Origin: Gaiellales bacterium | Lineage (GTDB): Bacteria; Actinomycetota; Thermoleophilia; Gaiellales; JAICJC01 | NCBI GenBank assembly: GCA_036273515.1 | Contig: DASUHM010000007.1 | Span: 1-64,000, forward strand | Length of the DNA stretch: 64,000 nucleotides | Reading direction: 5' to 3' | Shown: one piece after another, positions 1 to 64,000 of the stretch | Layout of the letters: each line of letters opens with the position of its first letter | Numbering within the stretch: position 1 is the first letter of the stretch | Position numbers and translations under genes: made by a program | Notes under the pieces: generated by a model | Told to the model about the DNA's origin: nothing | The model's database searches: none | Seen by the model: the letters and a program-made list of their open reading frames with translations, nothing else

Positions 1-2
1 TG

Positions 3-209
3 GGCGACCACGGCGGCGGCCCGATCATGGCAGCCGCGCTCGCCGCCGTCGCCTACGCGCTCGCCAACCGGACGCCGAACCGCGGTCGCCCGCGTGGCCG
101 ACTGAGGCGAGGTGGGTATATGACCGCCGTATGCCAGACGCACGAACGACAGTCACGCCGATCGGCGGCCCCACCGCCCTCCTCACCTACGGCGGACTGC
201 GCATCCTGA
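3..209 (+). CDS. 3' end of an unidentified gene (cut by window start)
   Basis: The frame beginning at base 3 is open from the window edge. Its first 30 or so codons almost all end in G or C, as real genes here do, and encode an Ala-rich stretch (about residues 9-22). It would stop at 209, overlapping the next gene by 79 bases, an unusually long overlap. After about base 105 the codon bias disappears. Either the true end was altered by a frameshift (another frame stops at 106) or the tail is genuinely overlapping. No family was recognised. Confidence 0.25.
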   Translation, partial: GDHGGGPIMAAALAAVAYALANRTPNRGRPRGRLRRGGYMTAVCQTHERQSRRSAAPPPSSPTADCAS

Positions 210-916
210 CCGACCCGACCTTCGACGAGCCCGGCGACCATCCCCGTCCGGGCTCGTCGATCGTCCTTCGCAAGCTCACCGGTCCTGCGATCGCGGCGGA
301 CGACCTCCTCCCGGTCGACCTCGTGCTGCTCTCACACGACCACCACGCCGACAACCTCGACGACTCCGGCCGCGCGTTCCTGTCCCGCTGCACGACTGTC
401 CTCACGACGGCGGACGGCGCAGAGCGACTGGGCGGGAACGCCGTCGGCCTCGAGCCCGATCAGGTCGCCGACCTCGAGGGCCCTGCGGGCGCCGTCCAGA
501 TCGCCGCTGTCGAGGCTCACCACGGGTCGCCCGAGATGTTCGAGCAAAACGGCCCAGTGCTCGGCTTCGTCCTGCGCGGCGACGACCTGCCGACGATCTA
601 TGTGAGCGGCGACAACGCCTCGGTCGACGTCGTCCGCGAGATCGCGACCGAGCACGGCCCGTTCGACGCGGCGATCCTGTTCGCCGGCGGCGCCCAGGTG
701 CCGGAGCGGTGGGGGGACGACGTGCTGCTCACGCTCGACGCCGAGCGGGCGGCGAAGGCCGCCGTCGTCCTGGGGCCGGCGACGATCGTCCCGATCCACC
801 AGGAGGGGTGGGCGCACTTCACCTCGTCGCCGGCCGACCTGGCGCGGGCGTGCGCGGCGGCCGGCGTCGCCGACCGGTTGCGGTCGATCGGGCCGGGGGA
901 GACGGCCGAGCTCTAG
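131..916 (+). CDS. MBL-fold metal-dependent hydrolase (UlaG-like)
   Basis: A 261-aa cytoplasmic metallo-beta-lactamase-fold hydrolase. It shows the metal-binding signature SHDHHAD (residues 68-74), a later GDN metal-ligand region (about 158), and a C-terminal IHQEGW segment. The N-terminus (TPIGGPTALLTYGGLRILTDP) is the usual opening strand pair of this family, which supports the ATG at 131. Family members hydrolyse phosphodiesters, lactones or amides, and the substrate cannot be told from sequence. It converges on the next gene: its TAG abuts the stop codon of the minus-strand gene at 917. Confidence 0.8.
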   Translation: MPDARTTVTPIGGPTALLTYGGLRILTDPTFDEPGDHPRPGSSIVLRKLTGPAIAADDLLPVDLVLLSHDHHADNLDDSGRAFLSRCTTVLTTADGAERLGGNAVGLEPDQVADLEGPAGAVQIAAVEAHHGSPEMFEQNGPVLGFVLRGDDLPTIYVSGDNASVDVVREIATEHGPFDAAILFAGGAQVPERWGDDVLLTLDAERAAKAAVVLGPATIVPIHQEGWAHFTSSPADLARACAAAGVADRLRSIGPGETAEL

Positions 917-1552
917 CTACGCGACGGGGTCGGGCTCGCCGGCGTCGGCCTCGTCCTCGCCGTCGTCTTCGTCCTCGCCGCCCTGGGCCTTGTGGCGCAG
1001 CCGCTGACGGCTGGCCTCGATGCGGGAGCGCAGGTCGCTCGCCTCGTCGTCGTCCGGCGGAGGCGCGGCGGTCAGGGGCGCCGCGGCAATCTCGGCCGTG
1101 TCGTCGTCGTCCGCCTCGTCGTCGGCGGCAGCCGGCTCGGCCTCCGCGGGCTGCGCGCTCGGCACCGGCCAGACGACGGTCTCGTACACGCCGCTCTGCT
1201 CGGGCTCCGGCTCGGCCGCAGCCTCCGGCTCTGCCTCGGCGACCGGTTCGGGCTCCGGCTCCGGCTCGGGCTCCGGCTCCGGTTCTGGCTCTGGCTGTGG
1301 CTCTGGTTGTGGCTCCGGTTCCGGCTCGGGTTCGAGGTCGACGGCTGCTTCCGGCTCGGGCTCCGGCTCCGCGTACACCGGTGGAGCCTCGCGCGGCGCG
1401 GCGTATCCGCCGTTCTCCGGCTCGAGCTCGAAGTCCGTCCAGACGTCGCCCGCACCGACGGCCTCGCGCAGCCGGCCGTACAACCCCGGCGCCGCGATCA
1501 GCGCCGCGGTTGCGCCCGCTGCCCCAACCAAGAACCAGCCCAGCCTCCGCAC
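917..1552 (-). CDS. Membrane-anchored Glu-Pro repeat acidic protein
   Basis: About 211 aa. A short basic start and one hydrophobic segment ([20 protein letters not shown]) anchor the protein. A long tail of EP and QP dipeptides follows (about residues 55-110), then acidic Asp/Glu clusters and a C-terminal charged helix. EP repeats form stiff rods that in known proteins cross the periplasm or cell wall (TonB is the textbook case); such a spacer role here is inference. The start is GTG 1552 or GTG 1558. A -10-like TATACT lies 7 nt before 1552, fitting a leaderless message. The repeat is encoded by a near-perfect hexanucleotide array that could vary in length. Confidence 0.6.
1216..1333. repeat. 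Hexanucleotide (GGCTCC/GGTTCC-like) array coding the EP repeat
   Basis: A run of imperfect 6-bp units lies inside the Glu-Pro protein gene. Read on the plus strand it alternates ggctcc, ggctcg, ggttct and ggctgt. Such arrays expand and contract by slippage in steps of two residues without breaking the frame. Confidence 0.7.
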
Positions 1553-1557
1553 GGGCA

Positions 1558-1569
1558 CGAGTATACTCG
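1558..1569. promoter_or_regulatory. 12-bp palindrome with minus-strand -10 (TATACT)
   Basis: CGAGTATACTCG is a perfect palindrome. On the minus strand TATACT (1565-1560) lies 7 nt before GTG 1552, the spacing expected for a leaderless transcript of the Glu-Pro protein. No convincing -35 was seen. The symmetry could also be an operator. Confidence 0.4.
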
Positions 1570-1591
1570 GCCCGAAACCCAGCAGCTTCCT

Positions 1592-1665
1592 GCTCCGGGG
1601 TGGCACCGCACTTCCTGATCGCGGCGCCGCGAGCGGTCGACACTGGTCGGCCGGCACCCCGGAGC
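1592..1665 (+). promoter_or_regulatory. rpsF leader: long-range stem, candidate S6:S18 regulatory RNA
   Basis: GCTCCGGGGTG (1592-1602) pairs perfectly over 11 bp with CACCCCGGAGC (1655-1665), enclosing a GC-rich 52-nt segment. A CCG triplet (1651-1653) sits just before the 3' arm. rpsF leaders in many bacteria carry a structure with an unpaired CCG that binds the S6:S18 complex and lowers operon expression. This leader has the right position and a similar layout, but the match is by eye. Confidence 0.4.
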
Positions 1666-1680
1666 CGCCTTTAGTCCAGA

Positions 1681-1690
1681 GGAGGTGATC
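1681..1690 (+). promoter_or_regulatory. Full-length Shine-Dalgarno of rpsF
   Basis: GGAGGTGATC is complementary over 10 bases to the 16S rRNA 3' end and lies 4 nt before ATG 1695. This fixes the rpsF start and marks it as strongly translated, in contrast to the many leaderless genes in the window. Confidence 0.85.
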
Positions 1691-1694
1691 AGGA

Positions 1695-2039
1695 ATGAAT
1701 GCATACGAGATCATGCTGATGATCGAGCCCGAGGTGGCCGAGGAGCGCCACACGGAGATCATCGAGCGCACCAGGGCGACCGTCACCGAGCGCGGCGGCG
1801 TCTGGGGATCGGTCGAGCCGTGGGGCAAGCGCAAGCTGGCCTACGAGATCGACCACATGGACGAGGCGTGGTACTACGTGCTCACGTTCGAGTCCGAGCC
1901 GGAGGCGCTGCACGAGGCAACCCGCGTGCTCGCCATCACGGACGGCGTGATGCGGCACATGGCCGTCGCCCGTCCGCACGGCGCATCAACCGCATCGGCA
2001 CCGCCCACCGAGCCGGAGCCGACCGAGTCGCCGGCCTGA
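1695..2039 (+). CDS. rpsF: 30S ribosomal protein S6
   Basis: 114 aa, usual length 95-115. It begins [12 protein letters not shown], the typical first strand, followed by [17 protein letters not shown] (about 37-53) and [15 protein letters not shown], all S6 hallmarks. S6 binds S18 and the central domain of 16S rRNA in the small subunit. The C-terminus carries a Thr/Glu/Pro-rich extension common in actinobacteria. First gene of rpsF-ssb-rpsR-rplI-dnaB, a conserved order. Confidence 0.97.
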
Positions 2040-2109
2040 TCCCCGTCCGACCGCCCGCCTATCATATGCCGAACACACGTTCGCAAAATAGGCAGAGGAG
2101 GAACCTCAA

Positions 2110-2550
2110 GTGGCAAACATCAACCGCGTCATCCTGACCGGCAATCTGACCGCAGATCCGGAGCTCTCCACGCTCCCCAGCGGCACCAGCGTGTGCCGCC
2201 TGCGGCTGGCGGTGAACCGCCGCTACAAGGACCAGTCCACGGGTGAGTGGTCGGAGAAGCCCAACTACTTCGACATCAAGGTCTGGGGCGCCCAGGGCGA
2301 GAACTGCGCGCAGTACCTGAGCAAGGGCCGCCCGGTGGCGGTCGACGGCCGGCTCGAGTGGAGCGAGTGGGAGTCTCAGGACGGCGGCAAGCGCTCCAAG
2401 GTCGAGGTCGTGGCCGACACGGTCCAGTTCCTCGGCTCGCGGGGCGACAACGAGGGCGGCGGCTCCAGCTTCCGCGCGACCACCGAGCTCACGCCCGACC
2501 CGGTCGCGTTCACCGGCGCTGCGGCCTCCGACGACGACATCCCCTTCTAG
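2110..2550 (+). CDS. ssb: Single-stranded DNA-binding protein
   Basis: 146 aa from GTG 2110 with a GGAGGAA site upstream. The N-terminal OB fold starts MANINRVILTGNLTADPE. It continues through the ssDNA-binding region to about residue 105. A short linker leads to the conserved acidic tip DDDIPF (141-146), which recruits repair and replication partners. It coats ssDNA during replication. It lies between rpsF and rpsR as in most bacteria. Confidence 0.97.
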   Translation: MANINRVILTGNLTADPELSTLPSGTSVCRLRLAVNRRYKDQSTGEWSEKPNYFDIKVWGAQGENCAQYLSKGRPVAVDGRLEWSEWESQDGGKRSKVEVVADTVQFLGSRGDNEGGGSSFRATTELTPDPVAFTGAAASDDDIPF

Positions 2551-2562
2551 CAAGGAATCTCA

Positions 2563-2832
2563 ATGGCATCGAAGCCCAAGTCCAAGGGCCGCGGCCCCAA
2601 GCGCGGCGCTGCAGCAGGCGCGTCCACCCGGCGCAAGCCCTGCTACTTCTGCAAGGAGAAGGTCGAGGAGATCGACTACAAGAACTACAACCAGCTGCGG
2701 CGCTACATGTCCGAGAAGGGCAAGATCCGGTCGCGGCGGATCTCCGGGGCCTGCCGGCGTCACCAGCGACAGGTGGCGGTGGCGATCAAGCGGGCGCGCG
2801 AGATGGCGCTCCTGCCCTACGCCGTCAACTAG
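2563..2832 (+). CDS. rpsR: 30S ribosomal protein S18
   Basis: 89 aa. A basic N-terminal tail is followed by [19 protein letters not shown] and [13 protein letters not shown]. It has a CxxC plus a downstream Cys, so it is a zinc-type (C+) S18. It binds S6 and 16S rRNA. It starts 12 nt after ssb ends and belongs to the same operon. Confidence 0.96.
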
Positions 2833-2952
2833 CCGACCGGACGGTTTCCGCGCTCGTAGCGGCCGATCCGCGGCCGCCGGGCTGGTAACCGCGCCCAGGG
2901 AATGCGACCATCCGACGGCGGCTGCGGCCGCCCGAGGCTGAGAGGGACCGAC

Positions 2953-3477
2953 ATGGCACGAAGAGCACAACAGGCGATCCTGCTGCAGGATGTCGAGAAG
3001 CTGGGGCGCAAGGGCGACGTCGTCCAGGTGGCGTCCGGCCACCTGCGCAACTACCTCGCCCCGCGCAAGCTGGCCGAGGCGGCCACCGACGCCCGTGTGG
3101 CCGAGGTGCAGCGCCAGGCCGAGCAGCGGGCGAAGCACGAGGCCCAGAGCGACGAGCAGGCCCGCGAGATGGCCCACGTCCTCAACCGCACCGTCCTCAC
3201 CATCAAGCGGCGGGCGGGCATGGAGGACAAGCTGTACGGGTCGGTCACTTCGACCGACATCTCCGACGCGGTGTGGAAGGCGCGCAAGATCCGCATCGAC
3301 CGACGCAAGGTCGACCTGGACGAGCCGATCAAGACCCTCGGCAGCCACAAGGTGACGATGACGGTCTACGGCGACGTGCGCGCGATGCTCAAGGTGATGG
3401 TGGTCCCGGGCGGGGCCGAGGAGGAGGGCGGCGTCGAGGCCTTCGAGGCCGAGCCCGATCTCGAGGAAGACTTCTAG
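2953..3477 (+). CDS. rplI: 50S ribosomal protein L9
   Basis: 174 aa from ATG 2953, preceded by GAGAGGG. The frame is open further upstream, but the conserved N-terminus (AILLQDVEKLGRKGDVVQVASGHLRNYLAPR) begins here. It has the N-terminal rRNA-binding domain, a long connecting helix rich in Gln, Arg and Glu, and the C-terminal domain with YGSVTSTDI. The acidic C-terminal tail is slightly longer than usual. It binds 23S rRNA at the L1 stalk base. Confidence 0.96.
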   Translation: MARRAQQAILLQDVEKLGRKGDVVQVASGHLRNYLAPRKLAEAATDARVAEVQRQAEQRAKHEAQSDEQAREMAHVLNRTVLTIKRRAGMEDKLYGSVTSTDISDAVWKARKIRIDRRKVDLDEPIKTLGSHKVTMTVYGDVRAMLKVMVVPGGAEEEGGVEAFEAEPDLEEDF

Positions 3478-3490
3478 GCCTCCTTCGAGA

Positions 3491-4837
3491 ATGTCGGTCA
3501 CCTCCCACGAGCCGACCGTCCCGCCGCAGGATCTCGACGCCGAGGAGTCGGTGCTCGGGGCGATGCTCGTGTCCGGAAACGCGGTCGCGATCGTCTCCGA
3601 GCTGCTGCAGCCGGACGACTTCTACCGCCGCTCCCACGCGACCATCTTCCAGACGATCCTGGAGATGTACGGGCGCGGGGAGAACGTCGACACGATCACG
3701 CTCACGAACGCCCTCTCGAACCGAGGCCTCCTCGACGAGGTGGGCGGCAAGGCGGTCGTGCACACGCTCGCGGCCACCGTGCCGGCGGTCGCGAACGCGC
3801 GCCACTACGCCCAGATCGTCCGCGACACGGCCACATACCGGGGCCTGATCCGGGCGGGAACGGAGATCGCCGGGCTCGGCTACGAGCGCATGGGCGAGCC
3901 GCCGGAGCTGGTCGACCGGGCGGAGCAGATCGTCTTCGGGATCGCCGACCAGCGCATCACCGGCGACTTCGAGCACATGGACACGCTGCTCAAGCAGTCG
4001 TTCGACCGCCTCACCCAGCTCGCGGACGACGGCCGCGACCTGACCGGCGTCGCCAGCGGGTTCCGCCAGCTGGACGAGCTCACCGCCGGGTTCCAGGACT
4101 CGAACCTGGTCGTGCTCGCTGCCCGTCCGGGCATGGGCAAGACGTCGCTCGCGCTCAACATCGCCGCACACGTGGGCGTGCGCGAGCGCACCCCGGTCGC
4201 GATCTTCTCGCTCGAGATGTCCCGCGAGGAGGTGACCACCAGGCTCATGTGCGCCGAGGGCAAGGTCGACTCCAAGCGCCTGCGCCGCGGCAAGCTCGAC
4301 GCGAGCGACTGGGAGAAGCTCACCAACGCGTCGAGCAAGCTCTACGACGCGCCCATCTACATCGACGACACGGCCGGCGTCACGCCGATCGAGATCAAGG
4401 CCAAGAGCAGGCGGCTGAAGTCGCGCCTGAAGGGCGAGCTCGGCCTGGTCATCGTCGACTACCTGCAGCTGATGGGCGGCACGGCCAAGGTGGAGAACCG
4501 GGTGCAGGAGATCTCCCAGATCTCGCGCGCGCTCAAGCTGATCGGCCGCGATCTGAACGTTCCGGTCATCGCCATCTCGCAGCTGTCGCGCGCCGTCGAG
4601 GCGCGCGGCGACAAGCGGCCGGTGCTCTCCGACCTGCGCGAGTCGGGGTCGATCGAGCAGGACGCCGACCTCGTCATGTTCGTCTATCGTGACGATTATT
4701 ACGATGATCAGAGCGACGACAAGGGCACGGCCGAGATCATCCTGGCGAAGCACCGCAACGGCCCGCTCGACACGGTGAAGCTCGCCTACGTCGGCCGCTA
4801 CACCCGATTCGACAACCTGGCCCGTCCCGGGGCCTGA
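3491..4837 (+). CDS. dnaB: Replicative DNA helicase DnaB
   Basis: 448 aa, usual length. The N-terminal domain opens PPQDLDAEESVLGAML. After a linker, the RecA-like motor has Walker A ARPGMGKTSL (about 211-220), SLEMSREEV, Walker B LVIVDYLQLM (about 320) and the DLRESGSIEQDAD motif near 390. It is the hexameric helicase that unwinds DNA at the replication fork. No intein is present. It starts 13 nt after rplI. Confidence 0.96.
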   Translation: MSVTSHEPTVPPQDLDAEESVLGAMLVSGNAVAIVSELLQPDDFYRRSHATIFQTILEMYGRGENVDTITLTNALSNRGLLDEVGGKAVVHTLAATVPAVANARHYAQIVRDTATYRGLIRAGTEIAGLGYERMGEPPELVDRAEQIVFGIADQRITGDFEHMDTLLKQSFDRLTQLADDGRDLTGVASGFRQLDELTAGFQDSNLVVLAARPGMGKTSLALNIAAHVGVRERTPVAIFSLEMSREEVTTRLMCAEGKVDSKRLRRGKLDASDWEKLTNASSKLYDAPIYIDDTAGVTPIEIKAKSRRLKSRLKGELGLVIVDYLQLMGGTAKVENRVQEISQISRALKLIGRDLNVPVIAISQLSRAVEARGDKRPVLSDLRESGSIEQDADLVMFVYRDDYYDDQSDDKGTAEIILAKHRNGPLDTVKLAYVGRYTRFDNLARPGA

Positions 4838-4855
4838 AACGCCGGAGGCATCCGA

Positions 4856-6151
<1,296 letters not shown>

Positions 6152-6420
6152 GCCGCCGCGGCCGGCGGCCGTTACGACACCGTTACGTTTCCGCCCCCTC
6201 GCCTTAACGCCCGGGGCGTAGTGTGCCCTCGCGGTCGCAGACAGGGACGGACGCGGCTCGCCCGGCGCGGAAGCGCTGCCCGGACTTGCCGGGCGGCCGG
6301 CCCGCCCGGGCGCCGCCCGTCCCGACCGTGTTCTGGGGCCGGTTCCGACCGTTTGTCCGGGCCCATCCGACCCGCTTCCGGGGGCAATTGACACTCGGCG
6401 CGAGTGCCAATTGGTTTCCG
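6152..6420. other. Intergenic region between convergent genes, with repeat motifs
   Basis: 269 bases with no convincing gene. It starts with a short GC hairpin (GCCGCC/GGCGGC, 6152-6169). Then come two CCGTTACG copies 11 bp apart (6169-6176 and 6180-6187), a GC-rich block of overlapping CG palindromes, and a 29-bp inverted repeat just before 6420. Confidence 0.6.
6385..6413. terminator. Inverted repeat between convergent genes, possible bidirectional terminator
   Basis: CAATTGACACTCG and CGAGTGCCAATTG form 13-bp arms with one mismatch and a 3-nt loop, 8 bases before the stop codon of the minus-strand cyclase gene. A/T-rich arm ends give a short U-rich tail in both directions. Position between convergent genes suggests termination. 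Confidence 0.45.
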
Positions 6421-9400
6421 TCAGGACGCCACCCGGGCGCCCGCTCTCGACGCCGCCCGCTCGGCGCGCTCGACCCACGGGGCCGCCCGCAGCTCCTCGA
6501 ACACCGCCCGCGCCTCGGCCACCAGCGGCTCCGCAGCGGGGTCGCCGGCCGCGAGCAGCACCTCCGCGTGGTCGAGCATCGTGACCGCCATCGGGAACGG
6601 CGTCGCCAGCTCGCGCATCAGCGCCGCCGCCCCGCGGAACAGCCGGTCGGCACGCTCGAGGTCCCCGGCATCCGCCGCCAGCTGCGCCCGGAACCCCATC
6701 GCGTGCGCGCTCGTGAGCGGCGAGATCGCGCCGTGGCCGGCGGACTCGACCATGCCGACGAGCGCCTCCGCGCGGGCCCGGTCGCCGCTCAGGAGCGCCG
6801 CGCGGATGACGATCGCGAACACCTCCTTCATGGGCTCCGTGTTGCCGCCCAGCGCATCGTGCGTCTCCCAGGCCGACGAGGCCAGCCGCAGTGCCTCCGA
6901 GTAGTCCCCGCGCGCCAGCTGCAGCTGCGAGGCCGGCCACGCGTAGCCCGTCCGCTCGGCGAGATCGGCGGAGTCGCCGAGCGAGACGTAGCGGTCGACC
7001 AGCGCCTGAGCCGCGTCCAGCTCGCCGCGGTGGCACAGGATCGAGACGCTGTTTCCGAGGAAGCAGACGAAGGGGAACCGGGTCTGGGAGAACGCGTCGT
7101 CCGGCACCTCGGCCGCCCGCGCGAGCGCCTCGTCCCAGCGTCCGAGCGCGTAGAGGGGGTACGTCTGGGCGAGGAACATCCACTCCTGGTAGCGGCTGCC
7201 GACGCGGCGGGCGAGGGCGAGGCCGTCGCGGTACCCCGCCGCCGAGCCCTCGTAGCGGTCGGAGCGGGCCTCGAAATCGGCGACGTTGTTGTATGCGCGC
7301 AGCGCCGCGTTCGGGAGGTCGTGCTCGACCGCGATCTCGAGGGCGTAGCGGATCAGCGCGCCCGCCTCGCCGGGACGGCCCTGGGTCGAGAGGATCATCG
7401 CCTTCGTGTTGATCGCCTGCGAGAGCACCTCGGGCAACCCGAGCGCCTCGGCCAGCTCGAGCGCGGTCTCGATCCGCTCGAGGGCCGCATCCGGCTCCCC
7501 CGCGAAGAAGTTGAACCGCGCGATCTGCGCCGTGAGCGCCGCGACGTCGGCGTCCCCCTCCTCGGCGCTCAGGAGCTCGAGCGCCGCATCCATCCGGTCG
7601 AGCGCCTCCCGCAGGCGGCCGGTGTCCCACATGACCTCGCCCAGCCGGGCCGAGACACGGGCGGCGGGATGGGTCGCGCCACCCTCCTCGAACAGGGTGA
7701 CAGCCCGCTCGTAGTGGGCGCGAGCCGCGTCGGCGCGGCCGCCGCGCTGGGCCATGATTCCCGCGTGCTCGAGCAGGTCGGCCTGCTCGGCGGCCTCGGT
7801 GGCGAAGCCGGCCGCCTGCTCGTAGTAGCGCTGAGCCTCCTCGGTCGCCGCGAGCGACGACGCCCGCTGGCCGGCCTGGCGCAGGGCGTTCACCGCCCGG
7901 CGGGCGATCTCGCCGACATCGGCCGCGTCCGGATCGGCGGCGGCCGCAGCCAGGTAGTGGCCGGCGACGATCTCGGCCAGCTCCTCCTCGCCCTCGTCCA
8001 TCGCCGCGGCCGCGAGGTGCTTCGCCCGCCGGTCGTGCTTCGAGAGCATCTCGTAGGCGACCCGGCGCACCATGTCCTGGAGGAAGCCGTACTGCCCCCG
8101 CTCCGGCGAGAGCGGATCGGCCGAGAGCGACAGCATCTCCTTGCGGGCCAGCCCGGCCAGCGCGGGCTCGACCTCCTCGGGAGCGCGTCCGACCAGGGTC
8201 GCAAGCGCCGAGACCGTGAACGTCTTCCCCAGCACGGAGGCCGCCTGGAGCAGGCGCCGCTCCTCGTTCCCGAGCCCGTCCAGCCGGGCGGCGACGAGGG
8301 CGTGGAGCGTCTCCGGCACCTCCAGCGTCTCGATCGGCCCCGCCGGGATGTAGGAGTGATCGCGCTCGACCACGAGGCCGCGGTCGAGCAGCATCCGCAC
8401 CGTCTCGACGGCATAGAGCGGCATGCCCTCGGCCCGCTCCCGGATGCGCGCCCGCAGCTCGTCCGGAAGCCCGGGCACGAGCCCGGAGAGCAGCGTATCC
8501 ATCTCGTCGGTCTGCAGCGGCTCGAGGGAGAGCGAGCTCGAATTGCGCTTGCCGGCGCCCCACGTCGGCCGCCGCTCGGTGAGCTCCGGCCGGGCGAGCA
8601 CGATCACGAACAGCGGGTGGTTTCGCGACCAGTCGACCAGGTGCTCGATGAAGTCGAGCAGCGCGGCGTCGGCCCACTCCATGTCCTCGAACACGAGCAC
8701 CGTCGGCATCTCCTCGGCGAGCCGCTCGTAGAACAGCCGCCAGGCGCTGAAGAGGTTCTCGCGCTCCCACTGGGCGTGCTCCTCGAGGCCGAGCAGATGC
8801 GCCAGCCGCGGCTCGACGAAGCGGCGCTCGTCGGGGTCGGCGATCGACTCCTCGACGGCGGCGTGCAGCTTGTCCCGCTGCGAGGCGGTGTCCTCGCCTT
8901 CGACGATCTGCGCGCGCGTGCGCACCATCTCGGCGAGCGCCCAGAAGGTGACGCCCTCGCCGTACGGTAGGCAGCGGCCGCGGTGCCAGCGCACGCTCTC
9001 GGCGAGGCCGTCGATGTACTTGAAGAACTCCCACGAGAGCCGCGACTTGCCCGTCCCGGCGACGGCCAGCACCGAGACCAGGTGCGCCTTCGACTCGCCC
9101 GCCGACGCGTGGAAGAGCTCCTTGACGACGCGCAGCTCCCGGTCGCGGCCGACGAACGGCGCCTCGAGACCCGTCGTGTGCTGTGCACCGCCGATGCCGC
9201 CGATCACGCGCACGGCCCGCCACACCCGCACCGACTCGAGCTTGCCCTTCAGCTCGCGGACGCCGGCGTCCTCGTATACGACCGCCGCCTCGGTCGCGCG
9301 CTTCGTGGACTCCCCCACGAGGACGGTGCCCGGCGCGGCGACCGACTGGATCCGCGACGCGGTGTTCACGAGGTCTCCCGCCACCATGCCCTCGGCCTGT

Positions 9401-9933
9401 GCGCCGATCGTGACCGCCGCCTCGCCGGTGAGCACGCCCACCCGGGCGCGGAGGCCGGCCGTGCCGACCTCGGCTCCGAGCGCCTCGACGGCCGCGGCCA
9501 GGTCGATCGCCGCGCGCACCGCCCGCTCGGCGTCGTCCTCCATCGCAACCGGCGCGCCCCACACCGCCATCACGGCGTCGCCGATGAACTTCTCGACCGT
9601 CCCGCCGTAGCGGGCGATCAGCGTCCGGCAGGTGTCGAAGTAGCGCGAGAGCAGCTCGCGCACGTCCTCCGCATCGCGCCCCTCCGAGGCGGTCGTGAAG
9701 CCGACGAGGTCGGCGAAGAGCACCGAGACGAGCCGGCGTTCGGCGAGCGGTTCGGGCGCCTGCGGCCGCGCCGGCGCGGGCGTGCCGAGCGTGGCCCCGC
9801 ACTCGCCGCAGAACTTGGCGCCGGGCGTGTTGCGGGTGCCGCACGCGGCGCAGACGACGGCGAGCGGGGCGCCGCACTCACCGCAGAACTTCCGCCCGTC
9901 CTCGTTCTCGGTTCCGCACGCATGGCAGCGCAT
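6421..9933 (-). CDS. Class III adenylate cyclase - AAA ATPase - TPR sensor protein
   Basis: 1170 aa. Two zinc ribbons come first (CxxC pairs at residues 3-20 and 28-45). A class III cyclase domain follows: FADLVGF with metal Asp75, EKFIGDAVMAVWG with Asp119, and VNTASRIQ. Next is an AAA/STAND-type ATPase starting VGRDREL, with Walker A AVAGTGKSRL near 300 and an FEDMEWAD motif, then about 500 residues of TPR-like repeats. Proteins of this build make cAMP or act as scaffolded regulators; the ligand is unknown. The minus-strand -10 TACGCT (9946-9941) is 7 nt before the ATG, so the message is probably leaderless. Confidence 0.85.
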   Translation of the reverse strand: MRCHACGTENEDGRKFCGECGAPLAVVCAACGTRNTPGAKFCGECGATLGTPAPARPQAPEPLAERRLVSVLFADLVGFTTASEGRDAEDVRELLSRYFDTCRTLIARYGGTVEKFIGDAVMAVWGAPVAMEDDAERAVRAAIDLAAAVEALGAEVGTAGLRARVGVLTGEAAVTIGAQAEGMVAGDLVNTASRIQSVAAPGTVLVGESTKRATEAAVVYEDAGVRELKGKLESVRVWRAVRVIGGIGGAQHTTGLEAPFVGRDRELRVVKELFHASAGESKAHLVSVLAVAGTGKSRLSWEFFKYIDGLAESVRWHRGRCLPYGEGVTFWALAEMVRTRAQIVEGEDTASQRDKLHAAVEESIADPDERRFVEPRLAHLLGLEEHAQWERENLFSAWRLFYERLAEEMPTVLVFEDMEWADAALLDFIEHLVDWSRNHPLFVIVLARPELTERRPTWGAGKRNSSSLSLEPLQTDEMDTLLSGLVPGLPDELRARIRERAEGMPLYAVETVRMLLDRGLVVERDHSYIPAGPIETLEVPETLHALVAARLDGLGNEERRLLQAASVLGKTFTVSALATLVGRAPEEVEPALAGLARKEMLSLSADPLSPERGQYGFLQDMVRRVAYEMLSKHDRRAKHLAAAAMDEGEEELAEIVAGHYLAAAAADPDAADVGEIARRAVNALRQAGQRASSLAATEEAQRYYEQAAGFATEAAEQADLLEHAGIMAQRGGRADAARAHYERAVTLFEEGGATHPAARVSARLGEVMWDTGRLREALDRMDAALELLSAEEGDADVAALTAQIARFNFFAGEPDAALERIETALELAEALGLPEVLSQAINTKAMILSTQGRPGEAGALIRYALEIAVEHDLPNAALRAYNNVADFEARSDRYEGSAAGYRDGLALARRVGSRYQEWMFLAQTYPLYALGRWDEALARAAEVPDDAFSQTRFPFVCFLGNSVSILCHRGELDAAQALVDRYVSLGDSADLAERTGYAWPASQLQLARGDYSEALRLASSAWETHDALGGNTEPMKEVFAIVIRAALLSGDRARAEALVGMVESAGHGAISPLTSAHAMGFRAQLAADAGDLERADRLFRGAAALMRELATPFPMAVTMLDHAEVLLAAGDPAAEPLVAEARAVFEELRAAPWVERAERAASRAGARVAS

Positions 9934-9966
9934 GCCAGCTAGCGTACCCAGCCGCCCTCGATCGGG

Positions 9967-12411
9967 CTACGCCCGGATGCGCTCCGCGCGCGGATCCCAG
10001 GTCGGCTCGGCCACCACCTCGGCGGCCACCCGGTCGCCGAAGGCCTCCACCTCGACGGCCGTGCCGACCGTGGTGGCGTCGGCCGGCAGGTAGGCGTAGG
10101 CCAGCGAGCGGCCCACAGCGAAGCCGTATCCGCCGCTCGTGACCCGGCCGACGACCTCGCCGCCCAGGCGCACGGGCTCCGAGCCGAGCGTGACCGCGAG
10201 CGAGTCGGCCAGCGCCAGGCAGGCGAGCCGCCGCACGGGAGCGGACTCGCGCGCCCGCAGGAGCGCCCCGCGGCCGATGAAGTCGACGCCCTTGTCCGGC
10301 TTCACCGCGAAGCCGAGGCCGGCCTCGTCCGGCGTGTCCTCGGGCGTGATGTCGGCGCCCCACACCCGGTAGCCCTTCTCGACCCGTAGCGCGTCGATGG
10401 CCCGGTAGCCGGCGGCCAGCATGCCGTGTGCCGAGCCCGACGCCCAGATCGCGTCCCACAACGCGGCGCCGTACTCGGACGGGCAGTAGAGCTCCCATCC
10501 CAGCTCGCCCACGTAGGTGACCCGCACCGCCAGGCAGGGGATGTGGCCGACCGCGATCTCGGCGGCCCGCATGTACGGCAGACCGGCGTTCGAGAGGTCG
10601 GCCGTCGTCAGCGGCTGGAGGATGTCGCGTGCCCGCGGCCCCCACAGGCCGAGGCAGGCGTAGGCGGAGGTGACGTCGGCGACGTCGACCGAGCCGTCGT
10701 CAGGCATGTGCCGGCGGATCCAGCCGATGTCGTGGTTGCCGAAGGCGGTGCCCGTCACGATCCGGAAGCGGCGCTCGGCCAGGCGGGTGACGGTGAAGTC
10801 GCACTCGATGCCGCCGCGGCTGTTCAGCATCTGGGTGTACGTGACCGTGCCGGCGGGGCGGTCGACGTCGTTGGCGCACAGGCGCTGCAGGAAGGCGGCG
10901 GCGCCGGGCCCCGACACCTCGATCTTGGCGAACGAGGTCTCGTCGAAGAGCCCCGCCCGCTCGCGCGTCGCCATCGCCTCGGCGTGGATCGCCGGCGACC
11001 AGTTCTGGCCCGCCCAGCCGCGCGGGCGCAGACGCTCGTCGCCGAGCGCCGCGTTGGGGTCGAACCAGTTGGCCCGCTCCCAGCCGGACTTCTCGCCGAA
11101 GCTCGCGCCCAGCTCGCCCAGCCGGGCGTACGCCGGGGACAGCCGCAGCGGCCGGCCGGCGGTGCGCTCGTGGTTCGGGTACTTGATGTCGTAGTAGGTC
11201 GAGTAGACCTCGGTCGCCCGGGCCAGGGTGTAGCCTCGGCTCGTGTACTGGCGGCCGAAGCGGCGGCTGTCCATGTGCCACAGGTCGAGGCTGGGCTCGC
11301 CGTTCACGATCCACTCCGCCACCTGCCAGCCCATTCCGCCGGCCCCGGCGAGACCGTGTGCGCAGAACCCGGCTGCGACCCAGAACCCGGGCACCGCCGA
11401 CTCGCCGAGGATGAACTCGCCGTCGGGCGTGAACGCCTCGGGGCCGTTGTAGAGCTTGCGCACCTCGGCCGTCTGCATCGCCGGCACCCGCTCGACCGCG
11501 GCCTCGAGCAGCGGCTCGAACCGGGGCCAGTCCTCGGGCAGGAGCTGGGCCTCGAAGCCGTCCGGCACGCCGTCGAGGGCCCACGGCGCGGGGTTGCGCT
11601 CGTAGCCGCCCATGATCAGGCCGCCGACCTCGGCGCGGAAGTAGATGAGCTTGTCGGGATCGCGCAGGGTCGGCAGCGGCCCGAGCGCCGGCTGGAACGC
11701 CTCGGTGACGAGGAACTCATGGCCGTAGGTGATGATCGGGACGGTGACGCCGACCATGCGCCCGATCTGCGGCGCGTACATGCCGCCCGCATTCACGACG
11801 ACGTCCGTGCGGATCGTGCCCTTGTCGGTCACCACCTCGTGCACGCGCCCGTTCCGCAGGTTGATGCCGGTGACCCGGGTGCGCTGCTCGATGTCGGCGC
11901 CGCGCAGGCGGGCGCCGTCGGCGAGCGCGAACGTGAGCTGGCTCGGGTCGAGGTGGCCGTCGAGCGGGATGAAGGCGGCCGCGACGACGCCGTCGCTCGA
12001 CATCGGCGGGAACATCTCCCTGGCCTCGGCCGGCGAGACGAGCTCCATGTCGAGCCCGAAGCTCTTCGCCCAGCCGGCCTGGCGCTGGATCTCCTCGTAG
12101 CGCTCCTGCGACGATGCCAGCCGCAGTCCGCCCAGCTGGTGCCAGCCCGGATCCTTGCCGGTCTCGCGGGCCAGCTCGGCGTAGAGCCCGACCGAGTACT
12201 GCATCATCTTCGTCAGGCTGATCGTCGAGCGCAGCTGGCCGACCAGGCCGGCCGAGTGCCACGTCGAACCGTGCGTGAGGCCGTACTGCTCGACGAGGAC
12301 GACGTCCTTCCAGCCGAGCCGGGCGAGGTGGTAGAGGATGCTGGTGCCGCCGACCCCGCCCCCGATCACCACCGCCTGCGCCTCGTCTCTCACGGGCCGG
12401 GAGCCTCGCAC
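9967..12411 (-). CDS. FAD-dependent sarcosine/dimethylglycine dehydrogenase-like protein with GcvT domain
   Basis: 814 aa. The N-terminal DAO-type FAD domain has VIGGGVGGTSILYHL (15-29) and STWHSAGLV, where family members attach FAD covalently to His. A central linker domain follows, then a GcvT-like tetrahydrofolate domain from about residue 430 to the end. Family enzymes demethylate dimethylglycine or sarcosine and pass the carbon to folate. GTG 12411 is used here; GTG at residue 7 is an alternative. It follows a choline-kinase-like gene on the same strand, and a DasR-type operator lies right at its 5' end. The exact substrate is not provable from sequence. Confidence 0.85.
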   Translation of the reverse strand: MRGSRPVRDEAQAVVIGGGVGGTSILYHLARLGWKDVVLVEQYGLTHGSTWHSAGLVGQLRSTISLTKMMQYSVGLYAELARETGKDPGWHQLGGLRLASSQERYEEIQRQAGWAKSFGLDMELVSPAEAREMFPPMSSDGVVAAAFIPLDGHLDPSQLTFALADGARLRGADIEQRTRVTGINLRNGRVHEVVTDKGTIRTDVVVNAGGMYAPQIGRMVGVTVPIITYGHEFLVTEAFQPALGPLPTLRDPDKLIYFRAEVGGLIMGGYERNPAPWALDGVPDGFEAQLLPEDWPRFEPLLEAAVERVPAMQTAEVRKLYNGPEAFTPDGEFILGESAVPGFWVAAGFCAHGLAGAGGMGWQVAEWIVNGEPSLDLWHMDSRRFGRQYTSRGYTLARATEVYSTYYDIKYPNHERTAGRPLRLSPAYARLGELGASFGEKSGWERANWFDPNAALGDERLRPRGWAGQNWSPAIHAEAMATRERAGLFDETSFAKIEVSGPGAAAFLQRLCANDVDRPAGTVTYTQMLNSRGGIECDFTVTRLAERRFRIVTGTAFGNHDIGWIRRHMPDDGSVDVADVTSAYACLGLWGPRARDILQPLTTADLSNAGLPYMRAAEIAVGHIPCLAVRVTYVGELGWELYCPSEYGAALWDAIWASGSAHGMLAAGYRAIDALRVEKGYRVWGADITPEDTPDEAGLGFAVKPDKGVDFIGRGALLRARESAPVRRLACLALADSLAVTLGSEPVRLGGEVVGRVTSGGYGFAVGRSLAYAYLPADATTVGTAVEVEAFGDRVAAEVVAEPTWDPRAERIRA

Positions 12412-12412
12412 A

Positions 12413-12428
12413 ACTGGTATAGACCAGT
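12413..12428. promoter_or_regulatory. GntR/DasR-type operator palindrome
   Basis: ACTGGTATAGACCAGT has ACTGGT/ACCAGT arms around a 4-bp centre and matches the published actinobacterial DasR site (ACTGGTCTAGACCACT-like) except for one or two positions. It touches the start codon of the flavoprotein gene and the stop codon of the kinase gene, where a bound repressor would block transcription of the flavoprotein gene. Confidence 0.6.
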
Positions 12429-13357
12429 CAACCTCGAAGCACCTCGATCCAGGTCGGGTAGCGGGGGTCGGACGCCCGCTCGCGCAGCCGGGCGAAGAAC
12501 CGGTCGGCGTAGGCGACGTAGTCGGCGTCGGTGGTGCGCAGGCCCTGCTGGACGACGCCCCACATCGCCTCGCGGAAGTCCGACATGATCCGCATGAGCC
12601 GGATCCGGGCGAAGTCGCGCTCGCGCACGCGACCGAGGTAGGCGCGCAGGAGCGTGCGGTCGTCGTCCTCGGTCAGGTCGTGGTTCGTCGAGAAATTGGC
12701 GAGGTCGAAGAACGGATCGCCCATCCCGGAGTACTCCCAGTCGACGATCAGAAGCCGACTGCCCTCGAGCAGGAAGTTCGCGTTCAGGAGGTCGTTGTGG
12801 CACAGGCACAGCGGCGGCGGGTCGGCCGCGAGCGCAGCCCGCATCTCGTCGGCCCGCTCCCACGACCAGTGAAACGCCTCGGGCAGGTCGACGCCCAGCC
12901 AGCGGGCGTTGTCGCGGTAGGTCTCGACGATCCCGAACGCCGAGAACGACGCGTCGATCGCCGGGCCCTCGTGCAGCCGCCGGAGCGTCGCCGCGACCTG
13001 CCCCAACATCGTCGTCGTGCGCATCTGCTCGGGCGGCACCGGGTGGCCCTCGACGAAGCGCGTGATCAGGATCTTCTCCGGCCGCAGGTAGGCCAGCACC
13101 TGCGGGCCGATGCCCAGCCCGCCGGCCATGACGGTGGCCGCGTACTCGGCCTCACGATCGGCGCCGAGCATCTCCGCCTCGCCGGTCACGCGCAGGACGT
13201 ACTCCTCGGGCGCGCCGTGGATGCGGTAGTTCAGGTTGGTGAGCCCGCCCAGCAGCGGCTCGGCCCGGAGCGGGTAGCCGCGCAGGTCGGGGACGCGCTC
13301 GGCGATCTGGGCCAGGTCGTCCGCGGTGGGCGGATTCGAGACCTCGAGGGCGTCCAC
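12428..13357 (-). CDS. Choline/ethanolamine kinase-like phosphotransferase (APH fold)
   Basis: 309 aa. Kinase core with LGGLTNLNYRI (nucleotide loop), catalytic CHNDLLNANFLL (about 195) and metal-binding IVDWEYSGMGDPFFDLANF (about 213), the choline-kinase version of the APH fold. It probably phosphorylates a small amino alcohol such as choline. Being upstream of a dimethylglycine/sarcosine dehydrogenase-like gene fits methylated-amine metabolism. GTG 13357 follows the -10 TATCGT (13370-13365) by 7 nt, so leaderless translation is likely. Confidence 0.8.
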   Translation of the reverse strand: MDALEVSNPPTADDLAQIAERVPDLRGYPLRAEPLLGGLTNLNYRIHGAPEEYVLRVTGEAEMLGADREAEYAATVMAGGLGIGPQVLAYLRPEKILITRFVEGHPVPPEQMRTTTMLGQVAATLRRLHEGPAIDASFSAFGIVETYRDNARWLGVDLPEAFHWSWERADEMRAALAADPPPLCLCHNDLLNANFLLEGSRLLIVDWEYSGMGDPFFDLANFSTNHDLTEDDDRTLLRAYLGRVRERDFARIRLMRIMSDFREAMWGVVQQGLRTTDADYVAYADRFFARLRERASDPRYPTWIEVLRG

Positions 13358-13363
13358 GCGGCC

Positions 13364-13370
13364 TACGATA
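13364..13370. promoter_or_regulatory. Overlapping divergent -10 boxes
   Basis: TACGATA holds a plus-strand TACGAT (13364-13369) facing the pabB-like gene and a minus-strand TATCGT (13370-13365) facing the kinase gene. The two polymerase sites overlap almost completely, so only one can be occupied at a time. Confidence 0.45.
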
Positions 13371-13419
13371 CGCCATCGCCGCCGGTACCCTCACCCCGCG
13401 CGCAAGCCACCGCTGGCTG

Positions 13420-14475
13420 GTGCTCGACTCGGCGGCGGACGACCCGTTCGCGCAGGTCGAGCGCTTCCTCCTGGGCCACGGATTCGGGACGCCCGGCCCG
13501 CCTGCGGGCATGCTCGCCGACCTGTTTCTCGGCTACGCCCTGGCGGCGGGCCTGGCCGGGGTGCACGTCCCCCAGCCGCCGGAGCCCTGCCCGCTGCCGG
13601 TGGCCGCATGCCGCGTGCGCCCGGCCGACGAGCCCGCGCCGCGGCCGGGCTCGTTCCATACGGGGGCGTTCGCCCCCACCTGGACGCCGGCCGAGCACGC
13701 GGCCGCCGTCGAGCGGGTGCGGGAGGCGATCGGCCGCGGCGACGTGTACCAGGTGAACCTCGTCCAGCACCTGCGGGCGCCCTTTCACGGCTCGCCGCGC
13801 GCGCTCGCCGCGGCGCTGCGACCGCTCGACGCGGCCTGGGCGCACGCGCTCCACGGCGACGGCTGGTCGATCGTCTCGGCGACGCCCGAGCTCTTCCTGC
13901 AGACGCGCGCCGACCGGGCCTTCACGATGCCGATCAAGGGCACGCGGCCGGCCGGGTCGTCCGAGCCGATCGCGGCCAGCCCGAAGGACCGGGCCGAGCA
14001 CGTGATGATCGTCGACCTCGAGCGCAACGACCTCGGCCGCGTCTGCCGCCCCGGCAGCATCCGGGTCACCGAGTTCCTGCGCGAGCGGCCGATGGCCGGC
14101 GTGCGCCACATGGTCTCGACCGTCGAGGGCCGGCTGCGGCCCGGCGTGGGCCTGGCCGAGCTCCTGCGGGCGACGTTCCCCGGCGGCTCGGTGACCGGGG
14201 CGCCGAAGCTCTCGGCGATCGACCACATCGCCAGCCTCGAGCCAGTCGGGCGGGGCGCCGCGATGGGCGCGCTCGGCGTCGTCCACCCGAACGGCGACCT
14301 CGACCTGGGGCTCACGATCCGTACGCTCGCCGTGGCCGAGGGCGGGCTGCACATGTGGGTCGGCGGCGGCATCGTGTGGGACTCCGACCCGGCCGCCGAG
14401 GTGGAGGAGTCGCTGGTCAAGGCACGGCCGCTGGCGCGCCTGATCGGCGCGGCGCTTCCCGGAGCGGTGGCGTGA
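13420..14475 (+). CDS. pabB: Aminodeoxychorismate synthase component I-like (PabB), short N-terminus
   Basis: 351 aa from GTG 13420; typical PabB is about 450 aa, so the N-terminal region is much reduced. The chorismate-binding core is complete: QVNLVQ, PIKGTRP (the Lys is typical of PabB rather than anthranilate synthase), DLERNDLGRVC, FPGGSVTGAPK and WVGGGIVWDSDP. It would aminate chorismate towards p-aminobenzoate for folate. No glutaminase domain is fused. The frame stays open upstream (ASHRW before the GTG resembles the family start), so the true start may be further upstream, possibly the in-frame ATC at 13375, 5 nt after a -10. Confidence 0.8.
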   Translation: MLDSAADDPFAQVERFLLGHGFGTPGPPAGMLADLFLGYALAAGLAGVHVPQPPEPCPLPVAACRVRPADEPAPRPGSFHTGAFAPTWTPAEHAAAVERVREAIGRGDVYQVNLVQHLRAPFHGSPRALAAALRPLDAAWAHALHGDGWSIVSATPELFLQTRADRAFTMPIKGTRPAGSSEPIAASPKDRAEHVMIVDLERNDLGRVCRPGSIRVTEFLRERPMAGVRHMVSTVEGRLRPGVGLAELLRATFPGGSVTGAPKLSAIDHIASLEPVGRGAAMGALGVVHPNGDLDLGLTIRTLAVAEGGLHMWVGGGIVWDSDPAAEVEESLVKARPLARLIGAALPGAVA

Positions 14476-14765
14476 TCTCGGCCGACTCCCTGACGGTGCT
14501 CGCCATGGTCGCCGTGCTCGCCCTGGGCACGCGCCGGGTGCAGCGCCGCTTCGCCCGGATCGCGATGGCCGGCCTGACGGGCCTCTTCGCGGCGCTCTGG
14601 CTGGCCGAGTTCGGCTCGGCCGTCGCCGGCGCGATCGTCGCCGTCGTCGCGCTGGTCGTGATCGGGGTCGGGCTGGTCGGCCTCGCGGCCGGCCGGGTCA
14701 GGGGTGAAGCATCCACACCCCCGGCTCGACGTAGACCGCCTCGTCGCGCTCGCGGTCGACGCTGA
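14472..14765 (+). CDS. Small two-span membrane protein
   Basis: 97 aa from a GTG overlapping the pabB stop by 4 bases (GTGA). Two hydrophobic segments are visible: about residues 5-17, and 30-75 as one or two spans rich in Ala, Val and Gly. A basic C-terminal tail overlaps the 3' end of the opposing acetyltransferase gene by 68 bases, where codon bias weakens. Function unknown. Translational coupling to pabB supports it being real. Confidence 0.45.
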   Translation: MISADSLTVLAMVAVLALGTRRVQRRFARIAMAGLTGLFAALWLAEFGSAVAGAIVAVVALVVIGVGLVGLAAGRVRGEASTPPARRRPPRRARGRR

Positions 14766-15420
14766 GCGGCGCCAGGGCATCCGGGACGACGTAGCTGCCC
14801 GACTCCGGCAGCGCCAGGCCCGCCCACTGCTCCCACTCGGCGACGGTGCCGGCGATGCGCATCGCCTCGGCCACCGGGGCCAGCACACGGGCGCCGCAGC
14901 GATGATGCGTGCGCAGCCACGGATCGAAGGGCACGCCGTCGGCGTCCGCCCACTCCGCGTAGCGCTCGATCGGCGTCAGCGGGTAGCGGTGCTTCAGCGT
15001 CGGCCGGGCGGGCGCGATCATGCGGGGCAGACCGCAGGCGCGCAGCGCGCGCAGGACGGCGCCGCCGAGGCCCTCGCCGCGGTGGCCGGCGACCACCTCG
15101 CTCGCCATCGCGCACATCGTGTCCGGCGGCGTCCCGGCGGCGTGGCCCTCGACCGCCCGCTCGAGCGCGCCGTCCCAGCCGGCCGGGAGCCCGGCGACCG
15201 TGCCGTCCCACGCGAGCGGCACGCCCCAGCCGCCGGCGACCACGGCGTCGGCGTCGTCGAGCAGCACCAGGTTGAACTCGGCGAACAGGCGGTCGACGTC
15301 AGGGATCAGCCGCCGCGCGACCGGGTCGTGGAAGATGAACTCCGGCCAGCCCTCCCCGAACGGGAGCCGGTCGCGCAGGTCGGGCCGCTCGGCGAGGGAG
15401 ACGACGGCGTGCTCGCTCAC
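14698..15420 (-). CDS. GNAT-like acetyltransferase
   Basis: 240 aa. The acetyl-CoA pyrophosphate loop reads VAGHRGEGLGGAVLRALR in the middle of the protein, preceded by a strand with ASEVV. Flanking regions match no specific substrate class. It starts at GTG 15420, overlapping the stop of the upstream kinase-fold gene by 4 bases, so the two are coupled and may act on the same compound. Confidence 0.65.
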   Translation of the reverse strand: MSEHAVVSLAERPDLRDRLPFGEGWPEFIFHDPVARRLIPDVDRLFAEFNLVLLDDADAVVAGGWGVPLAWDGTVAGLPAGWDGALERAVEGHAAGTPPDTMCAMASEVVAGHRGEGLGGAVLRALRACGLPRMIAPARPTLKHRYPLTPIERYAEWADADGVPFDPWLRTHHRCGARVLAPVAEAMRIAGTVAEWEQWAGLALPESGSYVVPDALAPLSVDRERDEAVYVEPGVWMLHP

Positions 15421-16472
15421 GCCCACTCCCGGATCGCGGCCGCGGCGGCCAGCCCGGCCGGCGAGCGCCACCACTGCGCATGGCCGAGCACGAACGTGTC
15501 CCACGCCCAGTCGGCCTTCTCGCGGTCGCCCTCCACGCCCCAGTAGTAGTCGAGGAACGAGATCCCGTACTCGAACTGGCACACGGCGAGCACGTCGGTG
15601 AGCGCCTCGCGCTCGGCCGGCTCGAGCGGCGTCTCGGCGGCGTAGCTCGCGACGAGCAGCCTCGCATGGCGCAGGTCGAACGCGGTGTCGTCGCCGGCCG
15701 AGATGCGGTTCCAGAAGAAGCAGTTGCGCTCGACCGAGACGGCCAGGTCGAGGACGCGCGGCGCGTAGTCGGACTGGTGGAAGTCGATGATCCCGGCGAC
15801 CTCGTCGCCCGCGAAGAAGAGGTTGTTCGTCTGCCAGTCGCCGTGGAGCGGGCGCAGCGGCAGGGCGTCGAGGAGCGGCCGCAGGCGGGCGAACGGCTCG
15901 GCGTAGGCGGCCGTCACCGCCGCCTGCCAGTCGCGCCCGGCCAGATGGTCGGCCACCGCGGGCCGCTGGGCCGCAAGCCGCTCGACGGCGGCCACCGGTT
16001 CCTCGGCGACCGCCCCGATCTGCACGACGAAGCCGGCCTGCGGCTGGGGCGTGCGATCGGGGAAGTGGGCGCCGGCGGCGTGCAGCCGCGCCAGCGTCCG
16101 CCCGGCCGAGGCGACGTGCACGTCGGAGCTGAACGGGTCCCAGCTGTCCGCGCCTTCGTAGACGTCCTCGCCCGCGGCCGGCTCGTGCACCTCGTACCAG
16201 AGCCGCTCCGACTCGATCAGGCCGAGCGCCCGTGTCGCCGGCACGCCCCGGTCGGCCAGGTGATTCGCGAGCCGGTGCTGCCACTCGATCTGCGACCGGG
16301 CCCGTCTCATCGGCGGCTGCCGCTTCAGGTACACCTCGCCCGCCGGGGTGCGGCAGCGGGCGACGGCGAAGAGCCAGCGTCGGTGACGGGTCAGAAGCTC
16401 GGTCTCGGGGCCGAGCACGACCCGGGCCTCGGCGCGCGTGATCGGCTCCCAGTATCGGTCGGCGATCGCCAT
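15417..16472 (-). CDS. Aminoglycoside phosphotransferase-fold kinase
   Basis: 351 aa from ATG 16472. Catalytic loop PLHGDWQTNNLFF (about 218) and metal site GIIDFHQSDY (about 237) define the APH/homoserine-kinase-like fold. The N-lobe has an EVYLKRQ lysine strand. It likely phosphorylates a small hydroxyl compound; resistance is not implied. The minus-strand -10 TACCCT (16486-16481) lies 8 nt before the ATG. Confidence 0.7.
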   Translation of the reverse strand: MAIADRYWEPITRAEARVVLGPETELLTRHRRWLFAVARCRTPAGEVYLKRQPPMRRARSQIEWQHRLANHLADRGVPATRALGLIESERLWYEVHEPAAGEDVYEGADSWDPFSSDVHVASAGRTLARLHAAGAHFPDRTPQPQAGFVVQIGAVAEEPVAAVERLAAQRPAVADHLAGRDWQAAVTAAYAEPFARLRPLLDALPLRPLHGDWQTNNLFFAGDEVAGIIDFHQSDYAPRVLDLAVSVERNCFFWNRISAGDDTAFDLRHARLLVASYAAETPLEPAEREALTDVLAVCQFEYGISFLDYYWGVEGDREKADWAWDTFVLGHAQWWRSPAGLAAAAAIREWA

Positions 16473-16480
16473 CGCGTCCG

Positions 16481-16502
16481 AGGGTATCCGCATGGATACG
16501 AT
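16481..16502. promoter_or_regulatory. Divergent leaderless promoters sharing a palindrome
   Basis: GTATCC-gcat-GGATAC (16484-16499) is a perfect inverted repeat. Its arms contribute to a minus-strand -10 TACCCT (16486-16481) for the kinase gene and a plus-strand -10 TACGAT (16497-16502) for the sulfurtransferase gene, each 7-8 nt from the start codon it serves. Confidence 0.5.
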
Positions 16503-16509
16503 CTGACAC

Positions 16510-17358
16510 ATGGCGACCGATGTCCTCGTCACCGCCGCCTGGCTCCACGAACGGCCCGCCGACGTGCGCGTCCTCGACGTGCGCGGGCGGGTGCGGACGC
16601 AGGAGCCGCGCTATCACGCCGACCCGGACGCCTACCGGGCCGGGCACATCCCCGGCGCGGCCTTCGTCGACTGGCGCAGCGACTTCACCGACCGCACCGA
16701 CCCCGTGCCCGTGCAGCTGGCGCCCCCGGCCGCCTTCGCCGCCGACGCCACCCGGCTCGGGATCGGGAACGACACGACGGTCGTGGCCTACGACGACTAC
16801 CGGAACGTCCTCGCCGGACGGGTCGTCTGGGCCCTGCGCACCTACGGCCACGGCCGCGCCCACGTGCTGGACGGCGGCCTGCGGGCGTGGAAGGCGGCGG
16901 GCTACGATCTGCGCGAGGGCGACGAGGCGCCGGCGCCGGCCGACCCGCCGTACCGGCCGGGCGAGCGGCGGCCGACGCTGTGGACGCTGGCCGAGATGAA
17001 GGCGGCGCTCGAGCGCGACGTGCTCGTCCTCGACGCGCGCGCCCACGACGAGTACGCCGGCATCGAGAGCCACGCCCGCCGCCACGGCCACATCCCCGGC
17101 GCGGTCAACGTGCCCTACCGCGACCTGCTCGTCGACGACGGCGCCTTCCGGCCCGCCGACGAGCTGCGCCAGGCCTTCGCCGACAACGGCATCGACGTCT
17201 CCCGGATCGACCGGCCGGTCGTCGTCTACTGCAACGGCGGCGTCTCGGCGACCGCCGTCGCGAACGCGCTCGCCATCGCCGGCGGCCCCGCCGCGGCCGT
17301 GTACGACGGCTCATGGAACGAGTGGGGCAACCGCTCCGAGACGCCCGTCGAGAACTGA
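16510..17358 (+). CDS. sseA: 3-mercaptopyruvate/thiosulfate sulfurtransferase
   Basis: 282 aa with two rhodanese domains. The N-terminal, non-catalytic one has VLDVRGR and AGHIPGAAFVDWR. The C-terminal one has VLDARAHDEYAG, GHIPGAVNVPY and the active-site loop YCNGGVSA with Cys241. It moves sulfur from mercaptopyruvate or thiosulfate to cyanide or thiols. The loop differs from the common CGSGVTA, so donor preference is uncertain. ATG 16510 lies 7 nt after the -10 TACGAT. Confidence 0.85.
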   Translation: MATDVLVTAAWLHERPADVRVLDVRGRVRTQEPRYHADPDAYRAGHIPGAAFVDWRSDFTDRTDPVPVQLAPPAAFAADATRLGIGNDTTVVAYDDYRNVLAGRVVWALRTYGHGRAHVLDGGLRAWKAAGYDLREGDEAPAPADPPYRPGERRPTLWTLAEMKAALERDVLVLDARAHDEYAGIESHARRHGHIPGAVNVPYRDLLVDDGAFRPADELRQAFADNGIDVSRIDRPVVVYCNGGVSATAVANALAIAGGPAAAVYDGSWNEWGNRSETPVEN

Positions 17359-17365
17359 CCGCGAA

Positions 17366-17399
17366 CCGGGGCCAGGCCCCGCCGGGGGCCTGGCCCCGG
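17366..17399 (+). terminator. Strong hairpin after the sulfurtransferase gene
   Basis: CCGGGGCCAGGCCCC pairs perfectly over 15 bp with GGGGCCTGGCCCCGG around a 4-nt loop, 8 bases after the stop. No U-run follows. The core GGGGCCAGGCCCC resembles the GGGGTCAGACCCC hairpins found elsewhere in this window. Confidence 0.6.
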
Positions 17400-17448
17400 G
17401 GTGCGGCGGGGACTGCCCATGAGCCAAAAGAGTGTCGTCACCTGCCAC

Positions 17449-17477
17449 TTGTACCGGCGTCGCGGGTTACGTAGCCT
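17449..17477 (+). promoter_or_regulatory. Promoter of the GS-like gene
   Basis: TTGTAC (17449-17454), a 17-bp spacer and TAGCCT (17472-17477) match the housekeeping sigma pattern. They leave a leader of about 55 nt ending in a good AAGGAGG site before GTG 17541. Confidence 0.55.
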
Positions 17478-17540
17478 GCGCTCTGCCATACGCCGCGAGC
17501 CGACCCTGCCGGCGGGCGGCCCACGACCAAGGAGGAATTC

Positions 17541-18935
17541 GTGAGCGACCTCGACCAGTTCGTCGAGGCCCCGGGGCGGTCGGATCTGGTGGCGGATGTC
17601 CGCCGCCGCATCGACGCCGAGGGCATCACCTACATCTACTACCAGTTCGTCTCGGTCACGGGCCGGATCATGGGCAAGGGCGTGCCCGCCAACCACTGGG
17701 AGACCATCGCCCAGAAGGGGTTCCAGCTGGTGTACGGCTCGACGGCCAACCTGTTCGTCGACCGCCACGGCGACTACATCGGCTACGGGCCCGAGGCCTG
17801 GGAGCTCGTCGGGATCCCCGAGCCGGAGACGTTCGCGGTGCTGCCGTGGGACCGAAAGGTGGCCCGCGTCTGGTGCACCTGCTTCCGCAACCGTGAGGAC
17901 CTCGACGGCCCCGGCGCCTTCCTGACCTCCGACTGCCGCGGCAACCTGCGCCGCCTCCAGGCCGATCTCGAAGCGCGCACCGGCATGCACCTGCGCGCCG
18001 GCATGGAGCCCGAGATGATGTGGCTCAAGCTGAACCCGGACGGCACGCCGTCGGTCGAGGGCCAGACCAAGCCCTACTGCTACCACATCGACCAGTTCTC
18101 CGAGCTCCAGCCGATCATCCACAAGGTGATCGAGTACGCCGGCGCCCTCGGCCTCGACATGATCCAGGGCGACCACGAGGACGCCCCCGGCCAGGTGGAG
18201 CTGAACTTCGGCTTCGACCGGGCCGAGGCCACCGCCGACAACCTGACGACGTTCCGGCAGGTGTGCAAGGCCGTCGGCCGCGAGCTGGGCGCCTTTCCGT
18301 GCTTCATGCCGAAGCCGTTCATGGGCGTCTCGGCCAACGGGTGCCACACAAACCTCTCGCTGTGGAAGGGCGACGAGAACCTCTTCCTGCCCGAGGGCGA
18401 CAACCCGCGCATGCCGTCGCAGCTCGGCCTGAATGCGATCGGCGGCATCCTCGAGCACCTGCGCGCGCTCACCTGCATCACGGCGCCGACGGTGAACTCG
18501 TACCGCCGCTTCTGGGAGACCGGGTTCTGGGCGCCGGTGTTCGCCGACTGGGGCTACCAGAACCGCACGACCGCCCTGCGCGTCTCCTCGCCGGACCGGT
18601 TCGAGTACCGCTCGGTCGACTCCTCGGTCAACCCGTACCTGGGCCTGGCCGCGCTGACGATCGCGATGGAGGACGGCATCAACCGCAAGCTCGATCCGGG
18701 CGATCCCGAGGAGGGCAACATCTACGAGGCGATCGCCGCCGGCAAGAAGGTCAGCCGCGTGCCGATGACGCTCGGCGAGGCGCTCCAGGCCCTCGACGAC
18801 GACGAGCTCGTGAAGTCGGCCATGCCCGGCGAGATGCTGCGCGTCTTCGAGCACTACAAGCGCGACGAGTGGGAGCGCTACTGCGGAGAGGTGTCCGACT
18901 GGGACGTCAAGGAGTACCTCGACGTCCTGCCGTAA
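17541..18935 (+). CDS. Glutamine synthetase-family amide ligase (GlnT / gamma-glutamylmethylamide synthetase-like)
   Basis: 464 aa from GTG 17541 with AAGGAGG 6 nt upstream. Glutamine synthetase folds are clear: GMEPEMMWLK (metal Glu), GDHEDAPGQVELNF, NGCHTNLSLW (ATP/metal His), and FEYRSVDSSVNPYLGLAA near the C-terminus. It joins glutamate to ammonia or an amine using ATP. It is closer in look to GlnT/GmaS proteins than to housekeeping GlnA. The downstream split glutamate-synthase genes suggest either methylamine assimilation (gamma-glutamylmethylamide) or ammonium assimilation. The stop codon overlaps the next start by one base. Confidence 0.8.
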   Translation: MSDLDQFVEAPGRSDLVADVRRRIDAEGITYIYYQFVSVTGRIMGKGVPANHWETIAQKGFQLVYGSTANLFVDRHGDYIGYGPEAWELVGIPEPETFAVLPWDRKVARVWCTCFRNREDLDGPGAFLTSDCRGNLRRLQADLEARTGMHLRAGMEPEMMWLKLNPDGTPSVEGQTKPYCYHIDQFSELQPIIHKVIEYAGALGLDMIQGDHEDAPGQVELNFGFDRAEATADNLTTFRQVCKAVGRELGAFPCFMPKPFMGVSANGCHTNLSLWKGDENLFLPEGDNPRMPSQLGLNAIGGILEHLRALTCITAPTVNSYRRFWETGFWAPVFADWGYQNRTTALRVSSPDRFEYRSVDSSVNPYLGLAALTIAMEDGINRKLDPGDPEEGNIYEAIAAGKKVSRVPMTLGEALQALDDDELVKSAMPGEMLRVFEHYKRDEWERYCGEVSDWDVKEYLDVLP

Positions 18936-20242
18936 TGCACCAAAAGGGGTCTGACCCCGTTCGGTGCGTCGATGCCCTCGCCGCGAGCCTGATCGCGGCG
19001 GGGGCGACGCCCGGTGCGGCGGTGGCCGTCGCCGACCGGGAGCGCATCCTGTGGTCGGGGCATTACGGCCAGGCCGACCCGGCGGGCACGCCGGTCGACG
19101 CCCAGACGCTGTTCGAGATCGGCTCGATCTCGAAGTCGTTCACGGCCGCCTGCCTGCTGCGCCGGTGGCGGGCAGGCGAGCTCGACCTCGACGCCGAGAT
19201 GCGGTCGGTGCTGCCGTGGTTCCCGTTCGCCGGGATCACCGTCCACCATCTGCTCAGCCACACCGGCGGGATCATCTGCAGCCTCGGCGACCCGCCCAGC
19301 CCGGCGACCGAGGTGCTGGCGTTGGCCGAGACCGCCCGGGCGCCGGTCGGCTCCGGATTCTGGTACTCGAACGCCGGCTACCAGGCGCTCGGGTGCCTGC
19401 TCGAGCGGCTGACCGGCGAGCCGTTCGCGGACACCTACCGGCGCGAGATCATCGAGCCGCTCGGCCTCGCCAACACCGAGCCGCTCACGACGATCGAGGT
19501 GCGGCCCCGGCTCGCGGTCGGGCACGAACCCTACGACGATGCCTGGCCGTGGCGACTGGGCGACCCGCTCGCTCCGGCCACGTGGGTCGAGTACACCGGC
19601 GGCGACGGCAGCGTGTGTGCGACCGTCGAGGATCTGGCCGCCTACGGGCGCAGCTTCCTCCCGGGCGACGCCGTCGCCGAGCGGATGGCGACGCCCGTCG
19701 TCGAGGACCCCGAGGACGGCAGCTGGTACGGCTACGGCGTCTGGGCGCGAACGGTCGGCGGCCGCCGCTGGGTCGGCCACAGCGGCAGCACGGTCGGCTT
19801 CCGCGCGCACCTGTGGTGCGACGTCGAGGCCGGCCTCTGCGCGGCGGCGCTCGTGAACGGCAAGACGGGGGCGAAGCTGCTCTCCGAGCTCGCGCTGCGT
19901 CTCGCCGTCGGCGACGATCCGCCCGAGCCCGAGCTCGCCGGCCTCGACGACCCGGCCGCCTCGGTCACCCTGGACGCCGAGCCGCCCGACGAGCTACGCG
20001 CGATCTGCGGCCTCTACCGCTCGCACAACCCGTGGGCGCCGACGCTGCGCGTCGCGACGACCGAGGGCCGGCCCATCGCCATCGCCTGGGGCGAGGCCGA
20101 GCCGCTGACGCCGCTCCCGGAAGGCGGCTACCGGCTGGGCACGCTGGACTGGAGCCCGGAGCGGCTGCGCTTCGAGCTGCCCCACGACGGCCGCTTCCTG
20201 CGGGCCGTGCACGGGACGACGGCGTTCCATCGGCCGGAATGA
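18935..20242 (+). CDS. Beta-lactamase-fold serine hydrolase (class C-like)
   Basis: 435 aa. The serine-hydrolase triad motifs are SISK (Ser64, Lys67), YSN (about residue 147) and HSG in GHSGSTVGF, followed by an extra C-terminal domain. No signal peptide is visible, so it is probably cytoplasmic, acting on an ester, amide or D-amino peptide. The ATG at 18935 overlaps the GS-like gene stop (TAATG). The first ten residues (MHQKGSDPVR) are encoded by a palindromic repeat element seen in other copies, so the start may have been created by that element. Confidence 0.75.
   Translation: MHQKGSDPVRCVDALAASLIAAGATPGAAVAVADRERILWSGHYGQADPAGTPVDAQTLFEIGSISKSFTAACLLRRWRAGELDLDAEMRSVLPWFPFAGITVHHLLSHTGGIICSLGDPPSPATEVLALAETARAPVGSGFWYSNAGYQALGCLLERLTGEPFADTYRREIIEPLGLANTEPLTTIEVRPRLAVGHEPYDDAWPWRLGDPLAPATWVEYTGGDGSVCATVEDLAAYGRSFLPGDAVAERMATPVVEDPEDGSWYGYGVWARTVGGRRWVGHSGSTVGFRAHLWCDVEAGLCAAALVNGKTGAKLLSELALRLAVGDDPPEPELAGLDDPAASVTLDAEPPDELRAICGLYRSHNPWAPTLRVATTEGRPIAIAWGEAEPLTPLPEGGYRLGTLDWSPERLRFELPHDGRFLRAVHGTTAFHRPE
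18937..18967. repeat. Dispersed hairpin repeat family A, copy 1
   Basis: Core AGGGGTCTGACCCC with outer arms GCACC (18937-18941) and GGTGC (18963-18967). It sits at the junction of the GS-like and serine hydrolase genes and is translated as the hydrolase N-terminus. Confidence 0.75.
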
Positions 20243-20245
20243 AGT

Positions 20246-20289
20246 ATGTTCGATCGGACATTGGAGGCTCCCCGGCCCACGGGTAGCAT
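20246..20289 (+). promoter_or_regulatory. Operator palindrome and promoter of the split-glutamate-synthase operon
   Basis: ATGTTCGATCGGACAT (20246-20261) is a 16-bp palindrome with one mismatched pair. Immediately after it come TTGGAG (20261-20266), a 17-bp spacer and TAGCAT (20284-20289). The leader is about 55 nt with GAAAGG before ATG 20349. The palindrome touches the -35, a typical place for an activator or repressor. Confidence 0.55.
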
Positions 20290-20348
20290 TTCCCCCGCAA
20301 CCTCGCTCACCAAGCGGAATCGCCGCTCGAGCGCGAAAGGCTCACCGT

Positions 20349-21278
20349 ATGTGCGGAATTGCAGGAATCATCTATCGGGACGGCGCGAACGACCTTGGCC
20401 GTGACATGACCCGCATGCTCCAGTCGATGAAGCACCGGGGCCCCGACTCCACCGGCTACGCCCTGTTCGGACCCGCGTCGAAGCCGGTCATCGTGCGGTA
20501 CAAGCTGGCCGACGCCAACGATCCCCGCGACTTCGAGTTCGCCGACCGGCTCCAGCGCCATCGCGGCGAGGTCGAGGCGCGCATGCGCGAGCTGGGCGCG
20601 ACGATCGAGTCCGTCGAGGACGAGACCGACTACGCCTACCGGGCGGTGCTGAGCTACTCCGGCGACCTGAAGCAGCTCGCCGACTACCTCGAGGACGTCC
20701 CCGGCTGCGAGGTGCTCTCGCTCGGGCACTCGCTCGAGATCGTGAAGGACCTGGGCGACGCCGAGACGGTCTCGGAGCAGTACGACCTGGGCGACTTCAC
20801 GGGCACGCACGCCATCGGCCACGTCCGCATGGCGACCGAGTCCGACGTCGACATCTCCGGCGCCCACCCCTACTGGGCCTACCCGTTCGCCGACGTCGCC
20901 GTCGTCCACAACGGCCAGCTCACCAACTACTTCCAGTGGCGGCGCCGGCTCGAGCGCTCCGGCCACCGGTTCCAGTCCGAGTGCGACTCCGAGATCATCG
21001 CCGTCTACCTGGCCGAGAAGATGGGCGAGGGCATGACGCTCGAGGAGGCCATGCGCCAGAGCCTCGAGGATCTCGACGGCGTGTTCACGTACATCTGCGT
21101 CACCAAGGACGCACTCGGCGTCGCCAAGGACGAGATGGCCGCGAAGCCGCTCGTGCTCTACGAGAGCGACGACCTGGTCGCGCTGGCGTCGGAGGAGATC
21201 GCGATCCGCGCCATCGTCGACCGCGAGATCGACACATACGACCCCTACGAGGGTGAGGTGCTGGTATGGCAGCGGTAG
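20349..21278 (+). CDS. Class II glutamine amidotransferase subunit (MgsA/GlxB-like)
   Basis: 309 aa. After Met removal, Cys2 (MCGIAGII) is the N-terminal nucleophile. KHRGPDSTGYALF, GHVRMATESDVDISGAHPY and VVHNGQLTNY are the glutaminase substrate motifs. It would release ammonia or methylamine from an amide for a partner synthase. A separate glutaminase, GXGXG and FMN subunit is the arrangement of N-methylglutamate synthase (mgsABC) and of archaeal-type split GOGAT. It overlaps the next gene by 13 bases. Confidence 0.85.
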   Translation: MCGIAGIIYRDGANDLGRDMTRMLQSMKHRGPDSTGYALFGPASKPVIVRYKLADANDPRDFEFADRLQRHRGEVEARMRELGATIESVEDETDYAYRAVLSYSGDLKQLADYLEDVPGCEVLSLGHSLEIVKDLGDAETVSEQYDLGDFTGTHAIGHVRMATESDVDISGAHPYWAYPFADVAVVHNGQLTNYFQWRRRLERSGHRFQSECDSEIIAVYLAEKMGEGMTLEEAMRQSLEDLDGVFTYICVTKDALGVAKDEMAAKPLVLYESDDLVALASEEIAIRAIVDREIDTYDPYEGEVLVWQR

Positions 21279-22054
21279 GCGAGCGGCAGATCTCCTATGA
21301 CGCCCGCGGGCTCGCGGAGCCGAATGCGGAGGTGCCCAAGGTCTCCGAGGTCGACGGCGCGAAGGCCGTCTTCGACGCGAGCGACCTGACGACGCGCCAG
21401 ATCAACCTCGAGCTGCGCTCGCTGCTCTACGAGCAGGGCGTGACCGACGTGACGGTGAAGAACCCCGGCTCGAAGCACTCGATCGGCGTCGGCATCCTCA
21501 CCCGCTGCAAGATCACGTTCGAGGGCAGCCTCGGCTACTTCGGCTGCGGGCTGATCGACGGCCCCGAGATCCACATCACCGGCCGGGTCGGATGGTCGGC
21601 GTGCGAGAACATGATGTCGGGCGTCGTCGTCATCGAGGGCAACGCCGGGTCGCTGACCGGCGCGGCGCTGCGCGGCGGCGACCTCGTCGTCAAGGGCCGC
21701 GTCGGCGCCCGCAGCGGCATCGACCAGAAGGGCGGCACGATCATCACCCTCGGCAGCGCCGGCTCGATGAACGGCTTCATGATGCAGCGCGGCCGCCAGG
21801 TGATCTGCGGCGACGTCGGCCCCGGCCTGGGCGACTCGATGTACGACGGGATCATGTACGTCGGCGGGAAGGTGAAGTCGCTCGGGATCGACTGCGTCGA
21901 GGGCGAGTGGACCGAGGCCGACACCGAGTTCATCGAGCGCAAGTTCCGCATCTACGACCTCGGCTCTCCGCCGGAGTTCCAGAAGTTCGTGTGCGGCAAG
22001 AAGCTCTACAACTACGACAACCTGGAACCGTCCGAGCGGAAGTTGGTGCTCTGA
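21266..22054 (+). CDS. Glutamate synthase GXGXG-domain subunit (MgsB/GlxC-like)
   Basis: 262 aa of right-handed beta-helix repeats: GSKHSIGVGI, GYFGCGLIDGPEI, GNAGSLTGAALRGG, GRVGARSGIDQKGG and GSAGSMNGFMM. In glutamate synthases this domain holds the catalytic units together and lines the ammonia tunnel. It ends NYDNLEPSERKLVL-stop, and the 45 bases for that ending are repeated in frame just downstream (22121-22165). Confidence 0.85.
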   Translation: MAAVGERQISYDARGLAEPNAEVPKVSEVDGAKAVFDASDLTTRQINLELRSLLYEQGVTDVTVKNPGSKHSIGVGILTRCKITFEGSLGYFGCGLIDGPEIHITGRVGWSACENMMSGVVVIEGNAGSLTGAALRGGDLVVKGRVGARSGIDQKGGTIITLGSAGSMNGFMMQRGRQVICGDVGPGLGDSMYDGIMYVGGKVKSLGIDCVEGEWTEADTEFIERKFRIYDLGSPPEFQKFVCGKKLYNYDNLEPSERKLVL

Positions 22055-22165
22055 ATGACGACGCGAGTCATCCCGGGTTTTCCCGCACGCAAGGCCGGCG
22101 CAGCCGGGCTTGCGTGGTTGAACTACGACAACCTGGAACCGTCCGAGCGAAAGCTGGTGCTGTAG
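22010..22165 (+). repeat. In-frame 45-bp duplication flanking a 66-bp hairpin insert; possible 36-aa mini-ORF
   Basis: Copy 1 (22010-22054) and copy 2 (22121-22165) both encode NYDNLEPSERKLVL-stop. They differ at five bases: three synonymous changes, and TGA versus TAG. Between them, 22055-22120 is in the same frame, begins ATG directly after the TGA and contains a hairpin (22087-22115, arms ACGCAAG/CTTGCGT plus CCGGC/GCCGG). The result is an open 36-aa frame ending directly at the ATG of the FMN subunit. It looks like insertion of a small palindromic element with local duplication. Confidence 0.85.
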
Positions 22166-23602
22166 ATGGCGCAGGACAAGACCTCCTCCAAGCGCAACGT
22201 GCTCGGGCGCAGCTCGATCTTCACGCCCGAGGTCATGAACGACATCCACGTGAAGTCCGAGCTCGGGCGCTACCGCATGCGCGGCTTCTCGATGTTCAAG
22301 CCGATCCCGCACTGGGACGAGCTCATGTTCATGCCGGGCACGCTGACCCGGTTCGTGATCGAGGGCTATCGCGAGAAGTGCGAGACGAAGACCGTGCTCG
22401 GCGCCCGGTTCGCCAAGAAGCCGATCGAGCTCGATATCCCCGTCTACATCACCGGGATGAGCTTCGGCGCCCTCTCGCTCGAGGCCAAGATGGCGCTCGC
22501 CAAGGGGGCGTCGATGGCCGGCAGCGCGACCTGCTCCGGCGAGGGCGGCATGATCCCGCCCGAGCGCGACCTGAGCACGAAGTGGTACTACCAGTGCATC
22601 CAGAGCCGGTACGGGTTCAACCCGCACCACCTGATGCTGGCGGACGCGTGCGAGTTCTTCATCGGCCAGGGCTGCAAGGTCGGCCTCGGCGGCCACCTGA
22701 TGGGCCAGAAGGTGACCGAGCAGGTGGCCGAGATGCGCTCGCTCCCGGCCGGCATCGACCAGCGCTCGCCGGCCCGTCACCCCGACTGGCTCGGCCCGGA
22801 CGACCTGTCGCTCAAGGTGCAGGAGATCCGCGAGGCGACCGACTACCAGATCCCGATCCAGCTCAAGCTGGGCGCGGCCCGCGTGTACGACGACGTGCGC
22901 ATGGCGGCCAAGTGCGGGCCGGACATCATCTACCTGGACGGCGCCGAGGGCGGCACGGGCGCGGGCCCGCACATCGCCTCGGAGGAGACCGGCATCCCGC
23001 TGATGGCCGCGATCCCGGAGGCCCGCCGGGCGCTCGAGGACGTCGGCCTGGCCGACTCCGTCGACCTCGTGGTCGCGGGCGGCATCCGAAACGGCGGCGA
23101 CATCGCCAAGTGCCTCGCGCTCGGCGCGAAGGCGGTCGCGATCGGCCACTCGGCCCTGATGGCGCTCAACTGCAACAAGGAGATCCCGGGCGTCACCGAC
23201 TACGAGGGCACGATCGGCGTGCCCGCCGGCGAGTGCTACCACTGCCACACGGGCCGGTGCCCGGTCGGGATCACGACGCAGGATCCCGAGCTGCGCAAGC
23301 GCCTCATCGTCGACGAGGCCGCGGAGCGGGTCTACAACTTCCTGCACACGCTCACGCTCGAGGTGCAGATGCTCGCGCGCGCGTGCGGCAAGACCAACAT
23401 CCACAGCCTCGAGCCCGAGGATCTGTGCGCGCTCACCACCGAGGCCGCGGCGATGGCGAAGGTGCCGCTGGCCGGCACCGACTACATCCCCGGCGTCACC
23501 GAGCGCGAGACGCTGTCCGAGATCCGCCGCCTCCTCGAGAAGAAGCACGAGGAGGAGGCCGTGACCCACGTCGGCCGCCCGCTCGAGGCGGCGGGGGAGT
23601 AG
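22166..23602 (+). CDS. FMN/iron-sulfur glutamate synthase-type subunit (MgsC/GlxD-like)
   Basis: 478 aa. TIM-barrel FMN domain with TGMSFGALSLEAKMALAKGA, GEGGMIPPER, QIKLKLG-type IQLKLGAARV, DGAEGGTGAGP and GGIRNGGDIAKCLALGAKAV. The Fe-S cluster Cys are in CYHCHTGRCPVGITTQ (Cys357, 360, 365). It reduces the 2-oxoglutarate-amine adduct to glutamate or N-methylglutamate. The ATG abuts the TAG of the duplicated tail upstream. Confidence 0.88.
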   Translation: MAQDKTSSKRNVLGRSSIFTPEVMNDIHVKSELGRYRMRGFSMFKPIPHWDELMFMPGTLTRFVIEGYREKCETKTVLGARFAKKPIELDIPVYITGMSFGALSLEAKMALAKGASMAGSATCSGEGGMIPPERDLSTKWYYQCIQSRYGFNPHHLMLADACEFFIGQGCKVGLGGHLMGQKVTEQVAEMRSLPAGIDQRSPARHPDWLGPDDLSLKVQEIREATDYQIPIQLKLGAARVYDDVRMAAKCGPDIIYLDGAEGGTGAGPHIASEETGIPLMAAIPEARRALEDVGLADSVDLVVAGGIRNGGDIAKCLALGAKAVAIGHSALMALNCNKEIPGVTDYEGTIGVPAGECYHCHTGRCPVGITTQDPELRKRLIVDEAAERVYNFLHTLTLEVQMLARACGKTNIHSLEPEDLCALTTEAAAMAKVPLAGTDYIPGVTERETLSEIRRLLEKKHEEEAVTHVGRPLEAAGE

Positions 23603-23605
23603 AGC

Positions 23606-24028
23606 ATGGCCGAAGAACGCCACATCGCAATCGACGCCGAGACGCTCGCGGGGAAGCGCTTCCCCTACCAGGAGGACATGTCCCTGATCGACGACGTCGA
23701 CCTCCTGGCCGCGACGCCGGGCGACGACATCAACTGGCTCGAGGACATCGAGCTGCTCGAGGAGGAGGGTGTGCCGGCGGTGTTCGACCGCTACTCGAAC
23801 TCCTTCCTGCGCATCTACTTTCCCGTCCCCGAGGGGCGGGGCAACGAGATCGCCCGCAAGGTGCTCATCAAGCACCTCCAGTCCGGCAACTCCTACGGCA
23901 TCCAGCTGAAGTCGCAGCACTGCAAGTTCCCGCAGCCCGAGCTCGGCTCCTGGGTGCCGAACTCGGCGACCGTGGGGGCGGACTGGAAGCCGCCCGTGCT
24001 GGAGGGCTGGGAGGCCCCGCTGCACTGA
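23606..24028 (+). CDS. Unrecognised 140-aa acidic protein of the glutamate-synthase-like operon
   Basis: No family recognised. It starts MAEERHIAIDAETLAGKRFP and has an acidic middle (LIDDVDLLAATPGDDINWLEDIELLEEEG) and a C-terminal half with aromatic and Pro-rich segments (SQHCKFPQPELGSW). No membrane segment or signal is seen. It starts 4 bases after the FMN subunit and keeps strong codon bias, so it is a genuine operon member, perhaps a fourth subunit or an electron-donor adaptor. Confidence 0.7.
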   Translation: MAEERHIAIDAETLAGKRFPYQEDMSLIDDVDLLAATPGDDINWLEDIELLEEEGVPAVFDRYSNSFLRIYFPVPEGRGNEIARKVLIKHLQSGNSYGIQLKSQHCKFPQPELGSWVPNSATVGADWKPPVLEGWEAPLH

Positions 24029-24258
24029 CGCCGGACGCGTCACCGGCGCTGTACGAGCTCGCGCATGCCGTCCGCGACGGCATGACGACCTGGACCGGCA
24101 CTGGGGCACCGAGGAGTACCTGTCGGGCGGCCACCCGTTCCTGACCACGGCGGCCGCCGAGGCGCTGCGCGACGCCGGGGCGGCGCCTCGCGGCCGTCCC
24201 GGCGCCGATCGAGGGCATGGGCACCTTCCCGGTGCGCGCGTTCGCGCTCGACACCTAG
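24029..24258 (+). pseudogene. Remnant of a cyclase/kynurenine formamidase-family gene
   Basis: Three fragments in three reading frames resemble one protein in order: LYELAHAVRDGMTTW (24049-24093), the N-terminal strand of metal-dependent cyclases; EEYLSGGHPFLTTAAAEALRDAGA (from about 24113); and AAVPAPIEGMGTFPVRAFAL ending at TAG 24256-24258, the typical C-terminus. Most of the gene, including metal-binding parts, is deleted. The gene start cannot be placed. Confidence 0.65.
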
Positions 24259-24276
24259 GCTAAGTTGCCTCGACCC

Positions 24277-24873
24277 ATGGGGCGAGGGCGAACATTCTGG
24301 GCGATTTGCGGAACCATCGTCGCTGTCGTCGCGGTGGCGATCGTGTTGATCGAGATCAACTCCGGCAGCTCGTCGAACGCCGCCTCGTCGGCCACGTCCC
24401 CCGGTTCGTCCGGGCCGAGCTCTCAGGCCCGCACGTCCGCCCCGGTGGTGACCCCGAAGGCTTCCGGCACGTATCTCTCAGACCTGAAGCCTTCCGGGAA
24501 TCTCGGCGAGATGGTGAACTCGGGCCCGGTCAAGATCTCCGGATCGATCTATCCCAAGAGCCTCTCGTTCTACTGCAGCGTCGGCGACCCGACGCCCTTC
24601 CCGAAATATGCGCTCGAGCATGGCGCTCGCCGGTTCCAGGTAACGCTTGGACTGCCGGCGAACTCTCCCTCCGGATTCGGGGCGGCCGTCATGCTCCTCG
24701 GCGATGGGCGCACTCTCCGGACGGTGAGCGTCAAGGCCGGTACGCCAAAAACGGTTGACGTCAGCGTCGCCGGCGTCCATACCCTCCAGCTCGAGTGCTA
24801 CGGCTCCGGCAACTCGGCTACCGGCGGCGAGGCTGTTGGCCTCGACTGGGGCAACGCACGTATCTCGGGATGA
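24277..24873 (+). CDS. Membrane-anchored protein with NPCBM-like domain
   Basis: 198 aa from ATG 24277 (an in-frame TTG at 24265 is possible). One N-terminal hydrophobic span (about 8-27), a Ser-rich linker (30-55), then an extracellular beta-sandwich. The motifs YLSDLKPSG, ISGSIYPKSLSFYC, FQVTLGLP, LLGDGRTLRTVSVKAG and VDVSVAGVHTLQLEC resemble the NPCBM/NEW2 carbohydrate-binding module. The sugar is unknown. A -10-like TAGGCT (24256-24261) lies in the end of the upstream remnant. Confidence 0.65.
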   Translation: MGRGRTFWAICGTIVAVVAVAIVLIEINSGSSSNAASSATSPGSSGPSSQARTSAPVVTPKASGTYLSDLKPSGNLGEMVNSGPVKISGSIYPKSLSFYCSVGDPTPFPKYALEHGARRFQVTLGLPANSPSGFGAAVMLLGDGRTLRTVSVKAGTPKTVDVSVAGVHTLQLECYGSGNSATGGEAVGLDWGNARISG

Positions 24874-24891
24874 TGCCGACCAGCGGGGAGG

Positions 24892-25500
24892 TCAGCAGCT
24901 CGAGCGCGGCACCGTCATCACCGGCTTCATGTCGCCGAGCGGGACCGCCTGGGTGTCGTGAAAGACGCCGAGCGTCGTGAAGCGCAGGTCGACGGAATCC
25001 ATCCAGCCCGTCCCGCCCGTTCCGCAGAGCGCCTTCGGGTTCGCGCGGTAGACGAGCGTGACGATGCCGTACCCGTCGGGGCCGATGTGCACGTGACGGA
25101 ACGGCCCCTTGACCGGCTCGAGGGTGCGAGCGTCGCCGTTCTCGATCGTGGGCCCCGCAACCGGGCCTTCCCAGTCGCTCGGCGTCCCGTCGACGCCGGT
25201 GATCGTCACGGGCACGGACGCGCTGTTGTGGATCTGGACCGTGATGACGTACGACCCGCCCGGATGCCAGGCGTAGGCCGTCGGCCCCGAGCCGAGCGCA
25301 GCGGGAGTCTGCGCGGCCACGCGCAGGCCGTGCGGCCCGGTCGTCCCGCTGCCGGTCGACAGCGGCTGCATTCCCGTGGCGTAGCCGAGCGCCCACCAGA
25401 CCAGCGCGGCCGCGAGCGTCGCGGCTGCGGCGATGAGCAGCGTCCGCACCCGCACGGTGATCGTGCGTGGTGGGGCGGCCAAGGTTGCGTCCTGGGCCAT
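24892..25500 (-). CDS. Single-span anchored secreted-domain protein, tandem paralog
   Basis: 202 aa from ATG 25500. The hydrophobic anchor TLLIAAAATLAAALVWWALG (about 19-38) is followed by an outside domain with WHPGGSYVITVQIHNSASVPVTITGV and a C-terminal pair of Cys (CGTGG and SSC-end) that may form a disulfide. The C-terminal 100 residues are clearly related to the product of the upstream fragment. No function is recognised; the strand pattern suggests an Ig-like fold. Confidence 0.7.
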   Translation of the reverse strand: MAQDATLAAPPRTITVRVRTLLIAAAATLAAALVWWALGYATGMQPLSTGSGTTGPHGLRVAAQTPAALGSGPTAYAWHPGGSYVITVQIHNSASVPVTITGVDGTPSDWEGPVAGPTIENGDARTLEPVKGPFRHVHIGPDGYGIVTLVYRANPKALCGTGGTGWMDSVDLRFTTLGVFHDTQAVPLGDMKPVMTVPRSSC

Positions 25501-25778
25501 CAGCAGCGGCGGTTGGTCATGACTGGGGCGGCGCTGCCGAGGGGAACCACCTGGGAGTCGCGGAAGACACCCAGCGTGGCGAAGTTCACCGTCACGGTCG
25601 TAAACGACGACGCGCCGGTGTTGTCGATGCACGCCACGTGCGGATTGGCGGAGTAGATCAGCGCGATGACGCGGTCACCATCAGCAGGGATGCGCACCGA
25701 GCGAAACGGTCCACGCTGAAGCACGGAGTTGGGTGCGGAATTCTGAAGCCTTGGACCGGCGATCGTGCCCCCGCCCAT
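25500..25778 (-). pseudogene. 5'-truncated paralog of the anchored protein
   Basis: From ATG 25778 it encodes 92 aa that align with only the C-terminal half of the neighbour: GPFRSVRI, ALIYSANPHVAC, FATLGVFRDSQVVPLGSAAPVM and a terminal RRC. The N-terminal anchor and first strands are absent, and the upstream sequence holds the divergent gene's leader, so the gene is probably truncated. Its stop overlaps the neighbour's ATG (TGATG). Confidence 0.5.
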
Positions 25779-25892
25779 CGCGAGTTGACTGTGACATCCG
25801 GGCAATCGTAAACCGTCAACGCCGCGGAGGCGAGCCTGCGCCCCGACTGTCGATCCGGTAGCGTTCGTACCTCCCGTCACGAGGAGAGTGCG

Positions 25893-26198
25893 ATGATCGG
25901 AGTCTTCGTCAGCTTCCGTTCCGAGGCCGGGCTCGACCGCTCGGCGGTGACGGCGATCGCGGAGCGCGCCGCGCCGACGTTCGACGGCATGCCGGGCCTT
26001 CGCTCCAAGGCCTTCACGTTCGATCCGGAGTCCGCCTCGGCGACCAACTTCTACGTGTGGGATTCCGAGGAGGCCGCCCGTGCCTTCTTCTCCCCCGAGC
26101 TGGTCGAGCGGGTGATCGAGCTCTACGGCGTCGCCCCGGATGTCCGCTTCGTCGAGATCGCGGCGCTGGTCGACAACGGGGTCGCCACGCCCGCCTGA
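25893..26198 (+). CDS. Small dimeric alpha-beta barrel protein (YdhR/ABM-like)
   Basis: 101 aa with a GAGGAG site before ATG 25893 and a -10-like TAGCGT (25858-25863). It has a ferredoxin-like alpha/beta layout: GVFVSFRSEAG, helix, KAFTFDP, NFYVWDSEEAARAFF, VRFVEIAALVD. This matches the putative mono-oxygenase YdhR/antibiotic biosynthesis monooxygenase superfamily. Reaction unknown. Confidence 0.6.
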   Translation: MIGVFVSFRSEAGLDRSAVTAIAERAAPTFDGMPGLRSKAFTFDPESASATNFYVWDSEEAARAFFSPELVERVIELYGVAPDVRFVEIAALVDNGVATPA

Positions 26199-26216
26199 CC
26201 GCTGTACGCTCGGATC

Positions 26217-26699
26217 GTGCAACATTGCACGAACTGTGGAGCGCCCCGCGATGCGGGGGCCAACTTCTGCGGCAACTGCGGCCACGGGTTCGCGGACGAG
26301 CCGGTGTCCGAGCCTGCCGCCGCGGCGACGACGGCCGCGCCTGCGGACGACACGCCCTACGGCGGCGAGATGACGGTGGCCGCCGTCCTGCTCTCGCTGT
26401 TCATGCCGTTCATCGCGCTGATCGTCGCGCTCGTGATGCGGGCCGGCGAGCTGCGTCCGTCGCGACGCGGGTTCCTGAAGAGCTGGGCGATCGCCAGCGG
26501 GGCGTGGCTGTGCACAGGCTGGATCGTCGCGCTCGTGATCTTCTCGAGCATCTCGGGCAGCGCCGGCGGCTGCAAGGGCGGGATCGACCGGTTCTCGGTG
26601 CCCACGTTCACGAGCACGGACAACACGCACTGGACCGCCACCTACTCGTGTTACGACGGCGGGACGAAGACTGTCGCGTACCACGGCCAGGTGCCGTAG
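26217..26699 (+). CDS. Zinc-ribbon membrane protein, copy 1
   Basis: 160 aa. The N-terminal zinc ribbon CTNCGAPRDAGANFCGNCG is followed by a flexible Ala-rich linker, two hydrophobic spans (about 56-75 and 93-117) around RRGFLKSW, and a short C-terminal outside domain with two Cys. GTG 26217 lies 6 nt after the -10 TACGCT (26205-26210), so it is likely leaderless. It is a tandem duplicate of the next gene. Function unknown. Confidence 0.7.
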   Translation: MQHCTNCGAPRDAGANFCGNCGHGFADEPVSEPAAAATTAAPADDTPYGGEMTVAAVLLSLFMPFIALIVALVMRAGELRPSRRGFLKSWAIASGAWLCTGWIVALVIFSSISGSAGGCKGGIDRFSVPTFTSTDNTHWTATYSCYDGGTKTVAYHGQVP

Positions 26700-26710
26700 G
26701 CGGGAGCGCG

Positions 26711-27055
26711 GTGCAGTACTGCACGAGCTGCGGAGCGCCCCGGGAGGGCGGCGCGAACTTCTGTGGGAGCTGCGGCCGGGCGTTCGCGGGCGCGCCGGGC
26801 GTCGCGGCAACGGCGACCGTGGACGACGAGCCGTACGGCAGCGAGATGCTGATCGCCGCCGGTCTGCTGGCCGTGTTCATGCCGTTCGTCGCGCTCATCG
26901 CCGCGCTCGTCCTGCGTGCGAACGAGCGCCGCCCGTCGCGCCGGGCGTTCCTCAAGACCTGGGCGATCGCGGCCGGGGCCTGGATGTGCGCCGTGTGGAC
27001 GTTCGCGATTCTCTTCTTCGCCGTGGCGGCCAGCACCATGTCGCAGATGCCGTAG
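26711..27055 (+). CDS. Zinc-ribbon membrane protein, copy 2
   Basis: 114 aa from GTG 26711. The zinc ribbon CTSCGAPREGGANFCGSCG and the same two spans as the preceding gene (shared PYG.EM, FMPF.ALI.ALV.R and RR.FLK.WAIA.GAW) show a tandem duplication. The C-terminal outside domain of copy 1 is missing. The intergenic gap is 11 bases, so the two are probably co-transcribed. Confidence 0.7.
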   Translation: MQYCTSCGAPREGGANFCGSCGRAFAGAPGVAATATVDDEPYGSEMLIAAGLLAVFMPFVALIAALVLRANERRPSRRAFLKTWAIAAGAWMCAVWTFAILFFAVAASTMSQMP

Positions 27056-27080
27056 CGGCGCAAGCGCGTACGATGGGGCC

Positions 27081-27782
27081 GTGCCGGCCCTTCCCGCACT
27101 GCTCGCCGCGCTCCCGCTGATCACCGTCGGCCCGTACGGGCCCTCCGTCCACGTGACGCAGCAGATCGGCACCTCCGCGGGAGGCAGGGCGATCATGGCC
27201 ACCGAGTCGGGCGCGCCGCAGGCGCCGCGGCGTGTGCTCGTCGTGGGCTGCATCCACGGCAACGAGTGCGCCGGCATCGCGGTGATCCGGCGGCTGCGCC
27301 AACTGCGGCCGCCGCGGATGTTCGACATGTGGCTCGTGCCGACTCTGAACCCCGACGGCCGCGCCGCGGACACCCGCCAGAACGGGCACGGCGTGGACCT
27401 GAACCGCAACTTCAGCGCCGGGTGGACGCCCCACGGCGTGCCCTGGAGCACCTACTACTCCGGCCCGCGACCGTTCTCGGAGCCCGAGACGCGGGCCGCC
27501 CGCCGCCTGATCGAGCGGGTGCGGCCGACGCTCTCGGTCTGGTACCACCAGCACGAGCGTCTCGTCTGGGCCTGGGGGCGGAGCACGGCCGCCGCCCGCC
27601 GCTACGCGCACATGGTCGGGCTACGCCTGTTCCGGAGCCCGAACCCCGGCGGCACCGCGTCGCGCTGGCAGAACCACCACTTCTCGCGCGGGTCGTCCTT
27701 CGCCGTCGAGCTACCCGCCGGGACGATGACGGCGGCCGCGGTCGCCCGCCACGTGAACGCGATCCTGACGCTCGTCCGGTAG
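27081..27782 (+). CDS. M14-family zinc carboxypeptidase (murein peptide amidase-like)
   Basis: 233 aa. Zinc ligands HGNE (in VVGCIHGNECAG) and His in WYHQHERLVW, substrate-binding DLNRNF, and catalytic Glu in FAVELPAG define the M14 peptidase fold. Close families cut gamma-D-Glu-diaminopimelate bonds in murein peptides. A weak hydrophobic N-terminus may be a signal peptide. GTG 27081 follows the -10 TACGAT (27069-27074) by 6 nt. Confidence 0.75.
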   Translation: MPALPALLAALPLITVGPYGPSVHVTQQIGTSAGGRAIMATESGAPQAPRRVLVVGCIHGNECAGIAVIRRLRQLRPPRMFDMWLVPTLNPDGRAADTRQNGHGVDLNRNFSAGWTPHGVPWSTYYSGPRPFSEPETRAARRLIERVRPTLSVWYHQHERLVWAWGRSTAAARRYAHMVGLRLFRSPNPGGTASRWQNHHFSRGSSFAVELPAGTMTAAAVARHVNAILTLVR

Positions 27783-27791
27783 CCCCGCCGG

Positions 27792-28616
27792 GTGCCCGCC
27801 GAAGCCCTCGCGCTGACCCTGGCCGCCGCCGCGCTGCACGCCGGCTGGAACGTGCTCATCGCCCGTGCCGGCGATCCGGAGGGCGCGGGCGCGGCCGCCG
27901 TCCTCTTCGCCGTGACGGTGTTCGCGCCGGTGGCAATCCTGACCTGGGACGTGCGGGCGGCGGCGATCCCGTACATGGCCGCGTCTGCCGCCGCCGAGCT
28001 CGTCTACTTCGCGCTCCTTGCCGCGGCCTACCGGCGCTCGGAGATGTCGCTCGTCTACCCGATCGCGCGCGGCCTCGCGCCCGTCCTCGTCCTGATCGGG
28101 GCGGCGGTCGCGACGTCCGCCGAGCCGACGGCGCCCGAGGCGGCCGGCGTCGTCGCCGTGGCGATCGGCGTGCTGCTCGTCCGCGGCGTCGGCCGCCGCG
28201 GAGACCTGGCCGCGACCGCGATGGCCGTCTGCATCGCCGCCACGATCGCCTTCTACACGGTGGTCGACAAGAGCGGGCTCCAGCACGCCGCGACGATCCC
28301 CTATTTCGAGGTCGTGCTGGCGACCCAGGGCATCCTGTATGCGAGCGCCCTCTCGGTCATCCGCGGGCCCGGCGTGATCCGGGCCGGCTTCTCGCGCTGG
28401 TCGGCGGCCGCCGGCGTGTTCATGTTCGGGGCGTACGGGCTCGTCCTCGCCGCCCTGCGCCTGGCCCCGGCGGCGTCGGTCGCGGCGGTCAGGGAGACGA
28501 GCGTCGTCATGGCGACCGGGCTGGCCGCGGTGTACCTGCACGAGCACGTGTCGCGCGAGCGCGCGATCGGCGCGGTGCTCGTGTGCGCAGGCGTCGTCGT
28601 GCTCGCGCTCGCCTAG
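27792..28616 (+). CDS. EamA/DMT-family transporter
   Basis: 274 aa, ten hydrophobic segments in two EamA halves. It opens ALALTLAAAALHAGWNVLIARAG, has the SLVYPIARGLAPVLVLIGA segment in the first half, and SVAAVRETSVVMATGLAAVYLHE near the end. Members export metabolites or amino acids; the cargo is unknown. It starts 9 bases after the M14 gene. Confidence 0.8.
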   Translation: MPAEALALTLAAAALHAGWNVLIARAGDPEGAGAAAVLFAVTVFAPVAILTWDVRAAAIPYMAASAAAELVYFALLAAAYRRSEMSLVYPIARGLAPVLVLIGAAVATSAEPTAPEAAGVVAVAIGVLLVRGVGRRGDLAATAMAVCIAATIAFYTVVDKSGLQHAATIPYFEVVLATQGILYASALSVIRGPGVIRAGFSRWSAAAGVFMFGAYGLVLAALRLAPAASVAAVRETSVVMATGLAAVYLHEHVSRERAIGAVLVCAGVVVLALA

Positions 28617-28800
28617 ACCGCGACGCGCTCGCCGGCCGCGGCCACGAGGGCCTCGACGACCGGCTGGACGCGCGGCTCCGACCGCCACGCCTCGACCAGG
28701 CTCAGGTCCTGCACCATCGTCCCGCCCAGCGCGACGTTCAGCATCTGCATCTCGCGGCAGACGCCGATGACGGGCACCCGGCCGAGAGCCCGATCAGCGG
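28613..28800 (-). pseudogene. Remnant of a gamma-glutamyl-GABA hydrolase-like gene (PuuD family)
   Basis: The minus strand encodes VPVIGVCREMQMLNVALGGTMVQDLSL, the nucleophile-Cys region of class I amidotransferase-like hydrolases of the PuuD type. It runs directly into a C-terminal helix (PVVEALVAAAGERVAV) and stops at 28613. The N-terminal strands and the catalytic His region are missing. It lies downstream of a flavin amine oxidase gene, the neighbourhood expected for a gamma-glutamyl-amide hydrolase. Confidence 0.6.
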
Positions 28801-28842
28801 TTTGGCGTCCGTGGCGCGAACCCTAGGATCCGGCAGCCGCGA

Positions 28843-28880
28843 AAGGAGGGGGCTCGTGGGCGAACCATGGGTTCCCCCAC
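28843..28880. repeat. Dispersed repeat family B, copy 1 (hairpin at a gene end)
   Basis: AAGGAGGGGGCTCGTGGG continues into a hairpin (GTGGG-c-GAACC/GGGTT-c-CCCAC). It lies directly after the stop of the minus-strand oxidoreductase gene and matches most of 31800-31835. On that strand it ends in CCTCCTTT, like a terminator. Confidence 0.65.
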
Positions 28881-28881
28881 G

Positions 28882-30189
28882 TCAACTCCAGGGGTACGGG
28901 CTGTTCGACACCGGGTGCAGGTCGCCGGTCGCGAAGCGCTCGAACCGGAACGGGTAGAGCACGCTCGAGTGGCCGCCGGTCATCACCTGGGCCACCTCGC
29001 GGCCGACGCCGATCATCTTGTAGCCGTGGTTCGAGTCGGCGATCACGTACACGTTCGGGCGCATGTAGTCGAAGATCGGGAAGCTGTCGGCCGTGAAGCA
29101 GCCGACCCCGCCCGAGCGCACGTTCGCGTACGTGCCGCGCTTGCCGGCGAACCGCTCCATGCAGTGGGAGAGCGACGCGCACCACATGTCGGCGAAGCTC
29201 GACTCGACGCTCGCGGTCGGGTACGGGTCGACCTCGAACTCGTGGCCGACGATGATCGGCGCCGCGCCGCCCTGGACGCCGTGCAGGTCCTGCTTGAAGT
29301 AGTTGCCCCACAGCTCGTCGGTGATCAGCTTGCCGTCGTCGTCGTAGAGTGGCGCGTCGGAGTCGACGTGCAGCACCGGCGGCATCGAGCCGTCAGGGAG
29401 CGAGAGCAGCGTGGGATCGACCTCGATCTCACCCTCCTGGAGGTACCAGTACGTCCACATCTCCTGGCTCTCGTGGACGTCGCCCTCGGGCGTGCGCACG
29501 TCGATCCGGTCGGATAGGCCGAGCATCTCCCAGAGCGAGGCGATCCACGGGCCGACGCCGATCACGACCTGCTCGACGGCGATGTCGCCCTGGTCGGTGT
29601 GCACGGTCTTGACCGCGCCCGCGGCGTCCATGTCGAAGCCGGTGACGCGGACGCCGGTGACGAGCCGCGCTCCGGCCTCTTGCGCCTTCTTCGCCAGGCC
29701 CTGCATGGAGGCCATGTTGTTCGCGTAGCCGCCCTTCTCCTCGTGCAGGCAGACCTCGACGCCCTGGGCGCGCCAGTCGGGGAACATCTCCTTCATGTGG
29801 CTGCGTACCTTGTCGGCGCCGACGATCAGCTCCGACGGGTAGCCGATCCGCTGCTGGCGCTCGTAGACGGCGGTCAGGTCGGAGACCTGGGTGCTGCAGC
29901 CGAGGGCGACGTAGCCGACCGGGTGGTAGCTGAAGCCCGGCGGATCCTGCTCCCACACCTCGACGTTCGCGGCCATCAGCTCGGACATCGCCGGCTGGAA
30001 GTAGTTGTTGCGGACGACGCCGCAGGCGATGCCGGAGGCGCCCGCGCCGATGCCCGTCTTGTCCACGATGAGCACATCGGGCTCCTCGCCGCGCGACCGC
30101 TGCTCCTTGGCCAGGTGCCAGGCGGTGGAGAGCCCGTGCACGCCGGCTCCGATGACGAGGTACTTGACGCGGTCGGGCAGGGCGGCCAT
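28882..30189 (-). CDS. FAD-dependent amine oxidoreductase (DAO family, sarcosine oxidase beta-like)
   Basis: 435 aa. The Rossmann FAD motif is YLVIGAGVHGLSTAWHLA (about 10-27). GIGAGASGIACGVVRNNYFQP, where amine oxidases of this type start the substrate pocket, and the C-terminal ANVRSGGVGCFTADSFPI/ADSNHGYKMIGVG FAD-binding segments fit sarcosine oxidase beta subunits and PuuB-like oxidases. It would oxidise a secondary or glutamylated amine. A palindromic operator lies 20 nt upstream of the ATG, and the same operator precedes the adjacent IclR gene. Confidence 0.8.
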   Translation of the reverse strand: MAALPDRVKYLVIGAGVHGLSTAWHLAKEQRSRGEEPDVLIVDKTGIGAGASGIACGVVRNNYFQPAMSELMAANVEVWEQDPPGFSYHPVGYVALGCSTQVSDLTAVYERQQRIGYPSELIVGADKVRSHMKEMFPDWRAQGVEVCLHEEKGGYANNMASMQGLAKKAQEAGARLVTGVRVTGFDMDAAGAVKTVHTDQGDIAVEQVVIGVGPWIASLWEMLGLSDRIDVRTPEGDVHESQEMWTYWYLQEGEIEVDPTLLSLPDGSMPPVLHVDSDAPLYDDDGKLITDELWGNYFKQDLHGVQGGAAPIIVGHEFEVDPYPTASVESSFADMWCASLSHCMERFAGKRGTYANVRSGGVGCFTADSFPIFDYMRPNVYVIADSNHGYKMIGVGREVAQVMTGGHSSVLYPFRFERFATGDLHPVSNSPYPWS

Positions 30190-30208
30190 CGAGGGTTCCT
30201 TCCGGTTA

Positions 30209-30223
30209 TTGCCGATGCGGCAA
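30209..30223. promoter_or_regulatory. IclR-type operator before the oxidoreductase gene
   Basis: TTGCCG-atg-CGGCAA is a perfect inverted repeat with a 3-bp centre, in the 36-bp gap between iclR and the oxidoreductase gene. The same arms occur at 31019-31033. Confidence 0.7.
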
Positions 30224-30225
30224 AG

Positions 30226-31008
30226 CTATTTCCAAACTGCGGGCCCATGATACCCCAGCTCCCCCGAGAGCGCCACCGCGCTGCGCACGAGCGCCGGGGC
30301 GGCCGAGTCCTGGCCCGGCTCGTCGAACCGGGTGTCGGGGCCCTGGATGCCGAGGATGGCGGCCAGCTCGCCGCGGGCGCCGAGGACCGGTGCGGCGATC
30401 GCGTTCAGGTGCTCCTCGCGCTCGCCGATGGCCCGCGCCCAGCCGCGCTCGCGCACGGCGTCCACCACCCGGCCGAGCTCGGCGGCGTCCACGATGGTGC
30501 GGTCGGTGAACCGCTCGAGCCGCCCGGTGCGGGGCGGGCCGCCGGCGAAGGCGAGCATCACCTTCCCGGTCGCCGTGGCGTGGGCGATGCTGGCGCGGCC
30601 GATGCGCGCGACCGAGGCGACCGTCTCCCGGCTGGGAACGAAGTCGACCGTGATCGCGTCGGGGTCGGACGGCAGCGACAGGGTCGCCGTCTCGCCGACC
30701 TCGGCCTCGAGCGCCTCCAGGTGCGGCCGCGCCAGCACGCGCAGGTCGAGCCCGGCGAGCACGTGGTTGGAGAGGGCGAGCAGGTGCGTGCCGAGCCGGT
30801 AGCGGCCCGTGTCTGGGACGTGCTCGACGTAGCCCGCGTCGACGAGCGTCGAGAGCGTGCGCGAGACGGTGCTCGCGTTGATCCCGGTCAGGCGGGAGAG
30901 CTCGGTCGTGCCGGCGTCGCCGCGGACGCGCAGGAAGGCGTCGAGGACGCGCAGCGCCCGTTCGACCGCGGCCAGGCGCCGTTCGGCCGGTCGTCCGGTG
31001 GGAGGCAT
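30226..31008 (-). CDS. IclR-family transcriptional regulator
   Basis: 260 aa from ATG 31008; the longer frame to 31044 would translate through the operator and is less likely. The N-terminal winged helix (ALRVLDAFLRVRGDAGTTELSRLTGINASTVSRTLSTL) is followed by the ligand-binding GAF-like domain (TATGKVMLAF, RERGWARAIGEREEHLNAIAAPV). It probably regulates itself and the adjacent oxidoreductase gene through the TTGCCGNNNCGGCAA sites. The inducer is likely an amine or its product (inference). Confidence 0.85.
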   Translation of the reverse strand: MPPTGRPAERRLAAVERALRVLDAFLRVRGDAGTTELSRLTGINASTVSRTLSTLVDAGYVEHVPDTGRYRLGTHLLALSNHVLAGLDLRVLARPHLEALEAEVGETATLSLPSDPDAITVDFVPSRETVASVARIGRASIAHATATGKVMLAFAGGPPRTGRLERFTDRTIVDAAELGRVVDAVRERGWARAIGEREEHLNAIAAPVLGARGELAAILGIQGPDTRFDEPGQDSAAPALVRSAVALSGELGYHGPAVWK

Positions 31009-31017
31009 CTCCGCATC

Positions 31018-31034
31018 ATTGCCGAAGCGGCAAT
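31018..31034. promoter_or_regulatory. IclR-type operator before iclR
   Basis: ATTGCCG-aag-CGGCAAT is a perfect 17-bp inverted repeat 10 nt upstream of ATG 31008. It overlaps a -10-like AATGAT (minus strand, 31020-31015), consistent with autoregulation. Confidence 0.75.
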
Positions 31035-31054
31035 GCCCGTCCACCGGTCAATAA

Positions 31055-31070
31055 CCGGTGCCTGGCACCC
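31055..31070. repeat. GGTGCCTGGCACC palindrome
   Basis: GGTGCC-t-GGCACC (31057-31069), embedded in CCGGTGCCTGGCACCC between divergent iclR and flavin reductase genes. Its layout (6-bp arms, 1-nt centre) is similar to the GGGGTCAGACCCC hairpins and may be a variant of that family. Confidence 0.45.
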
Positions 31071-31118
31071 GTAATGCACCGTTTGCGCGGCCGGAGAGGC
31101 TGGCATATCGTCGCCACC

Positions 31119-31649
31119 GTGGAACACGACCCCCGGCTCCGGCTCGACTTCCGCGAGGTGGTGGGTGCGTTCGCAACCGGGGTCACCGTCGTCACCAGCC
31201 GCGTGGGCGACCTGCACGCCGGCATGACGCTCAACTCGTTCACGTCGGTGTCGCTCAACCCGCTGCTCGTGCTCGTCTCGCTCGCGCACGGGACGCGTAC
31301 GCTCGAGGTCGTGCGCCGCAGCGGCCACTACGCCGTGAACGTCCTGCACCGGCGCCAGCGCGACGTCGCGCTGGCCTTCGCCAAGCCCGGCGCGCCCTTC
31401 CCGCCCGGCCACACGATCGTCGATCCAGCCGGCTACCTCGCCGTGATGCACTCGCTCGCCATCCTGCGCTGCGAGGTCACCGGCGTCCACGTCGCGGGCG
31501 ACCACGACCTGGTCGTCGGCGAGGTGGTGGACTTCGAGGGCTCCGGCGGCGAGCCGCTCATCTTCCACCGCGGCGCCTTCGGCGGCCTCGACGAGGACGC
31601 CCTCGTCCCCAGCGGCCGCGTCATCGGCATCGCCGGCGGCGCTTGGTAA
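31119..31649 (+). CDS. Flavin reductase (HpaC-like, FMN-binding split barrel)
   Basis: 176 aa from GTG 31119, which lies 7 nt after the -10 TATCGT (31106-31111); an upstream ATG at 31074 is less likely. Motifs: FREVVGAFATGVTVVTS, AGMTLNSFTSVSLNPLLVLVSL (FMN pocket), RSGHYAVNVL and GGEPLIFHRGAFGGL. It reduces flavin with NAD(P)H and would feed a two-component monooxygenase. The HpaB-type enzyme encoded at 36653-38119 is the obvious candidate partner. Confidence 0.8.
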   Translation: MEHDPRLRLDFREVVGAFATGVTVVTSRVGDLHAGMTLNSFTSVSLNPLLVLVSLAHGTRTLEVVRRSGHYAVNVLHRRQRDVALAFAKPGAPFPPGHTIVDPAGYLAVMHSLAILRCEVTGVHVAGDHDLVVGEVVDFEGSGGEPLIFHRGAFGGLDEDALVPSGRVIGIAGGAW

Positions 31650-31663
31650 CCCGGGGAAGGTGT

Positions 31664-31698
31664 ACGCACCAAACGGGGTCAGACCCCTATTGGTGCGT
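31664..31698. repeat. Hairpin repeat family A, copy 2
   Basis: Outer arms ACGCACCAA/TTGGTGCGT (9 bp) enclose core GGGGTCAGACCCC. It lies 14 bases after the flavin reductase stop. Confidence 0.75.
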
Positions 31699-31701
31699 CA
31701 C

Positions 31702-31734
31702 CCCGCCATTAGGGGTCTGACCCCGTTTGGCGGG
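31702..31734. repeat. Hairpin repeat family A, copy 3 (head-to-head with copy 2)
   Basis: Outer arms CCCGCCA/TGGCGGG enclose core AGGGGTCTGACCCC. Its inner part is the reverse complement of copy 2, giving a paired, BIME-like arrangement between convergent genes. Confidence 0.75.
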
Positions 31735-31746
31735 TCAACACGCAGT

Positions 31747-31773
31747 CTCCGGCGAGACCGCGTCTCGCCGGAG
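31747..31773. terminator. Hairpin between convergent genes
   Basis: CTCCGGCGAGA and TCTCGCCGGAG form an 11-bp perfect stem with a 5-nt loop. With the neighbouring repeat hairpins it makes a cluster that probably ends transcription from both sides. Confidence 0.5.
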
Positions 31774-31799
31774 CCCCCACCGCGATCCGAGCGCCCCTT

Positions 31800-31835
31800 A
31801 AGGAGGGGCTCACGGGGGAACCCTGGGTCCCCCCT
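31800..31835. repeat. Dispersed repeat family B, copy 2
   Basis: AAGGAGGGGCTCACGGGG continues into GGGGGAACCC-t-GGGTCCCCC, directly after the stop of the minus-strand ligase gene. It is homologous to 28843-28880. Confidence 0.65.
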
Positions 31836-31836
31836 G

Positions 31837-33165
31837 TTAAAGGTGGTGTGTGTACTCGGCGAACTCCCAGTCCGTCACCGTCTGGCGGGCGCGGGCGAGC
31901 TCGGCGTCCTTGATGACCCGGAAGATGCGGACGAGCTCGGAGCCCATCGCCTCGGTGAGGACGGTGTCCGCCTCGAGCGCGTCCAGCGCCTCCTCGAACG
32001 TCGTCGGCAGCGGCGTCATCGTCTCGATCTCGGGCTGCTCGTAGATCAGGCCCTCGAGCGGCGCCGGCGGCTCGATCTCGCGCTTGATGCCGTCCAGGCC
32101 GGCGAACAGCGCCGCCGCGATCGCCAGGTACGGGTTGGCCGCCCCGTCGCCGACGCGGAACTCGACGCGGGTGGCGCCGCCGCGCTCGCGGGGCACGCGG
32201 GCGAGGGTCAGCCGGTTGTCGTGGCCCCAGCTCACGAGGGTCGGCACGAGCGCCTCGGGGTGCAGCCGCCGGTAGGCGTTCGTGGTCGGGTTGAAGAAGG
32301 CCATCAGCCCCGGGCCGTGCTCGAGCAGGCCGCCGATCAGGTGCCGCGCCATCGGCGAGAGGCCCTCGTCGCCGTCGCCGTTCAGCGCGTTCCTGCCGTC
32401 CTTGTCGGCGAGCGAGATGTGCAGGTGGAAGCCCGAGCCCTCGTCGTCGTTCCAGGGCTTGCCGATGAAGGTCGCCAGGAGCCCTTCGCGCGCGGCCAGG
32501 TCCTTGACCACGGCCTTGAAGCGGAAGGCGCGGTCGGCGGCGTCGAGCGCCGGGCCATGCATGAGGTTGATCTCGTACTGGCTCCGGCCGTACTCGTGGT
32601 TGGCCGCGATCGCGCCGAGGCCCATGTCGACGCACGCGTGCAGCATCGTGGTCAGCACCCCGCGCGGGTCGGCGACGTGGCCGACCGTGTAGACGTGGCT
32701 CGGGTTGTTCACGTAGCGGCGGTAGCCGTGCGGCGCCTCCGGATCCGGAACGCACAGGTAGAACTCGAGCTCCGGGCCGATCACGGGCGACACGCCGAAC
32801 TCGGCGTAGCCCTCGATCGCGCGCTTGAGCGCCGCCCGTGGATCGACGCCGTACACCGACCCGTCCATGCGGAACAGGTCGGCCAGGCACCAGGCGGTGT
32901 CGGGCTCCCACGGCACGGGCACGAGCGTCTCGAGGTCGGGCCGCGCGAGGATGTCCTGGAACCCGTGCTCCGGCCCTGCGACCACGTTGTGGCGCAGGTC
33001 GACGGTCATGATCGCCTCGCAGTAGGTGCCGCCGTCGCCGGCGACGTGGGCGATGTGCGAGAGCGGATAGTCCTTGCCCCGCGAGATCCCGTGCAGGTCG
33101 GGGTAGGTCATGCGGACGGTGCGGACGCCGCGCTGCTCGAGCGCGCTCAGGGTGCTATCGGCCAC
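31837..33165 (-). CDS. Glutamine synthetase-family gamma-glutamylamide ligase
   Basis: 442 aa from GTG 33165. Metal and ATP motifs are PVIGPELEFYL, AANHEYGRSQYEINLMHG, GSGFHLHISL and RVEFRVGDGAANPYLAIAA. It lacks the NRSA/Tyr-adenylylation features of housekeeping GlnA and resembles PuuA/IpuC-like ligases that attach glutamate to amines before oxidation. It is last in a six-gene minus-strand operon with a P450 and an aldehyde dehydrogenase, which fits activation of an amine substrate. The actual amine is unknown. Confidence 0.8.
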   Translation of the reverse strand: MADSTLSALEQRGVRTVRMTYPDLHGISRGKDYPLSHIAHVAGDGGTYCEAIMTVDLRHNVVAGPEHGFQDILARPDLETLVPVPWEPDTAWCLADLFRMDGSVYGVDPRAALKRAIEGYAEFGVSPVIGPELEFYLCVPDPEAPHGYRRYVNNPSHVYTVGHVADPRGVLTTMLHACVDMGLGAIAANHEYGRSQYEINLMHGPALDAADRAFRFKAVVKDLAAREGLLATFIGKPWNDDEGSGFHLHISLADKDGRNALNGDGDEGLSPMARHLIGGLLEHGPGLMAFFNPTTNAYRRLHPEALVPTLVSWGHDNRLTLARVPRERGGATRVEFRVGDGAANPYLAIAAALFAGLDGIKREIEPPAPLEGLIYEQPEIETMTPLPTTFEEALDALEADTVLTEAMGSELVRIFRVIKDAELARARQTVTDWEFAEYTHHL

Positions 33166-33177
33166 GCGGGGATCCTT

Positions 33178-34419
33178 TCATGCCGCGGCGACGCGGACGG
33201 GCATCGCCTTGAGAGCGTTGGTGAAGTTGGTGCGGATGCGCCGGGGCGGCCCCGCCGGCTCGATCGACGCGATCCGCGGGAGCAGCTCCTCGAACATGAT
33301 CCTGACCTCGAGCTTCGCCAGGTGGGCGCCCAGGCAGAAGTGGGGGCCGCCGCGGCCGAAGCTGACGTGGTCGTTCGGCTTGCGGCCGACGTCGAAGCGC
33401 AGCGGGTCGTCGAAGACGCGCTCGTCGAAGTTCGCGGAGGCGTACCAGGTGACGACCTTGTCGCCCTCCTTGATCTCCGCCCCGCGCAGCTCGACGTCGC
33501 GGGTGGCGGTGCGGCGGAAGTGCAGCACGGGCGTCGCCCAGCGGATGATCTCCTCGACGGCCGTCGGCATCAGCGCGCGGTCGGCCCGCAGCCGCTCGAG
33601 CTCGTCGGGGAAGTCCATGAACGCCTGCATGCCGTGGGCGATCGCCTGGCGGGTGGTCTCGTTGCCGGCGACGACGAGCAGCAGGAACATCGCGTCGAAC
33701 TCCTGCTCGGTCAGCCGCTCGCCGTCGACCTCTCCCTGTACGAGCTTCGTGACGATGTCGTCGCGCGGCTCCTTGCGCCGCTCTGCGGCCAGCGCATGGC
33801 CGTAGCGGTAGAGCTCGAGCGCGACCGGGCTGCGGAACGGCAGCAGCCGATACTGCTCGCTCGAAGGGTGCTCGTAGGACATGTCCGAGAGGTCGGGATC
33901 GGTCGAGCCGATCATGGCGTCGCCCCACTCGATCAGCTTGCGGTTGTCCTCATGTGGCACGCCCAGGATCTCGCACAGCACCCGGATCGGCAGGACGGCG
34001 GCGACGTCGTCGACGAAGTCGAATTTGCCCATCGGCAGGGCCCGGTCGAGGATGTGGTCGGTCAGCTCGCGCAGCAGGTCGGTGTACGCCGCCACCGCCC
34101 GGGGCGTGAAGCCCCGGTTCACGAGCGCGCGCAGGCGGGTGTGCCGGGGCGGGTCGGTGTCGAGCATCGACTTGCGCGCCTCGATCGCGTCCTGCTCGAG
34201 GTCCTCGAGCGCCGTCGCGCCGGTCTCCGACGAGTAGGTGGCCGTGTCCTTGTGCACGGCGACCAGGTCGTCGTGGCGCGTGACCGCCCAGTAGCCCTTC
34301 CCGTGCGGCCAGTCGTACCAGCGCACCGGGTCTGAGTCGCGCAGCCAGCGGAACATCTCATGCGGGATGCCCTCCGCGAAGGCGTCGTTCTCGAAGTCGA
34401 TGACGGCCGGCATGCTCAT
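33178..34419 (-). CDS. Cytochrome P450 (CYP125/CYP142-like)
   Basis: 413 aa from ATG 34419 (ATGA overlap with the upstream gene). I-helix VVAGNETTRQA, K-helix EEIIRW, HFRRTATRDVEL, and heme loop FGRGGPHFCLGAHLAKLE with Cys362 as iron ligand. The C-terminal half reads like actinobacterial CYP125/142/124-type oxidases, which hydroxylate steroid side chains or branched alkyl groups, so the substrate may carry an alkyl chain. No ferredoxin gene is in the operon, so redox partners must come from elsewhere. Confidence 0.85.
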   Translation of the reverse strand: MSMPAVIDFENDAFAEGIPHEMFRWLRDSDPVRWYDWPHGKGYWAVTRHDDLVAVHKDTATYSSETGATALEDLEQDAIEARKSMLDTDPPRHTRLRALVNRGFTPRAVAAYTDLLRELTDHILDRALPMGKFDFVDDVAAVLPIRVLCEILGVPHEDNRKLIEWGDAMIGSTDPDLSDMSYEHPSSEQYRLLPFRSPVALELYRYGHALAAERRKEPRDDIVTKLVQGEVDGERLTEQEFDAMFLLLVVAGNETTRQAIAHGMQAFMDFPDELERLRADRALMPTAVEEIIRWATPVLHFRRTATRDVELRGAEIKEGDKVVTWYASANFDERVFDDPLRFDVGRKPNDHVSFGRGGPHFCLGAHLAKLEVRIMFEELLPRIASIEPAGPPRRIRTNFTNALKAMPVRVAAA

Positions 34420-35864
34420 GCCGTCGAGCCCTCGACGATCTGGAGCGTCTTCAGGTCGGAGTAGAAGTCCAGCGCGTAGTCGCCGCCCTCGCGGCCGATG
34501 CCGGAGATGCCCATGCCGCCGAACGGCGCCGTCAGGTCGCGGACGAGGAACGTGTTCACCCAGACGGTGCCCGCCCGCACCGCCCGGCCGACCCGCTCGG
34601 CCCGCTCGTGCGTCCCGGTGTAGACGATGGCGGAGAGCCCGTACGGCGTGGAGTTGGCGAGGTCGATCGCCTCGGCCTCGCTCGCAAAGGTCTGGAACGT
34701 CAGGACGGGCCCGAACACCTCGCGCTGGACGACCTCGGAATCGTTCCCGGCCGGCTCGATCAGCGTCGGCTCGTAGTAGAGGCCGCCCAGGTCGGCGCGG
34801 CGGCCTCCGCGCACGATCTCGTCTCCATGGGCGCGCGCCCGCTCGACGAAGCCCTCGACCCGGGCCAGGTGATCGGGGTGGATCAGCGGCGAGACCGTGG
34901 TGTCGTCGGCACGCGGGTCTCCCAGCACGTGCGCGTCGGTGTGGCGGTGAAAGCGCTCGAGGAAGTCGTCGCGGATCGATTCGGCGACGAGCAGCCGCGT
35001 GCCGGCGAGGCACACCTGGCCGGCGTCGTCGTACTGGCCGGCGGCCTTCTTCGCGGCCGCCTCGATGTCGGCGTCCTCGAACACGATCAGCGGCCCCTTG
35101 CCACCCAGCTCGGCCGTGAACGGCACCAGGTTCCGGGCGGCGGCAACCCCGATCAGGCGGCCGGTCTCGGGCGAGCCGGTGAAGCTGACGCGGCGCACGC
35201 CGGGGTGCGAGACGAGGGCGGCACCCGCCTCCTCGCCGATCCCCTGGATCAGGTTGAAGACGCCGGGCGGCAGCCCCGCCTCGCCGGCGAGGTCGGCGAG
35301 CAGCGAGCAGGAGAGCGGCGACCACTCGGCCGGCTTCAGGATCACCGTGCAGCCGGCGGCGAGCGCCGGGGCGGTCTTCCAGGTCGAGAGCATGAACGGC
35401 GCGTTCCAGGGCGTGATCACGGCCGCCGGTCCGGACGGCATGCGGATCACGCGGTTGGCCGTGCCGTTGCTCGACCACGTGCGCTCCTCATAGGCGACGG
35501 CGAGGTCGGCGTAGCTGCGGTAGTTGCGCGCGCCGCGGCCGATCACCCGCGCCCGCAGCGAGCGCTCGAGCATCGCCATGTCGAGGCACTCCACGGTGGC
35601 GAGCCGCTCGATATTGGCGTCGATCAGGTCAGCGAGCCGGTGCAGGGAGGGGGCGCGGCCGGCCGGGCCGAGCGCCGCCCACTCGGGGAATGCGGCCGCC
35701 GCGGCGCGGACGGCCAGCTCGGCCTCGCGCTCGCCGCCGCGGGCGACCTCGGCGAGCAGGGCGCCGTCGATGGGCGAGCGATCCTCGAACCGGTCGGCCG
35801 AGGAGACCCGCTCCCCGCCGATGTAGTGCTCGGGCGAGACGTCGACGCCGGCGACCGTGCTCAC
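34416..35864 (-). CDS. NAD(P)-dependent aldehyde dehydrogenase
   Basis: 482 aa from GTG 35864. ITPWNAPFMLSTWKTAPALAAGC (coenzyme site), FTGSPETG, general base Glu252 in FTAELGGKGP, catalytic Cys285 in DAGQVCLAGTR, and the C-terminal EVFGPVLTF. It oxidises an aldehyde to its acid. Related enzymes are HpaE/PuuC-type. Four-base overlaps on both sides tie it to the decarboxylase-like and P450 genes. Confidence 0.88.
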   Translation of the reverse strand: MSTVAGVDVSPEHYIGGERVSSADRFEDRSPIDGALLAEVARGGEREAELAVRAAAAAFPEWAALGPAGRAPSLHRLADLIDANIERLATVECLDMAMLERSLRARVIGRGARNYRSYADLAVAYEERTWSSNGTANRVIRMPSGPAAVITPWNAPFMLSTWKTAPALAAGCTVILKPAEWSPLSCSLLADLAGEAGLPPGVFNLIQGIGEEAGAALVSHPGVRRVSFTGSPETGRLIGVAAARNLVPFTAELGGKGPLIVFEDADIEAAAKKAAGQYDDAGQVCLAGTRLLVAESIRDDFLERFHRHTDAHVLGDPRADDTTVSPLIHPDHLARVEGFVERARAHGDEIVRGGRRADLGGLYYEPTLIEPAGNDSEVVQREVFGPVLTFQTFASEAEAIDLANSTPYGLSAIVYTGTHERAERVGRAVRAGTVWVNTFLVRDLTAPFGGMGISGIGREGGDYALDFYSDLKTLQIVEGSTA

Positions 35865-36652
35865 GATCGCAGCTCCCGCACGGTCTCGAGGTCGTCCACG
35901 GTGTAGGCGAACTGGAACCGGAAGCCCTTGCCCATGCGCACCGGCGCCAGGGCGGCGTGCTCCTCCCCGGGAGCCGGGAAGAGGGCGAGCGATGCCTGGC
36001 CCTCGTGGATCGCCGAGATCGACCGGTCGCGGCTGCGGGCGCGGACGAGCTCGTGCACGGCCGGATCGCCGTGCCGGCCCGCGGCCAGGCGGGGGAAGTG
36101 GCGCCGGTTGACGAGCGGCGGGTCGTTGTGGGTCGGGCCGGTCTCGGCCACCCGCTCGGGCGTCACCGAGCCGTGCGCCAGGAAGTGGCCGTTCGCGGAG
36201 AGCGTGCCGGCGAAGGTGCGGCCCTCGGCCCGGCAGTCGAGCCCGAACGACCTCGTCATGTCGATCTGGCCGAGCTTCTTGGGGAAGCCCTGGATCCACC
36301 CGCGGGCAAGCGCGAAGTCCTTGTCGACCCAGATGTACGGGCAGGTCGTGACCGCCTCGCGGTCGAGCATCGCGTTCACGACGATGAAGAATTCCTTGTA
36401 CTGCCCCCGGGCCGGCTCGAGCAGCTCCTCGCCTGAGTCCGAGCACGACTGCCAGTCGACGAAGAGCGCCGCGCAACGGCCCGGATCGGCGTGCGGCTCG
36501 AGCCCCTGGGGCAGGACGGCGGCGACGGCCGCGGGATCGGCCCAGTACTCGATGACCAGGAAGTCGCCCACGTAGTGCCAGGGCGGCGCCGGCACGAGCG
36601 ACGCGGTGCCGCGGGGCGAGAGCGGGAGCGAATATCCGGACTGGTGCGCCAT
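35861..36652 (-). CDS. Acetoacetate decarboxylase-family protein
   Basis: 263 aa. PPWHYVGDFLVIEYWAD opens the fold, and GFPKKLGQIDMTR holds the Lys pair (125/126) that forms the Schiff base in acetoacetate decarboxylase. The usual E in EPKK is replaced by F, so the chemistry may be another decarboxylation, hydratase or aldol-type step on a ring-cleavage product (inference). Its ATG abuts the TAG of the upstream monooxygenase gene. Confidence 0.75.
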   Translation of the reverse strand: MAHQSGYSLPLSPRGTASLVPAPPWHYVGDFLVIEYWADPAAVAAVLPQGLEPHADPGRCAALFVDWQSCSDSGEELLEPARGQYKEFFIVVNAMLDREAVTTCPYIWVDKDFALARGWIQGFPKKLGQIDMTRSFGLDCRAEGRTFAGTLSANGHFLAHGSVTPERVAETGPTHNDPPLVNRRHFPRLAAGRHGDPAVHELVRARSRDRSISAIHEGQASLALFPAPGEEHAALAPVRMGKGFRFQFAYTVDDLETVRELRS

Positions 36653-38119
36653 CTAATCCTGCAGGAACTGCTCGACCAGTGACTCGGGGAAGCGCTTGTC
36701 GGCGATCTTGTAGGCGAGCGCCGTCATCCGCCACGAGTCGGACAGGTAGAAGCGCTCGTAGAGCTCGCCGCGGCCGCCCAGGTCGGAGCCGATGTAGTCC
36801 CACGCCAGCCGGAACAGGCGGATGCGGCGCTCCGCGTCGGCGCCGGCAGCCTGGTAGAAGGTCGCGATCGCGTCGGCCATCGGCCCCGTCATGTCGGCTT
36901 GAGACGGCGTGCACATGAACCCGCCGCCGCCGATCAGCTGGAGCAGCTCGTTGCAGTAGGGCAGCCACTTGGGCATCTCGCCGCGCAGCGCCAGGAACGG
37001 CCGGTCGTCGGGGTACCAGACGCCGCCCTCGTCGAGCGCCGACCCGGCCTCGGCCGACACGATGGCCGAACGGGTCAGCTCGGCCATGTTCCACATCTGC
37101 CCGAGCTTCTCCTGGATGTGGTCGAAGCGGCCGACGCCGGTCGTGTTCGCGATCATGTGGCCGAGCCCGAACGCGAACGACAGCTTCACGTAGGCGCGTG
37201 TGAATGCCTGGTGCATGATGTGGCCGCGCCAGCCCGTGTCGGTGATGACCTCGGAGTAGCCCTCGGTGTCGCCGTCGAGGAAGACGCGCGACTTCGGCAC
37301 CTCGACGTCGTCGAAGATCGCCACGGCGTCCATCTCGTCGAACCGCGACGAGAGCGGGAAGTCGACCTGCGAGCGCGACTTCGAGTAGGAGTCGCGGCAG
37401 ATGAACTTGAGTCCCGGCGTCGCCATCGGGACCGCGAACGAGAGTGCGTAGCGGCCGTCCTGCGGGCGGATGTCGGAGCCCGGGTAGATCGTGAGGTCGT
37501 CGGCGAAAGGCGCCAGCGTCGCCAGCATGCGGGCGCCGCGCACGGTGATGTGGCTCTCCGTCTCGCCCACCTTGTGCAGCGCCACCTGGCCGGCGGCCTG
37601 CTCGGCCTCCGGCTTCGAGCGGTCGACCTGCGGGTTCATGATCGAGTGGGTCGTCGAGAGGTCGCGGTCGCGCATCTCGGCCTGGTAGGCGACCAGGTTC
37701 TCGGCGCCCTGCTCGTTGCCGCGCCGGGCCCAGACGTCGGAGCGGCCGGCGAAGCAGGCGAAGGTGACGTTCAGGTAGTCGGGCGTGCGGCCCATCGTCC
37801 CGCCGGAGAGGGACGCCACGATCTCGATCGCCCGCCGCCGCCGCTCCAGGTCCTCGCGCGAGCGCGGGATCAGGTGGGTGACGTTGACGAGGCGCCCGTC
37901 CGCCGGCGACGGCGCCAGCATCTCGTCGGCGTGCTCGTGCTGGAGGTCGTAGACACGGGCCAGCGACAGGGCCGCGCCGTGCAGCTCGTCGTGGTCGAGC
38001 GGGTGGGTGATCTTGACGCCGTTCAGCCACAGCTCGCGGGCGTCGCCGCGCAGGCCGTCGAGGAACTGCCGCCCGGTGCGGGCGGCGACCCCCGCGGACT
38101 CCTGGGCGGCCTGGCTCAT
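36653..38119 (-). CDS. HpaB-type FADH2-dependent phenol monooxygenase
   Basis: 488 aa, full length for the 4-hydroxyphenylacetate 3-hydroxylase large component. It begins ARTGRQFLDGLRGDARELWLNGVKI and has RTPDYLNVTFACFAG, HSIMNPQVDRSKP, FADDLTIYPGSDIR, FSRSQVDFPLSSRFDE-type and RVFLDGD segments. It hydroxylates a phenolic ring ortho to the OH using reduced flavin from a separate reductase. Its ATG overlaps the FAH gene stop by four bases. Confidence 0.85.
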   Translation of the reverse strand: MSQAAQESAGVAARTGRQFLDGLRGDARELWLNGVKITHPLDHDELHGAALSLARVYDLQHEHADEMLAPSPADGRLVNVTHLIPRSREDLERRRRAIEIVASLSGGTMGRTPDYLNVTFACFAGRSDVWARRGNEQGAENLVAYQAEMRDRDLSTTHSIMNPQVDRSKPEAEQAAGQVALHKVGETESHITVRGARMLATLAPFADDLTIYPGSDIRPQDGRYALSFAVPMATPGLKFICRDSYSKSRSQVDFPLSSRFDEMDAVAIFDDVEVPKSRVFLDGDTEGYSEVITDTGWRGHIMHQAFTRAYVKLSFAFGLGHMIANTTGVGRFDHIQEKLGQMWNMAELTRSAIVSAEAGSALDEGGVWYPDDRPFLALRGEMPKWLPYCNELLQLIGGGGFMCTPSQADMTGPMADAIATFYQAAGADAERRIRLFRLAWDYIGSDLGGRGELYERFYLSDSWRMTALAYKIADKRFPESLVEQFLQD

Positions 38120-38976
38120 CTCGCCTCCCCCGCCGCGACGGCCCGCTCCGCCTCGTCCTCCGGGATCGCCGTGGCCACGTGCAGCGTCTGCGCCGACACC
38201 TGCGGCTGCTCGCCCGGGCCGGCCAGGTCGACGTCCCAGTCGACTACGTGGCTCTCGAGCCGGCCCAGCCCGGACACCTCGACGACAACGGTGTCGCCCG
38301 GCTCCATGGGCCGCGAGTTGGCCGGCGTGCCGGTGAGGACGACGTCGCCCGGCTCGAGCGTGATCAGGCGGTTCAGGTCGGCCAGCAGGTAGGCGATCGG
38401 CCAGATCAGGTCGTCCGCGGTGCCGTCCTGAACGACCTCGCCGTTCACGAAGGTCTGGATGCGGAAGTCGGTCGGGTCGAAGTCGGCTGCCGCCGTCAGC
38501 CCGGGGCCGATCGGGCAGAAGCCGTCCTGCCCCTTCACCCGCAGCATGGAGCCGCGGTCGGCGTGGCGGAAGTCGTGCAGCCCGACGTCGTTCGCCGGCG
38601 CGTAGCCGGCCACGTAGCCGAGCACCTCGGACTCGGGCACGCGGTGCATCGGCCGGCCGATCACGGCTGCCACCTCGCCCTCGTAGTTCAGGAAGCGGGC
38701 GCCGCGCGGGCGGCGCAGGAGGCCGCGGTGCCCGTTCAGCGTCGACGGCGGCTTCATGAAGTACGACGGCTCGGCCGGCACGCGTGCACCGTACTCCTCG
38801 ACACGGCTCCGGTAGGTGAGGTGCGTGGCGATGATCTTGGTCGGCTCGACCGGCGCGAGGAAGGTCGCGTCGGCCGCCGAGACCTCGCCGCCGCCGTCCA
38901 GGAACACCCGGTCGCCCCGCAGGGCGCCCCACCGTGGAGTTCCGGTAACGTCCACGCGCACACGGGTGTCGGCCAC
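38116..38976 (-). CDS. Fumarylacetoacetate hydrolase-family protein 1
   Basis: 286 aa. Metal-binding FLNYEGEVAAVIG, APANDVGLHDFR and GDVVLTGTPANSRPM are FAH-fold landmarks. Members hydrolyse or isomerise ring-cleavage products (HpaG, fumarylpyruvate hydrolase). First gene of the operon running to 31837. GTG 38976 lies 8 nt after a -10 TACTGT with TTGACC 17 bp further up, so it should be leaderless. Confidence 0.85.
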   Translation of the reverse strand: MADTRVRVDVTGTPRWGALRGDRVFLDGGGEVSAADATFLAPVEPTKIIATHLTYRSRVEEYGARVPAEPSYFMKPPSTLNGHRGLLRRPRGARFLNYEGEVAAVIGRPMHRVPESEVLGYVAGYAPANDVGLHDFRHADRGSMLRVKGQDGFCPIGPGLTAAADFDPTDFRIQTFVNGEVVQDGTADDLIWPIAYLLADLNRLITLEPGDVVLTGTPANSRPMEPGDTVVVEVSGLGRLESHVVDWDVDLAGPGEQPQVSAQTLHVATAIPEDEAERAVAAGEAR

Positions 38977-38980
38977 GATT

Positions 38981-39013
38981 GGATACAGTATCCCGTGGCC
39001 CGAAGAGGGTCAA
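38981..39013. promoter_or_regulatory. Divergent promoter with both -10 boxes in one palindrome
   Basis: GGATAC-a-GTATCC (38981-38993) is a perfect palindrome. On the minus strand TACTGT (38990-38985) pairs with -35 TTGACC (39013-39008) at 17 bp. On the plus strand TACAGT (38984-38989) serves the CMD gene. One protein bound here would shut both catabolic operons. Confidence 0.65.
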
Positions 39014-39026
39014 GGAGGTCGTCGCG

Positions 39027-39395
39027 ATGATGGACCAGGCGGAGCGCCACGAGCGCGGAACGGCGCGGCTCGCCGAGCTGGGTGACCACCCCGGCGGCGA
39101 CGCGTTTCTGGAGCGGATGGGCGAGCCCATGGCGAGCTGGCTCGTGGACTGGGTGTTCGGTGACGTCCACAGCCGCGGCGGCCTCTCGGCGCGCGAGCGC
39201 GAGCTGATCATCCTCGGGCTCCTCACCGGGCTCGGCAGCTCCGACCCCCAGGTGGCCGCCCACATCGAGGCGCTGCGCGCGATCGACGTCTCGGACGCGG
39301 ACATCGAGGAGGCGATCCTCCAGACCGCGCCGTACACCGGCATCCCGCGCGCGATCAACGCGCTCAAGGTGCTGCGGACGGAGCAGGGCCGTTGA
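39027..39395 (+). CDS. Carboxymuconolactone decarboxylase-family protein
   Basis: 122 aa from ATG 39027, preceded by AAGGAGG. All-helical CMD fold with SARERELIILGLLTGLGSSDPQVAAHI and EEAILQTAPYTGIPRAINAL. Members include gamma-carboxymuconolactone decarboxylase and AhpD-like proteins. The CxxC of AhpD is absent, so a lactone decarboxylase-type role in the aromatic pathway is more likely. Confidence 0.8.
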   Translation: MMDQAERHERGTARLAELGDHPGGDAFLERMGEPMASWLVDWVFGDVHSRGGLSARERELIILGLLTGLGSSDPQVAAHIEALRAIDVSDADIEEAILQTAPYTGIPRAINALKVLRTEQGR

Positions 39396-40222
39396 AGGCG
39401 GTCCGCTACGCCGGCACCGACGGCGCTCCGCGGCTCGGCCGGCTCGAAGACGACCACATCGTCGACGCCGGGCCCGCACCCGCGATCGGGTTCGACGCCT
39501 CGCCAGAGGCCTGGGAGGGCATCGCCGCGGCGGCGGGCGAGCGGGCGGCCGTCGCCGCCTCCCGGCTGCTGCATCCATGCGTGCCGCGCAAGCTGATCGG
39601 GATCGGCCTGAACTACCGCGACCACGCCGAGGAGTCCGAGCTCGACATCCCCTCGGTGCCGGTGCTCTTCGCCAAGTGGCCGTCGGCGCTCGTGGGCCAC
39701 GGCGAGACGATCGTCGTGCCGCGCGAGGAGACGCGGCCCGACTACGAGGGCGAGGTGGCCGTCGTGATCGGCCGGCGCACCTACCGCGCCGATGCCGATG
39801 CGGCCCGGGCCGCGGTCGGCGGCATCTCGGCGCTGAACGACGTCTCCGGCCGCCGCGCCCAGCTCGAGACGCCGCTGCGCCAGTTCACGCTCGGCAAGAG
39901 CTTCGACACGTTCGCGCCCATGGGGCCCTCGGTCGTGTCGGCGGACGGCGTCGACCTGACGGCGATCGACATCAGGACGACGGTCTCCGGCGAGGAGCTC
40001 CAGAGCTCGAACACACGCAACCTGATCTTCTCGATCGTCGAGCTGATCCAGTACGCCTCGGCCGGGATGACGCTCGAGCCGGGCGACGTGATCGCCACCG
40101 GCACGCCCGGCGGCGTGGGCGACTCACGCACCCCTCCGCGCTACCTGCGCGACGGCGACGTGGTCGACGTCTGGGTGGACGGGGTGGGAACGCTCCGGAA
40201 CCCGGTCACCCTCGAAACCTGA
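39392..40222 (+). CDS. Fumarylacetoacetate hydrolase-family protein 2
   Basis: 276 aa from a TTG overlapping the CMD stop (TTGA). IGIGLNYRDHAEESELDIP, PDYEGEVAVVIGRRTY, SALNDVSGRRAQ and LEPGDVIATGTPGGVGDSR are complete FAH catalytic-domain motifs. Two FAH paralogs in divergent operons suggest successive isomerase and hydrolase or decarboxylase steps, as with the two halves of HpaG. Confidence 0.85.
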   Translation: MKAVRYAGTDGAPRLGRLEDDHIVDAGPAPAIGFDASPEAWEGIAAAAGERAAVAASRLLHPCVPRKLIGIGLNYRDHAEESELDIPSVPVLFAKWPSALVGHGETIVVPREETRPDYEGEVAVVIGRRTYRADADAARAAVGGISALNDVSGRRAQLETPLRQFTLGKSFDTFAPMGPSVVSADGVDLTAIDIRTTVSGEELQSSNTRNLIFSIVELIQYASAGMTLEPGDVIATGTPGGVGDSRTPPRYLRDGDVVDVWVDGVGTLRNPVTLET

Positions 40223-40246
40223 GCCGCGGCCTGCCCGCCGCGGCTC
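40221..40246 (+). terminator. Hairpin at the end of the CMD-FAH operon
   Basis: GAGCCGCGG and CCGCGGCTC form a 9-bp perfect stem with an 8-nt loop overlapping the FAH stop codon. It lacks a U-run. Confidence 0.5.
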
Positions 40247-40405
40247 CAGGTCTCGTCGCGCCCCGCAGGTCGCGCGACCGCGGGCGCCGGACGTTCTGAA
40301 TGACTTACGGCCAGAGCCTGCCGGCGTACATCTCGGCGCTCCTTACTCGCGTGGACCCCGGGGAGGGGACACGGTACCGATGCTGACGCGTTTCGTCAAT
40401 TCGCA

Positions 40406-40434
40406 TCGACAGAACCCCTGTTGCAGGTTATGCT
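40406..40434 (+). promoter_or_regulatory. Leaderless promoter of the HTH/TPR regulator
   Basis: TCGACA (40406-40411), a 17-bp spacer and TATGCT (40429-40434), then 7 nt to GTG 40442. Both hexamers are close to consensus, and this is one of the clearest promoters in the window. Confidence 0.65.
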
Positions 40435-40441
40435 GTGAACC

Positions 40442-41758
40442 GTGGGCCGCCCTGCACCAACGCACGTCGACGACCCGTCATCGCTGGGTCGGCGGCTGCG
40501 TGCGGTGCGAGCCGAGCGCGGTCTGTCGATGAAGCAGCTCGCGTTCCCGGGATGCTCTCCGGCATACATATGCCGGATCGAGGCCGGGGAGCGGGTGCCG
40601 TCGCCGCGCATCCTGGCGGAGCTGGCCCGCCGGCTCGGTGTCACGACCGCCGAGCTGGCGGGCCGAGCCGCCGGGGGGACGATCCTCCCAGCTCGCATCG
40701 GCCTGGCCGAGATGGCAGTGCGGATGGGCGCGGAGGACGCCGCCGAGTCGCTGCAGACGCTCGCCGAGGAGGCCCGCGCGTGCGGCGACATGCATGCGCT
40801 CAGCCGGGCGATCGAGGGCATGGGGCAGCTGGCCATCGACCAGCGCGACGACGAGCGGGCCGTCGCGCTCTTCGAGCAGGCGCGCGAGCTCGAGCCGAGC
40901 GCGTCGGCGCGCCTGCGGCCTGGGCTGCACGAGTCGCTGGGGCGGGCGCACGCCGGGGTCGGCGACCTGTCCCGGGCGATCTCGGTGCTGCGCTCCGCGT
41001 TCGAGGAGACCCGCAAGCCGCCGGTCGACGCCCGCGGCGTGATCCGCTTCGGGGTCTACCTGGCGAGCGCCTATACGGATCAGGGCCGGTTCGCAGACGC
41101 CGAGGCCGTCCTGGCCGACGTGCTCGAGGTCGAGGAGTCGATCGCCGACCCGATCGCGCGCACCCGCCTGGCCTGGGCGATGGCGCGGACGTACGCCGAG
41201 CAGGGCCGGCTGCGGCTGGCGGAGCGGTACATGGGCGAGGTCGTCGCCCAGCTCGAGGAGACCGAGCACACCTTGCTGCTGGGGCGCGCGCACGCGGTCC
41301 TCGGCGGCATCCTCGTCGACCAGCGCCGGCCGGCCGAGGCCGACGCCCATCTGGAGCGGGCAGGCGAGCTCATGCGCGACGCGGGGGCGGCGCCGGAGCT
41401 GGCAACGCTGAGCGCGGACCGCGGTCGGGCGGCGCTGATCGCCGGGGATGTCGAAGGGGCGCGGGAGGCGGCCAGGCGGGCGCTGGCCGAGACCGAGGCC
41501 ACGGAGCCGGGCGTCGCGGGCAGCGCGACGCTCGTCCTGGCCCGCGCCGCGCTGCACGACGGCGAGCTCGACGAGGCCCGGTTCCTGTGCCGCAGCGCGA
41601 TCGAGCTCCTGGAGCACACGGCCGCGCCGCACTACGTGGCCGAGGCGAACCAGGTGCTCGCCCTCGTCGAACAGCGCTCGGGGAACTTCGAGGCGGCGCT
41701 CGAGGCGCTCTGGAACGGGCTCGGCGCGGTCGACCGCGGCGTGGCGGAGACTCCGTAG
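40442..41758 (+). CDS. XRE-type helix-turn-helix regulator with TPR domain
   Basis: 438 aa. The N-terminal HTH (about 14-70) has LGRRLRAVRAERGLSMKQLA and SPAYICRIEAGERVPSPRILAELARRLGV. About ten TPR-like helical pairs follow. This build resembles peptide- or protein-sensing XRE/TPR regulators. The next gene, 3 bases downstream, encodes a histidine kinase, so the pair probably acts in one signalling unit. Confidence 0.8.
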   Translation: MGRPAPTHVDDPSSLGRRLRAVRAERGLSMKQLAFPGCSPAYICRIEAGERVPSPRILAELARRLGVTTAELAGRAAGGTILPARIGLAEMAVRMGAEDAAESLQTLAEEARACGDMHALSRAIEGMGQLAIDQRDDERAVALFEQARELEPSASARLRPGLHESLGRAHAGVGDLSRAISVLRSAFEETRKPPVDARGVIRFGVYLASAYTDQGRFADAEAVLADVLEVEESIADPIARTRLAWAMARTYAEQGRLRLAERYMGEVVAQLEETEHTLLLGRAHAVLGGILVDQRRPAEADAHLERAGELMRDAGAAPELATLSADRGRAALIAGDVEGAREAARRALAETEATEPGVAGSATLVLARAALHDGELDEARFLCRSAIELLEHTAAPHYVAEANQVLALVEQRSGNFEAALEALWNGLGAVDRGVAETP

Positions 41759-41761
41759 CGA

Positions 41762-42556
41762 GTGGCATCGCGCGTTGACGAAACGGCCAGCGTCGTGTCG
41801 CCGGCGGCTCGCGGCGACGGCATGGGCACGCTCGAGGTGGCCCGCCTGCGCGAGCGAGTGCGCCGGCTCGAGCAGCGCGTGCGCCTCAGCGAGCGTGACC
41901 GCCGCACCGCGATCGAGCGGCTGCTGCGGGCCGAGGAGCAGGAGCGGCGCCGCCTGGCGGCCGAGCTCCATGACGACACCGTCCAGGTGCTGACCGCCTG
42001 CCTGGTGGCGCTCGACCGGCTCGGACAGGTCGCCGAGACCGGCGACGGCGAGCGGATCGCGGCCGTCGTCGGCGCCGCGCGGCGCACGCTGGGCGCAGCC
42101 ACCGACCGCACCCGCCGGCTCATGTTCGAGCTGCGCCCGCCGAGCCTCCAGGAGGAGGGCCTGGCCGGGGCGCTGGCCGACCTGGCCGACCAGCTCGCCG
42201 AGGAGGCCGGCGTGGGCACCTCGGTGTCGGTGGCGCCGGACCGCTACCACTACGTGGTCGAGGAGCTGGCCTACCGCACCGTGCGCGAGGCGGTCGTGAA
42301 CATCCGCAAGCACGCCCGGGCGACCGCGATCGGCATCCAGATCGAGGCGCGCGACGGCCGCCTGCACGGCCGCGTCACCGACGACGGCGCCGGGTTCGAC
42401 GTCGAAGCCGCGCTCGAGCGCAGCCGCCGCCAGCGGCGCATGGGCCTCGACACGATGCGCGAGCGGCTCCACCTGGCTGGCGGCAGCCTCGACGTCCGCT
42501 CCGCGCCCGGATCGGGCACGGTGGTCGCGTTCGAGCTGCCGATCGACCTCTGGTAA
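41762..42556 (+). CDS. Orphan cytosolic NarL-type sensor histidine kinase
   Basis: 264 aa. A coiled-coil start (ARLRERVRRLEQRVRLSERDRR) leads into the HisKA_3 dimerisation helix with phospho-His in ERRRLAAELHDDTVQVL, and a HATPase domain (TVREAVVNIRKHARA, TDDGAGFD, GLDTMRERLHLAGG). No membrane segment or sensory domain is present, and no response regulator is adjacent. Signal input may come through the upstream TPR protein (inference). Confidence 0.85.
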   Translation: MASRVDETASVVSPAARGDGMGTLEVARLRERVRRLEQRVRLSERDRRTAIERLLRAEEQERRRLAAELHDDTVQVLTACLVALDRLGQVAETGDGERIAAVVGAARRTLGAATDRTRRLMFELRPPSLQEEGLAGALADLADQLAEEAGVGTSVSVAPDRYHYVVEELAYRTVREAVVNIRKHARATAIGIQIEARDGRLHGRVTDDGAGFDVEAALERSRRQRRMGLDTMRERLHLAGGSLDVRSAPGSGTVVAFELPIDLW

Positions 42557-42560
42557 AACA

Positions 42561-42576
42561 CGCGGGGACAGCCCCC
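42561..42576. terminator. Small hairpin between convergent genes
   Basis: GGGG-acag-CCCC inside CGCGGGGACAGCCCCC, between the kinase and acyl-CoA dehydrogenase stops. Short, but in the expected place. Confidence 0.35.
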
Positions 42577-42582
42577 ACCTGG

Positions 42583-43767
42583 CTACCCCTCCACGTCGAG
42601 CATGCGCTCCACGCCGCGCTTCTCGAGGCCGCGGGCGACGATCAGGCGCTGGATCTCGCTCGTGCCCTCCCAGATGCGGTCGACGCGCAGCTCGCGCAGG
42701 AACCGCTCCGCCGCGTAGGTGCGCATGTAGCCGCGGCCGCCGAGCACCTGGACGCAGCGGTCGGCGCAGCGCCACGCCGCCTCGGAGGCGAACAGCTTCG
42801 CCATCGCCGCCCGCCCGTGGACGAGCTTGGGGTCGGCGCCGTCGTCGACCAGCTGCGCGACCTGATAGGTGAGCAGGCGGGCGGCGGCGCAGTCGGCGGC
42901 CGAGTCGGCCAGCGGGAAGCTGATTCCCTGGAAGTCGTAGATGCGCTGCCCGAACTGCTCACGGCCGATCGCCCAGGCCACCGCCTCGTCGAGCAGCCGC
43001 CGCATCGCGCCGACGCAGCGGGCGGCGATGTGGATGCGCTCCTCCACGAACCACATCTGCTGGAGCTCGCCGCCGCGGCCGATCATCTCGTCGCCGCCGA
43101 GCACGGCGTCGGCCGCCACCTCGCAGTCGTATCGCACCGTCGGGTGGCCGTGCGGGTAGTTGTGCGTGAACGGCGGGTCGTCGACCACGTCGATGCCGGG
43201 CCGGTCGCGATCGACCAGGAACAGGGTCGGCAGGCGCTCGTCGCCGTCCACCACGTTCACCATCACGATGTCGTAGTCGGCGATGTCGCCCGAGGTGACG
43301 AACCACTTCTCGCCGCGGATGCGCCAGCCGTTCGCGGTGCGTTCCGCGGTCGCGGCGATGCCGCCCGGGTCCGAGCCGGCGCCGCCCTCTGTGACCGCGT
43401 AGGCATCGGCCCGCTCACCGCGCAGCGTCGGAAGCAGGTAGCGCTCGACCTGCTCGGGCGTGCCGCGCGAGAGCACGTTGTAGCCGCCGCCCATGTGCCA
43501 CCAGACGCCGTTGGTATTGCGGCCGAGCTCCTCCTGGACGAGCACCTGCTCGAACGCCGACCAGCCCTGGCCGCCGTGCTCCGCGGCGTGGTTCCCGCCG
43601 GTCAGGCCGGCCGCACGGGCGGCGTCCTTGACGCGGGCGACGGCGGCGTCGGGCAGGCGACCGCCGGCCAGCTCCGCCTGCTCCTCGAGCGGGATGAGGA
43701 CGTCGTCGACGTAGCGGGCGGCCCGTTCGCGCAGCTCGCGCTGGGCGTCGGTGAGGGCGAGATCCAT
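42583..43767 (-). CDS. Acyl-CoA dehydrogenase
   Basis: 394 aa. Substrate/FAD motifs YAVTEGGAGSDPGGI and WFVTSGDIADYDIV, C-terminal QVLGGRGYMRTYAAERFLRELRVDRIWEGTSEIQRLIV with the catalytic Glu of the short/medium-chain type. It oxidises an acyl-CoA to the enoyl-CoA, with electrons passed to ETF. It stands alone, with the MFS gene upstream on the same strand. Confidence 0.9.
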   Translation of the reverse strand: MDLALTDAQRELRERAARYVDDVLIPLEEQAELAGGRLPDAAVARVKDAARAAGLTGGNHAAEHGGQGWSAFEQVLVQEELGRNTNGVWWHMGGGYNVLSRGTPEQVERYLLPTLRGERADAYAVTEGGAGSDPGGIAATAERTANGWRIRGEKWFVTSGDIADYDIVMVNVVDGDERLPTLFLVDRDRPGIDVVDDPPFTHNYPHGHPTVRYDCEVAADAVLGGDEMIGRGGELQQMWFVEERIHIAARCVGAMRRLLDEAVAWAIGREQFGQRIYDFQGISFPLADSAADCAAARLLTYQVAQLVDDGADPKLVHGRAAMAKLFASEAAWRCADRCVQVLGGRGYMRTYAAERFLRELRVDRIWEGTSEIQRLIVARGLEKRGVERMLDVEG

Positions 43768-43793
43768 GGCCGGGGACTATCGCGGATCGGTGG

Positions 43794-44972
43794 TCACGGC
43801 GCGGCGGCGGCCGCCGCGGTGGCGGCGTCCTCGCGCCGGCCCGCGCGCAGCAGGAGGAGCGAGATCAGGAGGCACCAGACGGCCAGCAGCGCGTAGGCGG
43901 CCCGGTCGCCCGCCCCGGCGATCACCGCCCCGGCGGCGAGCGGCCCGACGAAGTTCGCTGCCCCCCAGACGACGCCCATGAGGCCGTTCACCGTCCCCGT
44001 CCCGAAGCCGAGCCGGCCCGCCCCGAGGGCGCCGAGCGGGAAGGCCATCGCGTACGGCGGCCCCACCGCGACCGAGCGCACGAGCACCGTCAGGATGATC
44101 GGCGCGATCGCGCCCGACAGGAGCACCGGGATCAGCGCGACCGCCTGGAACGCGGCCATCAGCCCCGCCAACCGCAGCGAGACGGCCCTGCGGCCGACGC
44201 GGGCGACGGCCAGGCTCGACCCGATGAAGATCGTCGAAGCGACCGAGAACCACGCCCCGATCTCGCCGGAGGAGAGGCCGAGGTCGCCGAGCTGGAGCGG
44301 CGCGACCAGGTTGATGACGCCGTCGCCGACGCCGCCGAGCAGCATGATCGCGATGGCGCCGAACAGGAGCGGCGAGGCGCGCATGCCGGCGGTGATCTCG
44401 CGGAGCGGCTGGTGGCCGTGGTGCTTTCGCGTGCCGGGATCGCTGAGCGCGAGCGCGCCCACGATGAGGATCATCGGCACCCCGGCCACGGCGAACACGG
44501 CCCCGTCGGCGACATGGTCGGCCAGAACGCCGGCGACCACGGGCCCGACCATCGAGCCCACGCCCGCCGTCGTGACGACCAGGGCCAGGGCGCGGTCGCG
44601 GATGTCCTCCTCGGCCGAGTCGCTCAGCCACGAGATGCCCGCCGACCAGATCGTCCCCGAGCCGACGCCGAAGGCGGCGCGGGCCGCGAGCAGCGCGACG
44701 TAGCTCGGGGCGACGGCGCTCCCGAGCATCGCCGCCGCCGCGATCCCGGAGGCGACCAGGGTGACGATGCGCGCGCCGAAGCGGTCGCTCAGCCGCCCCG
44801 CCGGGACGGACGCGACGACGATCGCGAGGCTGGCGGCCGAGAGCAGCGCGCCCGCCTCGACATCGGAGAGGTGATAGGTCCGCGTGTAGGCCGGGAGGAG
44901 CGGCACGATCGCGAGCAGCGCCACCTCGTCCAGGAAGACGAGGACGTAGAACAGCAGGAAGGGGCGCCGCAT
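43794..44972 (-). CDS. MFS transporter
   Basis: 392 aa with twelve predicted membrane segments. The family signature between TM2 and TM3 is AGRLSDRFGARIV, and the GxGxGxxW-type segment FGVGSGTIWSAGISWLSDSA in TM4-5 suggests a drug/proton antiporter-like exporter. Cargo unknown. The minus-strand -10 TACAGT (44987-44982) is 9 nt before the ATG, suggesting a near-leaderless message. Confidence 0.85.
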   Translation of the reverse strand: MRRPFLLFYVLVFLDEVALLAIVPLLPAYTRTYHLSDVEAGALLSAASLAIVVASVPAGRLSDRFGARIVTLVASGIAAAAMLGSAVAPSYVALLAARAAFGVGSGTIWSAGISWLSDSAEEDIRDRALALVVTTAGVGSMVGPVVAGVLADHVADGAVFAVAGVPMILIVGALALSDPGTRKHHGHQPLREITAGMRASPLLFGAIAIMLLGGVGDGVINLVAPLQLGDLGLSSGEIGAWFSVASTIFIGSSLAVARVGRRAVSLRLAGLMAAFQAVALIPVLLSGAIAPIILTVLVRSVAVGPPYAMAFPLGALGAGRLGFGTGTVNGLMGVVWGAANFVGPLAAGAVIAGAGDRAAYALLAVWCLLISLLLLRAGRREDAATAAAAAAP

Positions 44973-44999
44973 GGAGGCAGGACTGTATCGGTCACGCCG

Positions 45000-46121
45000 T
45001 CAGGCGCAGAGGGCGCGGATCATCCGCACGTACGCATCCGCGCACTGGTCGACCGACTCCAGGTCGACCCACTCGTCGACCGTGTGCAGGCCGTCGCCGG
45101 TGGGGCCGAGGACGACGCAGGGGATGCCCGCCTCGACCAGGATCCCCGAGTCCATCCAGCCGTAGTCGCTGCGCACGACCGGCGCCCGGCCGAGCACCGC
45201 GGCAGCCGCCTCGACGGCGGCCCGCACCACCGGCTCGTCGCGGTCGAGCAGCACCGGCTCGCGGGCGACGACCGTCCGGCACTCGCCGTCGAAGTTGGCG
45301 TCGGCGGCCCGGGCGCGATCGAGCAGCGCCGCCATCTCGGCCAGCGACCCGGCCACCGTCTCGCCCGGCATGATGCACCGCTCGACGCCGATCACGCACT
45401 CGCCCGGGTAGCTCGGGTAGTCGCGGCCGCCCTGGATGGTCGAGGCGTGCACGCTCGGCCGCCCCCACTCCGGCGTCTCCCGCGCGGCCAGCTCGCGCTC
45501 GAGCTCGGCGATGCCGGTCAGGACCGGCCCGGCCAGGGTGATCGCGTCGCGGCCCCGCTCGGGCCGGCCGCCCGCGGCCTCGACGCCGCGGCTGACGACG
45601 TCGTACCAGGCGAACCCACCGTGGGCGAAGATGACGTCCAGATCGGACTGCTCGGGCAGCACGGCCGCGTCGGCGCCGTAGCGCTCCACCAGGGCCTGCG
45701 CGCCGACGCTCTGCCACTCCTCGTCGATCACGCAGGCGACCAGCACGTCCCCCGCCGGCGGATCTGCCGCGACGCGCCCGGCGGCGGCGAGCGCGGCCGC
45801 GATCCCCGCCTTCATGTCGCAGGTGCCGCGGCCGTGCATGCGGCCGTCACGCACCTGCGGCACGAACGCGCCCGGCTCGCCGCCGACCACGTCGGTGTGG
45901 CCGCAGAACATGAGCGATCGCCCGCCGCCCGTGCCCGGCAGGCGGCCGACCACGTTGGGGCGGCCGGGGGCGGCGTCCCACAGGTCGACCTCGAGGCCCA
46001 GCCGGGCCATGTGCTCGGCGATCACGGCGGCCACGCCCGCCTCGCCGGCGCCGCCGGGCACGAGGTCCGGGTTGGTCGAGTCGACCGCGACCAGCCGGGC
46101 GACCAGCTCGGCCGTCGTCAT
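45000..46121 (-). CDS. M20-family metallo-amidohydrolase (ArgE/DapE-like)
   Basis: 373 aa. Zinc ligands MFCGHTDVV, GRGTCDMKAGIAAA, the catalytic pair in VIDEEW, and a late His in DGLHTVDEWVD. It removes an acyl or aminoacyl group from an amino compound. It overlaps the stop of lacI by four bases and so is regulated with it. In this cluster it could open imported glycated or acylated peptides (inference). Confidence 0.85.
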   Translation of the reverse strand: MTTAELVARLVAVDSTNPDLVPGGAGEAGVAAVIAEHMARLGLEVDLWDAAPGRPNVVGRLPGTGGGRSLMFCGHTDVVGGEPGAFVPQVRDGRMHGRGTCDMKAGIAAALAAAGRVAADPPAGDVLVACVIDEEWQSVGAQALVERYGADAAVLPEQSDLDVIFAHGGFAWYDVVSRGVEAAGGRPERGRDAITLAGPVLTGIAELERELAARETPEWGRPSVHASTIQGGRDYPSYPGECVIGVERCIMPGETVAGSLAEMAALLDRARAADANFDGECRTVVAREPVLLDRDEPVVRAAVEAAAAVLGRAPVVRSDYGWMDSGILVEAGIPCVVLGPTGDGLHTVDEWVDLESVDQCADAYVRMIRALCA

Positions 46122-47125
46122 GCCCCCGCCCCACACGAGCCGCGCACGATCAGGTTGGCGTCGAGCCGGATCCGCTTCGGCGGGCCGGCGTCGCCCTCGA
46201 GCCGGCGCAGCAGCCGCTCGCCGGCGACCCGGCCGAGATCGGCGACCGGCTGGCGGACGACCGTGACCGGCGGCTGCACGAGCGTCGTCCATTCGAGGTC
46301 GTCGAAGCCGACCAGCGCCACGTCCTCGGGGATGCGCAGGCCGAGCGACCGGGCGGCGCGCAGGGCGCCGACGGTCATGAAGTTGTTCGCGGTGAAGACC
46401 GCCGTCGGCCGATCGGGGCGGTCGAGCAGCCGCAGCGCCGCCGCCTCCCCGTCGTCTCGGGTCGGCCCGCCGATCGAGATGAGGCCGGGCTCGGGCGCGA
46501 TCCCGGCCGCCCGCAGCGCCTGCCGGTAGCCCTGGATGCGCTCGGCCGACGATGTGATCTCGGGCGAGTCGGAGACGACGCCGATGCGGCGATGGCCGAG
46601 GCCGGCCAGATGGGCGACGGCCGCGCGCGCCCCGGCCACGTTTCGCACCAGCACGCTGTCGGCTGCGACGCCCACGACGGCCCGGTCGAGCAGGACGAGC
46701 GGGACGCCGGCCGTCACGAGCTCGGCCAGGTGCTCGGGCGAGGCGCCGGGCGCCGGCACGACCACCATGCCGTCGACCTGGCGGGCGCGCAGGGCGTCGA
46801 CGGCGCGGCGCTCGCGGCCGGCGTCCTCGTCGGCGTTCGCCAGGAGCACGGTGTAGCCGTGCGCGTCCATCACGTCGGCCAGGCCGCGTGCGGCCGCGGC
46901 GAAGAACGGGTTCTCGATGTCGCCGACCACGAGTCCGACCGTCGTGGTCGTCCGGGAGACCAGCGCGCGGGCGACGACGTTCGGCCGGTAGCCGAGCTGG
47001 CGGGCGCTCTCGCTCACCTTGCGGCGGGCGGCCGGGGACGCGTGTCCGTAGCCGCCGAGCGCGCGGGCGGCGGTCGCCGTGGAGACCCCGGCGGCCCGCG
47101 CAACGTCACGGATGGTGACAGACAT
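46118..47125 (-). CDS. LacI-family transcriptional regulator
   Basis: 335 aa. The N-terminal HTH is TIRDVARAAGVSTATAARALGGYGHAS, with hinge ARALVSRTTTTVGLVV, and a periplasmic-binding-protein-like sugar domain follows. It likely represses the divergent fructosamine operon and itself through TGATAGCGTTCTCA (47135-47148). Its own -10 TATCAT (47139-47134) lies inside that site, 8 nt before ATG 47125. Confidence 0.88.
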   Translation of the reverse strand: MSVTIRDVARAAGVSTATAARALGGYGHASPAARRKVSESARQLGYRPNVVARALVSRTTTTVGLVVGDIENPFFAAAARGLADVMDAHGYTVLLANADEDAGRERRAVDALRARQVDGMVVVPAPGASPEHLAELVTAGVPLVLLDRAVVGVAADSVLVRNVAGARAAVAHLAGLGHRRIGVVSDSPEITSSAERIQGYRQALRAAGIAPEPGLISIGGPTRDDGEAAALRLLDRPDRPTAVFTANNFMTVGALRAARSLGLRIPEDVALVGFDDLEWTTLVQPPVTVVRQPVADLGRVAGERLLRRLEGDAGPPKRIRLDANLIVRGSCGAGA

Positions 47126-47133
47126 CGGGCGAG

Positions 47134-47148
47134 ATGATAGCGTTCTCA
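47134..47148. promoter_or_regulatory. LacI-type operator covering two divergent -10 boxes
   Basis: TGATAGCGTTCTCA fits the LacI/GalR pattern TGANANCGNTNTCA. It contains plus-strand TAGCGT (47138-47143), 8 nt before ATG 47152, and minus-strand TATCAT, 8 nt before ATG 47125. Confidence 0.65.
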
Positions 47149-47151
47149 GTC

Positions 47152-48204
47152 ATGTCCGATCTCGAGCATCGCGTCGACGTCGCGCTCGGTTCCGAGCTCT
47201 TCAGCTCGCCCCATCTGGAGGCCGACCTCACCCGCTTCATGGGCGACGGCGCCGCCCAGATGCGCGAGCTGGCGGCGCGCTGCCGCTCGGCCGGCACGCG
47301 ACACGTGTTCTTCGTGGGCAGCGGCGGCTCGTGGGCCAGCATGTGGTCGGGCAAGCTGCTCTTCGACCGCTACGTCCCGGCGTCGTCGGACGTCTCCCTC
47401 TCCTACGACCTGATCTGGCGCGCGCCGCAGCGGCTCGGCCCCGACTCCGTCGTCTTCCTGGCGTCGTACTCCGGCCAGACCGAGGACACCCTGGCCGCCC
47501 TGCGCTTCGCCCGCGAGCGGGGCGCGCGCACGGTGGCGCTGGTCGGAAAGCCCGATACGCCGATCGGCACCGAGGCCGACGAGATCCTCATGTACGGCTC
47601 GCCGGGGCTCTACAGCCTGCCGCTGGCCGCCGTCACGACCTTCGCCTGCGAGTGGGGCCGGCTCGAGGGCGACCGCGCCGCCGAGGGCGTGCTCGACGCG
47701 CTCGCCGGGATCCCGGCCGAGGTCGGCGCCGCCTTTCGCGACACCCGCGCCCGCGGCCGCGAGCTGGCCGAGGAGCTGGCCGGCTCCGACCTGATCTACT
47801 GCCTCGCCGCGGGCCCGCTCTACGGCCTCGCCTACAAGTTCGGGCTGACCGTCTTCATGGAGAACATGCGGATCGCGAGCTCGGTGATCGAGAGCAGCGA
47901 GTTCCGCCACGGCCCCGCCGAGATGCTCGACCGCCACTCGCCGGACATGATCTTCCTGCTCGGGAGCGACGAGTCGCGGCCGGTCGCCGAGCGCTCCGCA
48001 TCGGTGGCGGCGGCGCAGGGCGCCCGGGTGCGCATGTTCGACGCCCACGACCACCCCGGCGTCCACCCCCAGCTGCAGCCCTTCGTCCTCAAGGTCGCGC
48101 TGCAGTGGTTCATCGTCTACTCCACGCTGCTGCGCGGGATCGACGACCTGGACGAGCGCGCGCTCATGGGCCACCAGGTGCTGTCCGGAGCGGGCTGGCC
48201 GTGA
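47152..48204 (+). CDS. SIS-domain deglycase (FrlB-like fructosamine-6-phosphate deglycase)
   Basis: 350 aa from ATG 47152; an upstream ATG at 47134 would lie in the operator. Two SIS domains: FFVGSGGSWASMW and LASYSGQTEDTLAALRFA in the first, CLAAGPLYGLAYKFGL and IESSEFRHGPAEML in the second. FLLGSDESR and GVHPQLQPFVLKVALQW follow and match FrlB by eye. FrlB splits fructoselysine-6-phosphate into glucose-6-phosphate and the free amine. The adjacent FrlD-like kinase strongly supports this function. Confidence 0.75.
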   Translation: MSDLEHRVDVALGSELFSSPHLEADLTRFMGDGAAQMRELAARCRSAGTRHVFFVGSGGSWASMWSGKLLFDRYVPASSDVSLSYDLIWRAPQRLGPDSVVFLASYSGQTEDTLAALRFARERGARTVALVGKPDTPIGTEADEILMYGSPGLYSLPLAAVTTFACEWGRLEGDRAAEGVLDALAGIPAEVGAAFRDTRARGRELAEELAGSDLIYCLAAGPLYGLAYKFGLTVFMENMRIASSVIESSEFRHGPAEMLDRHSPDMIFLLGSDESRPVAERSASVAAAQGARVRMFDAHDHPGVHPQLQPFVLKVALQWFIVYSTLLRGIDDLDERALMGHQVLSGAGWP

Positions 48205-49022
48205 AGCCGGTCGCGACGATGGGCGACAACTGCCTCGACCACTACCTGCCGCCGCTCGACCGGGAGTTCGTGGGCGGGAATGCGCTCAACGTCGCGATCG
48301 GACTGCGAGACCACGGCCACGACGTCGCCTACGCAGGCGCCGTCGGGTCGGACGACGCCGGCGAGACGGTGCGCGATGCCGCCCGGGCGCGCGGCATCGA
48401 TACCTCGCACGTGCACGTCGGCCCGGGCGCGACGGGGGTGACCACGATCCGGCTGACGCCCGACGGCGACCGCGTTTTCGAGAGCGAGGTGCTCGGCGAG
48501 AGCGGCGCCTACCGGCCCGATCCGGCCACGCTCGCCGGCCTCGGCGGGCGCGCCTGGGTGCACGGCGCCGGGCTGGCCGGGGGCGTCGAGGGCTTCACCG
48601 GCCTGCGCCGCGCCGGCACCCGGCTCTCCTACGACTTCTCGCACGCGTCCTCGCCGGAGCGGATGGCCGAGCTCTGCCCGCACCTCGAGGTCGCCTTCCT
48701 GTCCGCCCCCGGCGCGGAGGCCGGCGAGGCCCGCGACCTGGCCTCGAGCGCCGTCGCCGCCGGGGCGGGGTCCGCCGTCGTCACCCGCGGCCGCCACGGC
48801 AGCCTGGCCCTGGCCGGCCGCATCCACCACCAGCCGCCGGTGCCCGTATCGGTCGTCGATACGCTCGGCGCCGGCGACGCCTACATCGCCGCGTGCATCT
48901 CGACCCTCGTCGAGGGCGGGACGCTCGAGACGGCGCTCCGGCTCGGAGCCGAGGCCGCCGCCCGCACCTGCACGCACTACGGAGCCTGGCTCGAGCTCGA
49001 GGAACTGGAGGCAAGCGCATGA
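48201..49022 (+). CDS. PfkB-family sugar kinase (FrlD-like fructosamine kinase)
   Basis: 273 aa from a GTG overlapping the deglycase stop. The start VATMGDNCLDHYLPP, the sugar-binding FVGGNALNVAIGLRDHG, the end AARTCTHYGAW and the PfkB catalytic signature VVDTLGAGDAYIAACIS (Asp base) all resemble fructoselysine 6-kinase. It would phosphorylate the Amadori sugar moiety before deglycation. Confidence 0.78.
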   Translation: MKPVATMGDNCLDHYLPPLDREFVGGNALNVAIGLRDHGHDVAYAGAVGSDDAGETVRDAARARGIDTSHVHVGPGATGVTTIRLTPDGDRVFESEVLGESGAYRPDPATLAGLGGRAWVHGAGLAGGVEGFTGLRRAGTRLSYDFSHASSPERMAELCPHLEVAFLSAPGAEAGEARDLASSAVAAGAGSAVVTRGRHGSLALAGRIHHQPPVPVSVVDTLGAGDAYIAACISTLVEGGTLETALRLGAEAAARTCTHYGAWLELEELEASA

Positions 49023-50398
49023 GCGACACCCACGTCACCCCGTCGACGGCCCGCTCCGCGGAGCTCTACGACCTCGCCGCCGGGAGCATCGCCGGCGGCG
49101 TCGGCTCCGGCACCCGCTCGCACCGCTCCGGGTACCTGCCCGTGCCCGTGTTCGTGCGCAGCGGACAGGGCGCCCACATCACCGATGAGGACGGCAACGA
49201 CTTCATCGACTACGTGATGGGTCAGGGCCCGCTGATCCTGGGCCATCGCCCGGCCGCCGTGATCGACGCGGTCACCGAGACGCTGCGCGAGCGCGGCTCC
49301 CTCTTCTCGCTCGCCCACGACCTCGAGGGCCAGGCCGCTGCGGCGGTCACCGCGCGGATGCCGTCGATCGACCTGCTGCGTTTCGGTCAGTCCGGCACGG
49401 AGTGCGTGCAGTACGCCATCCGGTTCGCCCGCTCGTTCACCGGCCGCGAGAAGATCCTCCGCTTCGAGGGCCACTATCACGGCTGGTCGGACGCAATCCA
49501 CTGGTCGGGCCATCCCGGGCCGGCGGAGTGGGGGCCGGCCGAGGCGCCGGCGCCCGCGCCCGGCTCCGCCGGGATGCCCCCGGCGGTCGCGAGCACGCTG
49601 ATCATCGGCACCTGGAACGAGACGGAGGCGCTGGAGCGCATCTTCGCCGAGCACGGCTCCGAGATCGCCGCGGTCATCACCGAGCCGATCATGGGCAACA
49701 TGGGCGCCATCATGCCGGCGCCCGGCTACCTCGAGCGGATGCGCGAGCTGGCCACGGAGCATGGCGCGCTCCTGATCTTCGACGAGGTGCTGACGGGCAT
49801 GCGGGTCGCCCCGGGCGGCGCGCAGGAGCTGTTCGGGGTCATGCCCGACCTGACCGTGCTCGCCAAGGCGCTCGGCGCCGGCGTCCCGGTCGCCGCCCTG
49901 GGCGGCCGCCGCGACATCATGGAGATGGTGACCGACGGCCGGACGATGCACGGCGGCACCTACAACTCCAGCCCGCTCGTGTGCGCAGCCGTCATCGCCG
50001 CCGCGGGCGTGACGGGCGCCCCCGGCTTCTACGACGACCTCGAGGCGCGCGGGCGGCGGCTGGCGGACGGCCTGGTCGAAGCCGCCACGGCGGCCGGCGT
50101 CGAGGCCTGCTGGAGCGGCATCGGCAGCCTCTTCCAGCTCTGGTTCGCGCCCGAGCCGCCGAAGGACTACCGCACGGGCCACGGGATCGTCCAGGGCAGC
50201 CCCTTCCCCCACCTGTACTCCGGCCTGCGCGAGCGCGGCGTCCTGATCCAGCCGCCGCAGGAGGGCCTCTTCTTCGTCTCCGGCGCCCACACGGACGCCG
50301 ACATCGACCGCACGCTCGAGGCGGCGGCCGCGGCCATGCCCGCGGTGGCCGAGGCGATCGAGCGCGGCGCCGTCGGCCCGACCGGAGGCGTCCGGTGA
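49019..50398 (+). CDS. Class III PLP aminotransferase (glutamate-1-semialdehyde aminomutase-like)
   Basis: 459 aa. ITDEDGNDFIDYVMGQGPLILGH, GQSGTECVQYAIRFAR, FEGHYHGWSDA, AVITEPIMGN, LIFDEVLTGMR and the PLP-Lys in LTVLAKALGAGVP are complete. HemL proper sits in heme loci, so this paralog probably transaminates the amine released by the deglycase. Overlaps of four bases on both sides place it firmly in the operon. Confidence 0.85.
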   Translation: MSDTHVTPSTARSAELYDLAAGSIAGGVGSGTRSHRSGYLPVPVFVRSGQGAHITDEDGNDFIDYVMGQGPLILGHRPAAVIDAVTETLRERGSLFSLAHDLEGQAAAAVTARMPSIDLLRFGQSGTECVQYAIRFARSFTGREKILRFEGHYHGWSDAIHWSGHPGPAEWGPAEAPAPAPGSAGMPPAVASTLIIGTWNETEALERIFAEHGSEIAAVITEPIMGNMGAIMPAPGYLERMRELATEHGALLIFDEVLTGMRVAPGGAQELFGVMPDLTVLAKALGAGVPVAALGGRRDIMEMVTDGRTMHGGTYNSSPLVCAAVIAAAGVTGAPGFYDDLEARGRRLADGLVEAATAAGVEACWSGIGSLFQLWFAPEPPKDYRTGHGIVQGSPFPHLYSGLRERGVLIQPPQEGLFFVSGAHTDADIDRTLEAAAAAMPAVAEAIERGAVGPTGGVR

Positions 50399-52041
50399 GA
50401 CGCGCGGCGCTGGCCGCGATCCTGGCCACCGGCCTCGTGGCGGCCGGGTGCGGCGGGAGCGGCAGCGGGAGCGGCGGCAGCAGTGGGTCGTCCGGGGCGC
50501 CGGTCGACGGCGGCACCCTGCGCGCCGGGATCCCCGACAACCCGGACTACCTCGACCCGGGCCTGTCGTACACGAACGAGGGCTGGGAGATCCTCGAGGC
50601 GACGAACAACGGCCTGCTCACGTTCAAGAAGGCCGCCGGCGGCGAGGGCGCGCAGATCGTGCCCGACATCGCCACGGCCATGCCGGCCGTGACCGGCGGC
50701 GGCAAGACCTACACCTTCCATGTCCGCCCGAACGTGATGTTCTCGCCGCCGGTCAACCGGGCGGTGAAGCCGTCCGACTTCAAGTTCTCGATCGAGCGCC
50801 TGTTCCGGATCGACTCCGGCGGCCTCTCGTTCTTCACCGGCATCGAGGGCGCGAACGCCTACGCCAAGAGCCGGAAGGGTGGCATCTCGGGCATCGTCGC
50901 GAACGACGCCAAGGGCACGATCACGTTCCACCTGACCCAGCCCGACGGCACCTTCCTCGACTACATGGCGACGCCGTTCGCGTTCGTCCTGCCCGCCGGG
51001 ACGCCGTCGAAGGACATCTCCACGCTGCCGCAGTGGCGCATCGCCACGGGCCCGTACCGGGTGTCGAGCTACACGCCCAAGCAGCAGCTCGTCATCACCC
51101 GCAACCCGAACTTCCACCAGTGGACAAGCGACTCGCCGAACGGCCACCTGAACCAGATCGACGTCCAGATCGGCGTCACGCCCGAGCAGTCGGTGAACGA
51201 GATCGCCGACGGCCAGCTCGACTGGTACTTCGAGGCGGTGCCGCCCGACCGGCTGACCGAGCTTCGGGCCCGCTACCCCGACCAGGTGCACCTCTTCACG
51301 CGCAACAACACGACCTACTTCGTGATGAACGAGCGGCTGGCGCCGTTCAACAAGCTGGCCGTGCGCCAGGCCGTGAACTACGCCATCGACCGAAACGCGC
51401 TGGTAAAGATCTTCGGCGGCCAGGGCACGCCCACCGAGAACATCGTCCCGCCCGGGTTCGGCTCGGCCTACAAGCCGCACCACCTCTACCCGCACGACAT
51501 CGCCAAGGCCAGGCAGCTGATCCGGCAGGCCGGGGTGGAGGGCGTGAACGTGACCGTCTGGGGGCACAACACCGACCCGACGCCGAAGGCGGTGCAGTAC
51601 GTGGCCGGCGTGCTCAACCAGATCGGCCTGCACGCGACGGTGAAGACCGAGGACGAGTCCGTCTACTGGCCGACGATCTCGACCCAGAAGGGCGACCCCC
51701 AGATCGCCTTCAACGACTGGAACGAGGACTACCCCGAGGCCCAGGACTGGTTCGACGTGCTGCTGAACGGCGAGCACATCGTGAACGTCGGCAACAACAA
51801 CGTCTCGAACACGAACATCCCCGCCTACAACCAGATGATCGACCGGGCCAAGCGGATGCCGCTCGGTCCGGCCCGGAACGCCGTCTGGGCGAAGCTCGAC
51901 TACCTGTACATGAAGAACGACGCCGGCTGGGCGCCGTTCATGAACCGGCAGTGGCCGAAGTTCGTCTCGCCGCACCTGCACGGGCTGGTCTTCAACGGCA
52001 CGTACTTCGAGCTCTTCCCGTCGATGTGGCTCTCGCAGTGA
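50395..52041 (+). CDS. Peptide/opine-type ABC substrate-binding lipoprotein 1
   Basis: 548 aa. Lipoprotein signal with lipobox LVAAGC (Cys about 18), Gly/Ser linker, then a family 5 binding domain (GGTLRAGIPDNPDYLDPGLS, TYTFHVRPNVMFSPPVNR, FAFVLPAGTPSKD, WRIATGPYRVSSY). It captures a peptide-like ligand outside the membrane. It is a close paralog of the second binding protein at 54049. Confidence 0.9.
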   Translation: MRRAALAAILATGLVAAGCGGSGSGSGGSSGSSGAPVDGGTLRAGIPDNPDYLDPGLSYTNEGWEILEATNNGLLTFKKAAGGEGAQIVPDIATAMPAVTGGGKTYTFHVRPNVMFSPPVNRAVKPSDFKFSIERLFRIDSGGLSFFTGIEGANAYAKSRKGGISGIVANDAKGTITFHLTQPDGTFLDYMATPFAFVLPAGTPSKDISTLPQWRIATGPYRVSSYTPKQQLVITRNPNFHQWTSDSPNGHLNQIDVQIGVTPEQSVNEIADGQLDWYFEAVPPDRLTELRARYPDQVHLFTRNNTTYFVMNERLAPFNKLAVRQAVNYAIDRNALVKIFGGQGTPTENIVPPGFGSAYKPHHLYPHDIAKARQLIRQAGVEGVNVTVWGHNTDPTPKAVQYVAGVLNQIGLHATVKTEDESVYWPTISTQKGDPQIAFNDWNEDYPEAQDWFDVLLNGEHIVNVGNNNVSNTNIPAYNQMIDRAKRMPLGPARNAVWAKLDYLYMKNDAGWAPFMNRQWPKFVSPHLHGLVFNGTYFELFPSMWLSQ

Positions 52042-52054
52042 CAACTGACGGCGC

Positions 52055-53044
52055 ATGACGGTCGAGGCCGTCGCCGTACCAGGGGGGCGGGGCGGCTTCG
52101 GGCTCGCGTGGCGGCGGCTGCGGCGAAACCCGGCCGCGATCATCTCGGCGGCGATCCTGATCGCGATCCTCCTGATCTGCTTCCCGCTGGCGCCGCTGTT
52201 CGTCGATCTGGCCTGCCACCACGGGCCGAACGACCAGAACATCCAGGGCTACATCCATCAGGGCGGCCACCGCATCCCGGTCGTGGGCCTCGACGGCACG
52301 CCCGTCGGGCCGGGCCTGCGCTCCTGCTACATGCTCGGCGCCGACGCCAACGGCCGCGACCTGGCGGTGCGGATCCTCTACGGGGGCCGCATCTCGCTGT
52401 TCGTCGGGATCACGTCGGCGCTCCTCTGCGTCTTCCTCGCGCTCATCCTGGGCCTCGTCGGCGGCTACCGGGGCGGCTTCGTCGACTCGGTCATCGGCCG
52501 GCTGCTCGACCTGATCTGGTCGTTCCCGGTGTACCTGCTCGCGGTCGCGCTGGCGACGACGCTCGCGGTGGGAGGGCTCTCGGTGGGGCCGCTGCACGTC
52601 TCGTCGACCTCGCTCGCGATCCCGATCGTGGTGATCGCGGTCGTCTTCGTGCCCTACGTGGCCCGGCCGATCCGCGGGCAGGTGCTGGCGCTGCGGCGGA
52701 TGGAGTTCGTGGAGGCGGCCGTCGCGACCGGGGCCGGGCCGGTGCGCATCATGCTCCGGGAGCTCCTGCCCAACATCGCGTCGATCACGCTCGTGATGCT
52801 GACGCTGATCGTCGCGAACAACATCCTCGTCGAGGCCGCCCTCTCGTTCCTCGGCGTCGGCGTCCCTGTGCTCACGCCGTCGTGGGGCAACATCATCGAG
52901 CAGGGCTATTCGTCGATCGTGACCGCGCCTGCCCTGACCGTGGCCCCGGGGATCGCGATCATGGTGACCGTCGTCGCCCTGAACGTCCTCGGCGACGCGC
53001 TGCGCGACGCGCTCGATCCCCACGCCCGCATCCGGATCCGGTGA
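52055..53044 (+). CDS. ABC transporter permease, DppC-like
   Basis: 329 aa. N-terminal cytosolic start, TM1 (AAIISAAILIAILLICFPL), an outside loop with LGADANGRDLAVRILYGGRISL, and the BPD domain with the EAA loop EAAVATGAGPVRIMLRELLPN that docks to the ATPase. It forms the membrane channel with the next gene product. Confidence 0.9.
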   Translation: MTVEAVAVPGGRGGFGLAWRRLRRNPAAIISAAILIAILLICFPLAPLFVDLACHHGPNDQNIQGYIHQGGHRIPVVGLDGTPVGPGLRSCYMLGADANGRDLAVRILYGGRISLFVGITSALLCVFLALILGLVGGYRGGFVDSVIGRLLDLIWSFPVYLLAVALATTLAVGGLSVGPLHVSSTSLAIPIVVIAVVFVPYVARPIRGQVLALRRMEFVEAAVATGAGPVRIMLRELLPNIASITLVMLTLIVANNILVEAALSFLGVGVPVLTPSWGNIIEQGYSSIVTAPALTVAPGIAIMVTVVALNVLGDALRDALDPHARIRIR

Positions 53045-53050
53045 CCTGAC

Positions 53051-54019
53051 GTGGGCGCGTTCATCCTGAGGCGGATGGTCGGCCTCGTGATCGTGCTCTT
53101 CGCGATCTCGGTGCTCGTGTTCGTGATCTTCAACGTCATCCCGGGCGGCGACCCGGCGCTGCGGCTGGCCGGCCGCCACCCGACCCAGGAGAACATCCGC
53201 CAGATCCGCAAGGACTGGGGCTTCGACAGGCCGCTCTACGTGCAGTACGGCGACATGATGGAGCGGCTGTTCATCAAGCGCGACCTGATCTCCTACCAGG
53301 ATCAGACGCCGGTGCTCCCGACCATCGAGCGGGGCATCCCGCGGACGCTCGCGCTGGCGGTGGGGGCGGCGGTCATCTGGCTCGTCACCGGGGTGCTGAT
53401 CGGCGTTCTGTCCGCCATCCACCAGGGCCGGTTCCTCGACCGCATCCTGACGGTGCTGGCGCTCGCAGGCGTGTCGATCCCGATCTTCTGGCTCGGCGCC
53501 GTGCTGCTCTATCTGCTCACGTTCCGGTATCACTCGTGGGCGATCTTCTCGTGGGTGCCGCCCGGCGGATACGTCCCGCTCGCGACCAGCCCGGTCGGCT
53601 GGGCGGAGCATCTGATCCTGCCCTGGATCGTGCTCGCCGTCGTCTCGATCGGCTTCTACGCGCGGGTGGTGCGGGCGTCGATGCTCGAGGTGATGAACGC
53701 CGACTACGTGCGCACCGCCAGGGCGAAGGGGCTGTCGGCGAGGCGCGTGCTCACGCGGCACACGCTGCGGACCTGCCTGATCCCGGTGGTGACGCTCTTC
53801 GGGCTCGACTTCGGGGCGGCGGTCGGCGGCACCGTCATCCTGATCGAGCCGATCTTCGGAATCGAGGGGGTGGGCCAGTACGCCCAGGAGTCCGTCGCCC
53901 ACCTCGACCTGCCGCCGCTGATGGCGCTGACGCTCTACGGGGCCTTCTTCGTCGTCATCGCCAACACGATCGTCGACGTGGCCTATGTGTGGCTCGACCC
54001 GCGCACGCGGATCGAGTAG
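53051..54019 (+). CDS. ABC transporter permease, DppB-like
   Basis: 322 aa from GTG 53051. It opens FILRRMVGLVIVLFAISVLVFVIFNVIPGGDPA, typical of DppB, and has the EAA loop DYVRTARAKGLSARRVLTRHTLRTCLIPV. No ATPase gene follows, so the importer must borrow DppD/F-type subunits encoded elsewhere. Confidence 0.9.
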   Translation: MGAFILRRMVGLVIVLFAISVLVFVIFNVIPGGDPALRLAGRHPTQENIRQIRKDWGFDRPLYVQYGDMMERLFIKRDLISYQDQTPVLPTIERGIPRTLALAVGAAVIWLVTGVLIGVLSAIHQGRFLDRILTVLALAGVSIPIFWLGAVLLYLLTFRYHSWAIFSWVPPGGYVPLATSPVGWAEHLILPWIVLAVVSIGFYARVVRASMLEVMNADYVRTARAKGLSARRVLTRHTLRTCLIPVVTLFGLDFGAAVGGTVILIEPIFGIEGVGQYAQESVAHLDLPPLMALTLYGAFFVVIANTIVDVAYVWLDPRTRIE

Positions 54020-54048
54020 TGAACCTTTCGGAGTGGGAGGGAAGACAG

Positions 54049-55686
54049 ATGGTGAGACGCGCGCTTTGGGTTCTGGCCGTGGCGCTGCTCGCGGCCGGAT
54101 GCGGTTCCGGATCGGGGTCGAGCTCCGGCGGGAGCGGCGGGGTGCAGAACGGCGGCACGCTGCGCGCCGGGATCCCGGACGACCCCGACCACCTCGACAC
54201 CGGCATCTCCTACGCCGTCGAGGGCTGGGAGCTGCTCGAGGCGACGAACAACGGCCTGCTGACGTTCAAGAAGGCCTCGGGGTCGGCCGGCTCCGAGGTC
54301 GTTCCCGACATCGCCACCGCGATGCCGGCGGTGACCGACGGCGGCCTGACCTATACGTTCCACGTCCATCCCGGCGTGCGCTTCTCGCCGCCGGTCAACC
54401 GGGCGGTGAAGCCGTCCGACTTCCAGTTCGCGATCGAGCGGCTGTTCCACGTCGGCTCGCCCGGCGTCGGCTTCTACACGATCATCCAGGGCGCGAACGC
54501 CTACGCCGCCCACAAGGCGGCACACATCTCGGGGATCGTCGCCAACGACCAGGCGATGACGATCGCCTTCCACCTGACCCACCCCGACGGCGCGTTCCTG
54601 GACATCATGGCGATGCCGTTCGCCTTCGCCGTGCCGGCCGGCATGCCGTACAAGGACATCTCGACGGATCCGCAGTGGCGGGTCGCGACCGGGCCGTACA
54701 TGGTGAAGACCTACGTGCCCAAGCAGCAGATCGTGCTGGTGCGAAACCCCAACTTCACGCAGTGGTCGCCGAACTCGCCGAACGGCCACCTGAACGGGGT
54801 GAACATCCAGATCGGGGTGACGCCCGAGCAGTCCGTGAACGAGACGATCGACGGCCAGCTCGACTGGTACATGGAGGCGGTGCCGCCCGACCGGTTGACG
54901 GCGCTCAAGGCCCGCTACCCGAGCCAGGTGCACATGTACCCGCGCAACAACGACACCTACTTCTCGATGAACGAGCGGCTGGCGCCGTTCAACAAGCTCG
55001 CGGTGCGCCAGGCGGTGAACTACGCCATCGACCGAAACGCGCTCGTGAAGCTCTTCGGCGGCCAGGGCACGCCCACCGAGACGGTGATCCCGCCGAGCTT
55101 CGGCTCGGCCTACCACGAGCCGAACCTGTACCCGCACGACGTCGCCAAGGCCAAGCAGCTGATCCAGCAGGCGGGTGCGGTCGGCGCGCCGGTGCAGATC
55201 TGGACGACGAACGCCGACCCGGCGCCCAAGGCGGCCCAGTACCTGGCGAGCGTGCTGGGCTCGATCGGCCTCAAGGTCACCGGCGTGCGCACGATCGACG
55301 ACTCGGTCTACTGGGACACCCTGCTGTCCGAGAAGACCGATCCCCAGATCGCCTTCAACCACTTCGACCAGGACTACCCGGAGGGCGAGGACTTCATCGA
55401 TACTCTGCTGAACGGTGAGCACATCGTGAACGTGGGGAACAACGACGTCTCGAACACCGACGATCCGGCGCTGAACGCGATGATCGACCGCACCAAGCGG
55501 ATGCCGCTCGGCGCCGCCCGCAACGCCATGTGGGCGAAGATCGACAACCAGTTCATGCAGCGCGACGCGGGCTGGGCGCCGTTCATGCACCTCGACGAGC
55601 CGAAGTTCGTGTCGGCCAATCTGCACGGCCTCGTCTTCACGGGCTCCTATTTCGAGCTTCTACCGGAGATGTGGCTCTCGAGGTGA
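54049..55686 (+). CDS. Peptide/opine-type ABC substrate-binding lipoprotein 2
   Basis: 545 aa from ATG 54049 with GGAGGGAAG upstream. Lipobox LLAAGC, then a family 5 domain closely similar to binding protein 1 along its whole length (shared NGGTLRAGIPD, RAVKPSDF, PSNNGHLN-type, RLAPFNKLAVRQAVNYAIDRNAL, LHGLVF). Probably a duplicate with shifted ligand range, sharing one permease pair. Confidence 0.9.
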   Translation: MVRRALWVLAVALLAAGCGSGSGSSSGGSGGVQNGGTLRAGIPDDPDHLDTGISYAVEGWELLEATNNGLLTFKKASGSAGSEVVPDIATAMPAVTDGGLTYTFHVHPGVRFSPPVNRAVKPSDFQFAIERLFHVGSPGVGFYTIIQGANAYAAHKAAHISGIVANDQAMTIAFHLTHPDGAFLDIMAMPFAFAVPAGMPYKDISTDPQWRVATGPYMVKTYVPKQQIVLVRNPNFTQWSPNSPNGHLNGVNIQIGVTPEQSVNETIDGQLDWYMEAVPPDRLTALKARYPSQVHMYPRNNDTYFSMNERLAPFNKLAVRQAVNYAIDRNALVKLFGGQGTPTETVIPPSFGSAYHEPNLYPHDVAKAKQLIQQAGAVGAPVQIWTTNADPAPKAAQYLASVLGSIGLKVTGVRTIDDSVYWDTLLSEKTDPQIAFNHFDQDYPEGEDFIDTLLNGEHIVNVGNNDVSNTDDPALNAMIDRTKRMPLGAARNAMWAKIDNQFMQRDAGWAPFMHLDEPKFVSANLHGLVFTGSYFELLPEMWLSR

Positions 55687-57041
55687 CCCTCGCCGTGCGC
55701 ATCGACGACTGCCTCTCGATCCGCGAGGGGCACCTGTGGATCGAGGAGTGCGACGCGGTCGACCTCGCCCGCCGGTTCGGCACGCCGCTCTACGTCGTCT
55801 CGGAGGACCAGCTGCGCCGAAACGCCCGCCGCATCGGCGCGGCGTTCGCGGCCGGCTGGCCCGACGGGCCGACGTCGCTCCTGCCCTCGCTCAAGGCCAA
55901 CCTGTCGCTCGCGCTTCGGGCCGTCCTGAACGCGGAGGGGCTCGGCGCCGACACGTTCGGGCCGGGCGAGCTGCACGCGGCGCTCACGGCCGGGACGACG
56001 CCGGCGATGATCTCGGTGAACGGCTCGGTGAAGGACGCCGAGCTGGTCCGCCGGGCGGTCGCGGCAGGCGCCCGGGTGACCCTCGACAGCCCGGGGGAGC
56101 TCGACCTCGTGGCTGCGGCGGCGCGGGAGACGGGTCGCACTGCGCGGGTGCGGCTGCGGCTGCGGCCGGACTACGACGGCCTCACCCAGCCGTCCCAGCT
56201 CGATCCCGGCCGGTCGGTGCGCGACTCGGCGCAGCGCTACAAGCCCGGGATCGCGCTCGAGGACGCGGCCGCGGTCGGCCGGGCTGCCCTCGCCGCGGAG
56301 GGCGTCGAGCTCGTCGGCGTCATGGCCCACCTCGGCCGCCACAGCACCGATCCGGCGGTCTGGTCGGGGATGGGCGCGAGCTTCGCCGCGGCCATCGGCG
56401 ACCTGTGCCGCGCCCTCGACGGCTGGCGGCCGGAGCAGATCGACGTCGGCGGCGGCTACCCGGCGCCGCGCGACCCGACCGGGCACGGCAAGGGGCCGGC
56501 GATCGAGACCATCGCCGACGCGCTCACCGCCGCGCTGCGCGCCGGGCTGGCGGAGGCGGGGGTCGACGCGCGCGGCGTCCGGCTCGAGGCCGAGCCGGGC
56601 CGGGCGCTCTACGCCGACACCGGCATCCACCTGACGACCGTGCGCAACACGAAGCGGCAGACGCGGCCGCTGGAGTGGGCGTGGGTCGAGACCGACACGA
56701 CCGAGATGTTCATGGCCGACCTCCTGATCGAGCACGCCCGTTTCGGCGTGGTGGCGGCGTCGCGGGCGGACGCCGAGGCGGAGCTCGACGCCGACGTCGT
56801 CGGGATGTCGTGCGGGTTCGACGTGATCGCGCCCGGCGCGCGCCTGCCTGCGGTCGCGCCCGGCGACGTGCTCGCCTTCCTGGACACGGGCGCCTACCAG
56901 GACGCCTGCGCCTCGAACTTCAACGGCCTGCCCCGCCCGGCCACGGTGCTCGTGCACGGCGCCGAGGCGGAGGTGGTCAAGCGGGCGGAGACGGTCGACG
57001 AGGTGTTCGCCCGCGACGCGATCCCGGCGAGGCTCTTGTGA
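55683..57041 (+). CDS. PLP-dependent decarboxylase (diaminopimelate decarboxylase-like)
   Basis: 452 aa from a GTG overlapping the stop of binding protein 2. Alanine-racemase-fold barrel: FGTPLYVVSEDQLRRN, PLP-Lys in LPSLKANLSLALR, IDVGGGYPAP, LEAEPGRALYADTG, and a C-terminal FLDTGAYQDACASNFNG with CGFDVIAPG. It decarboxylates a basic or diamino acid. Housekeeping LysA would not be expected in a transport operon, so a catabolic role on the imported amine acid is inferred. Confidence 0.8.
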   Translation: MTLAVRIDDCLSIREGHLWIEECDAVDLARRFGTPLYVVSEDQLRRNARRIGAAFAAGWPDGPTSLLPSLKANLSLALRAVLNAEGLGADTFGPGELHAALTAGTTPAMISVNGSVKDAELVRRAVAAGARVTLDSPGELDLVAAAARETGRTARVRLRLRPDYDGLTQPSQLDPGRSVRDSAQRYKPGIALEDAAAVGRAALAAEGVELVGVMAHLGRHSTDPAVWSGMGASFAAAIGDLCRALDGWRPEQIDVGGGYPAPRDPTGHGKGPAIETIADALTAALRAGLAEAGVDARGVRLEAEPGRALYADTGIHLTTVRNTKRQTRPLEWAWVETDTTEMFMADLLIEHARFGVVAASRADAEAELDADVVGMSCGFDVIAPGARLPAVAPGDVLAFLDTGAYQDACASNFNGLPRPATVLVHGAEAEVVKRAETVDEVFARDAIPARLL

Positions 57042-57478
57042 CCGTCACCGGCCTGCACCACGCCAGCCTGACGGTGGCCGACCTCGACCGCTCGCTGCAC
57101 TTCTACCGCGACCTGCTGGGCGTGCCGGTGCGCGAGCAGGTCGACGCCGCTGGCGAGACGTTCACGGCCGTGTCCGGCGAGGCGGCCGGGCAGGTGCGGA
57201 TCGCCGACCTCGACCTCGGCGACGGGCGCGTGCTCGAGCTGATCGAGCGGGGCGACGGAACGGCGCCGCCGGAGCACGCCGCCGGCCATCACATCGCGTT
57301 CCAGGTCGATGACATCGTCGCGACGTACCGGCGGCTGGTGAGGGCGGGCGTGAAGGCGCGGTCGAAGCCGCAGTCGCTCGGGCCCGAGGCGGGCAGGCAC
57401 TGGGCGGGGTGCATCGTCGTCTACATGACCGACCCGGACGGGGCCACCGTGGAGCTCGTCCAGGTGCCGGAGGCGTGA
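57038..57478 (+). CDS. VOC-family (glyoxalase-like) protein
   Basis: 146 aa. Two beta-alpha-beta-beta-beta modules with metal ligands His in GLHHASLTV, Glu in VLELIERG, His in AGHHIAFQVDD and Glu in ATVELVQ. It could be a lactoylglutathione lyase-like, epimerase or dioxygenase-type enzyme. Amadori metabolism produces dicarbonyls, so a detoxifying role is possible but unproven. GTG 57038 overlaps the previous stop. Confidence 0.75.
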   Translation: MTVTGLHHASLTVADLDRSLHFYRDLLGVPVREQVDAAGETFTAVSGEAAGQVRIADLDLGDGRVLELIERGDGTAPPEHAAGHHIAFQVDDIVATYRRLVRAGVKARSKPQSLGPEAGRHWAGCIVVYMTDPDGATVELVQVPEA

Positions 57479-58338
57479 GCGACGACGAGGTGACGCTCGT
57501 CGCCGGTGGGTTACGGGCGGCGTTCATTCCCGAGCTCGCGATGGTGGGGAGCTCGCTGATGCACGAGGGGGTCGAGGTGCTCGCCCTCCGCGACGGCCGC
57601 GCGGCATACCGCGAGCGCGGCTCGACCTTCGGGATCCCGCTGCTGCACCCCTGGGCGAACCGGCTGGCCCGGCCTCTGCCGGCGTCCGACCTCGTGCACC
57701 CGGACGAGCACGGCCTGCCGATCCACGGCGTCCTGCCGCGGGCGCTGCCGTTCGGGGTGACCGAGCAGATGCCGCGGTCGGTGCGGGCCGAGTTCGACAC
57801 GCACGATCACCCGGCGGTGCTCGAGGTGTTCCCGCACCCGCACACCCTCACCGTGGTGGCCACGATCGACGAGGACGGCCTCGAGATCCATACGACGCTG
57901 CGCGCGCACGGCCGCCGGCCCTGCCCGGTCTCGTTCGGCTACCACCCCTACCTGTGCCTGCCGGGCGCGCCCCGGGCGGAGTGGACGATCGACGTCCCCG
58001 CGCGCACCCGGCTCGTGCTCGACGAGCGCAGCATCCCCACCGGCGAGCAGGAGCCCGTCACCGTCGCGCCCGGGCCGCTCGGGAACCGCACGTTCGACGA
58101 CGGCTACACCGACCTGGGCCCCCTGCCGCGCTTCATGGTCGCCGGCGGCGGCCGCACCCTGGCCGTCGAGCTCCTGGAGGGCTACGAGTACGCCCAGGTC
58201 TACGCCCCGGCCGGACACGACCTGATCGCCTACGAGCCGATGACGGCCCCGACGAACGCCCTGGCCAGCGGCGACGGCCTCCAGCTGGTCCGCCCCGGCG
58301 ACTCCTACACGGCCGCGTTCCGCATCTCGGTGAACTGA
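57475..58338 (+). CDS. Aldose 1-epimerase-family protein
   Basis: 287 aa. LHPWANRLARP, HGLPIHGVLPR and SFGYHPYLCLPG carry the two mutarotase His residues, and LLEGYEYAQVYAP follows the fold. It interconverts sugar anomers, and here it may serve the glucose-6-phosphate produced by deglycation. Last gene of the operon; a bidirectional hairpin follows. Confidence 0.82.
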   Translation: MSDDEVTLVAGGLRAAFIPELAMVGSSLMHEGVEVLALRDGRAAYRERGSTFGIPLLHPWANRLARPLPASDLVHPDEHGLPIHGVLPRALPFGVTEQMPRSVRAEFDTHDHPAVLEVFPHPHTLTVVATIDEDGLEIHTTLRAHGRRPCPVSFGYHPYLCLPGAPRAEWTIDVPARTRLVLDERSIPTGEQEPVTVAPGPLGNRTFDDGYTDLGPLPRFMVAGGGRTLAVELLEGYEYAQVYAPAGHDLIAYEPMTAPTNALASGDGLQLVRPGDSYTAAFRISVN

Positions 58339-58366
58339 ATGAACGGGGTCAGACCCGTTTATTCAG
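58335..58366. repeat. Hairpin repeat family A, copy 4, holding two stop codons
   Basis: CTGAAT-GAACGGG/CCCGTTT-ATTCAG form a nearly continuous 13-bp stem around GTCAGA. The epimerase TGA (58336-58338) and the minus-strand oxidoreductase TAA (58361-58359) are both inside it. It probably acts as a bidirectional terminator. Confidence 0.75.
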
Positions 58367-59687
58367 CGAGGCCCAGGTCGCGTACCGCGAACTGGACGGC
58401 TTCCGAGAAGGTCGGGTAGGGCTGGATCGTGTCGAGCAGGACGTCGACGGGCACCTCGGCGCGGATGGCGAGTGTCAATTGGCCGAGCCACTCGCCGGCC
58501 TCGGGGCCGACCGCGACCGCGCCGACGAGCACGCGCCGCTCCGGGTCCGCGAACACCTTCAGGAACCCCGGACGCTTCGGCCGCTCGTAGGTCGACAGGC
58601 GCGCCACCGAGGTGCGCTCGCCGACGATCGTCCCGTCGCCCGAGGTGTCGCCGACCGAGGCGACCTGCGGGTCGGTGAAGGTGACCGCGGGGATCGCCCG
58701 GTAATCGGCCCGCGCCTCGCGGCCGGCCATGTCGGCGGCCGCGATCCGGGCCTGGTACTTGCCGACGTGCGTGAACATCGCGATGCCCGTCGCGTCGCCC
58801 GCCGCCCACACTGTTGCGGCGGCACGCAGGTGCTCGTCCACCTCGACGCCGCGCTTGCCGATCGTCACGCCGAGCGGCTCCAGGCCCAGCTCGTCGACGT
58901 TCGCGCGCCGCCCGGTCGCGACCAGGATGCGGTCGGCCGCGAGCGTCTCGCCGCCGCCGAGGTGCATGCGCATCCCCGGCTCCACCCGCTCGATCTCCGC
59001 CCCCAGCCGCAGGCCGACGCCCTCGCCCTCGAGGACGTCCGCGATCAGCTTGCCGGCGTCGGGATGGTCGCGCGGCATCAGGCGCTCGGCGACGTCCACG
59101 AGCGTGACCGCCGAGCCCATCCGCCCGAAGGCCTGGGCCAGCTCGCAGCCGACCGGGCCCGCGCCGATCACGATCAGCCGCTCCGGCACCACGTGCGTCG
59201 AGGTCGCCTCCCGGTTCGTCCAGTAGTCGACGTCTTCGAGGCCCGGGATGGGCGGGATCGTCGGCACCGACCCGGTCGCGACCAGGAGCCGCTCGAAGCC
59301 GATCAAGCGGTCGCCGACCCCGACGACGCCGGGCTCCGTCACCCGCGCCTGCCCGCGCACGAGCTCGATGTCGCGGTCGGCCAGCCAGGTCTCCTGGCTC
59401 GAGTCGTCGAGACTGCCGGTGACCTGGTCGCGGTGCCAGAACGCCCGCTCGACGTCGATCGAGCCGGTCACGGCCTCGGCCGCCCCCGGCACGAGCCGGG
59501 CCGCGGCGATCGCCTCGGGCGGCCGCAGGAGCGCCTTCGACGGCATGCACGCGTAGTACGAGCACTCGCCGCCGACGAGCCCCTGCTCGACGAGCGTGAT
59601 CGGCGTCTGCGGCTCGAACGACCGCAGCGCGCCGGCCGCCGCCTCGCCGGTCGAGCCGCCCCCCAGGATCACGACCGGGCCGTCCAT
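58359..59687 (-). CDS. Disulfide-reductase-family flavoprotein (LPD/MerA-like), His to Tyr at the catalytic site
   Basis: 442 aa from ATG 59687, 7 nt after the -10 TATGAT. FAD motif VVILGGGSTGEAAAGA, redox pair Cys42/Cys47 in GGECSYYACMPSK, NAD motif VIGAGPVGCELAQAFGRMG, and VWAAGDATG. The C-terminal HPT.SE of lipoamide dehydrogenase and mercuric reductase reads YPTFSE here, so the usual catalytic His is replaced by Tyr. It may be a transhydrogenase or quinone-type reductase rather than a true disulfide reductase. Confidence 0.8.
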   Translation of the reverse strand: MDGPVVILGGGSTGEAAAGALRSFEPQTPITLVEQGLVGGECSYYACMPSKALLRPPEAIAAARLVPGAAEAVTGSIDVERAFWHRDQVTGSLDDSSQETWLADRDIELVRGQARVTEPGVVGVGDRLIGFERLLVATGSVPTIPPIPGLEDVDYWTNREATSTHVVPERLIVIGAGPVGCELAQAFGRMGSAVTLVDVAERLMPRDHPDAGKLIADVLEGEGVGLRLGAEIERVEPGMRMHLGGGETLAADRILVATGRRANVDELGLEPLGVTIGKRGVEVDEHLRAAATVWAAGDATGIAMFTHVGKYQARIAAADMAGREARADYRAIPAVTFTDPQVASVGDTSGDGTIVGERTSVARLSTYERPKRPGFLKVFADPERRVLVGAVAVGPEAGEWLGQLTLAIRAEVPVDVLLDTIQPYPTFSEAVQFAVRDLGLAE

Positions 59688-59753
59688 GCGCACCATCATA
59701 GGCGTCGGATACCCTCCTCGATCGTCCCGATATCGCCACCGAGGGGGTCACCG

Positions 59754-60167
59754 TTGCTGAAGGAGTTCAAACAGTTCATCCTGCGCGGGAACGTCGTCGA
59801 TCTGGCCGTCGCGGTCGTCATCGGCACGGCGTTCGGCGCGGTCGTGGCCGCGTTCGTCGCCGACATCATCACGCCGCTGATCGCGGCCATCTTCGGCAAG
59901 CCGAGCTTCGCCAGCCTGAGCTTCACGATCAACAACAGCACGTTCCTCTATGGCGACTTCCTGAACGCCATCATCACCTTCCTGAGCATCGCCGCGGCGA
60001 TCTTCTTCTTCGTCGTGAAGCCGCTGAACGTGCTCGAGGCGCGGCGCGCGGCCGGCGAGCCGTCCGAGTCGCCGACGACCAGGGCATGCCCCGAGTGCCT
60101 GAGCGACATCCCGATCGCCGCCAGGCGCTGCGCGTACTGCACCTCCGAGGTCGCGGCTGCGGCCTGA
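59754..60167 (+). CDS. mscL: Large-conductance mechanosensitive channel with C-terminal zinc ribbon
   Basis: 137 aa from TTG 59754, 7-8 nt after GAGGGGG. MscL core: KEFKQFILRGNVVDLAVAVVIGTAFGAVV (TM1 pore helix), ADIITPLIAAIFG, and TM2 (NAIITFLSIAAAIFFFVVKPLN). Instead of the usual charged tail it ends CPECLSDIPIAARRCAYC, a CxxC-x10-CxxC zinc ribbon. It opens under membrane tension to release solutes. Confidence 0.9.
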   Translation: MLKEFKQFILRGNVVDLAVAVVIGTAFGAVVAAFVADIITPLIAAIFGKPSFASLSFTINNSTFLYGDFLNAIITFLSIAAAIFFFVVKPLNVLEARRAAGEPSESPTTRACPECLSDIPIAARRCAYCTSEVAAAA

Positions 60168-60169
60168 CA

Positions 60170-60191
60170 CTTACTGGATCCTTACCGGGTC
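60170..60191 (+). promoter_or_regulatory. 11-bp tandem direct repeat before the phosphoesterase gene
   Basis: CTTACTGGATC is followed directly by CTTACCGGGTC (9 of 11 identical), about 40-60 bases before the predicted transcription start. Tandem 11-bp repeats are the usual form of PhoB/PhoP-class response-regulator sites. Confidence 0.4.
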
Positions 60192-60208
60192 ATAAGAGCC
60201 TCCTCGAT

Positions 60209-60231
60209 CGGGCCCGGTACCGTCGGGCCCG
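60209..60231 (+). promoter_or_regulatory. Leaderless promoter flanked by CGGGCCCG palindromes
   Basis: -10 TACCGT (60218-60223) lies between two CGGGCCCG copies (60209-60216 and 60224-60231) that can form a hairpin around it. ATG 60232 follows at once. Confidence 0.45.
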
Positions 60232-61134
60232 ATGAGGGGACGCACAGCTCTGGCAGGCGCGCTTGCCGCGATCGCAACCGCCGCCGCCCTGCCCGCCACG
60301 GCCGGCGCCGTCAGCGCACCATCCGCGTGCGGCCAGGCGGCGCACGCGCGGCCGGTCATCCGCCACGTGATCGTCATCGTGATGGAAAACCACTCGTCGT
60401 CGCAGGTGATCGGGAAGGCGCCGTTCATGACCGCGCTCGCCAAGCGCTGCGGCCTGGCCACGAACTACCACGGCATCACCCACCCGAGCCTGCCGAACTA
60501 CCTGGCGATGACGAGCGGGAGCACGCACGGCATCCGCTCGGACTGCCAGCCGTTCCAGTGCCCGATCAGGGGGCCGAACCTCTTCACCCAGGTCACGCGC
60601 CACGGCCTGCGCTGGCGCAGCTATGCCGAGTCGATGCCGCGCCCGTGCTACCGCGGCACCACCTCGCTGTACGCAGCCAGGCACGTCCCGGCCGTCTACT
60701 ACACGCGCATCCGGGCCTGCGGCCGGCACGTGCGCTCGCTCGGGCGGCTCGGGAGCGGGCGGCTGCACTTCGCGCTCCACTCCGGCCACGCGCCCGCGCT
60801 CATGTTCGTGACGCCGAACCTCTGCAACGACGCGCACGACTGCCCGCTCGCCCGCGGCGACGCGTGGCTGGCGCGCTGGATCCCGATGATCGTCGCGAGC
60901 CCGACCTACCGCCACGGGCACACCGCGGTGCTCCTGACCTTCGACGAGGGCGGGGGCGGTGGGAACGTCGTCCCGCTGATCGTGCTGTCCCGGTACACGC
61001 CGGTCCATGCGGTGCGCCACCGGCTGCTCACGCACTACTCGCTGCTCCGCGCCACCGAGAAGATGCTCGGGATCAGGCGGTACCTTGGGAAGGCCCGCTC
61101 TGCTCGCGGCCTTCCCAAGGCATTCCACCTGTAG
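60232..61134 (+). CDS. Secreted phosphoesterase (acid phosphatase/phospholipase C-like)
   Basis: 300 aa. A signal peptide (RTALAGALAAIATAAALPATAGA) is followed by the phosphoesterase-family core: HVIVIVMENHSSSQVIG (metal/nucleophile region), THPSLPNYLAMTSGS, FVTPNLCNDAHDC and LLTFDEGGGGGNVVPLIVLS. Several Cys suggest disulfides outside the cell. It likely releases phosphate from esters; the 11-bp repeats upstream fit phosphate control. The last codons contain a perfect 13-bp inverted repeat. Confidence 0.82.
   Translation: MRGRTALAGALAAIATAAALPATAGAVSAPSACGQAAHARPVIRHVIVIVMENHSSSQVIGKAPFMTALAKRCGLATNYHGITHPSLPNYLAMTSGSTHGIRSDCQPFQCPIRGPNLFTQVTRHGLRWRSYAESMPRPCYRGTTSLYAARHVPAVYYTRIRACGRHVRSLGRLGSGRLHFALHSGHAPALMFVTPNLCNDAHDCPLARGDAWLARWIPMIVASPTYRHGHTAVLLTFDEGGGGGNVVPLIVLSRYTPVHAVRHRLLTHYSLLRATEKMLGIRRYLGKARSARGLPKAFHL
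61083..61120 (+). terminator. 13-bp hairpin inside the 3' end of the phosphoesterase gene
   Basis: CCTTGGGAAGGCC and GGCCTTCCCAAGG pair perfectly around a 12-nt loop, within the last 18 codons. It may help end transcription or protect the mRNA end. Confidence 0.45.
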
Positions 61135-61577
61135 GCGAACAGGCGCGCCCGGCTTCCCCCGTATTGTCAGCCTGAGACGATGCGGCGCACGAGCATGATC
61201 TCGAAGCGCCGCTGATCGCGGTTCGCAGAACGCTCCCCCGTCGCAGCGGACGGCCCCATCCGTCGGAGCGCGGTCTCGGCGTGCTTTGCAGCATGCCGCC
61301 TGTCCGCGTTCCTTTCCGCTGCTCCGATGCGCTCGACGATCAACGTGCGACCCTCCTGTTCCGGCCCCGCCACCCGATGACCCCCGTCAGGGCGGCGCGG
61401 CGCCTTCATCTCTGGATAATCACGACCGGGGCAGCGGTCAACGGGTCGGGCGCGTTCCAAACGAACTCCTTACAGACGGCGGCTCGAAAGGGTGTCGTGG
61501 CCGACTTGTGATCGGGGTCGCGCTGCGGTAGACCTGCCTATGCAAATCGCGCATTCCCGACGTCGGAGGAGGGCTCG
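61135..61577. other. 443-base intergenic region without a convincing gene
   Basis: Short open frames exist on both strands (for example 61167-61460 minus, with an Arg-rich C-terminus LVRRIVSG), but codon bias is weak and no family is recognised. A good GGAGGAGG site (61567-61574) at the end serves the next gene. The area is less GC-rich at third positions and may hold a decayed gene. Confidence 0.5.
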
Positions 61578-62045
61578 ATGAAGAGCGCCGTCACCATCAC
61601 CGTCAACGGGGCGCCACGGACGGCGGAGGTCGAGCCGCGGACGCTGCTCGTGCACCTGCTGCGTGAGCACCTGAACCTGACGGGCACCCATGTCGGCTGC
61701 GACACGTCCAACTGCGGGGCGTGCACGGTCTGGCTGGACGGCGAGGCGGTGAAGTCGTGCACGGTCCTGGCCGTCCAGGCGGACGGCCGCGCGGTGACGA
61801 CGATCGAAGCCATCTCCGAGAACGGCGACCTGCATCCGATGCAGCAGGCCTTCCACGAGAACCACGCCCTCCAGTGCGGCTACTGCACGCCGGGCATGGT
61901 GATGACGGCGATCAAACTGCTCGAGGCGAACCCGCAGCCGACCGACGAGGAGATCCGCCACGGGCTCGAGGGCAACCTGTGCCGCTGCACCGGCTACGAG
62001 AACATCGTCGCGGCCGTCCGGGCCGCATCGGGGGTGACGGTCTGA
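61578..62045 (+). CDS. coxS: CO dehydrogenase/xanthine oxidase-family small subunit (2Fe-2S)
   Basis: 155 aa. The N-terminal plant-type [2Fe-2S] cluster is in GCDTSNCGACTVWLDGEAVKSC, and the second cluster is in CGYCTPGMVM plus CRCTGYENIV. It passes electrons from the molybdenum subunit. ATG 61578 follows GGAGGAGG. The stop overlaps the next start (TGATG). Confidence 0.9.
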   Translation: MKSAVTITVNGAPRTAEVEPRTLLVHLLREHLNLTGTHVGCDTSNCGACTVWLDGEAVKSCTVLAVQADGRAVTTIEAISENGDLHPMQQAFHENHALQCGYCTPGMVMTAIKLLEANPQPTDEEIRHGLEGNLCRCTGYENIVAAVRAASGVTV

Positions 62046-64000
62046 TGGCGACGACGGCCGAACACGCGAAGGGCATCGGCGTCGCGGCGCTGCGCAAGGA
62101 GGATCGCAAGTTCCTCACCGGGCGCGGCCGCTTCGTCGATGACATCAAGCTGCCGGGGATGCTGCACATGGCGATCGTGCGCAGCCAGATGCCCCACGCC
62201 GACATCACCGGGATCGACACGGCCGCCGCGGCCGCGATGCCCGGCGTCACCGCCGTCCTCACCGCCGACGACCTGGAGTTCGCCGCCGGCGTGCCGTGCG
62301 CGTCCAACCCGACGGGCGACATGGTGCATCCGGTGCGGTGGCCGCTGGCGAAGGGCCGCGTGCGTCACGTCGGCGAGCCGATCGCGGTCGTGCTCGCCGC
62401 CGACCGCTACGCCGCGCGCGACGCGGCCGACGCCATCGTGGTCGACTACGCGGAGCTGCCCGCGGTGACCGACGTCGATGCCGCCCTGGCCGACGGCGCG
62501 CAGAAGGTGCACGACGAGCTCGACTCGAACGTCGCGGTGATCCTGGCCCACAAGACCGACGGCATCGACGCCGCCTTCGCGAACGCCGCGGTCGTCGTCG
62601 AGCAGACGATCCGAAACCAGCGGCTCATCCACGTGCCCATCGAGACCCGGGGCGTGGTCGCCGACTGGAACCCGGCCAACGACGACCTGGTGGTCCACAG
62701 CTCGACCCAGGTGCCGCACTTCCTGCGCACGTTCCTCGCGATCGTCTGTGGGGTCAGCGAGGCCAAGGTGCGCGCCATCGCCCCGGACGTCGGCGGCGGG
62801 TTCGGCGCCAAGCTGAACGCCTACTCGGAGGAGTTCATCGCCGCCGCGGCGTCGCGCAAGCTGGGCACGCCGGTGAAGTGGATCGAGGAGCGCTCCGAGG
62901 CGATGCTCGCGACCTGCCACGGCCGCGCCCAGACGGCGCACGTGAAGCTCGCGGCCAACCGCGACGGCACGGTGGTCGGGATGCGGGTGCACTACGTGCA
63001 GGACTACGGCTCGTACCTGCAGATGCTGACGCCGCTGATCTCGCAGCTGACGCTGCTGATGGCGCCCGGCGCCTACGCGATCCCCGAGATCGACGTCAAG
63101 GTGACCAACGTCTATACGAACACGGTGCCGACCGATGCCCTGCGCGGCGCCGGCCGCCCCGAGGCCACCCACGCGATCGAGCGGATGATGGACATCCTGG
63201 CGGGCGAGCTCGGCATGAGCCGCACCGAGGTGCGCAGGCGCAACTTCCCGACCGAGTTCCCGTTCACGACGGCCATCGGCCTCCAGTACGACTCGGGCGA
63301 CTACACAAAGACGCTCGACAAGCTGCTCGAGCTCTCCGACGACAAGGCGACATTCGAGCGCCGGCGGGAGGAGGCCGCCGCCCGCGGCAAGCTGCTCGGC
63401 CGCGGCCTCTCGACCTGGGTCGAGGTGTGCGGGTTCGTCCCGTCCGACGTCGCCCGCCACGCGCTCGGGATCACGCCGGGCGGCTGGGAGAGCTCGACGG
63501 TGCGCATCCACCCGACCGGCAAGGTGACGGTCATCACCGGCACCTCGCCGCACGGGCAGGGCCACGCGACGTCGTGGTCGCAGATCGTCGAGACCGAGCT
63601 CGGCATCCCGTTCGACGACGTCGAGGTGATCCACGGCGACACCGCGTTCGCCCCCTACGGCCTCGGCACGTACGGCAGCCGCAGTCTCGCGGTGGGCGGC
63701 ACGGCGGTGCACCTGGCCGCCGGCAAGGTGCGCGACAAGGCGAAGCTCGTCGCCGCTCAGATGCTCGAGGCGTCGCCCGACGACGTCGAGTTCGCCGATG
63801 GCGCCTTTGCGGTGAAGGGCAGCCCCGACAAGCGGGCCACCATCCAGGAGACGGCCTTCCGCGCGTGGCAGGCCTTCGACATGCCGGAGGGGGTGACGCC
63901 GGGGCTCGACGAGACGGTCTTCTGGGATCCACCGAACTGCGTGTTCCCGTTCGGCGCCCACGGCTGCGAGGTCGAGGTCGACCGCGACACCGGCAAGGTC
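62045..64000 (+). CDS. coxL: Molybdenum hydroxylase large subunit, CoxL-like, cut by window end
   Basis: 652 codons of about 780-800 are present. The start has RKEDRKFLTGRGRFVDDIKLPGMLHMAIVRS, then IAPDVGGGFGAKLNAYSEE (cofactor loop), WIEERSEAML, and the active-site loop DALRGAGRPEATHAIERMMD. That loop resembles form II (AYRGAGR) rather than the form I Cys-containing loop, so CO may not be the substrate; another aldehyde or heterocycle is possible. The medium FAD subunit gene is not between coxS and coxL and may lie beyond the window. Confidence 0.88.
   Translation, partial: MATTAEHAKGIGVAALRKEDRKFLTGRGRFVDDIKLPGMLHMAIVRSQMPHADITGIDTAAAAAMPGVTAVLTADDLEFAAGVPCASNPTGDMVHPVRWPLAKGRVRHVGEPIAVVLAADRYAARDAADAIVVDYAELPAVTDVDAALADGAQKVHDELDSNVAVILAHKTDGIDAAFANAAVVVEQTIRNQRLIHVPIETRGVVADWNPANDDLVVHSSTQVPHFLRTFLAIVCGVSEAKVRAIAPDVGGGFGAKLNAYSEEFIAAAASRKLGTPVKWIEERSEAMLATCHGRAQTAHVKLAANRDGTVVGMRVHYVQDYGSYLQMLTPLISQLTLLMAPGAYAIPEIDVKVTNVYTNTVPTDALRGAGRPEATHAIERMMDILAGELGMSRTEVRRRNFPTEFPFTTAIGLQYDSGDYTKTLDKLLELSDDKATFERRREEAAARGKLLGRGLSTWVEVCGFVPSDVARHALGITPGGWESSTVRIHPTGKVTVITGTSPHGQGHATSWSQIVETELGIPFDDVEVIHGDTAFAPYGLGTYGSRSLAVGGTAVHLAAGKVRDKAKLVAAQMLEASPDDVEFADGAFAVKGSPDKRATIQETAFRAWQAFDMPEGVTPGLDETVFWDPPNCVFPFGAHGCEVEVDRDTGKV

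Follow-up and report, generated by a model that had tools for sequence, protein, structure and literature searches.

Some integrative elements bring a replacement 3' end, that is, a second, synonymously diverged gene end that flanks the insert; Rickettsia-type palindromic elements are short, hairpin-bearing inserts that are compatible with an open frame and that form dispersed families inside proteins. Touching genes can also be linked through translational termination and reinitiation. Published reporter assays on six gene pairs, from E. coli and Haloferax, saw reinitiation all but disappear at a spacing of about 20 nt, and for two E. coli pairs the upstream gene's final 15 nt were enough; such coupling is frequent among the subunits of one complex (PMC10666635). 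The contribution of intragenic Shine–Dalgarno (SD) sequences is variable and often strong (PMC6728339), and MIRU repeats couple neighbouring genes through an internal ORF (PMC12548453).

The locus described here lies in a window of 64,000 nucleotides (the whole stretch of DNA that was analysed) and concerns the junction of two genes, glxC and glxD, at which the end of glxC is present twice around a short insert. It resembles termination-reinitiation at touching genes in its stop/start contact, in an SD segment within the end of the upstream gene and in joining subunits of one complex (PMC10666635, PMC6728339), and would differ in that the usual single hand-over is replaced by two in series, by way of a 36-codon ORF whose end repeats the tail of the upstream gene. 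Its likeness to MIRUs is one of arrangement: a short intergenic insert, an ORF inside it that meets the gene on either side with its start and stop codons, and coupling that would survive the insertion (PMC12548453). However, the window's insert comes with a repeat of the upstream tail, its codons abut rather than overlap, and it is single-copy in its genome where MIRUs have many dispersed copies. Because of this last difference we do not file it as a MIRU, although MIRUs appear to be the closest precedent. Nor was a dispersed family found of the kind that defines palindromic repeat elements of the REP or RPE type, and the insert is unlike the genome's own GGGGTCTGACCCC family. It shares a hairpin and an open frame with the Rickettsia-type elements but is single-copy and lies between genes; it shares a second tail with the integrative elements but is only 66 bp long and has no integrase or endonuclease. 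A literature search found no described case of gene-tail duplication at overlapping genes.

The operon and its duplicated gene end

The source genome is a 4.07-Mb draft in 98 contigs with 3.9% contamination, and the closest named relatives of its GXGXG gene belong to Thermoleophilia/Gaiellales and to other actinobacterial metagenome genomes. The locus is a glutamate-synthase-like operon which, by gene content, we take to be a candidate gene set of the GlxABCD or N-methylglutamate-synthase (MgsABC) type. Its features in the window are as follows.

17541-18935: glutamine-synthetase-like gene
20349..21278, + strand: class II glutamine amidotransferase subunit gene (GlxB/MgsA-like; GATase_6, GATase_7)
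21266..22054, + strand: GXGXG subunit gene, glxC (GlxC/MgsB-like; PF01493), with tail copy 1 as its own C-terminus
22010-22054, + strand: tail copy 1, 45 bp, NYDNLEPSERKLVL plus TGA
22055-22120, + strand: insert, 66 bp, single copy in the genome, with an ATG directly after the TGA
22055..22165, + strand: mini-ORF of 36 codons, MTTRVIPGFPARKAGAAGLAW-LNYDNLEPSERKLVL, the proposed relay ORF, predicted to be translated
22086-22116, + strand: hairpin of 31 nt, with 8 bp and 5 bp of stem on either side of one mismatch and a 3-nt loop, GCA
22121-22165, + strand: tail copy 2, 45 bp, ending in TAG and adjoining the GlxD ATG at 22166
22166..23602, + strand: FMN/Glu_synthase-domain subunit gene, glxD (GlxD/MgsC-like; PF01645)
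23606-24028: operon gene for a 140-aa protein without Pfam or NCBIfam match

The operon's other junctions are likewise tight: the end of the GlxB/MgsA-like gene overlaps the start of glxC by 13 nt, and only 3 nt separate glxD from the next gene. A sequence-only reading had reported that the last 15 codons of the GXGXG gene occur twice, in frame and 111 bp apart, that the copies differ just by synonymous changes and the stop codon, and that the second copy adjoins the ATG of the next gene; the coordinates bear this out in full. The copies differ at five of 45 positions (30, 34, 42, 44 and 45), giving the codon pairs CGG/CGA, TTG/CTG and CTC/CTG, all synonymous, and TGA/TAG, in which two of the positions fall. 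Three random sense changes would all be synonymous with P about 0.02. The first 29 bp are identical and all five differences lie in the last 16 bp, a clustering expected of five random sites with P about 0.004. The 45-bp repeat is not due to chance, since in a census of 864 kb of the 4.07-Mb source genome only four repeat pairs within 400 bp reached at least 29 identical bases. Of the other long local repeats in this sample, those inspected were ordinary: a Clp-N-type protein in L180 has internal repeats, and in L207 a diverged tandem repeat of 266 bp precedes a gene.

The 66-bp segment between the copies does open with ATG right after TGA, as had been noted, and its hairpin is real, being slightly longer (31 nt) than the 29 bp first given. 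The hairpin has an energy of -25.9 kcal/mol (22085-22117) and the whole 66-nt insert a folding z of -3.2; the larger RNA fold of 21990-22210 is unremarkable (z = -1.0). A search of Rfam returned no match for hairpin or insert, and the hairpin does not look like an intrinsic terminator: there is no T-run, and the stem is followed by GTTGAACT. An open frame through 66 bp is expected by chance with P about 0.2, and the open frame of the insert alone is thus unremarkable. The 36-aa ORF matched no family in NCBIfam or Pfam.

A search for the 66-bp element elsewhere in the genome, which the sequence-only reading had proposed, showed it to be single-copy and so not a dispersed element. Of 128 further genomes from the order none matched it in full (20-31-base partial matches occurred in three), and blastn against plasmids and phages gave no match. 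Several lesser resemblances were rejected on inspection. Short matches in its own genome were mostly GGCCGGCGCAGCCGG-like coding sequence and, after 20 had been inspected, were put down to chance; an exact 18-mer of the insert had two matches in viral contigs, both unrelated and without the hairpin; and the likeness of 'ATGACGACG...' to the MTTSDRYD-type GlxD starts of some relatives was rejected by eye, as the agreement ends after three codons.

Junction types and inserts in relatives

Orthologues of the GXGXG gene are 80-90% identical and of the same length as the gene ending with copy 1. Homologues share a conserved C-terminus, NYDxLEPxERKLVL, some being one residue longer (...LVIH), and none of those compared carries a C-terminal extension. 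Because they end at this motif, copy 1 alone is predicted to give a complete GlxC protein. We compared 86 non-redundant homologous junctions besides the window's two, gathered from genomes within the order and class together with 80 GTDB loci; the hairpin-free relatives whose comparison had been suggested do exist, and a single tail is present at all 86 junctions. In a sample of 397 genomes spread over the phylum the two-tail pattern (93-123 bases apart) was found in the window only, the other 396 being without it. Both other genomes of the same genus are without a glxC gene, so there is no close insert-free sister. The position of copy 2 is that of the single tail in relatives with touching genes.

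Junctions in relatives are of two types: either the GlxC stop touches the GlxD start or a spacer lies between them. In the spaced type, to which the same-family relatives L010 and L011 belong (anti-SD pairing -1.9 and -4.5 kcal/mol), the codons for the terminal Leu-Val are mostly CTC-GTx, and an SD-like stretch then commonly precedes the glxD ATG. Where the genes touch, with the stop overlapping or adjoining the glxD start, the ribosome-binding segment must sit inside glxC. Codon choice follows this division, with YTG-GTN used for Leu-Val in 15 of 18 touching or overlapping relatives versus 6 of 68 spaced ones (counts that ignore shared ancestry, so that a Fisher test on them gives no true probability). 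Mean anti-SD pairing over the last six sense codons, computed with a generic 16S tail, was -8.0 kcal/mol in the touching type versus -3.3 kcal/mol in the spaced type, the means including the window's two rows.

By these measures both tails of the window are of the touching type. The SD-like codons of copy 1 (CGG AAG TTG GTG CTC) pair at -8.0 kcal/mol and those of copy 2 (CGA AAG CTG GTG CTG) at -7.2 kcal/mol; 9% and 19%, respectively, of random synonymous recodings pair as well, which makes them good SD segments and not extreme ones. Stop and start codons are in contact at both ends of the mini-ORF (TGA|ATG and TAG|ATG, 0 nt each). The window has two of the marks of a coupled pair, a stop and start within a few nt of each other and an SD-like segment inside the end of the upstream ORF.

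Palindromic inserts directly after the glxC stop were also found at three other loci, L063, L078 and L162, all with touching-type codons. In each an SD-like stretch lies in front of the glxD ATG that the insert has moved away, and the glxC tail keeps its old SD-like codons. Uninserted counterparts are known for L063 (L106 and L053, of the same genus group) and for L162 of Pseudonocardia eucalypti (L139 of Pseudonocardia acaciae). The L063 insert consists of palindromes that are scattered through its own genome (14 matches), and that of L078 does not; the L162 insert has a very long, perfect-looking stem. By this comparison the glxC-glxD junction is one that takes inserts repeatedly. The window appears to handle its insert differently from these three, with the tail repeated and the tail copy, as we read it, supplying the SD segment. 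A further idea, that the end of copy 1 came from an L063-like donor (24 identical nt), was dropped because the same unusual codons recur in L139 of P. acaciae and fit SD selection at touching junctions.

A proposed translation relay and its alternatives

The best explanation in our judgement, with a probability of about one half, is a translation relay across the insert that would keep glxC and glxD translationally coupled. In the ancestral state we infer, the end of glxC touched the glxD start and the last glxC codons doubled as the SD segment of glxD. The presence of touching-type codons in both copies suggests that the genes touched before the duplication. Next, a hairpin-bearing stretch of 66 bp and a repeat of the 45-bp tail would have come to lie between the two genes. 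Copy 1 would finish the GlxC protein and must be kept because that C-terminus is conserved; copy 2 would be no part of GlxC and would carry the SD segment and stop codon for reinitiation on glxD. Ribosomes that end GlxC at TGA may begin again at the adjoining ATG and pass through the 36-codon mini-ORF, unfolding the hairpin as they go; on reaching TAG they would start once more at the adjoining glxD ATG, and coupling would so survive the insertion. A mini-protein had been offered as the product of this segment; the 36-codon ORF is present, but the stop/start contacts at both its ends are better read as such a relay.

Judged by the published spacing limit of about 20 nt and by the 15 nt of upstream gene that were enough in two E. 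coli pairs (PMC10666635), the 66-nt insert should have uncoupled glxC from glxD, and a tail copy closing the mini-ORF should restore the coupling. Against the relay stand the single instance and the good but not extreme SD pairing of both copies; the nearest relatives are spaced, so that a touching ancestor is deduced from codon choice; and the relay does not account for the way the differences crowd into the last 16 bp. More tentatively, and at less than even odds, tail copying may be one means by which touching genes accept an insertion, one copy serving as the protein end and the other as a reinitiation module closing the new mini-ORF, with the hairpin-spanning relay perhaps tuning the GlxC to GlxD ratio.

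A serious rival, though we rate it well short of even, is that the arrangement is a neutral scar of break repair (staggered-end fill-in plus filler DNA) or of replication template switching, in which mini-ORF and hairpin are idle. It shares its origin part with the relay and differs on function only. The genome encodes Ku, so break repair could reasonably have left a 45-bp duplication on either side of 66 bp; the insert is unique, the arrangement occurs in one genome only and the frame would be open across the insert about 20% of the time. A scar could also persist, because GlxC is complete with copy 1 and the start of glxD is undisturbed behind copy 2. However, a drifting copy 2 would not need all its differences to be synonymous or confined to the stop codon (P about 0.02), and an ATG adjoins the stop of both copies. 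If the insert were the remnant of a mobile or integrative element with a replacement 3' end, integration would be expected to leave the pattern seen here, 29 identical bp and then 16 bp that diverge without altering the protein. The 29 bp would then be the core of the crossover, the element would have brought the last 16 bp of copy 1, and copy 2 would be the displaced original. Palindromic inserts at the same junction in other lineages, that of L063 being built of dispersed palindromes, point the same way, yet an insert of 66 bp with no recombinase and with no second copy or relative in its own genome, the order, plasmids or phages makes this origin improbable.

A role for the hairpin itself in mRNA processing or stability, by which it would set the GlxC to GlxD ratio while the tail copy was incidental, seems more improbable still. 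The hairpin is strong (z = -3.2) and palindromes recur at this junction in L063, L078 and L162, but these hairpins are conserved in neither sequence nor position, and the one in the window has no terminator-like T-run and no Rfam match. An assembly artefact arising from strain variants in the metagenome might be suspected from the 98-contig draft, its 3.9% contamination and the 29-bp identical block, which is the size of a short assembly k-mer. A false join via a 29-mer would still need a real molecule in which the insert end is joined to the tail (GTGGTTG-AACTACG), and the genome has no second locus with that join; we regard an artefact as very unlikely. Programmed readthrough of the TGA, which the sequence-only reading had raised, would add 36-37 residues with a second tail to GlxC, which has 262 residues without them. 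The frame is open to TAG and the duplicated tail keeps its amino-acid sequence, but homologues end at NYDxLEPxERKLVL and no relative is extended; an ATG adjoining a stop, as at this TGA, favours reinitiation over readthrough, and we give readthrough hardly any credence.

The arrangement, then, appears real and rare and the relay plausible, as a one-off and not as a new system. Where genes touch, the same DNA serves as the end of one protein gene and as the start signal of the next, and such a junction should resist insertions; the window suggests an escape route in which the two roles are separated by copying the shared segment. The suggestion comes from one case in one draft metagenome genome and is limited in reach accordingly; the natural contrasts among relatives (touching, spaced, and palindrome with a new SD) make it testable.

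Other repeats in the window and genome

The palindrome GGGGTCTGACCCC has about 261 copies in the source genome, where the reversed control sequence has none, and these often form pairs with a spacing of about 50 bp; in the window it lies at 18946-18958, 31675-31687 and 31712-31724. Two Y1_Tnp (RAYT-like) genes, at C8:47165-47980 and C8:68845-69489, are each bracketed by it, and together they probably represent a REPIN/RAYT-type system in an actinobacterium. The window also contains a diverged duplication of at least 1.4 kb (50507-51951 and 54149-55596, 78-83% identical in blocks and 3.64 kb apart) and, at 1198-1371, a low-complexity array of GGCTCC/GGCTCG hexamer-like repeats.

Follow-up and report, generated by a model that had tools for sequence, protein, structure and literature searches.

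A probable LacI-controlled fructosamine catabolic locus with additional amino-side enzymes in a Gaiellales bacterium

Introduction

Studies of how bacteria break down fructosamines have dealt with enterobacteria, Bacillus and Agrobacterium. In the frlABCDR genes of E. coli (fructoselysine), the kinase FrlD and the deglycase FrlB are encoded in a single locus. The frlBONMD-frlP genes of B. subtilis (alpha-glycated amino acids) follow a kinase-deglycase-importer-regulator plan, with the deglycase, the kinase and an ABC importer in one operon (PMC12632257). The Salmonella fra locus, which is needed for growth on fructose-asparagine, combines a kinase and a deglycase (FraD and FraB, which share only 30% and 28% identity with FrlD and FrlB of E. 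coli, respectively) with an enzyme for the amino moiety, the asparaginase FraE (PMC4072780). A further cluster, comprising an SIS protein, FrlD, two Opp-type permeases, a family 5 substrate-binding protein (SBP) and a LacI regulator, is carried by the chrysopine Ti plasmids pTiChry5 and pTiA47a; chrysopines are Amadori-type opines according to a title cited in PMC10410297.

Here we describe a locus of a Gaiellales bacterium, contained in a 64-kb stretch of DNA (the window), which probably serves the LacI-controlled catabolism of fructosamines (Amadori compounds) by the steps proposed below. Compared with E. coli frl, LacI replaces FrlR, an ABC importer replaces the permease FrlA, FrlC is missing, and an M20 hydrolase, an aminotransferase, a decarboxylase, a VOC protein and an aldose epimerase are added. 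The departures from Salmonella fra are a different transporter and regulator and the presence of the M20 hydrolase, the class III aminotransferase and the decarboxylase, while those from B. subtilis frl are the Opp/Dpp type of both permeases and binding proteins, the number of binding proteins (two or three), the lack of an ATPase gene in the operon and the extra amino-side enzymes. The Ti-plasmid cluster, whose proteins are 23-41% identical to those of the window (41% for LacI), in contrast encodes an ABC ATPase of its own besides having hydantoinase/oxoprolinase genes, and has no aminotransferase, M20 hydrolase or decarboxylase. The aminotransferase, hydrolase and importer are additions not described in the known versions. 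In the literature we found no description of a gene cluster that pairs a fructosamine deglycase with an aminotransferase or an M20 hydrolase, nor of fructosamine catabolism in soil actinobacteria or Chloroflexi.

Results

Twelve genes in two divergent units

The locus contains twelve genes, all intact, in two divergent units (Table 1), and every gene family named in an earlier note on this DNA was found. The M20 gene and lacI form the minus-strand unit, where the proposed coupling is borne out by a 4-base overlap; the plus-strand unit runs SIS-kinase-aminotransferase-SBP1-permease-permease-SBP2-decarboxylase-VOC-epimerase. Overlaps of 4 bases occur at seven of the ten gene junctions, in agreement with the earlier description, with gaps of 6-29 bases at the permease and SBP2 junctions. 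The SIS gene has a second in-frame ATG at 47134, upstream of 47152 and adjoining the predicted operator. No ABC ATPase gene was found within the operon, and since 20 oligo_HPY matches occur elsewhere in the genome, its ATPase cannot be assigned to any one of them. In the related locus L043, ATPase-like genes seem to be present after the permeases (cluster c3).

Table 1. Predicted features of the locus, in window coordinates
Feature	Position	Strand	Basis
M20 metallo-hydrolase, ArgE/DapE subfamily	45000..46121	-	family profile; 4-base overlap with lacI
LacI-family repressor, presumed operon regulator	46118..47125	-	family profile; kept beside locus in relatives
LacI-type operator TGATAGCGTTCTCA (predicted)	47135..47148	+	between lacI and SIS; motif match
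FrlB-like SIS protein, predicted fructosamine-6-phosphate deglycase	47152..48204	+	profile, fold, catalytic residues
FrlD-like PfkB kinase, predicted fructosamine 6-kinase	48201..49022	+	NCBIfam FrlD 179 bits
Class III aminotransferase, GSAM-like, not HemL	49019..50398	+	profile, tree, alignment
SBP1, family 5 (Dpp/Opp-type) substrate-binding lipoprotein	50395..52041	+	PF00496, 211 bits
OppC/DppC-type permease	52055..53044	+	family profile; 38% to Ti-plasmid permease
OppB/DppB-type permease	53051..54019	+	family profile; 32% to Ti-plasmid permease
SBP2, second family 5 binding lipoprotein	~54049..55686	+	71% to SBP1
Fold-III PLP decarboxylase, LysA-like, without DAP-decarboxylase substrate motifs	55683..57041	+	LysA model 230 bits
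VOC-family protein, decarboxylase partner	57038..57478	+	profile; fused to decarboxylase in relatives
Aldose-1-epimerase-like protein	57475..58338	+	PF01263, 76.8 bits, cut-off 27

Kinase and SIS protein resemble FrlD and FrlB

Over its full length the kinase shares 38% identity with E. coli FrlD (8e-50), compared with 30% for Salmonella FraD, and it matches ribokinase over 70 residues only. Among the NCBIfam profiles FrlD scored 179 bits and the next family 82; these family scores and the full-length identity ruled out a ribokinase or KDG-kinase. As the earlier note had remarked, both termini are FrlD-like: the protein reads VKPVATMGDNCLDHY at its start and CTHYGAW at its C-terminal end, corresponding to MKTLATIGDNCVDIY and YHGAW in E. 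coli FrlD. It has the E. coli FrlD motifs GDNCxD (N-terminal), GGNAxNVA, DTxGAGD and HxGAW (C-terminal), and GDN..D is invariant across 16 aligned proteins. A search of the PDB by name found no FrlD structure, which makes a PDB ranking of the kinase uninformative.

For the SIS protein, which is 31% identical to E. coli FrlB, the FrlB profile was again the best of NCBIfam (124 bits, against 49 for the next), and its motif VIESSEFRHGPAE corresponds to VIESGEFRHGPLE of FrlB. Profile ranking against the PDB placed B. subtilis FrlB (222 bits), STM_0572 (166) and FraB (153) above GlmS (95) and NagB-II (75), and Foldseek with the predicted structure (pLDDT 91) returned the identical top three, B. subtilis FrlB being the closest solved structure by both profile and fold. 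Numbered from the ATG at 47134, E243 aligns with E214 of FraB (residue 234 of the 9otr chain if a 20-residue tag is allowed for), and H259, within EFRHGP, with the histidine of HGP; in 23 relatives the glutamate is invariant and the histidine nearly so. The FraB mutant E214A is inactive (PMC12755824). The comparison with GlmS and ribokinase that the earlier note had set as its check thus came out on the side of FrlB/FraB and FrlD, and its central proposal, a fructosamine locus with an FrlD-like kinase and an FrlB-like SIS protein, agrees with the profile, structure and neighbourhood comparisons alike. Both proteins nevertheless fall below the curated equivalog cut-offs (179 versus 247 bits for FrlD, NF007321; 124 versus 430 bits for FrlB, NF008481), and by these scores we class them as divergent relatives: an FrlD-like kinase and an FrlB-like predicted deglycase.

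In a phylogenetic tree the SIS protein lies in a separate 30-row clade (95/94), apart from E. coli FrlB, which sits on a long branch, and its specificity may differ from that of FrlB. The clade also includes proteins encoded beside NagA (Mesotoga/Kosmotogaceae) or beside an FGGY kinase and a KDPG aldolase (Anaerolineae), so that the identity of the SIS protein alone cannot fix the substrate. Such neighbours would suit a pathway for the breakdown of an amino sugar or of some other N-linked derivative of a sugar, with the SIS protein as a phospho-amino-sugar isomerase/deaminase and the M20 hydrolase and aminotransferase acting on acyl and amino groups, as would the genomes of family f6, in which a related aminotransferase and M20 hydrolase are paired with an SIS protein of GlmS/NagB-II type. 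We consider this unlikely, given that the partner kinase, here and in many relatives, is FrlD-like and not a glucosamine kinase, that fructosamine deglycases outrank GlmS and NagB-II in both profile and fold, and that NagA is missing from the locus.

Amino-side enzymes

The closest families of the aminotransferase and the decarboxylase are the housekeeping proteins HemL (glutamate-1-semialdehyde aminomutase) and LysA, as would be expected if both were spare copies with no part in the pathway. This is highly improbable: separate hemL and lysA genes lie elsewhere in the genome, and both proteins depart from their housekeeping counterparts. The aminotransferase shares with HemL the class III family, 37% identity and the catalytic lysine column, but it belongs to a supported frl-linked clade of its own (100/99) outside HemL, has replaced the conserved tryptophan of SWGP and carries an insertion after YHGW. 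The decarboxylase scores 230 bits with the LysA model, under the cut-off of 297.9, and is a fold-III PLP decarboxylase like diaminopimelate decarboxylase and D-ornithine-lysine decarboxylase, from which it differs in the replaced CESGD and GGM..N motifs of the LysA set and in having homologues fused to a VOC domain (L139 and L140).

Most related loci lack the decarboxylase gene, and the homologues in genomes G301 and G304 are fused to VOC and encoded apart from the frl loci; we have therefore downgraded it as a core step, and the earlier suggestion that the released amino acid is broken down by decarboxylation is weakened. The decarboxylase, VOC protein and epimerase are a genus-level add-on.

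The metal-ligand motifs of the M20 hydrolase are visible (GHTDVV, CDMKAG, DEEW, PEQSD and HTVDEW), and homologues (56-66%) occupy the same place in L043, L044, L026, L049 and L066. Its nearest relatives on plasmids are at 41-46%, and three of the four plasmid neighbourhoods encode a diaminopropionate ammonia-lyase, which is missing from the one in Mesorhizobium; this is suggestive, but not decisive, of small diamino acids as the amino moiety. The aminotransferase had no match on plasmids at 1e-90.

A predicted operator links the operon to an orphan binding protein

The predicted operator is near-palindromic, and its pattern TGANANCGNTNTCA matches once in the window, where 0.01 matches are expected. 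Across the 4.07 Mb genome there is just one more site, located where a third, orphan SBP gene of the SBP1/SBP2 subfamily begins. The site is kept upstream of SIS, lacI or frlD genes in relatives, including before the detached SIS gene of L066. Both the site and the gene set recur in further Thermoleophilia and, in a looser form, in Chloroflexi. This new evidence supports a single jointly regulated unit. Because the co-regulation extends to the orphan SBP, it also supports the earlier view that import by a peptide-type ABC system belongs to the predicted pathway.

Conservation of the core genes

The core genes occur together in L024/L044, L025/L043, L026, L027/L066 and L049, and more loosely in L046 and L053. 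This conservation in other genera makes a chance adjacency of the core unlikely, the decarboxylase, VOC and epimerase genes excepted. In a locus of the same genus (G283, an 82% complete genome), the SIS, kinase, decarboxylase, VOC and epimerase genes are kept, the M20, aminotransferase and importer genes are missing (with no strong match to the aminotransferase in the genome), and only a remnant of lacI is left. Taken by itself, this five-gene arrangement would fit an intracellular clean-up of glycated metabolites into which a separate peptide uptake system had been inserted. However, the lacI remnant indicates loss in G283, at least on that side; in other families it is the importer, aminotransferase and M20 genes that recur with SIS-FrlD, and not the decarboxylase, VOC and epimerase genes; and the operator ties the operon to the orphan SBP. 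We therefore judge such a clean-up role improbable.

Discussion

The locus combines coupled genes for the predicted kinase and deglycase with an importer and a dedicated regulator, as in a fructosamine operon. In the pathway that we propose, the substrates would be Amadori compounds, possibly small peptides or N-acyl conjugates, delivered by two or three family 5 binding lipoproteins to a single pair of OppB/OppC-type permeases, for which an ABC ATPase encoded elsewhere would supply the energy. By analogy with its homologues, the FrlD-like kinase would phosphorylate the sugar at C6, and the FrlB-like SIS protein would cleave the phosphorylated product, yielding glucose 6-phosphate and the amino compound in free form. 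The amino-side steps are proposed from protein family: the M20 hydrolase may free an amide-bonded part before or after deglycation, and the class III aminotransferase would act on the released compound by removing or moving its amino group. The decarboxylase-VOC pair and the epimerase would be additions made in this genus. Protein families, shared regulation and gene-set conservation are the parts of this scheme that the sequence supports.

On a more speculative note, with only a modest chance of being correct, uncultured Thermoleophilia and Chloroflexi could have a modular family of pathways for glycated amines, which keep the aminotransferase and M20 hydrolase for one kind of amino moiety and swap the sugar-side kinase/SIS pair: an FrlD/FrlB-like pair, as here, for hexose Amadori compounds, or the FGGY kinase and GlmS/NagB-II-type SIS protein of family f6, which might serve adducts of pentoses or other sugars. 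One family f6 locus also has an RpiA-like gene.

The locus makes a regulated form of fructosamine catabolism in soil actinobacteria and Chloroflexi open to testing, and the operator and the orphan binding protein provide a ready regulon for this. The scheme predicts substrates with an amino part that requires a class III aminotransferase, a requirement that would suit glycated omega-, beta- or diamino acids better than ordinary alpha-amino acids.

Gene content and conservation of the locus

All 12 genes of the locus (45000-58338, both strands) were present and intact, with profile matches to the families assigned in the earlier note. The M20 hydrolase and lacI genes are coupled on the minus strand (Table), and the divergent unit reads, in order, SIS protein, PfkB kinase, class III aminotransferase, substrate-binding lipoprotein SBP1, permease C, permease B, SBP2, PLP decarboxylase, VOC protein and aldose-1-epimerase-like protein, with 4-base overlaps at most junctions and no ABC ATPase gene in the operon. 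The flanking minus-strand genes (42583-44972 and 58359-59699), which read like an acyl-CoA dehydrogenase, an MFS transporter and a pyridine nucleotide-disulphide oxidoreductase, lie outside the conserved set.

The SIS protein is rare in Thermoleophilia, occurring in 14 of 299 genomes (E 1e-15). Where close relatives occur, M20-lacI is kept with the SIS, FrlD, aminotransferase, SBP and permease genes (L024/L044, L025/L043, L026); this core set is divided in L027/L066, and part of it is found on a truncated contig (L049) and on two Chloroflexi contigs (L046, L053). Aminotransferases of at least 52% identity group in a single supported clade (100/99), apart from the HemL clade, which includes this genome's own HemL. 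The frl-linked enzymes score 540-730 bits within the class, as compared with about 435 for the next group (46-48% identity, family f6) and less than 350 for HemL-type proteins; they do not have the HemL tryptophan of SWGP, and they show both inserted residues after YHGW and substitutions at several active-site columns. In four f6 loci (L142-L145; G038, G044, G008, G032) these related aminotransferases lie beside a GlmS/NagB-II-type SIS and an FGGY-type kinase, with an M20 (56-60%) in three and, in L145, a protein reading like ribose-5-phosphate isomerase A, possibly a sister pathway with a different sugar side.

Table. Coordinates of selected genes
Feature	Position	Strand	Remark
M20	45000-46121	minus	4-base overlap with lacI
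lacI	46118-47125	minus	4-base overlap with M20
Orphan third SBP	L150:6774-8426	minus	contig C54 of this genome; LacI-type operator overlaps start codon
Decarboxylase + VOC domain	L139:6885-8768	plus	one open frame, apparent fusion
Decarboxylase + VOC domain	L140:7517-9391	minus	one open frame, apparent fusion

A probable shared operator

Between lacI and the SIS gene lies the site TGATAGCGTTCTCA (47135-47148); the form TGANANCGNTNTCA has a single match in the 64 kb window, with 0.01 expected. Sites of the same form are placed likewise in L044, L045 and L026, precede the SIS gene in L049, L051 and L059, and lie close to lacI in L053 and L047. L066, whose SIS gene is 8 kb from the kinase, has them both before the SIS gene and between kinase and lacI. 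The site's first base is changed in G283, in which lacI is a remnant. In the reduced locus of this congeneric genome (L042, 5440-5600 and 7400-7520), M20, aminotransferase and importer genes are all absent from the stretch between the MFS gene and the epimerase.

The whole 4.07 Mb genome holds two sites. The second is in itself unsurprising, because base composition predicts about 0.5 for this genome, but its placement at the orphan SBP gene is surprising, at an estimated 1 in 10^5 or so by position. The orphan is 61-62% identical to SBP1 and SBP2, and the genome has no further close member of this subfamily (next paralogue, 42%). Of the other genomes, G215, G150, G304 and G302 carry one, one, three and three sites, respectively; every one lies at the frl locus except a single site of G302. 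G015 has none.

The predicted sugar-processing enzymes

Profile searches placed the kinase with FrlD (179 bits; next family, 82). It shares 38% identity with E. coli FrlD along its length (E 8e-50), as compared with a 70-residue match to ribokinase, and its N-terminal GDN..D motif, absent from ribokinase, is invariant in 15 aligned frl-type kinases and E. coli FrlD. For the SIS protein, the best family was FrlB (124 bits; GlmS and NagB-II, 49). A 23-sequence profile searched against the PDB ranked the deglycases B. subtilis FrlB (222 bits), STM_0572 (166) and FraB (153) above GlmS (95) and NagB-II (75), and Foldseek with a confident AlphaFold2 model (pLDDT 91) returned the same top three. E243 of the SIS protein aligns with FraB E214, which is required for activity (PMC12755824), and H259 is the histidine of EFRHGP. 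These comparisons favor the fructosamine families proposed earlier. Nevertheless, neither protein reaches its curated cut-off, and the SIS clade, which has mixed neighbor genes, stands apart from E. coli FrlB; the safe names are FrlD-like and FrlB-like. Salmonella FraD and FraB, from the fra locus that growth on fructose-asparagine requires, share only 30% and 28% identity with FrlD and FrlB (PMC4072780), and the identities here are therefore within the range of accepted members.

FrlB-like proteins also occur in other settings. In Anaerolineae and Thermoflexus (L048, L050, L052, L067, L068; 50-53%) they accompany a KDPG/KHG aldolase without FrlD, and most of these loci add an FGGY kinase along with other sugar enzymes, a gene set that we read as another sugar-amine pathway. 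In Mesotoga/Kosmotogaceae (L061-L064) the protein adjoins NagA and is possibly a replacement glucosamine-6-phosphate deaminase.

Among named replicons, the closest plan is that of the chrysopine Ti plasmids. pTiA47a (L088) and pTiChry5 (L147), the latter of chrysopine type (PMC6733357), carry a HyuA-HyuB-SIS-FrlD-ABC importer-LacI cluster, comprising hydantoinase/oxoprolinase genes, SIS, fructoselysine 6-kinase, an ABC ATPase, two permeases, a family 5 SBP and LacI. Chrysopines are named as Amadori-type opines in the title of Chilton et al. (cited in PMC10410297), and this cluster may degrade chrysopine. Unlike it, our locus has M20 and the aminotransferase and is without oxoprolinase.

The decarboxylase and the proposed pathway

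Decarboxylation, which the earlier note had included in the pathway, has weaker support: the decarboxylase, VOC and epimerase genes were seen beside SIS-FrlD only in this genus (the window and G283), and decarboxylase homologues (49-54%) in G301 and G304 lie away from the frl locus. The apparent fusion in the latter genomes suggests that decarboxylase and VOC probably work jointly on one compound. The L140 fusion adjoins an FAD amine oxidase of the N-methyltryptophan/sarcosine oxidase family. Identity with LysA was rejected by genome and alignment comparison; L049 has a different, LysA-like gene within its cluster and a second in its genome.

In the proposed pathway, SBP1-3 and the permease pair would import the substrate; judging from homologues, the FrlD-like kinase would phosphorylate it at C6 and the FrlB-like protein would cleave the product, giving glucose 6-phosphate plus a free amine. 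From family membership, M20 may cleave an amide and the aminotransferase may transfer an amino group. Because the latter is a GSAM-like class III enzyme, the released compound is suggested to bear a non-alpha or second amino group; weakly consistent with this, diaminopropionate ammonia-lyase adjoins the closest plasmid relatives of M20 (41-46%) in 3/4 neighborhoods read. Overall, the locus is well supported as one regulated unit and reads as a new variant of fructosamine utilization, tentative on the amino side and credible on the sugar side.
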